IMG/VR virus record: IMGVR_UViG_3300047462_000068
Coordinates: 1 to 31,924 of that record
Length of the DNA: 31,924 bases
Strand: one strand, 5' to 3'
Source: a virus
Shown here: one piece after another, positions 1 through 31,924 of the stretch
Layout: every line of letters begins with the position of its first letter
Numbering within the stretch: the first letter of the stretch is position 1
The notes under the pieces: generated by a model
Told to the model about the DNA's origin: nothing
Seen by the model: only the letters and a program-made list of their open reading frames with translations
The model's database searches: none
Position numbers and translations under genes: made by a program

Positions 1-915
1 CGCCGCCGCCAGCGCGCCGTTGACCGGGGCGTAGACGACATGGGTGCCGCTGCCGTCCGACCCTTCGGCGCCGACCAGGTAGGCCAGCGTGTTGGTCGGG
101 AACGACGTGGTGTTGTTGATGTCGGTCGACCAGTGGATGAACAGGAAGCGGTCGCCCTGGGCCGTGTTCCAGTTATCGAACACCTGCGCCTCGGGGACCG
201 AAGATTCCCACAAGGTGAAGAAGGTCGCGAAGTCCTGGGTGACGCCGAGCACCTCCGCGAAGAACGTGGTCGGAGTGGCCGGGATCGCACCCTGCGAGGT
301 CACCGCGCCGACAGCCGAGGTCAGACCGAGTCCGGTCGCGATCGTGCCGGTGGGGAAAGCCGCGGAGCTGGCCGCGCCAATGGTCCCGCTGGTGATCGTG
401 AACGCGCCGGAGACGCTGTCGAAGGACACGGTGAGAGCCGTCGCACCTGCCGGGATAGCGGTGTTCAGAGCCGTCTGGATCAGGGCGGCTGCCGCGCTGA
501 AGCTGGTGGCACCCGTCAGGACGATATTGGCCGCCGAGAAGGCATAGCCGTCGATCATCACGGACAGCGATCCGGTCAACGCCTGGAGCGCCGCGACCGA
601 CAGCGAGACGACCGATGCGCCGCGAACGTAAGCCGGGACCGCGGCCGCGTTGTATTGGGCGAAGAGGATCTTTGCCGGGACGGCCGTCCGTCCGGTGAAG
701 CCGAGGAAGTACTGGCTGGCGATCGCGTATTCCTGCGAGCTCAGCCCGAAGAAGGAACCGACCGAAGCGGGCGTCGCGAAGGAATAGACGGCCCCCGCAG
801 GCACACGGGTCGACCGCGTGAGAGCGACGGCGATCAGGTCGAGAGCGCGGCCGCCTGCCGAGAGCACCGACGGGATAACGTTGACGTCAAAGGACGCCGG
901 AATGGAACTCGCCAT
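1..915 (-). CDS. Tail sheath-like protein, DUF3383 family (3' end cut by window)
   Basis: The reading frame opens at ATG 915 with a GGAGAC ribosome site 7 nt upstream and stays open to base 1, so the C-terminus lies outside the window. The N-terminus (MASSIPASFDVNVIPSVLSA) and the following Thr/Ala/Val-rich beta-type sequence match what I know of DUF3383 proteins, which occupy the tail sheath or sheath-like position in contractile-tailed phages. It follows the neck terminator gene after a 54-nt gap, the expected place for the first major tail gene. The sheath role is inferred from family and position. The missing C-terminal part prevents checking full length. Confidence 0.8.
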   Translation of the reverse strand, partial: MASSIPASFDVNVIPSVLSAGGRALDLIAVALTRSTRVPAGAVYSFATPASVGSFFGLSSQEYAIASQYFLGFTGRTAVPAKILFAQYNAAAVPAYVRGASVVSLSVAALQALTGSLSVMIDGYAFSAANIVLTGATSFSAAAALIQTALNTAIPAGATALTVSFDSVSGAFTITSGTIGAASSAAFPTGTIATGLGLTSAVGAVTSQGAIPATPTTFFAEVLGVTQDFATFFTLWESSVPEAQVFDNWNTAQGDRFLFIHWSTDINNTTSFPTNTLAYLVGAEGSDGSGTHVVYAPVNGALAAA

Positions 916-969
916 CTGTAGTGTCTCCAAATTGTATGATTGGGCGGCGCGTTTGGGCCGTCAGAGGTG

Positions 970-1512
970 TTAGGCGTTGCCTTTGCCGACGCCCGCGGCG
1001 ACGGTTCCCGCGAAGTCCTGCGGGGTGGTGACGCCGATGTTGGCTTGCAGCATCACGTCGATGCTCCAGCGGTCCTCGACCTGCTGCTCTCCGTCGGTGA
1101 ACGGCATCTGCCGGGGGTCCGAGTGGTAGAGCGGAGCCATCGCGTTTCCGGTGGCCGCAAAGAACGAGCAAGCCTGCTCACTGCGGAACAGCGTGGTGAT
1201 GACTTGCGTGTTGTCTCCGGAGGACGGTCCGTGGATGTCCAGCTGGATCGTCAGCTGCATCGCTCCGGTGTCCGTCCGGGTCGAAACCGACGTGGCGGGT
1301 GTCAGAACCGGGCCGTCTGAAAAGCACGTCGTGTTCGTCGACAGCCGCTCCCGGAGGATCGGGGTCATCTCGACGAAATTCGGCGACGTCGGCTCAGGAA
1401 CCCGGTTACGCTGGCCCCGGACGCATTCGACGCCTGCTGGCAGGATGACTAGGATCCAAGCCCGGAGAGCCGCAATGATCTGGGTTTCCGTCAGGCTGAT
1501 GGATGCCGCCAT
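970..1512 (-). CDS. Phage neck terminator / tail completion protein
   Basis: A 180-residue protein starting at ATG 1512 behind AGGAGA. Residues 30-60 contain a VRGQ-N-RVPEP-P-FV-MTP pattern that I recognise from the LIC_12616/neck terminator-like family, small proteins that close the head-tail interface or top of the tail. The C-terminal half has QLDIHG, SFFA and DRWSIDVMLQ segments typical of that fold. It sits between the connector genes and the sheath-like gene, as in other myoviruses. The function comes from family and gene order. Confidence 0.75.
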   Translation of the reverse strand: MAASISLTETQIIAALRAWILVILPAGVECVRGQRNRVPEPTSPNFVEMTPILRERLSTNTTCFSDGPVLTPATSVSTRTDTGAMQLTIQLDIHGPSSGDNTQVITTLFRSEQACSFFAATGNAMAPLYHSDPRQMPFTDGEQQVEDRWSIDVMLQANIGVTTPQDFAGTVAAGVGKGNA

Positions 1513-1528
1513 GAGGGGTTCTCCTAGG

Positions 1529-1912
1529 CTAGGCGGGCATCTGCCTTGTCACGGCGACCTTCACCCAGCCCTCGGCGCCGCCCCAGTTCTCGAGAACCAG
1601 GACAACCAGCCAGACCGTGCCGTCCGGGAAGGTGATGAGATCGCCGCCCTTGCCGTCCTCGCGGACGACGCCGTTCCAGTTGCCGTTCAGGTAGATGGCC
1701 CGCTTCTCGCCCTGGATGTTCAGGCCGTCGCACTGCGAGAGGTCTCCGGCCGTGAGGCTCTGGACCTGTGCGGACAGCGGGACCGCCGCGGCGTAGGTCG
1801 GCACCTGTTCACCGGCGGCATCCGTGGTGTAGCCGGTGCTGACCTGGATGCTGACGGTGATGTCCGGGTTCACGCGGGTGACCGCACGGTTGGCGATCCG
1901 CTGAATGTTCAT
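1529..1912 (-). CDS. Probable head-tail joining protein
   Basis: A 127-residue protein whose ATG overlaps the TGA of the upstream gene in an ATGA arrangement (1909-1912), so it is probably translated by coupling. It has no motif I can name with certainty. The middle (QSLTAGDLSQCDGLNIQGEK) and the later ITFPDGTVWLVVLVLENWG segment suggest a small beta-rich protein like collar or head-closure proteins found at this point in head-tail operons. The assignment rests on position between the gp10-like gene and the neck terminator gene. Confidence 0.6.
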   Translation of the reverse strand: MNIQRIANRAVTRVNPDITVSIQVSTGYTTDAAGEQVPTYAAAVPLSAQVQSLTAGDLSQCDGLNIQGEKRAIYLNGNWNGVVREDGKGGDLITFPDGTVWLVVLVLENWGGAEGWVKVAVTRQMPA

Positions 1913-2493
1913 TCGGAGGCCACCTCGAAGTCGACGCTCGCCAGCATGTGTGTGCTGTCGACGAGCAGCTTGCTGTTGCCCTTCTTGGCGACGGTCGAAG
2001 CGGCGAGCGGCGGCCCTGCAACGGTCAGGATGGACTGCTGAAGCTGCCCCGCCATGACCGCGCCCATCTGGCCGAGAGCCTTGGAGGCGTCGTAGTTCGT
2101 GGCGACCAGCAGCTTAGCCAGCGTGGATCCCCAGGTGCCTTTGTTGTTCGCGACCATCGGGCGGAAGTAGGGCCGCGCCGGGATGACGACGACATGCGCC
2201 TTGGATTGATAGTCGGCCGCGAAGTTCGACTGGTTGCGCTTCACGAAGCGGCCGCCGCGCAGCAGTTCAGTGCCCGCCTTGTTCGCCAGCCGGTAGACGG
2301 TGACAGTGCGTGCGGGGATCAGAGCCTTGCCGCCGAACTCGTGCGTCGCAGCCACCATGGCGGTGCTGGTGCCGTCCGGGTAAGTCGACCCGGCGAGGAA
2401 GCCCACATGGACCGCCTTTGCCGTCGAGATGCGCTGGGCGATCTCTTGCAGGCGGGCGGCCAGCTTGTCGCCGCCGCTGAAGGTTACAGCCAT
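1909..2493 (-). CDS. HK97 gp10-like / virion morphogenesis tail-completion protein
   Basis: A 194-residue protein. The N-terminal part (LAARLQEIAQRI, then VGFLAGSTYPDGTSTAMVAATHEFG) is the pattern of gp10-like and virion morphogenesis proteins: a helix, a glycine-rich strand and an A-x-x-HEFG turn. PARPYFRPM near residues 105-115 is the usual second landmark. Such proteins help complete the head-tail junction. The start overlaps the DUF4054 gene by 10 nt, and the stop overlaps the next start, so the four connector genes form a coupled block. Confidence 0.7.
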   Translation of the reverse strand: MAVTFSGGDKLAARLQEIAQRISTAKAVHVGFLAGSTYPDGTSTAMVAATHEFGGKALIPARTVTVYRLANKAGTELLRGGRFVKRNQSNFAADYQSKAHVVVIPARPYFRPMVANNKGTWGSTLAKLLVATNYDASKALGQMGAVMAGQLQQSILTVAGPPLAASTVAKKGNSKLLVDSTHMLASVDFEVASE

Positions 2494-2891
2494 CTCCGGC
2501 CACCGTAGGACGGCCGGGGGATGTAGCGGGCCGTCCGCAGGGGAGCCATCGCCTGCCAGGCGGCTGCGCCGTAGGTTGTCTGCACGAACCAGGCAGCCGA
2601 TCCGGGAATGTTGTATTCCGTCGAAACGGAGGTGGATCCCTCGGATGCGCTGGAGACCCGTCCCACCAGACCGTCTCCGGCGGTGGCCTGTCCTGCCATC
2701 GCGGCGATGTGCGCCGTCAGCATGTTCAGGATGACCGCGCGCTTTCCGACGTCCTGGATGGGGCTGGTGCCGTCATTGCGCAGATAGAGGGTCGCCTCCG
2801 AGAAGAAGAGGTCCGCCCTCGGTTCGGTGACAGCGGAGAACTCGGGATACCGCAGGATCCATGACGGATAGTCGAAGATTACATCCGCCAT
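2484..2891 (-). CDS. DUF4054 head-tail connector protein
   Basis: A 135-residue protein with a clear AGGAGG site 8 nt before ATG 2891. The N-terminus (FDYPSWILRYPEFSAV) followed by F-SEATLYLRNDGTSP and AVILNMLTAHIAAM is characteristic of DUF4054, a helical connector family related in role to HK97 gp6-type adaptors under the portal. The C-terminus has the usual GAAAWQAM segment and a basic tail. It lies just after the capsid-associated genes and before the gp10-like gene, which supports the connector role. Confidence 0.8.
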   Translation of the reverse strand: MADVIFDYPSWILRYPEFSAVTEPRADLFFSEATLYLRNDGTSPIQDVGKRAVILNMLTAHIAAMAGQATAGDGLVGRVSSASEGSTSVSTEYNIPGSAAWFVQTTYGAAAWQAMAPLRTARYIPRPSYGGRRWL

Positions 2892-2908
2892 GATGTCGGC
2901 CTCCTAAG

Positions 2909-3415
2909 TCACTTCGCGGAGATCAGGCCGTTCTTCACGACATCCAAATCAGCGTTAAGCGTCTTCCATTCAGTCCAGAAAGCCGCCGGAACGTCGGGAG
3001 TAGAGCCGCGGCGGAACACGATGTTATGCGGCGCCGTGTCCGGGACCGAGCCGATGAGCGCGATGCCGGAGGTGTTCGTGACGGTCACCGTGTTATCCGT
3101 AACGGTATCCGTAACGGGTAGTGTAACAGGGATCGTAACGGGCGTTACGACGCTATCCGTTACGGTTGTTACACCGATATCCGTAACAGGCTTCGTAGCG
3201 GCCTCGAGTTTCGCCTCGTCGGCGGCCAGTTCGGCTTCGAGTTCAGCGGAATGCTTCTTCTCGGCGTCGACGGCGGCTTCAACGGCAGAGTGGAGAGCCG
3301 CGTCGATCGCCGCCGTGTCGATTGAGACAGCGGGCGAGGACGGGGCGGAAACTGCGGGAGTTACGGCCACCGCCGGGGTGGTCGCCTCCGCCGGAGCGGA
3401 TGTGGTTTCTGACAT
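2909..3415 (-). CDS. Capsid-region protein with Ala/Glu helix and Val-Thr repeats
   Basis: A 168-residue protein, start ATG 3415, unknown function. Three parts are visible: an Ala/Pro/Thr-rich leader (1-30), a charged likely coiled coil (about 32-75, with EKKHSAELEAELAADEAKLE), and a repetitive Val-Thr segment (about 76-115, variants of TDxVTxPVT). The last 35 residues (FWTEWKTLNADLDVVKNGL) match the C-terminus of the preceding gene product (FWDRWTAENADLDILKKGL). The two are only 2 nt apart, so a partial duplication is likely. It may be a head decoration or spike protein; this is a guess from position. Confidence 0.6.
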   Translation of the reverse strand: MSETTSAPAEATTPAVAVTPAVSAPSSPAVSIDTAAIDAALHSAVEAAVDAEKKHSAELEAELAADEAKLEAATKPVTDIGVTTVTDSVVTPVTIPVTLPVTDTVTDNTVTVTNTSGIALIGSVPDTAPHNIVFRRGSTPDVPAAFWTEWKTLNADLDVVKNGLISAK

Positions 3416-3417
3416 GA

Positions 3418-3873
3418 TTATGCCGCCTTGCTGGATTTCTGCTGCACCAGGCGCTCAAAGCCGGTGCGCAGATCCTTCTGCTCACGCGCCTGACCCTCGG
3501 TGCGGCTGTTGTTGTCCTGGGCGAACACCAGACCCTTCTTGAGGATGTCCAGGTCGGCGTTCTCCGCCGTCCAGCGATCCCAGAAATCCTTGTCGATGCC
3601 GAACGTCAGCGCGTAGCCGCCTACGATCGGGAATTCGGCTGACGTATTGTGCTTGACCGCGCTGCCACGGATGACAACAGGATCCCCGATCCTCCGGGCG
3701 ACCTTGATCGTACGGCCGCTGTTCGGCTCGGTCTGCTCGACCATCTCGTGCAGTTGCAGGGACAGCGTGTGCGTCAGTTTGTTGCCGACAACGACCGTGT
3801 CTCCGGTCCGGACGGGCGCCGTAATCTCGGCTCCCGTGTGTTCCTTGGAAGTCTTCTTGAGTGTATCCGACAT
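3418..3873 (-). CDS. Small capsid-region protein, unknown
   Basis: I place the start at ATG 3873 because AGGGGAAA lies just upstream; a longer frame to 4047 would read through the hairpins and overlap the capsid gene. The 151-residue product has a mixed beta-type middle (TGDTVVVGNKLTHTLSLQLH) and a C-terminal segment FWDRWTAENADLDILKKGL that recurs in the next gene. No named family is recognised. Genes in this position often encode small head proteins, but nothing in the sequence proves it. Confidence 0.6.
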   Translation of the reverse strand: MSDTLKKTSKEHTGAEITAPVRTGDTVVVGNKLTHTLSLQLHEMVEQTEPNSGRTIKVARRIGDPVVIRGSAVKHNTSAEFPIVGGYALTFGIDKDFWDRWTAENADLDILKKGLVFAQDNNSRTEGQAREQKDLRTGFERLVQQKSSKAA

Positions 3874-3895
3874 TTTCAGTTTCCCCTGATTTGTT

Positions 3896-3969
3896 TGTCG
3901 TTGGATAAAGCCCGCAGCGACGCGGGACTTATCCAACGACAGACGCCCGCCGCTTGACGGGTATCTGTC
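3896..3969 (-). terminator. Two tandem overlapping hairpins after the capsid gene
   Basis: Bases 3896-3915 pair with 3922-3941 (18 of 20 positions, 6-nt loop). Bases 3938-3949 pair with 3958-3969 (10 of 12, 8-nt loop). The two share bases 3938-3941 and so may be mutually exclusive. No U-run follows on the minus strand, so this may be a leaky terminator, a processing site or a stability element that keeps capsid mRNA in excess. Confidence 0.6.
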
Positions 3970-3992
3970 GTTATTGGTTGGTGCAGCCGGTC

Positions 3993-5090
3993 TTAGAGGC
4001 CGAGCATCTGCACGAACGCCGCCGGGAGACGGATGACCGAACCCCATGCGCCGCCGGTGACCTTCTGCTTGAAGGAGGACAGCGCGCGGACAATGCCATG
4101 CTGACGCATCTTCTCGGAGAACGCGCAGTATCCGGTCTTCTCACCCTGCATTTCCGGTGCGATCAGCTGGAAGAGGTTGCCAGCGGAGAGGCCCTGCGGG
4201 TTCGCTGCGGTGAGGGCGCCGTACTGAACGGCGGTCACAACCCTGAGGTTGGGGAACGCCTCTTTCAGCATGGCGGTGACGGTGATACCGTACTGGTTGG
4301 TCGCCTTCAGCGCGATGCTGACAGACGGCGCAAGGCCGAGGACAAGAGGCGAGTTCTCGTCGATGTTGCCGCCGGTCTGCGCCACGAGCTGGATGTACGC
4401 CGACTGGATGTCGTTGTAGATCTCGTTCGCCGTCGCGTTGATCGCGTTGCCCGCAGTGATCCAGCGGTTTCCGCCAGCGGCCTTGACCGAAGGCGTCAGG
4501 GTCGCGTTGACCGCGATGCCCGGATCGTTGAGCAGGCCGTAGTTCTGAAGTCCGCCGACACCGAAGAAGTAGACCTTGTTCTCAAGGTTCTTCAGCGTGA
4601 TCGCGGCGGCCTTGTCCTTCTGCGCAACGGTATTGATCATCGCGAGGTTGTTGATGTCGATCTCGAGATCTCCGACTTCCTTGATGGTCTCAAAGATGTA
4701 GTTCTGGCGCGTCTCGAAGTTCATGTTGAACCCGGAAACACCGTTCTCCTCGAAGTCGCCGTACGTGCTGGCTTCACCAGTCGCCTCGACAATCGGGAAC
4801 TCGATGGCGCGGGTCGACCAGTCGCCCTTACGGACTTCCCCGAGGATCTCGGCTGCCTTGGTGGGAGCGAAGATGACTTCGAGAACCTGCGGATCGACCA
4901 TGGTCGTCAGCACGGAGGGGATGCCACCGGAGGGGGTGGTAACCAGCTGCGGCTGGGCGTCCATGGCGAGGCGGTAGTCGTGGCGGTACTCGTCCGCGAC
5001 GTAGCCGAGGGCGTCGGGGAGGATGACACCCATCTCTGCGACGCGGGCCTTGTCGGCAGCCCACTTCGCCATTGCTTCTGACTTGTTCAT
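3993..5090 (-). CDS. Major capsid protein (DUF2184-like)
   Basis: A 365-residue protein, ATG 5090 behind AAAGGAG. It has the layout of the DUF2184 major capsid family: helical N-arm, EILGEVRKGDWSTRAIEFPIVEATGEASTYGDFEENG pattern at about 83-120 (E-loop/strand region), long central helices (NLAMINTVAQKDKAAAITLKN region), and a C-terminal KVTGGAWGSVIRLP beta strand. It lies downstream of protease/scaffold and cement genes, the standard order. It should be the most abundant virion protein. Family from recognition; role strongly supported by context. Confidence 0.85.
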   Translation of the reverse strand: MNKSEAMAKWAADKARVAEMGVILPDALGYVADEYRHDYRLAMDAQPQLVTTPSGGIPSVLTTMVDPQVLEVIFAPTKAAEILGEVRKGDWSTRAIEFPIVEATGEASTYGDFEENGVSGFNMNFETRQNYIFETIKEVGDLEIDINNLAMINTVAQKDKAAAITLKNLENKVYFFGVGGLQNYGLLNDPGIAVNATLTPSVKAAGGNRWITAGNAINATANEIYNDIQSAYIQLVAQTGGNIDENSPLVLGLAPSVSIALKATNQYGITVTAMLKEAFPNLRVVTAVQYGALTAANPQGLSAGNLFQLIAPEMQGEKTGYCAFSEKMRQHGIVRALSSFKQKVTGGAWGSVIRLPAAFVQMLGL

Positions 5091-5102
5091 TAGTGGGCTC
5101 CT

Positions 5103-5594
5103 TTAGAAAGTGCTGATCTTGACGAGCTCGCCAGCGGCTGCGGCGGACTTGGTGGTGAACTTGGTCGCGACGTTCACGCCAGCGTTGGCGACGAACTGCG
5201 GCGTGCCGTCGGCGAGTGCCGCGTAGACGACCGCGCCGCGGGCAACGGCTGCGCCGCTGGAGTTGCGGGCGAAGAAGTCGCCCGCCTCAAACAGCGAGAC
5301 GCCCGATCCCTGAGGGATGATCATCGTGGCGTCCGCCAGCCACAGCGTGATCACCGTCAGATCACGGTGGACGAAACCATCGGGAGCGGTGGTCAGCGGG
5401 GCTGCGACGTTGCTGACAACCGGCAGTCCGGTGGCTGTCGGGTCGATCCAGGCGAAGCGGCCGATGATGACACCGGAAGCACCGGCGACGAGGCCGCCGG
5501 GGCCAGCGTTGACGACTGCGCGGGGGTTGGTGGAAGCGAAATCACCTTCAACGCCAATGGCGGGGACGGTGTTAACCTGTGACGGGAAGGGCAT
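5103..5594 (-). CDS. Capsid structural cement protein, gp24-like
   Basis: A 163-residue protein with AAAGGAG before ATG 5594. The N-terminus (PFPSQVNTVPAIGVEGDFAS) and the following N-P-R-A-V-V-NAGPGG and GRFAWIDP segments are typical of gp24-like cement proteins, beta-rich proteins that bind the capsid surface at symmetry axes. It ends with an alternating Ala/Thr/Ser beta segment. The position directly upstream of the capsid gene, 12 nt away, fits co-expression with capsid. Confidence 0.8.
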   Translation of the reverse strand: MPFPSQVNTVPAIGVEGDFASTNPRAVVNAGPGGLVAGASGVIIGRFAWIDPTATGLPVVSNVAAPLTTAPDGFVHRDLTVITLWLADATMIIPQGSGVSLFEAGDFFARNSSGAAVARGAVVYAALADGTPQFVANAGVNVATKFTTKSAAAAGELVKISTF

Positions 5595-5606
5595 GCGTAT
5601 TCTCCT

Positions 5607-6326
5607 TTATGCGCGGCCGATGCGCTTGGCGGTCGGGAAGCGTTTGTCGAAATCGTCTGCGTTGAGGGCGGCGTCGGATGCGATCCGGTTGCCGTTGGCG
5701 GCCGCGCCGGGGAGCGGCTGCGCCTTCAGGACGGCTGACAGGGCAGCGACCGGAAGACCTTCCATTCCATCGACGCCCAGGGTCTTGAGCGCGTGCCGAA
5801 GGATTTCCTCGGCGGAGTCCATGACAGCCAGCTTGCCGACCCACGGTTCGACCGTGCGCTCGGCGGTGCGGGCTGCACGGAGACGCTCGATGGTCTTCGT
5901 CTCAGCCTCCTGGACGGCCACCTTGAGAGCGGCGTCCATCGCGGCCTTGGTGACCTTTTCGGCTTCCTCGGTGGCGGACTTGGCAACGGGAGGAACGACA
6001 ACGGCGTCGGCTTCCTTGACCACGGGCTCGGCAACAACATCGTCGGCGACGACCGGAGTGCAGAGAGCGGTAATGGCGGCGATCATTTCCGGTGTCGCCG
6101 CTTCGCCGAGGATCGCCTTGATCTTCGTGGTGATCTCGTCGTCGTCGGTGGCTGCGGGAACGACCGTCGTCACCGGCTCGGCGGGCTCCGCCGGATCTGC
6201 CTCGAGGACTTCGAGCAGGTCGATGATGTCGCTGAGTTCGGCGTCCTGTGCGATGAGGCCGCGAAGGGCGGTGCTCAGAGTGTTCCTGGCCGCCATGGCA
6301 GCGCGAGGAAGGATTTTCTTCGCCAT
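5607..6326 (-). CDS. Nested in-frame scaffold protein (internal start)
   Basis: Inside the protease gene, ATG 6326 (codon 203) has a strong AGGAGA 8 nt upstream, as good as any gene start here. It would yield a 239-residue protein starting MAKKILPRAA that contains only the helical scaffold region. This repeats the lambda C/Nu3 arrangement, where one gene gives protease-scaffold and scaffold alone. The start site is visible; production of the short form is inferred. Confidence 0.55.
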   Translation of the reverse strand: MAKKILPRAAMAARNTLSTALRGLIAQDAELSDIIDLLEVLEADPAEPAEPVTTVVPAATDDDEITTKIKAILGEAATPEMIAAITALCTPVVADDVVAEPVVKEADAVVVPPVAKSATEEAEKVTKAAMDAALKVAVQEAETKTIERLRAARTAERTVEPWVGKLAVMDSAEEILRHALKTLGVDGMEGLPVAALSAVLKAQPLPGAAANGNRIASDAALNADDFDKRFPTAKRIGRA

Positions 6327-6932
6327 GTGGCGGATCTCCTGTTTGAGTTGGATTGCTTCTTGAATGGCGGCATCGCCGACCATGACGTCCGGACCTGCGC
6401 GGCCCCGCTCGACGATGGCGACATGATTTCCAACGATGGAGACCATCCGGCCGTCGAAGTGTTCGCCGCCGACATCCCCGGGGGTCATGTCGGCAGTGAA
6501 GTAGTACGCCGACGAGATTTCCCGCTGGCCGCCGCTCTCGATGTCCCGGATCGCGGTGGCGTCCCAGATCACCATTGAGTTCTTGAGATACGGGGCGTCG
6601 AACTCCGCATCGGTCCCCGTGGCGCCGATGACCGCCTGCTTCTGCGGCTCACCGGCGTTGACGGGGACGTGCCTGTTGAGCACCTGCACCAGGTTGAATG
6701 TCGGTGCGGCCTTCGTCAGTTCCTCGGGATCCCGGTAGAGCTGGTAGACCTTCTTCGGATCCAGCCCGAGCGCCTCGCAGTCGGGGATTTCCGATCCCTG
6801 GTATCCGCAGATGTTCGATTTCGAGATCGCCGTGACGGCGACATGCAGGCGGCCGTCCGCGTCTTTTGAGCGGACCGAGATGGAGGCGCGGTCAAACGCC
6901 ATCCGGTCACCGCTAGGCGTCGAAGTTGCCAT
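5607..6932 (-). CDS. Prohead protease (DUF2213) with C-terminal scaffold region
   Basis: A 441-residue protein starting at ATG 6932 behind GAGGA. The first 190 residues match DUF2213, an HK97-type prohead serine protease relative: candidate catalytic His 88 (NRHVPV), Ser 140/141 (REISSAYYF) and His 170 (GNHVAIV). The rest (about 200-441) is Ala/Glu/Lys-rich and helical, like an assembly scaffold, with an acidic Val/Pro linker. This fused protease-scaffold layout is known in several phages; the scaffold part is expected to be cleaved during maturation. An internal start at codon 203 probably makes free scaffold. Catalytic residues are assigned by motif only. Confidence 0.8.
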   Translation of the reverse strand: MATSTPSGDRMAFDRASISVRSKDADGRLHVAVTAISKSNICGYQGSEIPDCEALGLDPKKVYQLYRDPEELTKAAPTFNLVQVLNRHVPVNAGEPQKQAVIGATGTDAEFDAPYLKNSMVIWDATAIRDIESGGQREISSAYYFTADMTPGDVGGEHFDGRMVSIVGNHVAIVERGRAGPDVMVGDAAIQEAIQLKQEIRHMAKKILPRAAMAARNTLSTALRGLIAQDAELSDIIDLLEVLEADPAEPAEPVTTVVPAATDDDEITTKIKAILGEAATPEMIAAITALCTPVVADDVVAEPVVKEADAVVVPPVAKSATEEAEKVTKAAMDAALKVAVQEAETKTIERLRAARTAERTVEPWVGKLAVMDSAEEILRHALKTLGVDGMEGLPVAALSAVLKAQPLPGAAANGNRIASDAALNADDFDKRFPTAKRIGRA

Positions 6933-6956
6933 GCGGGTTATCCTCGGAGGCTAGGG

Positions 6957-7757
6957 TTAGTCGGCCCGGAGTCCGGGGATCACCGCGCAGCAGGTGCAGC
7001 GGCAGTTGGGCAGCATGCCGGGGAAGATCCGCTCACCGTCGATGAGGGCGCCTTCCCGGACGTTGTAGGTTTTCCCGCTGTAGGCGACGTGGCTTACACG
7101 CGGATGACGTCCGGCGCCGGAGTGTTGCCACACCGCGTCTTCGACGCCGATCTCGAGGAACCGCGCCCGCTGGATCGCGGAGGTCGCCATGTTGTTCTGG
7201 GTGTGCGCGATGAACGCAGCCCGGTTTCTTGTTAGGTCGTAGCGGTCCTCAAGTTCTTTGGTCAGCCATCCCAGATCGCGGCCCTGCTGAACGCTGCGCG
7301 CCACCAGCTGCTCGACGTGCGCCAGGTGCTGCTGGGCGATCGATTTGATGAGCGATACGTTTTCGTGGATGCTTCCCCGAAGCACGTCATCGACGGCCGC
7401 GGTCGGCCTGAAGGCCACCGTCATGCCGCCAGCCTTGAGCGCCGCCTTCAGCGCGCCGTCTGAACGGTCCGCCGCAGACTTTGCGAAGTAGGCCGCCAGG
7501 TCCGGAGCCAGCTTCGCGAAACGGGCTTCCCATCTCTTCGCCAGCCGCCTGAAGGCCCAGCGGAGGACCATCGCCGGGCGGGCATCCTGTGCCAGGACCG
7601 GAGGTGCCTTGTTGTAGGCCGCCGTCAGCCAGTAGGTCAGGCTGCCGTGCATCTCGTCGATGAGGGCTTCCAGACGCTTGCGGTAGGCTGCCTCTATTCC
7701 GGCGTTTGGATGGACAGGGGCAATCGTGCGAGGAGGACGGCGCGCTGCTTTTGCCAT
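6957..7757 (-). CDS. Minor head protein, Mu gpF-like
   Basis: A 266-residue protein, ATG 7757 behind GAGGG. The C-terminal half carries landmarks of the phage Mu F-like domain: helices ending in R-x-x-F-I-AHTQNN, then VWQHSGAGRHPRVSHVA and the terminal GMLPNCRCTCCAVIPGL, where PNCRC is the family signature. Such proteins sit inside the portal vertex and may be ejected. The N-terminus (AARRPPRTIAPVHPNAGIE) is basic. It lies 13 nt after the portal gene, the usual order. Confidence 0.85.
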   Translation of the reverse strand: MAKAARRPPRTIAPVHPNAGIEAAYRKRLEALIDEMHGSLTYWLTAAYNKAPPVLAQDARPAMVLRWAFRRLAKRWEARFAKLAPDLAAYFAKSAADRSDGALKAALKAGGMTVAFRPTAAVDDVLRGSIHENVSLIKSIAQQHLAHVEQLVARSVQQGRDLGWLTKELEDRYDLTRNRAAFIAHTQNNMATSAIQRARFLEIGVEDAVWQHSGAGRHPRVSHVAYSGKTYNVREGALIDGERIFPGMLPNCRCTCCAVIPGLRAD

Positions 7758-7770
7758 GCGCCGCCCTCAC

Positions 7771-9492
7771 TCACGCCAGAGTCCACACCCGGTTGTCTTC
7801 GAGATCCTCGCGGACAGACTTGACGTCGAGGTCAGCCCAGTCGAAGGGTTCGACCGTATCGCTGTGGCTGACCACGACCATGGTGCCCTTCACCGAAACC
7901 ACCGATCCTGAACTCGGACCCTTTTCAGTCTGGCCGTCACCCAGGAACTCCACGCGGTCACCGACCTTGGGAAGCTCCGTCAGCGTGTCGGCCGCCGGGA
8001 GGCCATCCTGATCGTCGTCGGTGCCGTCGACGGGTTCGGAGACATCCACGGTCAGGTCGAGGTTGGCGTAGAGACTGCCGCGCTCCCGGGCCAGACGCTG
8101 GCGTTCCTCCTCGGGGGAGATGACGCCCTTGTCGATCAGGACCGCTGCGGTGTCGGCTTCCGTCTTGCGGATGGTCGACTTCTCGACTTCGTTGGTTTCC
8201 TCGAGCGAGGACCATTCCCATCCGATGGCGGGATCGATCTCGCCGAACTCGGAAAGCTGGATCGCATCCAGGACGGTCTTCATCGGCGCACCGAACAGGT
8301 GGACCTGTAGGGCAACCACCCGGTCACGCCAGGCGTCCATCTCGCCCTCGGAGGAGGCGTTGAGGCCGGACGGCGTGATGCCGAAGAGCTTCACCAGAGG
8401 CTGGCCGTCCGGGAACGCGATGCGCTCCTGACACTGGGCCACCAGCTTATCGAGGCCGCCGAGCGGGGCCGAGATGTTGTCGAGTTCCTCGGTGTCCTTG
8501 TTGATCGCCATGACGCCGCGGTTGTCACGGACGAGGTTGAACAGCTGCATGCGGTTGTCGAGGTTTTCACCGACGCCCAACCCGTTCTGCTGCGCCGACA
8601 TGTCCGTCTTGAGGACGAAGATCGTGAATGCTTCGATGAGGTCGGAGACCGACTTGCGCGCCCGGATCCACTCGTCGACAAACGGCTTTGCCATCTGGAT
8701 CAGCGACAGGCCGCCGAACATGTAGGCCGGACGCATCATCTCCGGGATCTCGCACGAGATCATCGTGATGAGGCGGGAGCGATGAACCGCGCGGCCCATC
8801 ACGAACCAGGTGACGGGCCGGTAGAAGTCCGGGTCCAGCGGGTCCGTGGTGTTGTAGGCGCCGGGGTAGGTCCAGACCGGCTCGACGACATGGAACCGCT
8901 TCAGGTCGCCCTTGCCGATCTTCTCGGGGGTCATCGTCAGCGGCGTCAGAAGTTCGGCGGTGTCCTTGGTGGTACCGACGTCGACATAGATCTGGGCGCG
9001 GCCGAAGAAGCCGTCGTGGTCGGCAGCCTTCCGGAACAGGTCGCGGACGTTGTAGCGCACGAGCGCCTCGTCGATCGTCTTCAGCTTTACCGACTTGTCC
9101 GCGTCGCCGGTCGACGTCAGGCGACCCCATTTACGGGTCAGCTCCTGCGAGCGGGTGCCGACGAGACGGCGGTATTCCGGGCGCTGCGCGAGAGCGGACA
9201 GCACCGGATAATTCAAGAACTCCAGCCCTTCGCCGGAAAGACCGTAGAAGGATTGCCCGTAGCTGGATGCGTAGCTGTAGAGATCCGACATGCTGCCGGA
9301 GTCCATCGCCATCGCATTGGACGGCAGGACGCCGGGAGGCGGCTTGGGGATCGTCCAGGGCGTGGCGGCGGGCGAGGAATTCCGTGTCCGCTTGGTCAGG
9401 AACCTGGACAGCGTGTCGAAGGTGACCCTGAAGCTGGACTTCTTCTCTGGTTCGGCTGGCTGGGGCAGGACGGCGACGGGGCGCTTCGCCAT
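7771..9492 (-). CDS. Portal protein (DUF1073 family)
   Basis: I choose ATG 9492 (MAKRPVAVLPQP) because GGGGTGG lies upstream and a longer frame would overlap the terminase gene. The 573-residue product matches DUF1073 portals: a Tyr/Ser/Gly-rich early segment (SDLYSYASSYGQSFYGLSGE), YPVLSALAQRPEYR, HDGFFGRAQIYVD, and the FGITPSGLNASSEGEMDAW core near residues 395-415. The last 80 residues form an acidic linker plus a small beta domain (GDRVEFLGDGQTEKG), an add-on I cannot name. The portal is the DNA gate at one capsid vertex. This family is sometimes labelled Acb1-like in automatic annotation; context says portal. Confidence 0.85.
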   Translation of the reverse strand: MAKRPVAVLPQPAEPEKKSSFRVTFDTLSRFLTKRTRNSSPAATPWTIPKPPPGVLPSNAMAMDSGSMSDLYSYASSYGQSFYGLSGEGLEFLNYPVLSALAQRPEYRRLVGTRSQELTRKWGRLTSTGDADKSVKLKTIDEALVRYNVRDLFRKAADHDGFFGRAQIYVDVGTTKDTAELLTPLTMTPEKIGKGDLKRFHVVEPVWTYPGAYNTTDPLDPDFYRPVTWFVMGRAVHRSRLITMISCEIPEMMRPAYMFGGLSLIQMAKPFVDEWIRARKSVSDLIEAFTIFVLKTDMSAQQNGLGVGENLDNRMQLFNLVRDNRGVMAINKDTEELDNISAPLGGLDKLVAQCQERIAFPDGQPLVKLFGITPSGLNASSEGEMDAWRDRVVALQVHLFGAPMKTVLDAIQLSEFGEIDPAIGWEWSSLEETNEVEKSTIRKTEADTAAVLIDKGVISPEEERQRLARERGSLYANLDLTVDVSEPVDGTDDDQDGLPAADTLTELPKVGDRVEFLGDGQTEKGPSSGSVVSVKGTMVVVSHSDTVEPFDWADLDVKSVREDLEDNRVWTLA

Positions 9493-9508
9493 GCTGACCA
9501 CCCCTAAT

Positions 9509-10837
9509 TTATCGGCGACTTGGAGCGGAGAACCGTTCGAGGTCGGATTTCGTGACGACCACCGTGTTCGAACCGTGCATGCCCATGAAGTAATAGCCGG
9601 TCGCATCCACGTAGTGGTCGTACCCGCTCTTCTTGTCCGGCTCGTTCGAGTCCTTGGCGTATGAGTGCTTCTGGTAAGCCGAGATGCTTTTCTGGCATCT
9701 CGGCGAAACAAATGCCTGACGCGTTCCGTCCGCTGCGCAGAACCGGGCGTTCGTCAGGTTCAGGCGCTGCCGGACAGGCGGGTTCTTCGCCGGGGCGACG
9801 ACTTTGTAGCCGCCCGCCTTCAGGATGCTGTGGTCCGTCTGCCCGTTTGAGGACGTGTGGCCGGAGGCGCCCGAGGCGTCCGGGTAGAACGTGATCCTGC
9901 GCTTGGCGCCGGGATATTTCTCATCGACCGCCTTCACCAGCTTGTCGGTGTCGGAGCCGTCCAGGATGATCTCGTCAACCTGGTAATCCACGCCGCCGAC
10001 GTTCACCCACACCGTGGATGTCATCGGATTCAGGTTGAAGTCCTGCCCGATATGGATCTGGGCTGAAGAGCGCCAGTCCGACAGGGGGCATTCCCTGACG
10101 TTTTCGATGGCATCGAAGGCGTAGAGGACGACACCGCCGTGCGTCTCGAAGCTCGCTTCCATTTCCTGACGGAAGGTGCGGGGATCAAGTGACCGTCGGA
10201 ACTCCGCGACTTTTTCGGCAGACAGGATGTCGGAAGACTTCCAGGTGAACATGCCCCACGCGGAGGCGTCACCGTCTTCCCTCATGCGGCTCTTGGCATA
10301 CTCGCAGGTATCGAAATAGTGGTTGCGGCCTTCCGGCACACCGATGAGATCACACCAGCCGTCGCGGTCGGCGAGTGCGGGGAAGACGTTCTCCGGCCAG
10401 GCGCCCGCCTTCATGTTGGCATATTCGTCGAGGATGCCGCCGTCCCAGGGAGAACCCTCGATACGCTGCGGCTTGTCCAGACCGACAACCACGATCTCTG
10501 CGCCGGTGACCAGCGTGACCGTCAGCGATGTCTCGGAAATGTCCGAGATGAAATCGCGCGGATACATCGCCTTCAGGTCGTTCCAGTAGATCGTCTTCGC
10601 CTGATCGCGTGTCGGCGCCCCAGCGAAATAACGGGGGCGCGCGAAGTTGCCGCCTTTGAGGGAACGGATGACCAACTTTCGCTTGGCAAGCTCAGTCTTT
10701 CCGGAACGCCGTCCGCAGGGCAGGCAGTTGAATTGGTGCGGGCTGTTAAAGTAAGCCGACTGGACCGGATGCGGCCTAAGCGGGGTCCAGCGCGGCGTCA
10801 GGAGTGTCGGAGCCGGTGGCGTCAAGAGCAGTGCCAA
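9509..10837 (-). CDS. Terminase large subunit
   Basis: A 442-residue protein with ATPase Walker A CGRRSGKT (41-48), Walker B GILDEYAN with acidic D137/E138, and a C-terminal RNase H-like nuclease marked by HIGQDFNLNPM, FYPDASG and DHYVDATGYYF. It pumps DNA into proheads and cuts concatemers. The start is a TTG at 10837, overlapping the small terminase gene by 62 nt; the exact start is less certain than the body because the first 20 residues are Pro/Leu-rich without a good ribosome site. The portal gene follows after 16 nt. Confidence 0.9.
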   Translation of the reverse strand: MALLLTPPAPTLLTPRWTPLRPHPVQSAYFNSPHQFNCLPCGRRSGKTELAKRKLVIRSLKGGNFARPRYFAGAPTRDQAKTIYWNDLKAMYPRDFISDISETSLTVTLVTGAEIVVVGLDKPQRIEGSPWDGGILDEYANMKAGAWPENVFPALADRDGWCDLIGVPEGRNHYFDTCEYAKSRMREDGDASAWGMFTWKSSDILSAEKVAEFRRSLDPRTFRQEMEASFETHGGVVLYAFDAIENVRECPLSDWRSSAQIHIGQDFNLNPMTSTVWVNVGGVDYQVDEIILDGSDTDKLVKAVDEKYPGAKRRITFYPDASGASGHTSSNGQTDHSILKAGGYKVVAPAKNPPVRQRLNLTNARFCAADGTRQAFVSPRCQKSISAYQKHSYAKDSNEPDKKSGYDHYVDATGYYFMGMHGSNTVVVTKSDLERFSAPSRR

Positions 10838-11417
10838 CGGTCTTCTCCATCTCCCGGAGAGCCGCCCGAATGCGTTCAGCGGCAGCGCCCGTGTCCGCCG
10901 GAACTTCGCCCTGCGGCCAGAGACCGAGATACTGTCCGAGCTTGTCGAGAGCCTTCGTGCGGTCCGCGAGATCGACGGAGACCATCACACCGGGCTTCAC
11001 ATCCTTTTCGGTGACTTCGAGCACCTGACCGGCGGGATTGTATTTCGTCTTGCGTTCCCGGATCTCAGGTGTCCGTGCAGTCTTGATCTTGATGACCAGC
11101 TTGCGCTGCATCGGCGTCAGCGTGGTGCTGTCGTGCAGGATTACACCGTCCGGACCCCACACGCCGATGTCGTCGGGGTCATAGAAGGCGATGTTTGCCA
11201 GTTCGCGGATGACGCGTTCCGAGGTGACGTTGGTTCGCCGCGAAAGCTCGGCTTTGCCGCGTTCTACCGCGTCCTCGACATCCTTGTCTGCCATCAGGAC
11301 GTGAGCGACCTGGCGGGCGGACCGGACGCTGTAACCTGCCCGGATTGCCGCCGCTGACGCGCAAAGGTCGACAAGGAATTCTTCAACGAACCTTTGCTTT
11401 TTCAGTGAAAGCGCCAT
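10776..11417 (-). CDS. Terminase small subunit
   Basis: The start is ATG 11417 (MALSLKKQRFVEEFLVD) with AAGGGGGA upstream; longer frames read through a terminator-like hairpin. The 213-residue product has the terminase_2 pattern: KQRFVEEFL-D, AAIRAGYS-RSARQVAHVLM, a DNA-binding helix-turn-helix at about 8-45, then VIRELANIAFYDPDD in the oligomerisation region. It recognises the packaging site and recruits the large subunit. It overlaps the large subunit gene, a common coupling. Confidence 0.85.
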   Translation of the reverse strand: MALSLKKQRFVEEFLVDLCASAAAIRAGYSVRSARQVAHVLMADKDVEDAVERGKAELSRRTNVTSERVIRELANIAFYDPDDIGVWGPDGVILHDSTTLTPMQRKLVIKIKTARTPEIRERKTKYNPAGQVLEVTEKDVKPGVMVSVDLADRTKALDKLGQYLGLWPQGEVPADTGAAAERIRAALREMEKTVGTALDATGSDTPDAALDPA

Positions 11418-11469
11418 GGGGCGGTCCCCCTTCGATGGGGCTGTCCCCTGGAGTTTTGCCTCCCACGCG

Positions 11470-11498
11470 AAAAAGCCGCCCATCTTTCGACGGCGGCT
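11470..11498 (-). terminator. Rho-independent terminator-like hairpin before small terminase
   Basis: AGCCGCC (11492-11498 read on minus) pairs with GGCGGCT (11474-11480), 7 bp with an 11-nt loop, followed by TTTTT on the minus strand. It lies 53 nt before the small terminase start, so it would stop transcription from farther upstream or act as an attenuator for the structural operon. Confidence 0.6.
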
Positions 11499-11742
11499 AT
11501 CAGACCGGGCGGCTCGTGGTGTTGGATCGCAGTCACAAACCCGGAGGGCGGACACTCGCGGAAGTCCGCAACAATGGCGGGCCGCTGCTGGCGATCAACG
11601 CTATATCGGTAGTATGCAGGAAACTTAGCACGACTCTCCATGAATGGGAAGAGTTTTGTGAGTATCATCACACGTCAACGGATTTCAGTTGACTTGTTGC
11701 GGATTTTGTGAGCTTAGTGTGGACAGGAAAAGGAGACGGCAC
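11499..11742. other. Divergent intergenic region
   Basis: About 240 nt without a convincing gene, between the minus-strand packaging operon and the plus-strand gene at 11743. It is clearly more AT-rich than its neighbours. It holds an inverted repeat GTCAAC-N8-GTTGAC (11674-11693), a candidate operator, and TTGACT (11689-11694) overlapping its right arm as a possible plus-strand -35. No certain -10 is visible for either direction. The packaging site could also lie here; nothing seen proves it. Confidence 0.45.
11689..11717 (+). promoter_or_regulatory. Weak sigma-70-like promoter candidate with inverted-repeat operator
   Basis: TTGACT (11689-11694), 17-nt spacer, then GCTTAG as a poor -10. 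The -35 overlaps the right arm of GTCAAC-N8-GTTGAC, so a repressor bound there would block it. The gene starts at 11743, a sensible leader length. Only the -35 is good. Confidence 0.35.
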
Positions 11743-12018
11743 ATGCGCGAGATCGAGAACTTCGAAGCTGGGATGGGCATCGGCCTGACCTTCGCGGCCG
11801 TCGGCATGAGCAACGCCGCTAGCAACGTCGGAGCCGCCATCGCGGAAGGCATCGCGGATGCCCGCTGGGCGAAGCAGATCGACGCCCATGCCCGTCAGGC
11901 CGCCCGTGCCATGCTGGCCGCCCAAAAAGAGAAGGCGGCCACTTCCGCAGCCGCCAACGCTTTCTTGGTGTCCTTCCGTCTCGCCGCCGCCCGCAAAGGC
12001 TTGAAGGTCGCCGCTTAA
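11743..12018 (+). CDS. Small Ala-rich protein, unknown
   Basis: A 91-residue protein on the plus strand, one of the few there, with AGGAGA 7 nt before ATG 11743. Residues 9-35 are Gly/Ala/Val-rich and moderately hydrophobic with small-residue spacing (GMGIGLTFAAVGMSNAASNV); the rest is an Ala/Lys/Arg amphipathic helix. It could be membrane-associated or nucleic-acid-associated; I recognise no family. Its TAA overlaps the TAA of the converging minus-strand gene (TTAA at 12015-12018). Confidence 0.65.
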   Translation: MREIENFEAGMGIGLTFAAVGMSNAASNVGAAIAEGIADARWAKQIDAHARQAARAMLAAQKEKAATSAAANAFLVSFRLAAARKGLKVAA

Positions 12019-12647
12019 GCCTTGAGCGATACCGGCTCTTCGGCGAACCAGGCTTCGTAGTCGACCTCTTCCCCGGCTTCCACCTGCCGCCGCATAGCCA
12101 TCCTCTTCGAGAGGACGGGATCCACTTCAAGGGCCGCCGCATTGTCGGCGGCCTTTTCATTTGCGGGTTCCTGCTTCGGCTCGATCGCCATTTTGCGCAT
12201 GCCGTCCGCGAATTCGGACAACACGTCATCCGGGGCGAACGTCATTGCCTTGAGGTCGGCCTTGGGCATCACCTGAAGAGCCGCCAGAACGTTTACCGAC
12301 AACTTCGCGGTGACCGGATCCTCTCCACGGCTCAGACGCCGAGCAACCCGGCGGATTTCGAACGGACGGTCGAGGACACGCTCCGGTTGGTCGGCGGCCG
12401 CATCCTTGCGAACCTCATCAGCAATCGCCGCTCCCGCAATCTGGCGCGCCGTCGGCTTCTGATAATTGCTGCCGCCCGCGATCCGGTAGCCGGTGAACAG
12501 GCTGAGAATCATGTTCAGGAAGTCGATCATCAGCTGAGTGAGTTTCTGGGCCAGCAGGTTGGCACCCGGGGCAGCCTGATCCGGTGTCCGCGCCTGGTCC
12601 GGAAACTGATCGGCAATCCGCTTTGCCTTGTATCGCTTGTCGTCCAT
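12015..12647 (-). CDS. Unknown protein, paralogue of the 18849-19265 product
   Basis: ATG 12647 has GGAG 8 nt upstream, so I prefer it to a longer frame. The 210-residue protein has a basic N-terminus, a hydrophobic stretch near 45-60 (LMIDFLNMILSLFTGYRI), and a C-terminal half with RRVARRLSRGEDP, LQVMPKADLKAM and an acidic tail. The segment from RRVARRL to FADGMRKM aligns with the product encoded at 18849-19265 (RRLARRLLAGKD, LAILPRAELKAL, FVTKMKDE). No known family. The hydrophobic stretch could attach it to a membrane; this is tentative. Confidence 0.65.
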   Translation of the reverse strand: MDDKRYKAKRIADQFPDQARTPDQAAPGANLLAQKLTQLMIDFLNMILSLFTGYRIAGGSNYQKPTARQIAGAAIADEVRKDAAADQPERVLDRPFEIRRVARRLSRGEDPVTAKLSVNVLAALQVMPKADLKAMTFAPDDVLSEFADGMRKMAIEPKQEPANEKAADNAAALEVDPVLSKRMAMRRQVEAGEEVDYEAWFAEEPVSLKA

Positions 12648-12709
12648 TGCCGGAACTCCGTAGATTTTGGGGTTCCCGATGAGACCACGGGGACATGCAA
12701 GGCACGCTG

Positions 12710-13189
12710 TCAGTCCGCCAGATGGCCCCACAACCGCAGCGCCCAGCGTGTGACGTAATCCAAACCATGGTCCGCCTGGTGCCGGGGTGACCCCAGCTCG
12801 TAGCAGCTGCCGCCCCTGGTGATGATCCAGTCACTCGGCGCGTCGTACGCGACCACCCGCTTAGTGATCCACGCATCCCCGTTGCCCAGGTATCCGACAA
12901 CGTGGATGCCGTCCGTCTTGGGCGTCGTGATCCGGATCAGGTGCCAATCACTGATATCGTCGACCGGCTCGATCTCAATGCTGGCGTAGAGCCGCTGGAG
13001 AGCATCGTACGGCTGGATCACCCGACCGACGCGGACGCCTACTTTGAGGGAGAGTTGCCCCGGGTAGACGCTCAGTGGCCGGATCCCACTTCGCGGGTGA
13101 CCATATCCCCGGAGGGATCGATGCCCCACCGCATCAGGGCCTCCAACAGCAATCCTTGGGCCGCCATGTCCGGCCTGGCGACTTCCCAC
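12710..13189 (-). CDS. Unknown protein, last gene of phosphoesterase operon (start uncertain)
   Basis: The region 12710 to about 13075 is convincingly coding (KVGVRVGRVIQPYDALQRLY, then DDISDWHLIRIT, VGYLGNGDAWIT, WALRLWGHLAD). The longest ATG form begins at 13189, but its first 38 residues are Gly/Arg/Pro-rich and overlap the upstream gene in another frame. Alternatives are CTG 13075, which overlaps the upstream TGA, and GTG 13021. No family recognised. It is the fourth gene of a tightly packed minus-strand operon. Confidence 0.55.
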   Translation of the reverse strand: MGSRQAGHGGPRIAVGGPDAVGHRSLRGYGHPRSGIRPLSVYPGQLSLKVGVRVGRVIQPYDALQRLYASIEIEPVDDISDWHLIRITTPKTDGIHVVGYLGNGDAWITKRVVAYDAPSDWIITRGGSCYELGSPRHQADHGLDYVTRWALRLWGHLAD

Positions 13190-13422
13190 TTGAGCAACCA
13201 GGTGGATCCGCTGGCCGTCCGCACTTTGTGGCTGGCGGTGTCGATCTTGGTCAGTGGGCTGGTGATGTAGGGCAACTCGTCTGCCCGGTAGCCAAGCGCA
13301 TGGTAAGTCACCCGCCCCGACTTCTCGGCCGCGACGAAAACGAACCGCTCGAGCACGCCGCGCTCTTTGCCGGTCACCGCGCCGACGAGGACTGCCGGTG
13401 CATGGACGATGTCGTAGCTCAT
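13072..13422 (-). CDS. Unknown small protein in phosphoesterase-exonuclease operon
   Basis: A 116-residue protein. ATG 13422 overlaps the TGA of the exonuclease gene (ATGA), and GAGGAG lies 8 nt upstream, so both coupling and its own site support this start over the longer form at 13473. Sequence features: AVLVGAVTGKERGVLERFVFVAAE, a beta-alpha-like start, and a Trp-containing middle (STWLLKWEVARPDMAAQGLLLEALMRWG). Unrecognised. Its operon partners suggest a link to nucleotide or nucleic-acid metabolism, but nothing shows this directly. Confidence 0.65.
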   Translation of the reverse strand: MSYDIVHAPAVLVGAVTGKERGVLERFVFVAAEKSGRVTYHALGYRADELPYITSPLTKIDTASHKVRTASGSTWLLKWEVARPDMAAQGLLLEALMRWGIDPSGDMVTREVGSGH

Positions 13423-14009
13423 AAACCGCGCTCCTCGAGTTCTTTGGCGACCGCCTTCTTCACAGTCAGCCACGTCAGCCGCAGGCGTTCAGCATCCGGC
13501 AGAGCACGGTGCAGCGTCGGGGACCGCCTAGTTGCTGTCTCTTGAGCCTCGCGGACGACTTCCACAGCCCAGGCGGCCAGGTGATTGCGGGCGGCTTCAT
13601 TGCCCGGCGGCAGCGTGTCCTGGATGCCTGCGAACTCCCGGCGATATAGGTCATGGACGTGGAGCAGGACGGGCGTCTGGTCGATACCCCCGGCTTTCAA
13701 CAGCATCTCCAACCAATATCCGTCAAACGGCGGAGCATCGGACACCACCACGGACGTCACCGGAGACAGGACGGCGTGGGCGCGTTGAGCCACCTTCGAT
13801 AGCGGGTACCCGTCGGTCAGCAACTCGGGCAACGAGATCCCGTGAATCCTCTCCGATTGGAAACTCCAGTTGCGGCCGTCGCCGAGCCACTCTTCCGGAG
13901 GCCGGATGAGGTAGCTCTCCCCGTGGCCGAGTTGGTCGACCCACGCGATTTCGACCGGGAAGCTGCCCTTGCTAAGCGAGGACGCTTCAAAGTCTACGAA
14001 GTAGATCAC
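13419..14009 (-). CDS. DEDDh-like 3'-5' exonuclease
   Basis: The start is GTG 14009, overlapping the TGA of the phosphoesterase gene (GTGA). The 196-residue product begins MIYFVDFEASS, with the Exo I motif D6-x-E8, then IHGIS as in DnaQ-like folds, VVVSDAPPFDGYWLEMLL as a probable Exo II, and HRALPDAERL near 175 as Exo III with His and Asp. This fits the DEDDh family that trims single-stranded or 3' ends of DNA or RNA. Substrate is not shown. Coupling with a phosphoesterase suggests a joint role in nucleic-acid turnover or repair. Confidence 0.75.
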   Translation of the reverse strand: MIYFVDFEASSLSKGSFPVEIAWVDQLGHGESYLIRPPEEWLGDGRNWSFQSERIHGISLPELLTDGYPLSKVAQRAHAVLSPVTSVVVSDAPPFDGYWLEMLLKAGGIDQTPVLLHVHDLYRREFAGIQDTLPPGNEAARNHLAAWAVEVVREAQETATRRSPTLHRALPDAERLRLTWLTVKKAVAKELEERGL

Positions 14010-14674
14010 TCGGGAAACCGCCAAATCTCGCCGATGCCCAAAGCTTTTACCAGGATCCCGTTCGGCAGCTGGTCGACTCCAGAATGATGATGGTGGCCGT
14101 GGACAAGCCACTTAGCACCCATCGCCTCGCCGAGATCGTCGAGGGCGGGGACGCCCATTTCCATCCAGACGGACGTCGGCCCCTCATGACACACGAGAAT
14201 ATCCGCGCGTTGGCTCTCCAGCTTCTGGACGTCTTCGTGCCAAATAGCGTCCCGCAAGTGGATTGGCAGACCGCCAAGCCAACGCTGGCGGTTGGCATCC
14301 ATCCACGACTGGCGGCTTGGGAACTTCGGCGCCCCCACTTTGGGATTCCAGATTTTCCCTTTGAACGTCCCGCCCAGCCCGGCGACCGCTACCCCCTCTA
14401 AATCCGTCACTTTAGCATTCAAATCACCGTCCGGATGCCCGCCCTTTGCGGAAATCAGGTGCAATAAGGCTTCGCAGGTGTCGCTGTCGTGGTTGCCCAA
14501 CACCCAGCGGACATCCCAGCCAGCGTCGAACAGCGGGGCCAGCGTCACTTTGATGGGCTGTCCGAGTTCGAGATCACCGACGATGACGACGGTGCCCGGC
14601 GCGACATACAGGAGGTCCAGCAGCGGCTGGAAATCGCCGTGCGGGTCACCGCAAAAATAGAGGGATCTGTTCAT
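14006..14674 (-). CDS. Calcineurin-like metallophosphoesterase
   Basis: ATG 14674 has GGAG 8 nt upstream. The 222-residue protein shows the full metal-binding set of the family: GDPHGD (9-14), GDLE (33-36), GNHD (60-63), a CHEGPTS segment around 165-170, and HGHHHH (192-197). Phages carry such enzymes for nucleotide, cyclic nucleotide or RNA 2',3'-end hydrolysis; the substrate here cannot be told from sequence. It is the first gene of an operon with an exonuclease and two unknown genes, all overlapping. Confidence 0.8.
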   Translation of the reverse strand: MNRSLYFCGDPHGDFQPLLDLLYVAPGTVVIVGDLELGQPIKVTLAPLFDAGWDVRWVLGNHDSDTCEALLHLISAKGGHPDGDLNAKVTDLEGVAVAGLGGTFKGKIWNPKVGAPKFPSRQSWMDANRQRWLGGLPIHLRDAIWHEDVQKLESQRADILVCHEGPTSVWMEMGVPALDDLGEAMGAKWLVHGHHHHSGVDQLPNGILVKALGIGEIWRFPE

Positions 14675-14773
14675 GGAAGGCACTCCGGCAGAGCAATAAG
14701 GGCATCTCGGAGACCGCAAGGGTCGCCGTAGTCAATGGATGCCGGGGAATATGCTCTGGTGTGCCATGCACTC

Positions 14774-14779
14774 TATATA
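14774..14779 (-). promoter_or_regulatory. Possible extended -10 promoter of phosphoesterase operon
   Basis: On the minus strand TGC-TATATA stands in GC-rich surroundings about 100 nt before ATG 14674. The TG-n-TATAAT-like form could work without a -35, and none is seen. The upstream neighbour ends in a strong hairpin, so a separate promoter is expected here. Confidence 0.35.
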
Positions 14780-14803
14780 GCACGCGCGCGGGTGTTTGGG
14801 AGC

Positions 14804-14853
14804 CCACTTTATCCGGCCGCCGGACAATCGTCACAGGCGGCCGGATGAAGTGG
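14804..14853 (-). terminator. 18-bp hairpin directly after a stop codon
   Basis: Bases 14804-14821 pair with 14836-14853, 17 of 18 positions, with a 14-nt loop. The stem begins at the base next to the TGA of the gene at 14854. No U-run follows, so termination may be rho-dependent or the hairpin may protect the mRNA end. Confidence 0.6.
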
Positions 14854-15195
14854 TCAGGCGGCGGAGGAGAATGCAGCGAGATACCGGTTCATCAGCACTT
14901 TCGCGCCGTGAAGGACCATGGGATCCACGCCCACTCCAGCGGCGGGGGTGGCGCGCTGCTCGAGCGTAAGCCCCGCTCGGATATCACGCATAAGCGCAGA
15001 CACAGAAGGCGCGATCGACACCACTTTACTGATCGTGTCCAGGAAAGTGTAGAGACCGTGGGCGTCATCCGCGTTCTGCTCGTACTGGAACCGGATCACC
15101 TCGTTTTTTCGTCCGGTCGCGATGACAACGATGCAATTCACATCGTATTCGAACTTCAGCGCGGCCACTTGAGCATCAGTCAACTTCTTAGCCAT
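14854..15195 (-). CDS. Small unknown protein
   Basis: Two ATGs compete. ATG 15204 has AAAAGG directly against it, too close, while ATG 15195 (MAKKLTDAQVAALKF) has AGGA at a normal 9 nt, so I choose 15195. The 113-residue product has a predicted beta pair around IVVIATGRKNEVIRFQYEQ and helices rich in Ala/Leu. It ends SSAA. No family recognised. It is bracketed by hairpins on both sides and may be a single-gene unit. Confidence 0.65.
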   Translation of the reverse strand: MAKKLTDAQVAALKFEYDVNCIVVIATGRKNEVIRFQYEQNADDAHGLYTFLDTISKVVSIAPSVSALMRDIRAGLTLEQRATPAAGVGVDPMVLHGAKVLMNRYLAAFSSAA

Positions 15196-15235
15196 TACGT
15201 TCATCCTTTTGGTTTTTGGTGTCCGGAGTAGGGTA

Positions 15236-15258
15236 GCCGCCCGGTGCTAGCGGGCGGC
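15236..15258 (-). terminator. GCCGCCCG hairpin
   Basis: GCCGCCCG (15236-15243) pairs perfectly with CGGGCGGC (15251-15258), 7-nt loop, 8 nt past the stop of the gene at 15267. No U-run. One of a family of such stems between accessory genes. Confidence 0.5.
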
Positions 15259-15266
15259 CATAGTCT

Positions 15267-15644
15267 TCAGGCGGCTTTCGTCTTCATCGGCGTCGTCCGC
15301 TTGGCGGAGTAGAACAAAGGGTCAGGCTCGCTGGACAGCATGAACTTTGCGGCTTTCACTACGTCCGGCCACAGCCGGTCCCTGGTATCCAGAAACCGGT
15401 TGCCGTGTTCGGAAGCGATGAGTTCTGCGTAAGCGTCCTGCGTCGCATGGCAGCATTTGAAGTGATCGTGCGCCGCGCGGAGCCAGCAAAGCTCGCTTGA
15501 AGAGTATTCCGGCGCGATGATGGCATTCTTGACGGCAGGCAGCCCCTCGCCGTTGACGATCTGGATCAGGCGGATGGCGTTTCGCATGAGAGCCATCGCG
15601 TTATCGACGGTGACCTCTTTATTGCAGTGAAGATAATTGAACAT
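15267..15644 (-). CDS. Unknown protein, short member of tandem paralogue pair
   Basis: A 125-residue protein with AAGGA 9 nt before ATG 15644. From residue 13 on it parallels the upstream product: VDNAMALMRNAIRLIQIVNGEGL versus VDNAIALMRDACRLIQLVNGEGL, then CWLRAAHDHFKCC versus CWVRAAYENFECC, and RDRLWPDV versus RERLWPDI. Shared Cys-Cys and Trp positions suggest a conserved fold. It lacks about 70 C-terminal residues of its paralogue and instead ends in a basic tail (KRTTPMKTKAA). Function unknown. A hairpin follows its stop. Confidence 0.7.
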   Translation of the reverse strand: MFNYLHCNKEVTVDNAMALMRNAIRLIQIVNGEGLPAVKNAIIAPEYSSSELCWLRAAHDHFKCCHATQDAYAELIASEHGNRFLDTRDRLWPDVVKAAKFMLSSEPDPLFYSAKRTTPMKTKAA

Positions 15645-15679
15645 CTGGGCGTCCTTCTGTGTCCGGGTGCATAGTCGGG

Positions 15680-15705
15680 GCCGCCCGGCATGTTTACCGG
15701 GCGGC
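15680..15705 (-). terminator. GCCGCCCGG hairpin between paralogues
   Basis: GCCGCCCGG (15680-15688) pairs perfectly with CCGGGCGGC (15697-15705), 8-nt loop. It lies between the two paralogous genes and resembles 15236-15258, so the duplication may have carried its hairpin along. Confidence 0.5.
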
Positions 15706-15713
15706 TGTAGGCT

Positions 15714-16304
15714 TCAGGCTTCGTCTTCGATAGCGATCAAGGGCCAGATCACTTCGCCGTCCGATGTTTCCGTGTGCTCAGCGCGCCACCCCGGCATCTC
15801 GATGTCGAAGATCGCCTCCATTCCGCGGATTTCTTCTCGGACCTTGTCGGCTTTCAGCCACATCAGATCTCTGATGTCCGCGTTCCCAAACCTATCGACC
15901 TCGAACCGGCCCGCAAATTCGACCTCCAGACTGGCGATGTTCTTGCCGTGCTCTTCCGACCGATGGAGAAGTGACTGCGTGACGGAACTTTGTTTCAGAA
16001 TCCACGTCGCCACCTCCACGATATCCGGCCAGAGCCTCTCCCTTGATTCCGAGAACTGCTCGCCAACCTCTGAGAGCATCAGTTCGCCGTAAAAAGCCAA
16101 CGTCTCCGGGCAGCATTCGAAGTTCTCGTAGGCCGCCCTGACCCAGCAAAACTGGTAGGACTCGTAGGTCGGCGCGTGGATAGCTGCCCGGAGGACTTCC
16201 AGCCCCTCGCCGTTGACCAGTTGGATGAGGCGGCAGGCGTCGCGCATCAGCGCAATCGCATTATCGACGGTGGACCCTTCGATGTAGCTCGAAAACGTAT
16301 TCAT
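15714..16304 (-). CDS. Unknown protein, long member of tandem paralogue pair
   Basis: I choose ATG 16304 (MNTFSSYIEGSTVDNA) because it gives the same 16-residue lead before the shared VDNA motif as in the paralogue. A longer frame starting TTG 16382 has coding-like codon use but no ribosome site, so an extra 26 residues are possible. The 196-residue product has the paralogue domain (1-120) and an extra acidic C-terminal region (FAGRFEVDRFGNADIRDL, then GMEAIFDIEMPGWRAE). No family recognised. Its own ribosome site is weak (GGAC). Confidence 0.65.
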   Translation of the reverse strand: MNTFSSYIEGSTVDNAIALMRDACRLIQLVNGEGLEVLRAAIHAPTYESYQFCWVRAAYENFECCPETLAFYGELMLSEVGEQFSESRERLWPDIVEVATWILKQSSVTQSLLHRSEEHGKNIASLEVEFAGRFEVDRFGNADIRDLMWLKADKVREEIRGMEAIFDIEMPGWRAEHTETSDGEVIWPLIAIEDEA

Positions 16305-16461
16305 GGTGGACGTCCAGTTCTGCTCAGGAGCCGGACCCGGTTGGGTGCGGTAGTCCTCTGCGGACCGGTTGAGCACATACAACCGGATTTGTCCAGGGGG
16401 CTAACTCCTCTAAAGTCCGCATTCATCACAGACAGTCCGTTTGATTGGGCGATATTGATTA

Positions 16462-16503
16462 AATAAATCACGTCGCTGTCCACAAACAGGCTTGCGGATT
16501 TCC
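16462..16503 (+). promoter_or_regulatory. Conserved tripartite upstream element, copy C
   Basis: AAATAAAT (16462-16469), 8 nt, TGTCCAC (16478-16484), 7 nt, CTTG (16492-16495) running into GCGGATTT. The same blocks with identical spacing precede the genes starting at 28903 and 30122 on the other strand. It lies 41 nt before ATG 16544 of the plus-strand gene. It probably is a promoter or activator site: an AT-rich block, a heptamer and a -35-like CTTGCGG. No clear -10. Confidence 0.6.
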
Positions 16504-16543
16504 AAACGTCGCACCGATCTTCCTATCATTGGGGAGACACACG

Positions 16544-17233
16544 ATGTTTAAGGACGCCAAGACCGCCGCTGCCTACACCTTCGCCGGTAACGCCGGGATC
16601 ACGCTGCGGTCGACCGTCACCGGCGCGCACTTTACGTTCAAAGTCACCGCCCCACGGACAAATACGGATAACGTGCTCTTTGTAAGCGTCCTGGTAGGCG
16701 CCGACGACTACCGCTACATCGGCATGCTCGATGCCAGCCGGACCTTCCGCACCACGGCGAAGTCCCAGATTGCCCGGGACGCCAAAGCAACTGCGGCGTT
16801 CCGCTACTTCATCGCCGCCCTGGCTAAAGGCGAGATCCCGTCAGTCTTGGAAGTCCGCCACGAGGGTCGCTGCGGAGCCTGCGGACGGAAGATTACTACC
16901 CCGTCCAGCCTGGATAGCGGCATCGGTCCGGAGTGCGCTCGGCAGGCGGGAACCCCGGCGCCGAAGCTGGCCCGGAAGTCGGCTTGCAATCACAGCCGGA
17001 CGACTTCTCCGTTCCACTCGTCGTCCTGCTACGGCCAGCGCATAATCCGCCAGTGCACATGGTGCGGCGACATCGCGCCCAATGGCGTCAGCTTCCAGAA
17101 GGCGACCCCGGAGATGCTGGCCGCCATCGAGCAAGCGGCAGTCGCCCGTGACGCGTGGCACCACGCCTACCGCACGGGCAGCGAGGAATACCGCGGCCGC
17201 GTGATGGACGAGCTGCTCGACGCCATCGCTTGA
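16544..17233 (+). CDS. DUF6011-like zinc-motif protein
   Basis: The plus-strand ATG 16544 has GGGGAGA 7 nt upstream; a TTG at 16529 in frame is not needed. The 229-residue protein has a beta-rich N-terminal domain (RSTVTGAHFTFKV, then LFVSVLVGADDYRYIGML). It then has C110-G-A-C113-GRKIT with SGIGPEC131, the pattern I associate with DUF6011 domains that bind zinc. A second Cys cluster follows (C-NHS near 147, CTWCGD near 170). It probably binds nucleic acid or protein through zinc; unproven. A conserved upstream element drives it and a large hairpin ends it. Confidence 0.7.
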   Translation: MFKDAKTAAAYTFAGNAGITLRSTVTGAHFTFKVTAPRTNTDNVLFVSVLVGADDYRYIGMLDASRTFRTTAKSQIARDAKATAAFRYFIAALAKGEIPSVLEVRHEGRCGACGRKITTPSSLDSGIGPECARQAGTPAPKLARKSACNHSRTTSPFHSSSCYGQRIIRQCTWCGDIAPNGVSFQKATPEMLAAIEQAAVARDAWHHAYRTGSEEYRGRVMDELLDAIA

Positions 17234-17235
17234 TC

Positions 17236-17300
17236 GGATACCCGGGCAACAGAAAGGGCGGCTTCCAGCGATGGAGCCGCCCTTTCTGTTGCCGGTATCC
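17236..17300. terminator. Very long bidirectional terminator hairpin
   Basis: Bases 17236-17263 pair with 17275-17300 with one 2-nt bulge. The loop can fold further (TCCA with TGGA), giving about 30 bp in all. It starts 3 nt after the TGA of the plus-strand gene and reaches the TAG of the converging minus-strand small gene, so it can serve both. AAAGGG and CCCTTT in the stem make the 3' side U-rich in both directions. Confidence 0.75.
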
Positions 17301-17380
17301 TAGGAGATTAGGCCGATGACCACCGCAGTCACGGCGACCAGCACGATCCAAGGAACCAGCTTCTTCCAGTTGCCCGGCAT
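17300..17380 (-). CDS. 26-residue single-span membrane peptide
   Basis: ATG 17380 shares its A with the TGA of the upstream gene (TGATG), and GGAG lies 10 nt upstream. The product begins MPGNWKKLVPW, followed by a continuous hydrophobic run of about 15 residues (IVLVAVTAVVIGLIS). Positive N-terminus then one membrane helix. The stop TAG touches the end of the big hairpin. Such peptides in phages can be regulators of membrane proteins or small holin or antiholin-like factors; no function is shown. Coupled translation and membrane profile make it likely real despite its size. Confidence 0.6.
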   Translation of the reverse strand: MPGNWKKLVPWIVLVAVTAVVIGLIS

Positions 17381-17649
17381 CACAGTCGCGCTCCAGATTT
17401 GCGGGTGTCGGTCACCGCGCGCGCGGTGATGTCCCGGATCGCGGGTGCGAGATCGGCATAGCTGGCGATCCTGCCGCGCTGGCCGCCTGGGGTGTTGTGG
17501 TAGACCCAGTATCCTCCGCCGACCCGCCTCAGCGACAACCTGGTGCGGTCGGCAACTACGTCGATCAGTTCACCGCTGACGACAGTGGCTTCCATGCCGC
17601 CGGTGCGGAGGGCTTCCGATGCGGTGGACGTCCAGTTGTCAGGCGTCAT
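17380..17649 (-). CDS. Small unknown protein
   Basis: An 89-residue protein whose ATG 17649 lies inside the end of the upstream gene (11-nt overlap). The middle is a beta-rich segment (EATVVSGELIDVVADRTRLSLRRVGGGYWVYHN) with GGYWVY as the most distinctive part; the C-terminus is basic. No family recognised. It is the second of three coupled genes under one upstream element (17903-17939). Confidence 0.65.
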   Translation of the reverse strand: MTPDNWTSTASEALRTGGMEATVVSGELIDVVADRTRLSLRRVGGGYWVYHNTPGGQRGRIASYADLAPAIRDITARAVTDTRKSGARL

Positions 17650-17872
17650 CGTCGGTACCCGGCGTGTAGATCAGCGAGGTGAACTCCGCCTCAAGTAGCC
17701 CAAGGATTTCACGGAGTTCGTCTACCGCCTCGGTGTTGCCTTCGTATGTGGCATGGTCGCACTCGCGCTGAAGGCCGCTGTCCACTTCGAACGCCGCATC
17801 GTAGAGCCGCCGGAGAAGTCGAATCACCGTCAGGCCATCGTGGCCGAGTATCTTAGGGTTAGCTTCTGTCAT
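17639..17872 (-). CDS. Small acidic helical protein, unknown
   Basis: The start is ATG 17872 (MTEANPKILGHDGL); a GTG 9 nt earlier also fits but lies in the leader hairpin. The 77-residue product is helical and acidic (LRRLYDAAFEVDSGLQRECDH, then AVDELREILGLLEAEF). No family recognised. It leads a three-gene unit and has the same promoter-like element and start-proximal hairpin as the gene starting at 22368, so the two are probably co-regulated. Confidence 0.65.
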   Translation of the reverse strand: MTEANPKILGHDGLTVIRLLRRLYDAAFEVDSGLQRECDHATYEGNTEAVDELREILGLLEAEFTSLIYTPGTDDDA

Positions 17873-17876
17873 GGTC

Positions 17877-17899
17877 GGCACCCGTGAAATCGTGGTGCC
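17877..17899 (-). promoter_or_regulatory. Leader hairpin beside start codon, copy 1
   Basis: On the minus strand GGCACC-N11-GGTGCC ends 4 nt before ATG 17872 and covers the place of a ribosome site. The same structure precedes ATG 22368, where one C-G pair is replaced by U-G. It may control translation. Confidence 0.5.
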
Positions 17900-17902
17900 C
17901 TT

Positions 17903-17939
17903 ATTGTCAGGGATACGCCTCCAGAACCGCAGGAAGTCG
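17903..17939 (-). promoter_or_regulatory. Promoter-like element, GACTTCCT class, copy 1
   Basis: Read on minus: CGACTTCCTGCGGTTCTG (18 bases), and 22 nt after CTTCCT the hexamer GACAAT (17903-17908). Member of the seven-copy family in this window. Start codon 17872 is about 30 nt past the hexamer. The reverse strand of the same bases lies just upstream of the plus-strand gene at 17951. Confidence 0.65.
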
Positions 17940-17950
17940 TCATTCCACTC

Positions 17951-18835
17951 GTGGGCGAATTATTTTCGCGGGTGACTTGGCGGCGCTTCCCAGCGGGATA
18001 TCTAGTCCGGGTAGATGGGGCGCACGTGATGTATTGGCGAACAGCGGACGAAAAGAATGCGCGAAAAGATCCGGTAGCGGTGGTAGCAAATTTCTATGTC
18101 GAACGGACCAGGGAGCGGACCTACGATTTCCCGGTGCCTCCTGTGGTGAAAGCGATACACGGCGGCGGCGCCAGTTGGCGCGATCTACCTGAGAGGCCCG
18201 AGCTTACCCGAGAATTTGTCATAAAAGCGGTGGCTGCCGGGATCGGCGCGGTGCATTTGGACGTCACGAGACGGCGCACCCAACTAAAGCTTCCGCTTGA
18301 ACATCCGAACCGGTTTATGGATGAACACCGTTTCCCAGATTACCAGATGTATGAGTTCTACCATTCCGATGACCGCCTGAGCCTGGTGCCTCACTCGCTG
18401 AAGAAGGCAAACGAGTTCGTGGAGCAGTGGCATCGGCACGCCGGAGCTACTGCGTGGAACGGCGGCAAGTTCGCTCTGGCGGCCGAGATCGACAATAGAA
18501 TCGTCGGCGTCGTGATCGTCGGTCGCCCAATCTCTCGCGCTTTGGCGGACAAATGGACGCTGGAGGTTACCCGGCTCTGTGTGAGTCCGATAGCTCCCGA
18601 CAATACGTGCTCGTTCCTGTACTCCGCCGCCAAGCGTGCTTGGCAGGCTCAGGGTGGCAGGAAACTCCTGACCTACACTCTGGCGTCCGAAAGCGGAGGA
18701 AGTCTGCGCGGAGCCGGATGGTATGAGGCGGCCAAGGTGGCGCCCAAGAAAAACGGCTGGAAGTCCGCCACTCGGGACCGAGAATGGAAGGACGTCTACA
18801 GCGAGCCGAAGATCCGCTGGGAAGTCACCTGCTGA
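17951..18835 (+). CDS. XF1762-like (GNAT-fold-like) protein with N-terminal extension
   Basis: A plus-strand protein of up to 294 residues. From about residue 141 it matches the phage/prophage XF1762 family as I know it: LVPHSLKKANEFVEQWHRH, GGKFALAAEI, GVVIVGRPISRAL, WTLEVTRLC, SFLYSAAKRAW and LLTYTL-SESGGSLRGAGW, an acetyltransferase-like fold. The first 135 residues are not part of that family in my memory and look like a separate small domain. Start GTG 17951 has AGGAAG 14 nt upstream, rather far; ATG at the MYWRT codon is another option. Target unknown. Confidence 0.75.
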   Translation: MGELFSRVTWRRFPAGYLVRVDGAHVMYWRTADEKNARKDPVAVVANFYVERTRERTYDFPVPPVVKAIHGGGASWRDLPERPELTREFVIKAVAAGIGAVHLDVTRRRTQLKLPLEHPNRFMDEHRFPDYQMYEFYHSDDRLSLVPHSLKKANEFVEQWHRHAGATAWNGGKFALAAEIDNRIVGVVIVGRPISRALADKWTLEVTRLCVSPIAPDNTCSFLYSAAKRAWQAQGGRKLLTYTLASESGGSLRGAGWYEAAKVAPKKNGWKSATRDREWKDVYSEPKIRWEVTC

Positions 18836-18848
18836 AAGGCATGCACCG

Positions 18849-19265
18849 TCAAGCGATGCGGCGCATATCCGTCCAATCGGTTTGCAAGAGCGGCTCATCG
18901 GGCTCCTGCCCGGCGGCACGGCGCTCAGCCAGACGCCAGGCGAAGTAGCTGTCGTCGGCCACCCGGTCGACCTGCCCCGGTTTGAATTCGTCTTTCATCT
19001 TGGTTACAAACGCCTCGACGGTGTCCACGTGCGCCTCAGACAACGCCTTTAGCTCGGCACGCGGCAGGATAGCCAGGCTCTCCCGCATGAACGTGGACAC
19101 CGAGCCGGAATGGAGATCCTTCCCAGCCAGTAACCGGCGGGCCAAGCGGCGGACCTGGGTCGGATCGTCGACGCCAAGGACTCGCTCGGCCGCAGTCGGC
19201 ACAGGATCCGGTCCGGCCACAAGGACTTCAAGTTTGTGAATCAGGCTGCCGATCTTGCGAAGCAT
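18849..19265 (-). CDS. Unknown protein, paralogue of the 12015-12647 product
   Basis: ATG 19265 has GGAGA 7 nt upstream; longer frames are Cys/Pro-rich and unlikely. The 138-residue protein has an amphipathic N-terminus (MLRKIGSLIHKLEVLVAG) and then QVRRLARRLLAGKD, LAILPRAELKAL and VEAFVTKMKDE, aligning with the C-terminal half of the 12015-12647 product. Both continue with an Arg-rich helix and an acidic end. The function is unknown; two copies in one phage suggest a subunit-like or regulatory role. Confidence 0.65.
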   Translation of the reverse strand: MLRKIGSLIHKLEVLVAGPDPVPTAAERVLGVDDPTQVRRLARRLLAGKDLHSGSVSTFMRESLAILPRAELKALSEAHVDTVEAFVTKMKDEFKPGQVDRVADDSYFAWRLAERRAAGQEPDEPLLQTDWTDMRRIA

Positions 19266-19360
19266 CGCGGATCTCCGTGTGTGGGAGGGTGGACATTCTA
19301 GGCACGGCGGGATGCAAGGATCACTCGGACAGCTGCAATGCATCCGACGCCTGACAAGGA

Positions 19361-19390
19361 AAAGCCGCCCGGTGTGATGCGGGCGGCTTT
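19361..19390 (-). terminator. Rho-independent terminator
   Basis: AAAGCCGCCCG (19361-19371) pairs perfectly over 11 bp with CGGGCGGCTTT (19380-19390), 8-nt loop, followed by TTCC on the minus strand. It lies 13 nt after the stop of the membrane protein gene at 19404. Confidence 0.7.
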
Positions 19391-19403
19391 CGAGGCAGGG
19401 GAT

Positions 19404-19655
19404 CTAAGCGCGGCGACACGACCTGACTGTCCAATTGATAACGCCGGAAATACCGTTAATCAGACAGTTGGACAGATGCTGGATTTCTTCGTTCCAAACG
19501 TAGCTGATCGCCACGACTGCCAACCAAGTCGTGTCGACATCGATGATGTCGAGGATCACCAATATCAGAGCGCCGGTGAAGAAGCCTTTAAGCGCGTAGT
19601 CCACCTTGAACAAAATGGATGGCGTAGTCTCTGTTTCGGGCTGGTTTGCTTCCAT
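19404..19655 (-). CDS. Small membrane protein
   Basis: An 83-residue protein; GGGAG lies 9 nt before ATG 19655. The N-terminal 16 residues are polar (MEANQPETETTPS), followed by a hydrophobic span around 23-42 (LKGFFTGALILVILDIID) and a second, weaker one around 45-60 (TWLAVVAISYVW). The end is Cys/Arg-containing. It is a single-gene unit with its own GACTTCCT-class element and terminator. It could be an inner-membrane protein affecting host envelope or superinfection; no family recognised, function unknown. Confidence 0.65.
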   Translation of the reverse strand: MEANQPETETTPSILFKVDYALKGFFTGALILVILDIIDVDTTWLAVVAISYVWNEEIQHLSNCLINGISGVINWTVRSCRRA

Positions 19656-19687
19656 GTCTCGGTACTCCCTAAATTCCTTGGAACTTC

Positions 19688-19726
19688 ATTCTGCTCCATG
19701 TGACCGCCCGAAGCTCAGGAAGTCGA
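19688..19726 (-). promoter_or_regulatory. Promoter-like element, GACTTCCT class, copy 2
   Basis: Minus strand: CGACTTCCTGAGCTTCGG, then CAGAAT (19688-19693) 23 nt after CTTCCT. It drives the membrane protein gene starting at 19655, 33 nt from the hexamer. Confidence 0.6.
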
Positions 19727-19733
19727 ACTGGGA

Positions 19734-20045
19734 TTAGCGCGCCGTCCACCTCTTGGGCGGCGTCCAGCCGATGGCCTTCTCATGCTCCCGCAACCGACGG
19801 CGGACATCCGCGAGGGCGGCGCGCCAGGTGGCGTGGGTTTCCTCGCAGAAGCGGCGGCCGAAAGGCCGGGCGACGTGAACCGAGTAGCGGTCGCCTTTAT
19901 AGATGGTCAGCTGGAAGCCATCGCATTCCGCCGTCACGTCGTCGCCGAAGCGGCTCTCGGCGAACAGACCGGCGGCGTTGAGGTCCGTGATTGCCTTGAT
20001 GATCCAGGGTGCAGTTCGGAGCCCATCATCCAGTATATCTGTCAT
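19734..20045 (-). CDS. Small unknown protein coupled to the M16 peptidase gene
   Basis: ATG 20045 has an excellent GGAGGG 5 nt upstream and lies 13 nt after the peptidase stop, so both are one operon. The 103-residue product: acidic helical start (MTDILDDGLRTAPWIIKAI), then VTAECDGFQLTIYKGDRYSVHVARP, a beta pattern, and a basic helical end (ALADVRRRLREHEKAIGW). No family recognised. It could be a partner, inhibitor or adaptor of the peptidase; only the operon suggests this. Confidence 0.65.
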   Translation of the reverse strand: MTDILDDGLRTAPWIIKAITDLNAAGLFAESRFGDDVTAECDGFQLTIYKGDRYSVHVARPFGRRFCEETHATWRAALADVRRRLREHEKAIGWTPPKRWTAR

Positions 20046-20058
20046 GGATTCCCTCCTA

Positions 20059-21333
20059 TCAAACCGCCCTGCTGAGCATCGCAAAGTAATCCTTGTTACC
20101 GATTGGACCGGCTAATCCGATGCTGGGTGCGGATTTGAAGATCATTTCCGCAGCGGCGTAGAGATCACCCTTCGTCACGGCCATGATCTTCTCGCGCTCG
20201 GCATCGAGGTCGAGGATCTCACCTGATACGAACACCCCCGAGACGATTGCGCTCCCCAGTGAAAAGGGCCGCTCTCGAGCGAATGCATTGCTGACCAATT
20301 CTCCGTTGCGCGCCCGCTCGAAATCATCGTCGGCAATAGACTGACGTGCCGCGTTGAACACGCCCATCGACACGCCCAGAACCTCGTCGAGATTGTCTGG
20401 CGTCATTCCGGCATTTAAGTTGAACGATCCATAGTCCGGACCAGCTTCCATAAACGACGACACAGAATAGACGAGGCCGCGCTTCTCGCGGACTTCCTGG
20501 AACAAGGGAGACGACATACCGCCGCCGATGGCCGAAGCCAGCATCCGGTGCGCGTAGAAGTTGCTGTCGGCTTGCGATACTGATTTCCAGCCGACATAGG
20601 CGGTGACCTGTTCGAACTTGCTCGACGTCACCCCCCCGTATCCGCCGCCCCATACCGCAGGCTGACGATGATAGGCCACCGGTGCGGTCCGAAGATCGCG
20701 GAAATGCTTGTTCACTTGATCGACAAAGCGAGCGTGCTCGATATTTCCGGCGCCCAAGACGATCATGTCCTGCGTCGTGTAAAACCGGTCGACGAACGAG
20801 GTAAAGTTCTCCCGCTTCGCCGTCCTGATGAATTCGGATGGCCCTAGAATGCAGCGACCGAGAGCCTGATCGGGGAACGCCTGTTGCGCATACTGCCAGT
20901 AAGCCGTGTCGCCCGCATCATCGTTGGCGCAGCTGATTTCCTGACAGATGACCTCCGACTCGCAATCGATCTCCTCCTGGTCGTAGAGAGAATTGCTGCA
21001 AATGTCGCCCAAGACTTCGACCGAGCAATCTGCGGTGCTGTCGAGACCGATGACGTAATAGGCAGTCATGTCCTGAGTGGTAAACGCGTTGATATCGGAG
21101 CCAAGCTTTTCCACCTGGGCGGAAATCTGGAGTGCCGAGCGTCCGGTTGTTCCCTTGAACGCCATGTGTTCGAGGAAGTGCGCGATGCCGTTTTCGTCGG
21201 GATTTTCATCGCGCGATCCGCGCTGGACGAAGGCGCCGACGGCAGCGGAGCGCATCGTTGGAATATGGGCGGTGATAACACGCAGGCCGGATTCAAGTGT
21301 CGTAATCTTTACGGTGGTCTGCACATCTTTCAT
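20059..21333 (-). CDS. M16-family zinc metallopeptidase
   Basis: The start is ATG 21333. The 424-residue protein has the inverted zinc motif HFLEH (H52, E55, H56) and the third ligand E132 in SEVICQEI, exactly 75 residues after H56, as in M16B processing peptidases. The C-terminal domain has SPLFQEVREKRGLVYSVSSF (about 290-310), the other hallmark. So it looks catalytically intact, with two homologous halves of about 210 residues each. No signal peptide is visible, so action in the cytoplasm is likely. M16 enzymes cut peptides and presequences. They are very unusual in phages. Substrate unknown. Confidence 0.9.
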   Translation of the reverse strand: MKDVQTTVKITTLESGLRVITAHIPTMRSAAVGAFVQRGSRDENPDENGIAHFLEHMAFKGTTGRSALQISAQVEKLGSDINAFTTQDMTAYYVIGLDSTADCSVEVLGDICSNSLYDQEEIDCESEVICQEISCANDDAGDTAYWQYAQQAFPDQALGRCILGPSEFIRTAKRENFTSFVDRFYTTQDMIVLGAGNIEHARFVDQVNKHFRDLRTAPVAYHRQPAVWGGGYGGVTSSKFEQVTAYVGWKSVSQADSNFYAHRMLASAIGGGMSSPLFQEVREKRGLVYSVSSFMEAGPDYGSFNLNAGMTPDNLDEVLGVSMGVFNAARQSIADDDFERARNGELVSNAFARERPFSLGSAIVSGVFVSGEILDLDAEREKIMAVTKGDLYAAAEMIFKSAPSIGLAGPIGNKDYFAMLSRAV

Positions 21334-21363
21334 GGTTGGCACTTCCTCGATCCTGGTTGCCCA

Positions 21364-21402
21364 ATAATACTCCGTCCGTCCGCCGGATCCCGAGGAAGTC
21401 GA
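21364..21402 (-). promoter_or_regulatory. Promoter-like element, GACTTCCT class, copy 3
   Basis: Minus strand: CGACTTCCTCGGGATCC, then TATTAT (21364-21369) 23 nt after CTTCCT. The best -10 of the family with copy 5. The M16 peptidase start is 31 nt past the hexamer. Confidence 0.7.
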
Positions 21403-21423
21403 AGCCAATTACTCTGGCGCCTC

Positions 21424-22368
21424 TCAGTCGGGGTCGGAGAACTTCATCGCGGAGATCCGCGCCAGCTGGCGGTCTTCGATATGCGGCTTGCGCGCTGCAA
21501 GGGCCGCAAGCACTTCAGACTTGGAGAGGCCCATCCTGTTGGCGACATCCCGGAGCGGCAGCTGGTGATCATGCACGAGCGACCACGCGGTGGCAGGGAC
21601 CGCATCCGGCTCCGGGATAGCTTTAATGGACGCCTTTGACGGCTTCGGTGCCTTTTTGACGGCATCCCATTCAGCTTGGCGGGTTGCTGTGTCTGCCGTC
21701 GGCGGCGTCACCACAGCGGCCGGGATCGGCGGGGCGGCGTCGGGGATGGTTACCGCGACCACATCTTTGCCGCCGTCCCAAGAGGCGCGCGCGGCGTCGA
21801 GAGACACATACTGCCGCTTGGTGACGGGCGTCTGCCGGGAAGGCGCGCTGACAGATTGCTGAACGGGTTGCGGTGCCGCAACGGCGGGCGTCACCGCGGT
21901 GGTAGCCACGGCAACCCAGGATACCCGCGCCTTCGCTCGCTCCTTCGCCTGCCGCACCTGCTCCTCGTACGCCTGCGTCAAAGCGGCGACCTCATCCGCG
22001 ACGGACTTCTCGAGTTCGGCAGCTTCCCGCTTGGCAGCTCCCCGAGCATTGATTGCGGCGATCTTCGTATCCCGGTCCGCTTCAATCGCGGTGATCTTGA
22101 CCTGGGTGGAGGCCCGGATCACGGCGATCTCCTTGTCAGCGCGAACCGTCACCCGCTGAATTTGCTCCTCGTCCGACCGACCACGGGCACCCGACTTCAC
22201 CGGATCGCCGTCTGCGAAGGCCGTCCGAACAATGCGGTATGCGGCATCAAGCTGGATCCCGAACTTCGCCGCGATCTCCTTGGCGGTCGCCCCGGCAGCG
22301 GCCATCGCGCGCCCCTCGGCATACTGCGCCGTCGTCAGGCGGGGGCGTTTCTTTTTGTGTTCAGTCAT
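21424..22368 (-). CDS. Protein with two helix-turn-helix segments and a coiled coil
   Basis: The start is ATG 22368 (MTEHKKKRPRLTTAQ). The 314-residue protein has a basic N-terminus and an HTH at about 22-48 (AMAAAGATAKEIAAKFGI, then AAYRIVR). A long charged coiled coil follows at about 65-155 with many Lys/Glu/Arg. A Pro/Ala/Val-rich linker comes next (about 160-265). A second HTH at 270-293 (LPLRDVANRMGLSKSEVLAALA) ends the protein. It probably binds DNA as a dimer and may bridge two sites. It is a candidate regulator of the repeated promoter elements here; this is a guess. No family name is given. Confidence 0.7.
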   Translation of the reverse strand: MTEHKKKRPRLTTAQYAEGRAMAAAGATAKEIAAKFGIQLDAAYRIVRTAFADGDPVKSGARGRSDEEQIQRVTVRADKEIAVIRASTQVKITAIEADRDTKIAAINARGAAKREAAELEKSVADEVAALTQAYEEQVRQAKERAKARVSWVAVATTAVTPAVAAPQPVQQSVSAPSRQTPVTKRQYVSLDAARASWDGGKDVVAVTIPDAAPPIPAAVVTPPTADTATRQAEWDAVKKAPKPSKASIKAIPEPDAVPATAWSLVHDHQLPLRDVANRMGLSKSEVLAALAARKPHIEDRQLARISAMKFSDPD

Positions 22369-22372
22369 CGTC

Positions 22373-22396
22373 GGCACCCGTGATTTCGTGGATGCC
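22373..22396 (-). promoter_or_regulatory. Leader hairpin beside start codon, copy 2
   Basis: Minus strand GGCATCC-N10-GGGTGCC, 7 bp with one U-G pair, ending 4 nt before ATG 22368. It matches the leader at 17877-17899 in sequence, position and structure, and the only change in the stem keeps pairing. Confidence 0.5.
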
Positions 22397-22398
22397 TC

Positions 22399-22437
22399 AT
22401 TGTGCGGTGGCGGCCCACTAAAACCGGAGGAAGTCGA
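22399..22437 (-). promoter_or_regulatory. Promoter-like element, GACTTCCT class, copy 4
   Basis: Minus strand: CGACTTCCTCCGGTTTTAG, then CACAAT (22399-22404) 23 nt after CTTCCT. It drives the two-HTH gene starting at 22368. The opposite strand faces the DUF429-like gene starting at 22476. Confidence 0.65.
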
Positions 22438-22475
22438 TCTCGACACGCAGTCGACCGATCCGGCAGGATCCCGGC

Positions 22476-23297
22476 ATGGAAACGTTCGTCGGCTTCGACA
22501 GCGCGTGGATGGGTAACGTCAAGGCGCCGGGTGCCATCTGCGCGGTGACTATGGAGGACGGCGCCCCGGTCCGGTGGCATCCGCCGGTGCTGGTCGGCTT
22601 CGATCAGGCGCTCACCTTCATCACCGACGTCACCCGCGGCAGCCGCTACAGCCTGGTCGCTCTCGACCAGCCGACGGTCGTCCCCAATCTCACAAGCAAC
22701 CGCCCGGTAGAGCGGCTTGCTGGATCCCTGGTGGCCTGGAACGGTGGGGGCACCCAGAGCAGCAATCGCGGGCGGCTGGGCATGTTCTGCGCCGCCTCGC
22801 CGATCTGGGGCTTCCTGCGCTCCCTGGGCGCCATCGAAGACCCCGAGGCTGCCAGGACAGCTACGGACGGCTTGTATCTCGTGGAGACCTACCCGGCTGC
22901 CGCCCTGCCGACGCTGGCGGCGTCCAGTTTCGGGCGGCTGGCGGCGCTGAAATACAATCCGAAGCCGAGATCCAAGTTCCGTCCGGACGACTGGATCACG
23001 GTTGCCACCGCAGCGCAGGCGGAGTCCCTGTCACTGGGATGCGCCGACGTTGCCGACTGGTGCGTTACGGCTGCCGGGATCCCGAAGGTTGTCAAAGCGG
23101 ACCAAGACAAGCTGGATGCCGTGATCTGCGTGCTGGTGGCGATTCGGTGGCGTCTCCGTCCCAGGACGAACAGCGTCATGCTGGGCGACTTGGTGACCGG
23201 CTACATGGTCATCCCGGCAAGCCCGGACGTCGGAGCCTACTTGACGGCGGCCGTGAAGGATAAGGGCGTGCCGATTGACGGGCAGGTTCCGGTGTAA
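22476..23297 (+). CDS. DUF429-like predicted RNase H-fold nuclease
   Basis: A plus-strand 273-residue protein, ATG 22476 behind AGGA. It shows the DUF429 layout: first strand FVGFDSAW with Asp 8, SLVALDQPTVVPN, a conserved region with RPVERLAGS and G-G-G-TQSSNRGRLGMF, VETYPAAALPTL, and the last helix KADQDKLDAVICVLVA with acidic residues. This family is predicted to be an RNase H-like nuclease, without a settled substrate. It reads opposite to its neighbours and converges with an XRE gene that begins 1 nt after its stop. Confidence 0.75.
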   Translation: METFVGFDSAWMGNVKAPGAICAVTMEDGAPVRWHPPVLVGFDQALTFITDVTRGSRYSLVALDQPTVVPNLTSNRPVERLAGSLVAWNGGGTQSSNRGRLGMFCAASPIWGFLRSLGAIEDPEAARTATDGLYLVETYPAAALPTLAASSFGRLAALKYNPKPRSKFRPDDWITVATAAQAESLSLGCADVADWCVTAAGIPKVVKADQDKLDAVICVLVAIRWRLRPRTNSVMLGDLVTGYMVIPASPDVGAYLTAAVKDKGVPIDGQVPV

Positions 23298-23621
23298 TCA
23301 GAAGTCGTCGTCGGCGAGATGCGGCGGCAACGGCACGAACGGCGGCCATCCTCCAACCGGCGACGAGATGAGACCGGGGCCGCTGGGGAAGACCTGGGCG
23401 GCCGTCAGGTCCAACGCCCAGAGCGCAGCGGCTGTGATGCCGACGGACACGGAAGGATCCCCACGCTCGACCTTCCGCAGCGTGGCGGGCGTCACGAACA
23501 TCCGGGCGGCCAGCGTCTTCATGGTCAGCCCCTTAGCCATCCGAGCCACCCTGATGTTGTTGCCTGCAATCTCGAGTCCCTCGGTGACGGCGGCTGGCAT
23601 CCTGTCGGTCATCTGGCTCAT
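23298..23621 (-). CDS. XRE-family HTH regulator
   Basis: I choose ATG 23621 because GGAGA lies 9 nt upstream; a TTG 15 nt earlier overlaps that site. The 107-residue protein has an XRE-type HTH at about 21-70 (NNIRVARMAKGLTMKTLAAR, then TPATLRKVERGDPSVSVGI and LWALDL), like HipB-type antitoxins and small phage repressors. The C-terminus is Pro-rich and acidic at the end. Last gene of a long coupled operon; no toxin-like partner is visible next to it. Confidence 0.75.
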   Translation of the reverse strand: MSQMTDRMPAAVTEGLEIAGNNIRVARMAKGLTMKTLAARMFVTPATLRKVERGDPSVSVGITAAALWALDLTAAQVFPSGPGLISSPVGGWPPFVPLPPHLADDDF

Positions 23622-23641
23622 GAGAGAGTTCTCCAATGCTT

Positions 23642-23914
23642 CTAACCGATGCCCGCCAGGATATCGGTGGCATTCAATCCCCTGGCGGCCAACTCACTGT
23701 GGACGGCTGCGAGGAACGGGTGCCAGCCCGGCAGCTGGTGCCGGTGACCGCGAGTATAGCGCAGCAGGCCGAGCATTTCCGGCCGCGTCGCGCCGGACAG
23801 GTCACCCGGGTTCAGCATGGCGTCGAGGGCCGTGAAGTCGTCGTCGCGGAGCAGCTGCCGGATCCTGTCATAGAGATCCGTGTTGCGGGCCTCCAGGGCG
23901 GCTGCGGGCTTCAT
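23642..23914 (-). CDS. Small unknown protein
   Basis: A 90-residue protein; ATG 23914 overlaps the upstream TGA (ATGA), so translation is coupled. Helical and acidic start (DLYDRIRQLLRDDDFTALDAML), then HRHQLPGWHPFLAAVHSELAARG. The stop lies 20 nt before the XRE start. No family recognised. Confidence 0.65.
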   Translation of the reverse strand: MKPAAALEARNTDLYDRIRQLLRDDDFTALDAMLNPGDLSGATRPEMLGLLRYTRGHRHQLPGWHPFLAAVHSELAARGLNATDILAGIG

Positions 23915-24141
23915 GGGTTCACCGGCGCAGTCGGCTTGAACCGGAGAAGCTGCCGGGTGGCCCAGTCTGTTTTCTCGAGGGTGCCCGAGACAGCCCTTTG
24001 GAGAGCCGCGCCGTCCGTGGATCCCCGGGAGTCTTGCTCCGTGCGTTCAAGATGCTGGAGCATCCCGCCGCACTCGCGGATGAAATTCGCGAGGAACCGC
24101 ACCATGCCCTCGTCGACCGTCTCGAGTTCGGGGAACGTCAT
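23911..24141 (-). CDS. Small unknown protein
   Basis: A 76-residue protein with a strong AGGAGGG 4 nt before ATG 24141. Features: acidic N-terminus (TFPELETVDEGMVRFLANFI), ECGGMLQHLERTE in the middle, and a basic, Pro-containing end. No family recognised. It lies 9 nt after the previous gene and overlaps the next, as part of the same operon. Confidence 0.65.
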   Translation of the reverse strand: MTFPELETVDEGMVRFLANFIRECGGMLQHLERTEQDSRGSTDGAALQRAVSGTLEKTDWATRQLLRFKPTAPVNP

Positions 24142-24150
24142 GCAGCCCTC

Positions 24151-24417
24151 CTAAAGCCACCGAGTTTGGTGCTTCGATCTCTTCGCCGGATCCTTGTCCA
24201 GCGCGACGTTCTTGATGCAGGTCTTGCAGGTTCCCTTCGCGCTCCAATTATTGCGGGCAATGCTGAAGCTCGAGCCGTTACCCCGGTTCCATCCGTGCGC
24301 GCACATCGGCAGAAGGTCATCACCAACGCATTTGTAGAGGTGCGACACAACGTCGTCCGGGCTATTTCGGCATGCTCCCGAGATGTAGTCGTCGCCAAGA
24401 TCGATGATGTCAAACAT
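24151..24417 (-). CDS. Small Cys-containing protein, possible zinc site
   Basis: ATG 24417 shares its A with the TAA of the XRE gene (TAATG), and GGAGGG lies 7 nt upstream. The 88-residue product has Cys at ISGACRNS, YKCVGDD, LPMCAHG and GTCKTCIKN; the CxxC with upstream Cys/His could bind zinc. The C-terminus is basic (KDPAKRSKHQTRWL). No family recognised. Confidence 0.65.
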   Translation of the reverse strand: MFDIIDLGDDYISGACRNSPDDVVSHLYKCVGDDLLPMCAHGWNRGNGSSFSIARNNWSAKGTCKTCIKNVALDKDPAKRSKHQTRWL

Positions 24418-24743
24418 TACGCAGCCCTCCGCTTGTGCAAAACCGCGATCAGGTCGGCGACAACCTGGCGGTGATCCGACGTCAGCTCGGCAAACCGTTT
24501 CCACAGCTCGTCACCCGCCCGGCTGCCGCCGATCTCATCCGAGACGCCGGACAGAAAGTCAGACGACACGCCGAGGGCGCGGGCCATCTTGCGGAGATTG
24601 TCGCCCCCTGGCATCCGGCTGCCGCATTCGTATTTGGAGATCGATCCCGACGGGATACCGGCTCGGTCGGCGAGCTGCTGCTGGGTGAAGCCCCGGAGGC
24701 AGCGGGCCTGCTGGATCCGGCTGGTGTGCCAATCATGCGGCAT
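24417..24743 (-). CDS. XRE-family HTH regulator
   Basis: ATG 24743 (MPHDWHTSRIQQARCL) has GGAGGA 7 nt upstream, so I reject longer forms starting near 24758 or 24824. The 108-residue protein has a canonical XRE HTH at about 9-62 (RCLRGFTQQQLADRAGIPSG, SISKYECGSRMPGGDNLRKM, ARALGVSSDFLSG). Its C-terminal helix carries LWKRFAELTSDHRQVVADLIAVL, as in many small phage repressors. It probably controls its own operon or an early switch. It is the second XRE gene in the operon. Confidence 0.8.
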   Translation of the reverse strand: MPHDWHTSRIQQARCLRGFTQQQLADRAGIPSGSISKYECGSRMPGGDNLRKMARALGVSSDFLSGVSDEIGGSRAGDELWKRFAELTSDHRQVVADLIAVLHKRRAA

Positions 24744-25101
24744 CTGAGGTTCCTCCATACAGACGGAGAACCCGTGCCGCGCGGTTATCTCCCCGTGTGT
24801 GACGCCAGCCCTCGACGGCGGCATGGTGTTCGGTGTTCGTGCAGCGGTAGGTCACCTCGCAGTCGGCGACACGGTCGATGGTGCTGGGCCAGCCAGCGGC
24901 TGCCAAATCATCCCCTTCCGCGAAGGCCACGAACCACGTCTCGCCGGTGGGCCTGTGCAGGACATGATCACCGCAACGGGGCAGCTTCAGGCTGGTCTCA
25001 TTATCCTTCAGATACTGGTAGATCCTTCCCTCGTGATCCTCCAAGGCATCATGGGCGTCAGACAGCATGAACTGAAGGTCATAGTCGGATGTCCGCCGCA
25101 T
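24733..25101 (-). CDS. Unknown protein, 5' end unresolved
   Basis: The first usable ATG is 25101 (MRRTSDYDLQFMLSDAHDAL), giving 122 residues with CGDHVLHRPTGETWFVAFAEG and CEVTYRCTNTEHHAAVEGW. Coding-quality sequence clearly continues upstream in frame to about 25173 (DGSDPVDKVRSLIWDARIAC), yet that stretch has no ATG, GTG or TTG. An ACG at 25179 has GGAGGA 5 nt upstream, and an ATG at 25172 lies one frame away, overlapping the previous stop. So there is a rare start, a frameshift or a sequence error. Function unknown. Confidence 0.65.
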   Translation of the reverse strand: MRRTSDYDLQFMLSDAHDALEDHEGRIYQYLKDNETSLKLPRCGDHVLHRPTGETWFVAFAEGDDLAAAGWPSTIDRVADCEVTYRCTNTEHHAAVEGWRHTRGDNRAARVLRLYGGTSDAA

Positions 25102-25168
25102 CGCATCGTTGCAAGCAATCCGAGCATCCCAGATCAGGCTGCGGACCTTATCGACCGGGTCGGAGCCG

Positions 25169-25531
25169 TCATTCTGCGTAGGTTTCCTCCGTCTCTGCGG
25201 TCGGCCACGAAATCTCGGTCATCCTCGAAAGCAGATCGACCGCACGCTCAAGGTCTCGGCATGCCAACGACGCCATTGACGACCGCTGCCGGGAGAGCTC
25301 TCCATGCGCGCGCACCAGGTGGCAGGCGACGGCGACGACGACTTCATGCTCGGTCACCGGGTTCAGCAGCGGGCCTACTGTGGAGAGCGCCTGGCAGGCT
25401 CCTACGGCCGCCGTGGACAGCGCCCTGACGGTCTGCACGTAATCCTTGCTTGCAGACATCCTCTCGAGAAGGACGGCCATGGAGTAGGCCGCCTGCAAGG
25501 TGTGGGTGGCGAGTTGGATTTCTCTAGCCAT
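25169..25531 (-). CDS. Helical unknown protein
   Basis: ATG 25531 lies inside the last codons of the upstream HAD gene (8-nt overlap). The 120-residue product is helical and Ala/Leu/Val-rich (REIQLATHTLQAAYSMAVLL, ALSTAAVGACQALSTVG, EVVVAVACHLVRAHGELSRQ) and ends with an acidic tail (ETEETYAE). No clear membrane span and no family recognised. Confidence 0.65.
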   Translation of the reverse strand: MAREIQLATHTLQAAYSMAVLLERMSASKDYVQTVRALSTAAVGACQALSTVGPLLNPVTEHEVVVAVACHLVRAHGELSRQRSSMASLACRDLERAVDLLSRMTEISWPTAETEETYAE

Positions 25532-26183
25532 GGTAGGCCGCCAGAGCTCCGCGGATGGCTTCGGCTGTGGTCGGTGCAGTTGCCTCAAAGGACTTCGGTC
25601 TATAGTAGACAATTGAACACAAGCCAGACCTAGCTTCATTCAAGAAGGCTTCCGCCGATACAATAACCGCCTTGGTCTCGCCCCCGAAGATTGTGAGTTC
25701 AACTCGATAATCCGCAGGAACCGCGGACAGCGCGCTTTCGATAGTATCTGGAAATTCAACCTTCCTGTTGCGATAATTCCAAGGTCGGTATTTCGCGATC
25801 CTCGCAGGCTTCAGGGCATCCGCATTCCAGTTGCCATCGAAGCGGCGAGCGCGGTCATCAATGGATAGGAGCGCCATTGGCTTTACGGTGGGGAACTCGA
25901 ACCAGGTGAGAACGTCGATGTTCGAGAGGTGGAAGAACTCCGGCTGCTCAACATGAAATATCCACTGCTCAAGCAGCCACAAGCGCATGGCCTCGATACC
26001 CTCAGGAGTCCTCGACCTGGACGAGAAAATGGCGAGTCGAAAATGATCTTTGGATTCTGCCGCCCACTCGAAGAAGCCCGGCACGACATCGCCGTAGATT
26101 GAGCCGTCCTTCCAGCCGTGGTGATACGAATGAATTACTCCGTCGAAATCTATGGAGATCAGCTTTTTCTGTTTGCTCGCCAT
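25524..26183 (-). CDS. HAD-like hydrolase
   Basis: ATG 26183 has AGGTGG 5 nt upstream; a GTG 9 nt earlier is possible. The 219-residue protein has HAD motif I LISIDFDGVIHS (D12, D14), motif II LAIFSSRS, a Lys region FPTVKPMAL and motif III LLSIDDRARRF, so about the first 120 residues form a small phosphatase-type domain. The remaining 90 residues (VELTIFGGETKAVIVSAEAF, YYRPKSFEATAPTT) are a separate beta-containing region. It may act on nucleotides or modified DNA ends. First gene of an eight-gene coupled operon under promoter copy 5. Confidence 0.8.
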   Translation of the reverse strand: MASKQKKLISIDFDGVIHSYHHGWKDGSIYGDVVPGFFEWAAESKDHFRLAIFSSRSRTPEGIEAMRLWLLEQWIFHVEQPEFFHLSNIDVLTWFEFPTVKPMALLSIDDRARRFDGNWNADALKPARIAKYRPWNYRNRKVEFPDTIESALSAVPADYRVELTIFGGETKAVIVSAEAFLNEARSGLCSIVYYRPKSFEATAPTTAEAIRGALAAYHG

Positions 26184-26210
26184 ATCGGCCACCTGTAATC
26201 CGAGTGACCA

Positions 26211-26249
26211 ATTATCTTACCGGCGGCCGCAAAACCTCAGGAAGTCGAC
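26211..26249 (-). promoter_or_regulatory. Promoter-like element, GACTTCCT class, copy 5
   Basis: Minus strand: CGACTTCCTGAGGTTTTGCG, then GATAAT (26211-26216) 22 nt after CTTCCT. The TGA inside CTTCCTGA is also the stop codon of the DUF3780-like gene. It leads the HAD operon, start 26183. Confidence 0.7.
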
Positions 26250-26740
26250 TTCAAATACGTGGATTGCTCACTCACCGGGTTCTCCGCCAGCCCAATCCTC
26301 ACAGCCTCCCGCCACGCCGGTGACGCCGCCGCCTTCCTGGACAACCACCACCGTTCCTCGGGCCGCACGCCATGCCAGTTCGCCATGACGGCCGAGATGG
26401 CTTCCGCGGGCTGATCGCGGGCGACCATGAACAGGAGCCGGACTTCCTGCCCGAGGCAGCGGTCCATCCGGTTCTCGCCGACCTTGAACTTCGACGGCCG
26501 CAATCCGACCGCCTTCATGCTGGCGTTCAGGTCGCCTTGCAGCGCGGGCGACAGCAGGTTCCAGGATGCCCGGTCGATGGTTTCCCGGTGCTCCGGGCCG
26601 TCCGTGCCGACACCGGCATCTTCGGTCAGGGTGACAGGCGCACGGCGATCCGCCGGGATGGTGACCGCCCAGAAGTGCGGCCAGTCACCTACGGCGGCGC
26701 CGAAGCCTACGGTCGGCTGGTGGGGGTTCGGTGCGAACAT
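26237..26740 (-). CDS. DUF3780-like protein
   Basis: A 167-residue protein; GGGAG precedes ATG 26740 by 7 nt. It resembles the DUF3780 family as I remember it: VGFGAAVGDWPHFWAVTIPA, then PVTLTEDAG, DRASWNLLSPALQGDLNASM, LRPSKFKVGENRMDRCLGQE and MANWHGVRPEERWWLSRKAA near the end. DUF3780 is known mainly from bacterial anti-phage islands beside DUF1156 and DUF499 genes, so a phage copy is surprising. It could be a decoy or antagonist, or a borrowed function. The match is from memory, not a search. Last gene of the 28022-26237 operon. Confidence 0.65.
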   Translation of the reverse strand: MFAPNPHQPTVGFGAAVGDWPHFWAVTIPADRRAPVTLTEDAGVGTDGPEHRETIDRASWNLLSPALQGDLNASMKAVGLRPSKFKVGENRMDRCLGQEVRLLFMVARDQPAEAISAVMANWHGVRPEERWWLSRKAAASPAWREAVRIGLAENPVSEQSTYLKSTS

Positions 26741-26743
26741 GGT

Positions 26744-27208
26744 CTACTCCCGCTCGGCTTTCCCGACGGCGGCCGCCAGCTGGTCGAGGACGCCCAAATC
26801 CTTGGCCCGCAGCATTGCGAGGCGGTACCGCAGCATCTCAGGCTCTCTGATCTCATCCACGGTGATCAGCCCAAGCTCCAGGGAGATTTCCCGGCGCTGA
26901 CTGCCGTCCAGGTTCCAGAAGCGGTCAACCAGGTTCCGGGGCTGCGGCTCTACGGCGGCGGGCGGCTCGACGAACACGCAGACCGGCACCTGCCAGCCTA
27001 CCACATGCAGGATCACCGGCTGCCCGGCGACGATGTTGCGGATGTCATCGGCGTCAGGCACCCAGGCGCTCTCGCAGTAGGCCACGGTGCCGTCCGCATG
27101 CGTGGTCACCCTGATCGGCAGCGCACCGCATTCGCCGTCGCGGGCCGGATCCCAGTCGGCGGGTGCGCCGGGGGCGGCGTTCCAGCCGTCGATGGTTCCT
27201 GCGATCAT
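26744..27208 (-). CDS. Unknown protein
   Basis: ATG 27208 overlaps the upstream TGA (ATGA), and GGAGA lies upstream. The 154-residue protein starts with IDGWNAAPGAPADWDPARDG and then has a beta-type core (LPIRVTTHADGTVAYCESAW, PVILHVVGWQVPVCVFVEPP) and a helical C-terminus (LRYRLAMLRAKDLGVLDQLA). It looks like two parts: a small beta domain and a helical tail. No family recognised with confidence. Confidence 0.65.
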   Translation of the reverse strand: MIAGTIDGWNAAPGAPADWDPARDGECGALPIRVTTHADGTVAYCESAWVPDADDIRNIVAGQPVILHVVGWQVPVCVFVEPPAAVEPQPRNLVDRFWNLDGSQRREISLELGLITVDEIREPEMLRYRLAMLRAKDLGVLDQLAAAVGKAERE

Positions 27209-27654
27209 AGTGCTGTCTCCTTCAATCTTTGACGCCGTTGTCCTTCGACGACGGCCCATCCCTTATCCGTCAGATCGTGCGAACCGTCGGGAAGGCGCTC
27301 TCGGAATCCCTTCACGACAAGCTCGCGCCAAACGCCGCGCGTTGCTTCTGGAAGGTCGCCCCAGCGGTCCAAGACCTCTTGGGCCTCGGCGGACAACTCG
27401 TTCATGGGTCCTGTGACCGTATCTGCCACCAGCCCGCTTCCGGTGAGCGCCTGTGAGATTGCTTCATCCATGTCGACGGAGCCGCGCCAGAAGTCCTGAT
27501 AGATGAACCCCGTCTCCGCTGAGAACACCGTGATGTAGAAGTACCCGTCCGGCTCTCTGGTGATCGTGATGTCGAATGTCCGGTAGACGCCGAAGAACTT
27601 TTTGTAGTTCCGTTCCAGCGTTTGCACCCTCGGGCGACCCTTGTTCATAGCCAT
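27205..27654 (-). CDS. Unknown protein, possible winged-helix C-terminus
   Basis: ATG 27654 is chosen because AGGA lies 8 nt upstream; ATG 27648 overlaps the upstream TGA and is the alternative. The 149-residue protein has a basic N-terminus (NKGRPRVQTLERNYKKFFG), a beta segment (TFDITITREPDGYFYITVFS) and a C-terminal helix-turn-strand region (LPEATRGVWRELVVKGFRER, then HDLTDKGWAVVEGQRR) that resembles a winged helix. No family recognised. Confidence 0.65.
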   Translation of the reverse strand: MAMNKGRPRVQTLERNYKKFFGVYRTFDITITREPDGYFYITVFSAETGFIYQDFWRGSVDMDEAISQALTGSGLVADTVTGPMNELSAEAQEVLDRWGDLPEATRGVWRELVVKGFRERLPDGSHDLTDKGWAVVEGQRRQRLKETAL

Positions 27655-28022
27655 TGGATTCGTCCTTTCGTTACGTAGTAGTGCGACCCGCACGCCCACG
27701 ATTGATTGCCGATGCACGGCCGAAGCGTCGTGCCGTCCAGCGTCCATCCGTTCGGTGACTGCGGCCTCAGCGGTGTCACCACCTCCCCGCCGCAGCCGCA
27801 CGCGCACAGGTGGACCGCGACGCCGAAGTCAGCCGACACGTAGAGAACTCCGGGATGCAGGATCTCCGGCACATGGCGGACGTCCTGCCGTTCGAATGAC
27901 TGCACCTGGTCACAGTCCGGACACTCGCGGGCTTCGATCTCGTCGGCGACATAACCGCCGTGGCCGCATGCCTGGCAGGACACCCAAGGGCGTTCGTCGC
28001 CGTCGTCTTCGTCGAATGCCAT
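27645..28022 (-). CDS. DUF6527-like zinc-binding protein
   Basis: The start is ATG 28022 behind AGGA. The 125-residue protein has two zinc-type parts: CQACGHGG and CPDCDQV at 16-37, then ILHPGVLYVSADFGVAVHLC and CACGCGGEVVTPL, WTLDGTTLRPCIGNQ and CGSHYYVTKGRIQW. The second part matches the DUF6527 pattern as I know it, a family found next to bacterial E1/E2-like ubiquitin-type genes as well as in mobile elements. No such partner is visible here. First gene of a four-gene operon under promoter copy 6. Confidence 0.7.
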   Translation of the reverse strand: MAFDEDDGDERPWVSCQACGHGGYVADEIEARECPDCDQVQSFERQDVRHVPEILHPGVLYVSADFGVAVHLCACGCGGEVVTPLRPQSPNGWTLDGTTLRPCIGNQSWACGSHYYVTKGRIQWL

Positions 28023-28055
28023 CTCGCGGGTTTCCTGTAACATCGGGCAACAAAC

Positions 28056-28094
28056 ATCATGCCACCGGCGGCCGTCGAACCTCAGGAAGTCGAC
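28056..28094 (-). promoter_or_regulatory. Promoter-like element, GACTTCCT class, copy 6
   Basis: Minus strand: CGACTTCCTGAGGTTCGACG, then CATGAT (28056-28061) 22 nt after CTTCCT. It drives the DUF6527-like operon, start 28022, and lies just after a terminator. Confidence 0.65.
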
Positions 28095-28127
28095 GATCCA
28101 GCCGGGAGCGCGCCCGCCGCCGGACAC

Positions 28128-28161
28128 GAAAAAGCCGCCCAAGGATTGCTCCTGGGCGGCT
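28128..28161 (-). terminator. Rho-independent terminator
   Basis: AGCCGCCCA (28153-28161 on minus) pairs with TGGGCGGCT (28133-28141); the stem extends inside through GGA/TCC to a GCAA loop, and TTTTT follows on the minus strand. It ends the unit whose last gene stops at 28188. Confidence 0.8.
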
Positions 28162-28187
28162 GCGGATCGGCGGGCGCCTGCGAAAGG

Positions 28188-28397
28188 TCAGGCGGCGCGG
28201 TGCCGGGCAACGAATGCCCGCATCTCCCACTTGTTGCGCGCGGCATGCCTCTCAGCCAGCTTCTCGAGGAGTTCATCGGAGAGGATATGGAGACCTCCGA
28301 GATCGTTGATAGCGTCCGCCAGGAACTCCCTGCCTGTCTCACTGTCGATGCCGTATAAGGATTTGATCGTTAGGATGTTGTCGCTCCGGCTGGACAT
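28188..28397 (-). CDS. Small unknown protein
   Basis: ATG 28397 has AGGAGA 6 nt upstream. The 69-residue product: polar start (SSRSDNILTIKSLYGIDSET), acidic helix (GREFLADAINDLGGLHIL) and a basic end (AERHAARNKWEMRAFVARHR). It ends RAA with codons GCC GCC TGA, a trailer shared by several genes here. No family recognised. Confidence 0.65.
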   Translation of the reverse strand: MSSRSDNILTIKSLYGIDSETGREFLADAINDLGGLHILSDELLEKLAERHAARNKWEMRAFVARHRAA

Positions 28398-28447
28398 GGT
28401 GTTCTCCTGGGTGATGACGCCCGATTTCCGGGCATCCTGAATCCCTG

Positions 28448-28474
28448 AGGCCCGCCGGTGAACCGAGCGGGCCT
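28448..28474 (-). terminator. Intergenic hairpin
   Basis: AGGCCCGC (28448-28455) pairs with GCGGGCCT (28467-28474); the loop can form CGGT/ACCG too. No U-run. It lies between two genes of one unit, so it may be a processing or attenuation site. Confidence 0.45.
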
Positions 28475-28495
28475 GATTGAGGATGGCAGCGAGGA

Positions 28496-28903
28496 TCAGG
28501 CGGCGAGTTGAAGGCGGGCATCGCCACCGCAGAGTTCGACGATAGCCGCACAGTACCGGTCGGCGTCTTCGCGATCGCTGAAGGTCTGACACGTCCCGTC
28601 AAGTCCCCTCACATGCACTGCGATGAAAGCCTCTGTCCAATCCGACTCAGCCCAAACCGCGCGCACCACAGTGCGGCCTGAGTTCGTCTTTGTCTCAAAG
28701 ACCTCGATTGTCTCGTCGTAGTTCGAGACTACGCCGATGGATTCGATGACCCTCTGGTCAATGCGGCCCGCCAAGGTCAGAGGCGCAAGTAGTTTCACCA
28801 CGTCATCAGCCACTACCACGTGACCATTAATGCGGCTCATGATGCCGCCGATGGAGTGGCTGGTAGACCCGATGACCGGGAGACGTATCGTGTTCATTAC
28901 CAT
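28496..28903 (-). CDS. Unknown protein
   Basis: ATG 28903 has GAGGA 9 nt upstream. The 135-residue protein has a beta-rich start (NTIRLPVIGSTSHSIGGIMS), a segment VVADDVVKLLAPLTLAGRID, and a C-terminal part (VRAVWAESDWTEAFIAVHVR, then TCQTFSDREDADRYCAAIVE). It ends LAA. The first gene of its unit, preceded by conserved element copy A. No family recognised. Confidence 0.65.
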   Translation of the reverse strand: MVMNTIRLPVIGSTSHSIGGIMSRINGHVVVADDVVKLLAPLTLAGRIDQRVIESIGVVSNYDETIEVFETKTNSGRTVVRAVWAESDWTEAFIAVHVRGLDGTCQTFSDREDADRYCAAIVELCGGDARLQLAA

Positions 28904-28980
28904 TGGAAGCTTCCTCGTTCGTGTGGAACCCGCATATTCCAGCGGCATACCACTCAGGTAGTTTTCGGCTTTCCAACCAA

Positions 28981-29014
28981 CAAGCCTAAACGTGGACAAA
29001 GCAGGGATTTATTT
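28981..29014 (-). promoter_or_regulatory. Conserved tripartite upstream element, copy A
   Basis: Minus strand: AAATAAAT (29007-29014), 8 nt, TGTCCAC (28992-28998), 7 nt, CTTG (28981-28984). Identical spacing to copies at 16462 and 30208. It lies 78 nt before ATG 28903. The rest of 28904-29139 holds only a terminator. Confidence 0.6.
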
Positions 29015-29091
29015 AATGTTGGCAAGTAGTCGACGGATGCTTACCACCGAACGGTGATATTCCCGCCGAATTGCGGGTGCCCGGACATGGA

Positions 29092-29122
29092 AAGGGCCGC
29101 TCGGTTCTTACCGGCGGCCCTT
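29092..29122 (-). terminator. Rho-independent terminator
   Basis: AAGGGCCGC (29092-29100) pairs with GCGGCCCTT (29114-29122), and the loop forms CGGT-TCTT-ACCG. TTTCC follows on the minus strand. It ends the gene stopping at 29140. Confidence 0.7.
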
Positions 29123-29139
29123 GCAGCGGATGTCCTTAA

Positions 29140-29352
29140 TCAACACGCTCTCTTCGCGTTCCGGATCGCCAAGCGCGCCATAGAAGCCAGCGTCGGCGAC
29201 GACCAGACGACCCGTTTGTCGTAGACCAGGACGCCGCGGAATAAGGGGCCGTCTTTCCGAAAGCTTGGCCGCCCAACTGGTCTCTGGATTGCCTCGTAGC
29301 GCCAGACGGCATCGAAATGAAGCTGAGCGGGATCGGTCTGGTAATTGTGCAT
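29140..29352 (-). CDS. Small basic unknown protein
   Basis: ATG 29352 has AGGAGG 8 nt upstream, so I reject a longer frame. The 70-residue product is basic: MHNYQTDPAQLHFDAVWRYE, then RPVGRPSFRKDGPLFRGVLV and ASMARLAIRNAKRAC. No family recognised. Last gene of the 30122-29140 group, with terminators on both sides. Confidence 0.65.
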   Translation of the reverse strand: MHNYQTDPAQLHFDAVWRYEAIQRPVGRPSFRKDGPLFRGVLVYDKRVVWSSPTLASMARLAIRNAKRAC

Positions 29353-29424
29353 GTGGTTGTCCTCCTGGACAGGAGGTAGTCCGAACATTTCCGGAATCTA
29401 CAGAAATCGCGCGCCTCGAGAAAG

Positions 29425-29455
29425 AAAAGCCGCCCGAGGATTTCTCCCGGGCGGC
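29425..29455 (-). terminator. Rho-independent terminator
   Basis: GCCGCCCG (29429-29436) pairs with CGGGCGGC (29448-29455), with GAG/CTC in the loop; TTTTCTTTCT follows on the minus strand. It ends the gene at 29482. Confidence 0.75.
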
Positions 29456-29481
29456 CCTGATTGGAGGATGACTGACGGATG

Positions 29482-29790
29482 TCAGGCGGCGGGCATTTCG
29501 TTCGGTTCGAAAAGACCCAGGTATTCCACGTAGCTCATGCCGGGATGCTTCTCGCAGACCTCGGCGAAGGAGTTCTCGCGCAGGGTCTTTGCAAACCCCT
29601 TCTGTATCTCCGCCTCTGACACCCCATTCCTCGCGTCGATGAAGGCGATCTTCGCCCTGACCTGCCTGAAACGCTGATCGTCCTTTCCGGGCTTGCCGTC
29701 ATTTCGAATAATGTTGGCGCAATGCACCAACTCGAGGCGAGATCCGATAGTCGTGGAGTCTGCAATGCGGCGGGCTTCGGTGAGTGTCAT
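29482..29790 (-). CDS. Small unknown protein
   Basis: ATG 29790 has AGGA 9 nt upstream; a much longer frame reaching 30231 is Arg/His-rich and out of frame with the real upstream gene, so I reject it. The 102-residue product is helical: MTLTEARRIADSTTIGSRLE, IIRNDGKPGKDDQRFRQVRA, NSFAEVCEKHPGMSYVEYLG. It ends PAA. No family recognised. Confidence 0.65.
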   Translation of the reverse strand: MTLTEARRIADSTTIGSRLELVHCANIIRNDGKPGKDDQRFRQVRAKIAFIDARNGVSEAEIQKGFAKTLRENSFAEVCEKHPGMSYVEYLGLFEPNEMPAA

Positions 29791-29812
29791 GGTGGCGTTC
29801 CTCGAGTTCGGT

Positions 29813-29834
29813 GCCGGGAAACTTCTCGCCTCCC
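29813..29834 (-). repeat. Leader direct repeat, copy 1
   Basis: These 22 bases (minus: GGGAGGCGAGAAGTTTCCCG, then GC) match 30152-30173 at 21 of 22 positions. Each copy lies 22-30 nt before a start codon, and GGGA...TCCC could pair, so it may be a shared leader or operator. Confidence 0.5.
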
Positions 29835-29846
29835 TTGAATCCTTAT

Positions 29847-29871
29847 GGGCCGCCCATCGCTGGAGCGGCCC
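29847..29871 (-). terminator. Intergenic hairpin
   Basis: GGGCCGC (29847-29853) pairs with GCGGCCC (29865-29871). No strong U-run on the minus strand. The bases just to its right (CTGATTGGAGGATG) repeat those right of the 29425 hairpin, so the whole trailer is duplicated. Confidence 0.45.
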
Positions 29872-29894
29872 TGATTGGAGGATGGCTGGTGAGG

Positions 29895-30122
29895 TCAGGC
29901 GGCCTGGGAGAAACGGCTGCCCATCTTTATGGCGACGTTGAGAGCAACCTTGCCCATGATGTTGTAGACGGACAGGATCTGGCTGGGGACCATGCCGGTG
30001 GCGTCGAAGCTGTATTCCTCGCCGGATACCTTGAAGTGAGCTTCGGGAAAGCTTTCCGGGGTCGTGATGACGATGCCCTTGTTCGCCAGGTAGCGGATTT
30101 CGCCGGATGTTAGGTTCGCCAT
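29895..30122 (-). CDS. Small unknown protein
   Basis: ATG 30122, with only a weak GGGA 10 nt upstream. The 75-residue product: MANLTSGEIRYLANKGIVIT, then FKVSGEEYSFDATGMVPSQI and NIMGKVALNVAIKMGSRFSQ. Mixed helix and strand. It ends QAA. No family recognised. First gene after conserved element copy B. Confidence 0.65.
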   Translation of the reverse strand: MANLTSGEIRYLANKGIVITTPESFPEAHFKVSGEEYSFDATGMVPSQILSVYNIMGKVALNVAIKMGSRFSQAA

Positions 30123-30151
30123 TGTGAAGTATCCCGTCGTCTTCGAAGTCT

Positions 30152-30173
30152 GCCGGGAAACTCCTCGCCTCCC
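30152..30173 (-). repeat. Leader direct repeat, copy 2
   Basis: Matches 29813-29834 at 21 of 22 bases and lies 30 nt before ATG 30122. TATA-rich bases (30175-30179) adjoin it on the upstream side and could be a -10. Confidence 0.5.
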
Positions 30174-30207
30174 ATATACAAGAGGTCTGAAACCAATCCG
30201 AAATCCG

Positions 30208-30241
30208 CAAGAGTAAACGTGGACAAGCCACACATTTATTT
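30208..30241 (-). promoter_or_regulatory. Conserved tripartite upstream element, copy B
   Basis: Minus strand: AAATAAAT (30234-30241), 8 nt, TGTCCAC (30219-30225), 7 nt, CTTG (30208-30211) running into CGGATTT. It shares CTTGCGGATTT with copy C and TTGTCCACGTTTA with copy A. It lies 86 nt before ATG 30122. Confidence 0.6.
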
Positions 30242-30249
30242 CGTGGCCG

Positions 30250-30486
30250 TCACCCCTTCGGCTTGATGCCCCAGAACGCCGGGTTGTTGTATTTGCTCGG
30301 AGGCAGATCCCGCTTCAGTGGCAGCGCACCCGGAGCGGCGTCCGGCCCGTAGATCCTATCGCGGATGCCAGCCCATTTCGCCGCGATCTCCGCCAGCACC
30401 TCCGGAGACGGCGGCTTCACCACGAAGGTGACCGTACCCTTCGGGCGACGCTTCCGGGCGGCAGGCAGGATGGGCGGGTCGGCCAT
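30250..30486 (-). CDS. Small basic Pro-rich protein
   Basis: A 78-residue protein, ATG 30486 behind AAGGA. Pro/Arg/Lys-rich: PPILPAARKRRPKGTVTFVV, then PPSPEVLAEIAAKWAGIRDR, and a C-terminal PPSKYNNPAFWGIKPKG. It could bind nucleic acid, judging only by charge. No family recognised. Confidence 0.6.
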   Translation of the reverse strand: MADPPILPAARKRRPKGTVTFVVKPPSPEVLAEIAAKWAGIRDRIYGPDAAPGALPLKRDLPPSKYNNPAFWGIKPKG

Positions 30487-30569
30487 GTGCGCGGGATCCT
30501 TCTGTGTTGGCGGGGGTCTGTAGCGCTCCGGCTGGTCGGCGCCTATGCCTGAGGGCCGCCGGTGGGTTC

Positions 30570-30821
30570 TCAGGTGAAGTAGGCCCAGTTATCCGCATCG
30601 CTGGCGTGGAACCCGAGCCGGACGAGGGCAAGGCCGTCTTCGCTATCCTCGGGCAAGTCTTCCAGTTCCACGTAGATGTGGATCGCATCGTGCTCACCGC
30701 CGCAGAAGTAGGACTCCTGCATTCCTTTCTCCATGTATTTGGCGAGGATGCCTAAGCCAGCAACGAAACCCTCGACCGTCTTTGCGCGGGGGTCTTTCAT
30801 GTATTCGTCATCGTTGTCCAT
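30570..30821 (-). CDS. Small acidic protein
   Basis: ATG 30821 has AGGAGA 7 nt upstream. The 83-residue product is strongly acidic: MDNDDEYMKDPRAKTVEGFV, then HDAIHIYVELEDLPEDSEDG and ASDADNWAYFT. Acidic DNA-mimic-like composition is seen in some phage inhibitors, but this alone proves nothing. No family recognised. Confidence 0.65.
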   Translation of the reverse strand: MDNDDEYMKDPRAKTVEGFVAGLGILAKYMEKGMQESYFCGGEHDAIHIYVELEDLPEDSEDGLALVRLGFHASDADNWAYFT

Positions 30822-30849
30822 GGGTAATCTCCTTGTTCGGGGTCGGCGC

Positions 30850-31326
30850 CTACAGATCGCAGTCGTCGTCGTCCCATGTCGCCGGATCACCCCAGCGGCG
30901 CATGTGGGTCACCCGTGAGTAAGCGCGCATCGCCAGCGCACTGCCTTTGTCCTCATAGAGATCGACATCCTCGGTACGCTCGATATCTGCGAGGGCCTCC
31001 TCGGCGATCTTCAGCCGAACCTTCCAAACCGCTGCGGCCGTCATCCGGGCAATTGCTTCGGGAGACGCCGGAACCGTCTCGGACCGGATATAGGCACCGC
31101 CGGAAAACCCGTAGAGGTCCGCGGTGGTCAGCGTCACGAACGGCTCGACGGCGGGGATGTCCGCCTTGGCGACTTCCTGATCGAGGTATTCCTCCCACGC
31201 GCGATCCCAAGCATGGATAGGCCGCATCAGCTGAAGCTCCGGGTCGGCAGCCCGCAACTCCAGAGCGCGGTCTGCAAGGAACGTAGTCGGCGCCGAGGAT
31301 GCTTTGAGAGTGGCGGTGTCTGACAT
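30850..31326 (-). CDS. Unknown protein
   Basis: ATG 31326 has GGAGA 6 nt upstream. The 158-residue protein is mostly helical: FLADRALELRAADPELQLMR, AWDRAWEEYLDQEVAKADIP, a Gly/Tyr segment (DLYGFSGGAYIRSETV), then IARMTAAAVWKVRLKIAEEA, and a very acidic end (WDDDDCDL). No family recognised. It leads a unit under promoter copy 7, followed after 28 nt by the acidic small protein. Confidence 0.65.
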   Translation of the reverse strand: MSDTATLKASSAPTTFLADRALELRAADPELQLMRPIHAWDRAWEEYLDQEVAKADIPAVEPFVTLTTADLYGFSGGAYIRSETVPASPEAIARMTAAAVWKVRLKIAEEALADIERTEDVDLYEDKGSALAMRAYSRVTHMRRWGDPATWDDDDCDL

Positions 31327-31354
31327 GGCGGATCTCCGAGATCGGTAGACGTCC

Positions 31355-31392
31355 ATCGTAACCCTAGCGGCCCGCCGAACCTCAGGAAGCCG
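31355..31392 (-). promoter_or_regulatory. Promoter-like element, GACTTCCT class, copy 7
   Basis: Minus strand: GGCTTCCTGAGGTTCGGCG, then TACGAT (31355-31360) 23 nt after CTTCCT. As in copy 5, the TGA in CTTCCTGA is the stop codon of the upstream gene (31382). Start 31326 follows 29 nt later. Confidence 0.65.
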
Positions 31393-31561
31393 CCGGTGAA
31401 GTCGTGGACGGCGGATCATCATCGATGGCGTCTTCGTCGATGTCGCAGACGCCTCCGCACTTCCAGAAATCCATCTCGCCGTAGTTGTCGCAGACGCACA
31501 GGTCACCGCCGCAGTGGCAGTCGACCGTGCCGGTGCCCTGGCATGCGGCGCACCACATCAT
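31382..31561 (-). CDS. Small Cys-rich zinc-motif protein
   Basis: ATG 31561 overlaps the upstream TGA (ATGATG). The 59-residue product starts MMWCAACQGTGTVDCHCGGD, containing DnaJ-like CxxCxGxG and CxCxGD repeats, then CVCDNYGEM and CGGVCDIDED: nine Cys in 45 residues, likely binding one or two zinc ions. The end is acidic and Ser/Thr-rich. No family beyond the DnaJ-type zinc pattern. Confidence 0.65.
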   Translation of the reverse strand: MMWCAACQGTGTVDCHCGGDLCVCDNYGEMDFWKCGGVCDIDEDAIDDDPPSTTSPAAS

Positions 31562-31800
31562 GGGATCCTCGCGTTGGCGGCCGCCTGCTGGAAGAGCCAC
31601 CTGCACTGTTCGGCGTCGACATCCGGGTCGCAGCCGTCTTCGACGAGTTTGGCGCGGAGTTCGTCCGAAGGCATCGAGGTGATCCAGTCGACCAAGGCAT
31701 GCCGGAGGTTGTCGAGGTCGGCTGCTGCCGTTGCGGCGGACCGGATCATGAAGCCGACCGGCGCGTCGCCTCCAATGTCTTTCGCGGTCTCACGCTGCAT
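31558..31800 (-). CDS. Small unknown protein
   Basis: ATG 31800 (MQRETAKDIGGDAPVGFMIR) has GGAGGA 7 nt upstream; earlier starts would overlap the real upstream gene. The 80-residue product is helical (ATAAADLDNLRHALVDWITS) and ends CRWLFQQAAANARIP. No family recognised. Confidence 0.65.
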   Translation of the reverse strand: MQRETAKDIGGDAPVGFMIRSAATAAADLDNLRHALVDWITSMPSDELRAKLVEDGCDPDVDAEQCRWLFQQAAANARIP

Positions 31801-31924
31801 CAGAGCTTCCTCCATCACCGTTCGCCTGGCACAACAGGAATGCCTCCCGCGTAAACGCCCCGTAACGCTCATCCCAGGCCACCCATTCGGATATCCAGCC
31901 GTATTTGCCCCCGGCGTCACGGAG
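31790..31924 (-). CDS. Unknown protein, C-terminal fragment (5' end beyond window)
   Basis: An open frame enters at 31924 and ends at TGA 31790-31792, overlapping the next start by 11 nt. The 44 visible residues (LRDAGGKYGWISEWVAWDER, then AFTREAFLLCQANGDGGSSD) look coding and end DAA. This shows that the longer upstream starts of the next gene are wrong. Too little for a family. Confidence 0.6.
   Translation of the reverse strand, partial: LRDAGGKYGWISEWVAWDERYGAFTREAFLLCQANGDGGSSDAA

Follow-up and report, generated by a model that had tools for sequence, protein, structure and literature searches.

An M16B-type zinc peptidase gene in an exchangeable cassette of a small tailed-phage record

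Introduction

For prokaryotic M16B peptidases, the physiological substrates are poorly defined (PMC12731061). A useful reference is BHP (BH2405, PDB 3hdi), a homodimeric M16B enzyme encoded by a chromosomal gene of the bacterium Bacillus halodurans. M16 peptidases acting on host peptides have been described in rhizobia, namely HrrP, which is encoded on an accessory plasmid, and SapA, which belongs to the core genome (PMC8175422). HrrP resembles the peptidase described here in being an M16 enzyme carried by a mobile element (PMC8175422); however, it is a fusion of two halves whose targets are plant peptides, and neither HrrP nor SapA is phage-borne. Phage-borne M16 is itself already known: gp2 of phage G, annotated as a 'zinc-dependent peptidase', is likewise a phage-encoded single-chain M16 protein with an HxxEH motif, but it belongs to a Bacillus jumbo phage, adjoins the terminase and shares only 24-30% identity with our protein. 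In a comparative study of jumbo phages, patchily distributed peptidases were considered likely to be host-directed (PMC7824862). With respect to the exchange of phage genes, promoter-early-stem-loops (PeSLs) of T4-type phages mediate gene shuffling, according to work cited in PMC4503421.

Here we analyze an M16 gene on a 31,924-base stretch of viral DNA, hereafter the window. What is notable about this phage M16B is the small size of the record, its probable origin from an accessory lineage and its cassette setting. A phage M16 gene with intact catalytic residues, at a site that is otherwise filled in a sister phage, offers a compact way to study a function in infection, and the promoter-like element at the borders of the swap provides a testable account of accessory-gene exchange in this phage group.

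Results

The window is a tailed phage with a likely Acetobacterales-type host

The window is a complete IMG/VR virus record, which is linear and probably represents a partial genome. The genes for the small and large terminase, the portal and a Mu F-like head protein all lie on one strand, together with those for a DUF2213 head-maturation protease, the major capsid protein and neck and tail proteins. The contig is thus a genuine tailed phage; the possibility that it is contaminating bacterial chromosome, which would have undermined the sequence-only reading, is ruled out by the full set of packaging and head genes and by the existence of a close viral relative. No tyrosine integrase (PF00589) was found in the record. 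Komagataeibacter phages phiKX1 and phiKX2 are among those with the closest isolate terminases (41%). A phage exonuclease-like protein has relatives in a single bacterial order, that of G025, where 39 of the 299 genomes sampled contain one; the order's name, Acetobacterales, was taken from the named relatives. Based on these two similarities, the host is likely to be of the Acetobacterales type (acetic-acid-type bacteria).

Table 1. Features of the window and of sister phage L119 (coordinates refer to the window unless L119 is named)
Feature	Position	Strand	Remarks
DUF2213 head-maturation protease (the phage's own virion protease)	5607..6932	-	phrog_2229
Mom-like DNA-modification gene	17951..18835	+	cassette absent from L119
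Small gene	19734..20045	-	103-aa product; 13 nt downstream of M16; 78% conserved in M16-less L119
Exchanged segment	20007..21381	.	replaced in L119 by 10839-11205, encoding a different 99-aa ORF
M16B zinc peptidase gene	20059..21333	-	424 aa; ATG at 21333, stop at 20059; zinc site H52/E55/H56/E132; R282/Y289 pair
Promoter-like element upstream of M16	21364..21403	-	box TTCGACTTCCTCGGGAT (21403-21387); -10-like TATTAT (21369-21364)
Regulator-like gene upstream of M16	21424..22371	-	weak match to phrog_323; 63% identical in L119
DUF429 / PDC-S44 candidate defence gene	22476..23297	+	PADLOC 354 bits; cassette absent from L119
Element copies in the window (box start)	17941, 19727, 21403, 22438, 26249, 28094, 31394	-	
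Element copies in L119	1571, 3560, 4571, 6765, 9932, 10817, 12390		

The M16 gene encodes an intact M16B-type protein

The claim that this phage carries an intact M16B-type peptidase is borne out by both M16 domains and the catalytic residues. The open reading frame exists as first described and lies on the minus strand (Table 1). An in-frame TTG is present 75 nt 5' of the ATG, but it sits upstream of the promoter-like element, so that the ATG is probably the start. The protein matches PF00675 with 109.9 bits (cut-off 22.3) and PF05193 with 106.9 bits (cut-off 23), which places two M16 domains on a single chain of about 50 kDa, the arrangement of M16B. The HFLEH motif occupies residues 52-56 and supplies the zinc residues H52, E55 and H56, and the family alignment identifies the distal glutamate as E132, offset by 76 from H56, with 75 residues in between, as had been noted from the sequence. 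The spacing equals that of yeast MPP (H70/H74/E150) and BHP (H46/H50/E126) (PMC12731061). The second-half motif pointed out in the sequence-only reading, SPLFQEVREKRGLVYS, is present from residue 275 and contains R282 and Y289, both of which are conserved in the alignment. From their spacing, and by comparison with IDE, we take these residues to be the R/Y pair that is typical of most M16 enzymes and is missing from MPP and from the core proteins of bc1. In total, the protein retains 67 of the 71 columns that are at least 90% conserved in the sampled family, including all the catalytic ones.

Inspection by eye of the N-terminus (MKDVQTTVKITTLESG) revealed no hydrophobic signal sequence, in agreement with the earlier assertion that a signal peptide is lacking. 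The protein fell far below the cut-offs of the NCBIfam equivalogs YfmH (71 vs 250 bits), YfmF (58 vs 285), PqqF (48 vs 320) and pitrilysin (33 vs 765), and searches against PHROGs and PADLOC gave no match. The G+C content of the gene is 0.572, compared with a window mean of 0.623.

The AlphaFold model (pLDDT 91.4, pTM 0.89) shows an M16B fold, with 3hdi (BHP) among the best structure matches (TM 0.89/0.91, rmsd 1.9). The two proteins are alike in length, in having two domains on a single chain, and in the HFLEH motif and distal glutamate at equal spacing, whereas their sequences are only about 31% identical and the dimer of the phage protein is a presumed one. Together, sequence and model support the view that the protein would be an active clam-shell M16B enzyme. 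A homodimer is expected because only a single M16 match, and hence no partner subunit, was found in the 31,924-base record.

The phage M16 belongs to an accessory lineage

In a tree of phage and bacterial M16 proteins, the kind of comparison that the sequence-only reading had proposed, the window M16 falls in a clade (support 100/99) with the M16 of one 147-kb virus and with the additional M16 copies found in five Acetobacterales genomes. A split with 100/96 support separates this clade from the housekeeping alphaproteobacterial M16 proteins; thus, the phage protein does not group with the canonical chromosomal enzymes. It is sister to the remainder of its clade on a long branch (1.53 changes per column), which makes its exact position within the clade less certain. 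The genomes that contain the accessory paralog also have a second, more typical M16 (G249, G266, G209, G179 and G025), and a housekeeping M16 match is present in 298 of the 299 sampled genomes of the likely host order. The accessory paralogs (L021/G025, L123, L125, L126 and L127) share 40-45% identity with the phage protein but are found on chromosome-like contigs amid ordinary bacterial genes, such as valS-, lexA-, accC-, purF- and radA-type ORFs (translations judged by eye). The closest viral relative (L002, 45% identity) is encoded on the 147-kb IMG/VR record, which has a terminase match, is much larger than the window and contains ParB- and replication-like genes. Apart from M16, none of the window proteins matched the stretch of this record that was examined. 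Those M16 proteins of huge phages that were placed in the tree form two separate viral clades. Transfer from a bacterium to the phage is the simpler reading, and the gene would then derive from an accessory, non-housekeeping Acetobacterales lineage.

M16 genes recur in large phages and are unusual in small ones

M16 matches were detected in 24 of 50,697 phage records. At least two of those inspected resemble bacterial contamination, and phage G gp2 is the clear true case. The records of Acinetobacter phage MD-2021a (L146) and Microcystis phage MaAM05 (L143) were rejected as phage evidence: their M16 genes lie amid ordinary-looking bacterial genes, and both records are likely to reflect contamination or mislabelling. 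A scan of IMG/VR with an M16 alignment produced at least 47 loci, many of them on contigs of 100-580 kb. Terminase matches were obtained for 7 of 19 and 12 of 17 tested M16 records, although the terminase profile also matched most control genomes, and such a match is therefore supporting evidence only. Terminase-positive records include L003 (415 kb), L005 (336 kb), L010 (561 kb) and L017 (424 kb), as well as L164, L175 and L178 (all >500 kb); their M16 proteins are 32-39% identical to that of the window but belong to large genomes, and the gene contexts in L003 and L005 are phage-like as judged by eye. No other clearly small phage with M16 was found among the matches, in which short contigs may be fragments. 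A literature search on huge phages and peptidase M16 found no paper, which does not exclude that one exists. The statement that phages rarely carry M16 enzymes therefore holds for small phages but not for jumbo or huge phages, in which these genes are recurrent; an M16 gene in a small phage is unusual, though with precedent in giant phages.

M16 occupies a swappable cassette

Among close relatives, only the sister phage L119 is known to lack M16, none having been found in its 26-kb record. The early-type regions of L119 and the window are in large part shared, and most of the shared proteins are 63-100% identical. At the exact site of M16, between conserved flanks, L119 carries the 99-aa ORF (Table 1). 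M16 is therefore accessory phage cargo (a moron) in a swappable cassette, rather than a core gene. Its coupling to the small downstream gene, which had been claimed from the sequence, stands as far as position is concerned. However, the small gene is unlikely to be a functional partner of M16, since L119 keeps it without M16; searches of Pfam, PHROGs and NCBIfam with the small gene gave no family match. Elsewhere in the window, the paralogous neighbours at 15267-15644 and 15714-16382 (both on the minus strand) each match the L119 counterpart of the other, with about 53-55% protein identity.

A promoter-like element lies at the borders of exchanged genes

The M16 gene is preceded by a member of a class of promoter-like elements consisting of a box with consensus TCGACTTCCTGAGGTT, a stretch of about 16-17 nt and a -10-like hexamer. 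The window and L119 contain seven copies each, all in gene sense; 19 of 20 Markov shuffles contained no copy and the other contained one. The model of the element was trained without the two M16-site copies, and the remaining copies fit it by construction. The M16 copy had been called the best promoter-like element of its class. The class does exist and the -10 of this copy is joint-best (TATTAT, 5/6), but its upstream box is the weakest, and a generic sigma-70 scan over 17.0-24.5 kb found no site.

The border of the swap between M16 and the L119 ORF falls inside the element. Moreover, breakpoints between the window and L119 are located at four of the seven window copies, against an expectation of 0.31 (a fraction of 0.0002 of the circular shifts reached as many), and at 4/5 gene starts with an element compared with 1/25 without (Fisher p = 0.0009), statistics that are indicative, as the distance limits were set after viewing the data and a single pair of phages was compared.

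Discussion

The reading that we favour, which as a whole we judge to have about an even chance of being right, is that M16 is a moron-borne cytoplasmic M16B peptidasome that acts against a small peptide of the host or of a rival element and whose gene was swapped in at the promoter-like element. The gene would have been captured from the accessory lineage that circulates in Acetobacterales and would have entered the phage by a swap at a cassette site within the element. The same element would drive transcription of M16 and of the small downstream gene. Each chain would provide the zinc site and the R/Y pair, and two copies, paired as a homodimeric clam shell ('peptidasome'), would close around small or unfolded peptides in the cytoplasm and cut them. 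Action on a small cytoplasmic peptide, as first proposed from the sequence, is plausible. The likeliest role would be to destroy or trim a small peptide of the host or of a rival element during infection, in counter-defence or host takeover, and not to build the virion; we favour such a target because of the conflict-type neighbouring cassettes, which carry the Mom-like and the PDC-S44 genes, and the patchy occurrence of M16. Several points speak against this reading: the protein has no match in PADLOC, its branch is long, so that its specificity may have drifted, and L119 is the sole close relative known without M16. A more specific version, in which M16 degrades a particular bacterial defence or antitoxin peptide and the element guides swaps at the exchangeable site of conflict genes where M16 is carried, seems to us unlikely.

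It is also conceivable, though unlikely, that M16 serves an auxiliary metabolic or housekeeping role, boosting general peptide turnover so that amino acids are recycled from host protein without any specific target. In vitro, bacterial M16B peptidasomes cleave many peptides, and they have been assigned to a peptide-degrading class (PMC12731061), and the chromosomal accessory paralogs, too, are without an evident specific partner gene. On the other hand, nearly all the sampled host-order genomes already possess a housekeeping M16, and a patchy cassette copy of a different lineage would be less expected under general turnover. The gene might instead be a transient passenger, recently acquired and intact, on which selection is not yet, or no longer, acting. 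Its absence from the sole close sister phage, its low G+C content and its long branch would fit such a history, but all catalytic residues have been retained despite that branch, 424 codons remain in frame and the gene is located behind an element of the phage's own class, and we consider this quite improbable.

Proteolysis is common during virion maturation, and the position of phage G gp2 beside the large terminase makes a virion-related role imaginable in other phages. In the phage studied here, however, M16 is situated in the accessory early-type region outside the head module, a dedicated DUF2213 head-maturation protease is encoded, and M16 was found neither in L119 nor in the records, possibly incomplete, of two relatives that share the head module (L102 and L104). 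Because of the phage's own protease and these M16-less relatives, the processing of a structural protein by M16, which the sequence-only reading had entertained, is very unlikely. We regard as highly improbable, too, that M16 matures a phage-encoded peptide, such as the 103-aa protein encoded just downstream, in the way that AlbE/AlbF, a known M16B maturation pair, act on bacteriocins (PMC12731061): the small gene is close to M16 and probably co-transcribed with it, but it has no family match and persists in L119 without the peptidase.

The putative role of the element in gene exchange may be compared with that of the PeSLs of T4-type phages, as they are presented in the source cited above. 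In both cases repeated promoter-like elements border exchanged genes, here in one pair of phages. The element differs from PeSLs in its sequence and in the phage concerned, and a clear upstream terminator hairpin is present solely at the 28094 copy; a stem-loop was thus rejected as a regular component of the element, most copies being without a hairpin. A 31-nt GCCGCCC/GGGCGGC inverted repeat occurs twice in the window, at 28130-28160 and 29425-29455, with 90% identity between the two; read on the minus strand, the repeat at 28130-28160 resembles a terminator hairpin.

Follow-up and report, generated by a model that had tools for sequence, protein, structure and literature searches.

The DNA analyzed here (the window) is the whole of a 31,924-nucleotide stretch from the IMG/VR virus record IMGVR_UViG_3300047462_000068. 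An earlier note on this DNA had taken it for a phage, and it does belong to a genuine tailed phage: PHROGs profiles identified a structural block on the minus strand (3993..10837), with genes for the major head protein, the head protease, a MuF-type head protein, the portal and TerL (best E-values of 1e-34 to 1e-116). Comparison of positions 20001-31924 with 50,697 phage records gave no close DNA relative. Related phages were recognized by head protein in two viral contigs (at 58% and 52%) and at four loci resembling prophages, and no DUF3780 was detected in the parts read of these six.

The gene under study, an orphan DUF3780 gene, lies at 26237..26740, exactly as first described, and is read from the minus strand, the plus frame holding a stop. 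It runs from an ATG at 26740 to a TGA stop at 26239-26237, is intact, displays coding bias (GC3 0.84) and encodes 167 amino acids (P0001). The earlier note had assigned it to DUF3780 from the pattern VGFG...PHFWAVTIPA and NWHGVRPEERWWL. Both are present in the translation, and the assignment held in profile searches: the protein matched Pfam PF12635 significantly (E 4.7e-30; 105.2 bits, gathering score 27), the alignment covering positions 3-164 of the 184 in the profile, and the PADLOC DUF3780 models with 88 and 80 bits. Since it scored 99.3 bits against NF042961, the NCBIfam equivalog for anti-phage DUF3780, which is under the cut-off of 200, the protein truly belongs, by sequence comparison, to the domain family but has diverged within it. 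It has no close relatives in viral contigs. Moreover, it keeps 21 of the 31 residues conserved in cellular copies, the PEERWWL block among them, whereas the other phage copies described below keep 26-31; with 10 of these 31 residues changed and the longest branch of the tree, it is the most diverged copy.

AlphaFold2 gave a model of high confidence (pLDDT 90.2, pTM 0.83). DUF3780 is reported to fold as a four-stranded antiparallel sheet with five helices (PMC12839542), and these elements are present in the model, in order, as four long strands and at least five helices. The structure prediction that had been suggested as a check is DUF3780-like in its order of elements. Comparison of the model with the PDB and viral fold libraries gave no match at E < 0.001.

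DUF3780 is the last of four tightly packed minus-strand genes that follow a terminator-like hairpin (28161-28133, minus strand) in the order DUF6527, unknown gene, GAAD protein, DUF3780. The first gene (27645..28142) carries a C-terminal DUF6527 domain (PF20137, E 5.7e-17). As the hairpin overlaps its first possible start, the true start is probably located further inside the open frame. A second long terminator-like hairpin was recognized from the sequence in the small-gene region (29458-29426, minus strand); terminator-like sites in the window are no commoner than in shuffled sequence. Relatives of the DUF6527 protein occur in three other phage records, Burkholderia FLC9, Erwinia pEa_SNUABM_29 and Dulem virus 40. 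The small gene that comes next (27205..27654) matched no family in Pfam, PHROG or NCBIfam. The third gene (26744..27208), immediately upstream of DUF3780, ends in a GTPase-associated adaptor domain (GAAD; PF19976, E 1.8e-11, 44 bits for a cut-off of 23.6; domain at 26765-26938), and 3 nt separate its stop from the DUF3780 start. GAAD is described as an adaptor of GTPase-centred conflict systems, where it is predicted to link effectors to GAP1 and to which it is said to be confined (PMC7159879). The GAAD and DUF6527 genes were looked at as possible anti-defence or accessory neighbours. No effector was recognizable in the GAAD protein, and no relatives of it were found among viral contigs or phage records. 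A GAAD was also seen in a Rubrivivax MAG (L046:148-1500, minus strand), at the C-terminus of a metallophosphoesterase encoded near a DUF499-DUF3780 pair.

Downstream of DUF3780, a gene at 25524..26183 (minus strand) is HAD-like/phosphoheptose-isomerase-like, with weak PHROG matches (phrog_23773, 1.3e-11; phrog_1238, 4.9e-8). Elsewhere, the window encodes an M16 (insulinase-type) metallopeptidase, unusual in a phage, at 20059-21333 (minus strand; both halves matched, E 1e-31 and 1e-30), an XF1762-family protein at 18134-18835 (plus strand; 156 bits), which also weakly matches the Mom DNA-modification family, and a DUF429 protein at 22476-23297 (plus strand; E 4.8e-7) oriented opposite to its neighbours.

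Apart from the reader role proposed for it, DUF3780 is not known to have a function. According to a 2026 survey, it is carried by 98% of Type-2 BREX-related (BR) systems, beside a DUF499 ATPase, a DUF1156 N6-methyltransferase and an HKD-helicase, in a family known from more than 1000 taxa; it is proposed to read modified bases, and RAMA and ASCH/PUA fusions are reported (PMC12839542). Our searches agree with this picture. BR partners accompanied DUF3780 at 12 of 12 plasmid loci and at both loci found in an alphaproteobacterial sample of 385 genomes. Among genome loci, all of the best 80 of 537 matches had at least one BR partner (at least two in 74, one in 6), a selection that leaves room for rare cellular orphans. 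Every cellular copy classified thus had such partners, which confirms that cellular DUF3780 is tied to BR operons.

The window is different. The earlier note had remarked that DUF1156 and DUF499 genes are missing from it, and indeed no DUF499, DUF1156 or PLD-helicase was detected there even at E up to 10, using profiles built from plasmid BR operons. The combination that defines a Type-2 BR locus (DUF499 ATPase, DUF1156 methyltransferase and HKD/PLD helicase) is absent, and the window DUF3780 does not amount to a BR system, nor does it belong to the curated anti-phage equivalog.

Similar orphans were found in other viral contigs by a search anchored on the single motif PEERWWL, which therefore missed divergent phage copies. 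Among the 26 contigs recovered, 19 also carry BR partners and seven carry DUF3780 alone. The former (L015-L023, L025, L026 and L030-L037) are IMG/VR viral contigs with Type-2 BR genes, which may be virus-borne or host DNA. The seven orphan contigs, read whole except for the last 4 kb of G002, displayed no BR partner; a helicase-like match in G004 (20 bits) was judged not to be one. Four of the seven (G002, G003, G006 and G007) have confirmed genes for TerL, portal, tape measure or head protease. G001 and G004 contain a phage-type polymerase/primase and G005 an exonuclease, by themselves weaker evidence of phage origin; hallmark genes are thus present in five of the eight orphan records, window included. 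The description of the window gene as a lone phage copy is right in that no island genes surround it, but has to be qualified, as these seven contigs hold orphan copies too. Among the 50,697 phage records, Proteus phage vB_PvuS_Pm34 (KY420199) was the only one found with DUF3780. Its truncated copy (gp4) is preceded just upstream by gp5 (L002:7332-7910), a C-terminal DUF499 piece in a 193-aa open frame with an Fn3-associated and an end domain. Orphan copies were seen in phages only, namely in the window and the seven contigs, the Pm34 copy being accompanied by its DUF499 fragment.

A tree of 120 DUF3780 domains, including the nine phage copies, rules out a single phage clade for all orphans. 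Five changes of phage state are needed on it, at least four of them forced by well-supported branches, so that phages would need to have captured DUF3780 independently, at least four times. The phage copies L024 and L029 group together, and L038-L040 adjoin a viral BR group (about 47% identity). L027 is placed inside a BR group with an Acinetobacter plasmid copy and shares 57% identity with L021, which is a BR copy from a viral contig. Pm34 gp4 falls inside a Vibrio/Pseudoalteromonas group, with 76% identity to a Pseudoalteromonas copy. The window copy and L028 each sit on a very long branch of uncertain placement. Apart from Pm34, the phage groups have long branches (1.4-3.8 changes per site; the median end branch is 0.13). 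Among related phage copies dN/dS is 0.07-0.26, which indicates purifying selection and hence that those copies are functional; for the window copy, no relative is close enough to be paired with it in this way.

Phage and BR copies differ at the C-terminus. In 65 non-redundant BR copies, the tail beyond the core is polar and 18-67 residues long (median about 35), and usually ends in a hydrophobic motif such as QLSLF, QLPLF, PTLDLF, TLPLF or HSQLSLNL; QSELL forms a conserved stretch in the middle of the tail. Of the 65 tails, 33 contain the pattern [LMI]x[LM]F, for which shuffling predicts 0.76 (and gave 4 at most in 1000 rounds), and 49 contain LF, for which shuffled tails give 6.9; the counts are not entirely independent, the tails being partly related. 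Neither pattern occurs in any of the nine phage copies. The window protein stops 16 residues past the core helices, with the short end AENPVSEQSTYLKSTS (26237..26287 including the stop, minus strand), which contains no LxLF-type motif. In the L027 and Pm34 copies a single residue follows the last core helix and no remnant of a tail is present downstream, whereas L066, a bacterial relative of the Pm34 copy, has a C-terminal extension of 200 residues. Orphans L024 and L029 have a differing 50-residue tail instead of none. The tail motif is also missing from BR copies L005, L010 and L050; thus the tail is not strictly needed, and its absence alone does not prove altered function.

The BR tail pattern is similar to the sliding-clamp motif of bacteria, Q-L-x-L-F, a weakly conserved sequence usually located at the C-terminus (PMC4549789). 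Clamp binding by BR tails is hypothetical, as Gln occupies the first position in a minority of them. The 2026 survey does not mention the clamp (PMC12839542), and the literature that could be searched proposes no recruitment of BR to replication through the DUF3780 tail. The PIP-box-like tail of L034 was considered as archaeal and dropped, the locus being Firmicutes-like by eye; a search of archaeal plasmids for DUF3780, intended for a comparison of PIP box and QLxLF, gave no match.

The explanation that we prefer, to which we give somewhat less than an even chance, is that phage DUF3780 is a tail-less subunit mimic that poisons Type-2 BR complexes. The folded phage core would take the place of native DUF3780 on its BR partner, for which the DUF499 ATPase, encoded next to it in the operon, is the most plausible candidate. 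The extension that BR copies have at the C-terminus (the clamp-like LxLF motif or, in some lineages, a C-terminal fusion domain) is missing from the phage copy, so that complexes containing the latter would fail to be recruited or licensed, if such is the role of the tail, and phage DNA may thereby escape restriction. The family assignment, the fold, the isolation from partners, the repeated capture, the constraint on related copies and the missing tail are the observed parts of this proposal.

Other explanations were weighed against it. First, phages might have co-opted DUF3780 to read bases, modified or unmodified, in their own DNA, for instance to protect or mark the phage genome. We consider this unlikely. 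The reader role and the RAMA and ASCH/PUA fusions put forward for the BR subunit (PMC12839542) are in its favor, as are the XF1762-family gene of the window with its weak Mom-family match and the location of the L038 and L039 copies among early/replication genes. However, DUF3780 is the only window gene with relatives in the other orphan phages, which thus share no common modification enzyme, and the fold libraries revealed no DNA-binding fold.

Somewhat less likely still is a functionless gene, either a recently captured passenger or a decaying remnant of a BR operon. The Pm34 DUF499 fragment beside a truncated DUF3780 does look like a piece of an operon, but the window gene is intact, has kept its coding bias, starts 3 nt behind its neighbour and encodes a protein predicted to fold well, and the dN/dS values of related phage copies also argue against it. 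Alternatively, a prophage might provide or adjust the subunit for a BR island of its host and thereby help to keep competing phages out. The conserved core and the purifying selection in related copies would suit a working docking subunit, yet BR islands of 98% of taxa already have a DUF3780 copy of their own (PMC12839542) and the phage copies are fast-evolving and tail-less; we regard this role as improbable. Finally, it is very improbable that the gene acts through its GAAD and DUF6527 neighbours as a decoy or sensor of a conflict system other than BR since, despite the single packed run that the three genes share, GAAD and DUF6527 are absent from all the other orphan phages, where the role of DUF3780 must be independent of them.

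The earlier note had offered two roles. A moron acting by itself against other phages is unsupported, as no effector accompanies the window DUF3780. The decoy idea is favored by the comparison (repeated capture, intact fold and core motif, purifying selection in relatives, tail loss and the adjoining orphan GAAD), while the interaction with a BR island or its inhibition stays at the level of what we infer. Two adjoining orphan parts of two conflict systems, GAAD and DUF3780, are compatible with a decoy cassette. A broader proposal, possible but doubtful in our estimation, is that phages repeatedly took the DUF3780 core without its recruitment tail as a dominant-negative subunit, carried here in an orphan-adaptor cassette (GAAD, DUF3780) directed against two defence systems; its corollary would be that a clamp-binding tail recruits Type-2 BR to DNA replication.

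Subunit mimicry of this kind has precedents. AcrIF3 mimics the Cas8f helical bundle and prevents Cas2/3 from being recruited, and Dmd of T4 is an antitoxin mimic (PMC10286901). In addition, BrxC, the BREX relative of DUF499, is inhibited by phage OrbA (PMC12839542). The proposed occupation of a docking site in a defence complex is alike in AcrIF3, Dmd and the window protein, but the first two are experimentally proven and mostly structural mimics, whereas the window DUF3780 is a sequence homologue and a putative mimic. It shares with the Type-2 BR subunit (PMC12839542) the Pfam domain, the predicted four-stranded sheet with helices and the PEERWWL core motif, and differs from it in standing alone in a phage, with no ATPase, methyltransferase, helicase or C-terminal tail, and in scoring under the NCBIfam cut-off. 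Pm34 gp4-gp5 (KY420199) likewise represents a truncated DUF3780 in a phage, gp4 being close to bacterial copies and adjoining a DUF499 fragment, of which the window has no equivalent.

The tail-less phage copies are natural reagents for finding the BR subunit to which DUF3780 binds and the role of its tail. If BR inhibition is true, they would represent a counter-defence against a family reported from more than 1000 taxa (PMC12839542), and inhibitors could then be sought by a general rule, as orphan parts of defence systems carried by phages.
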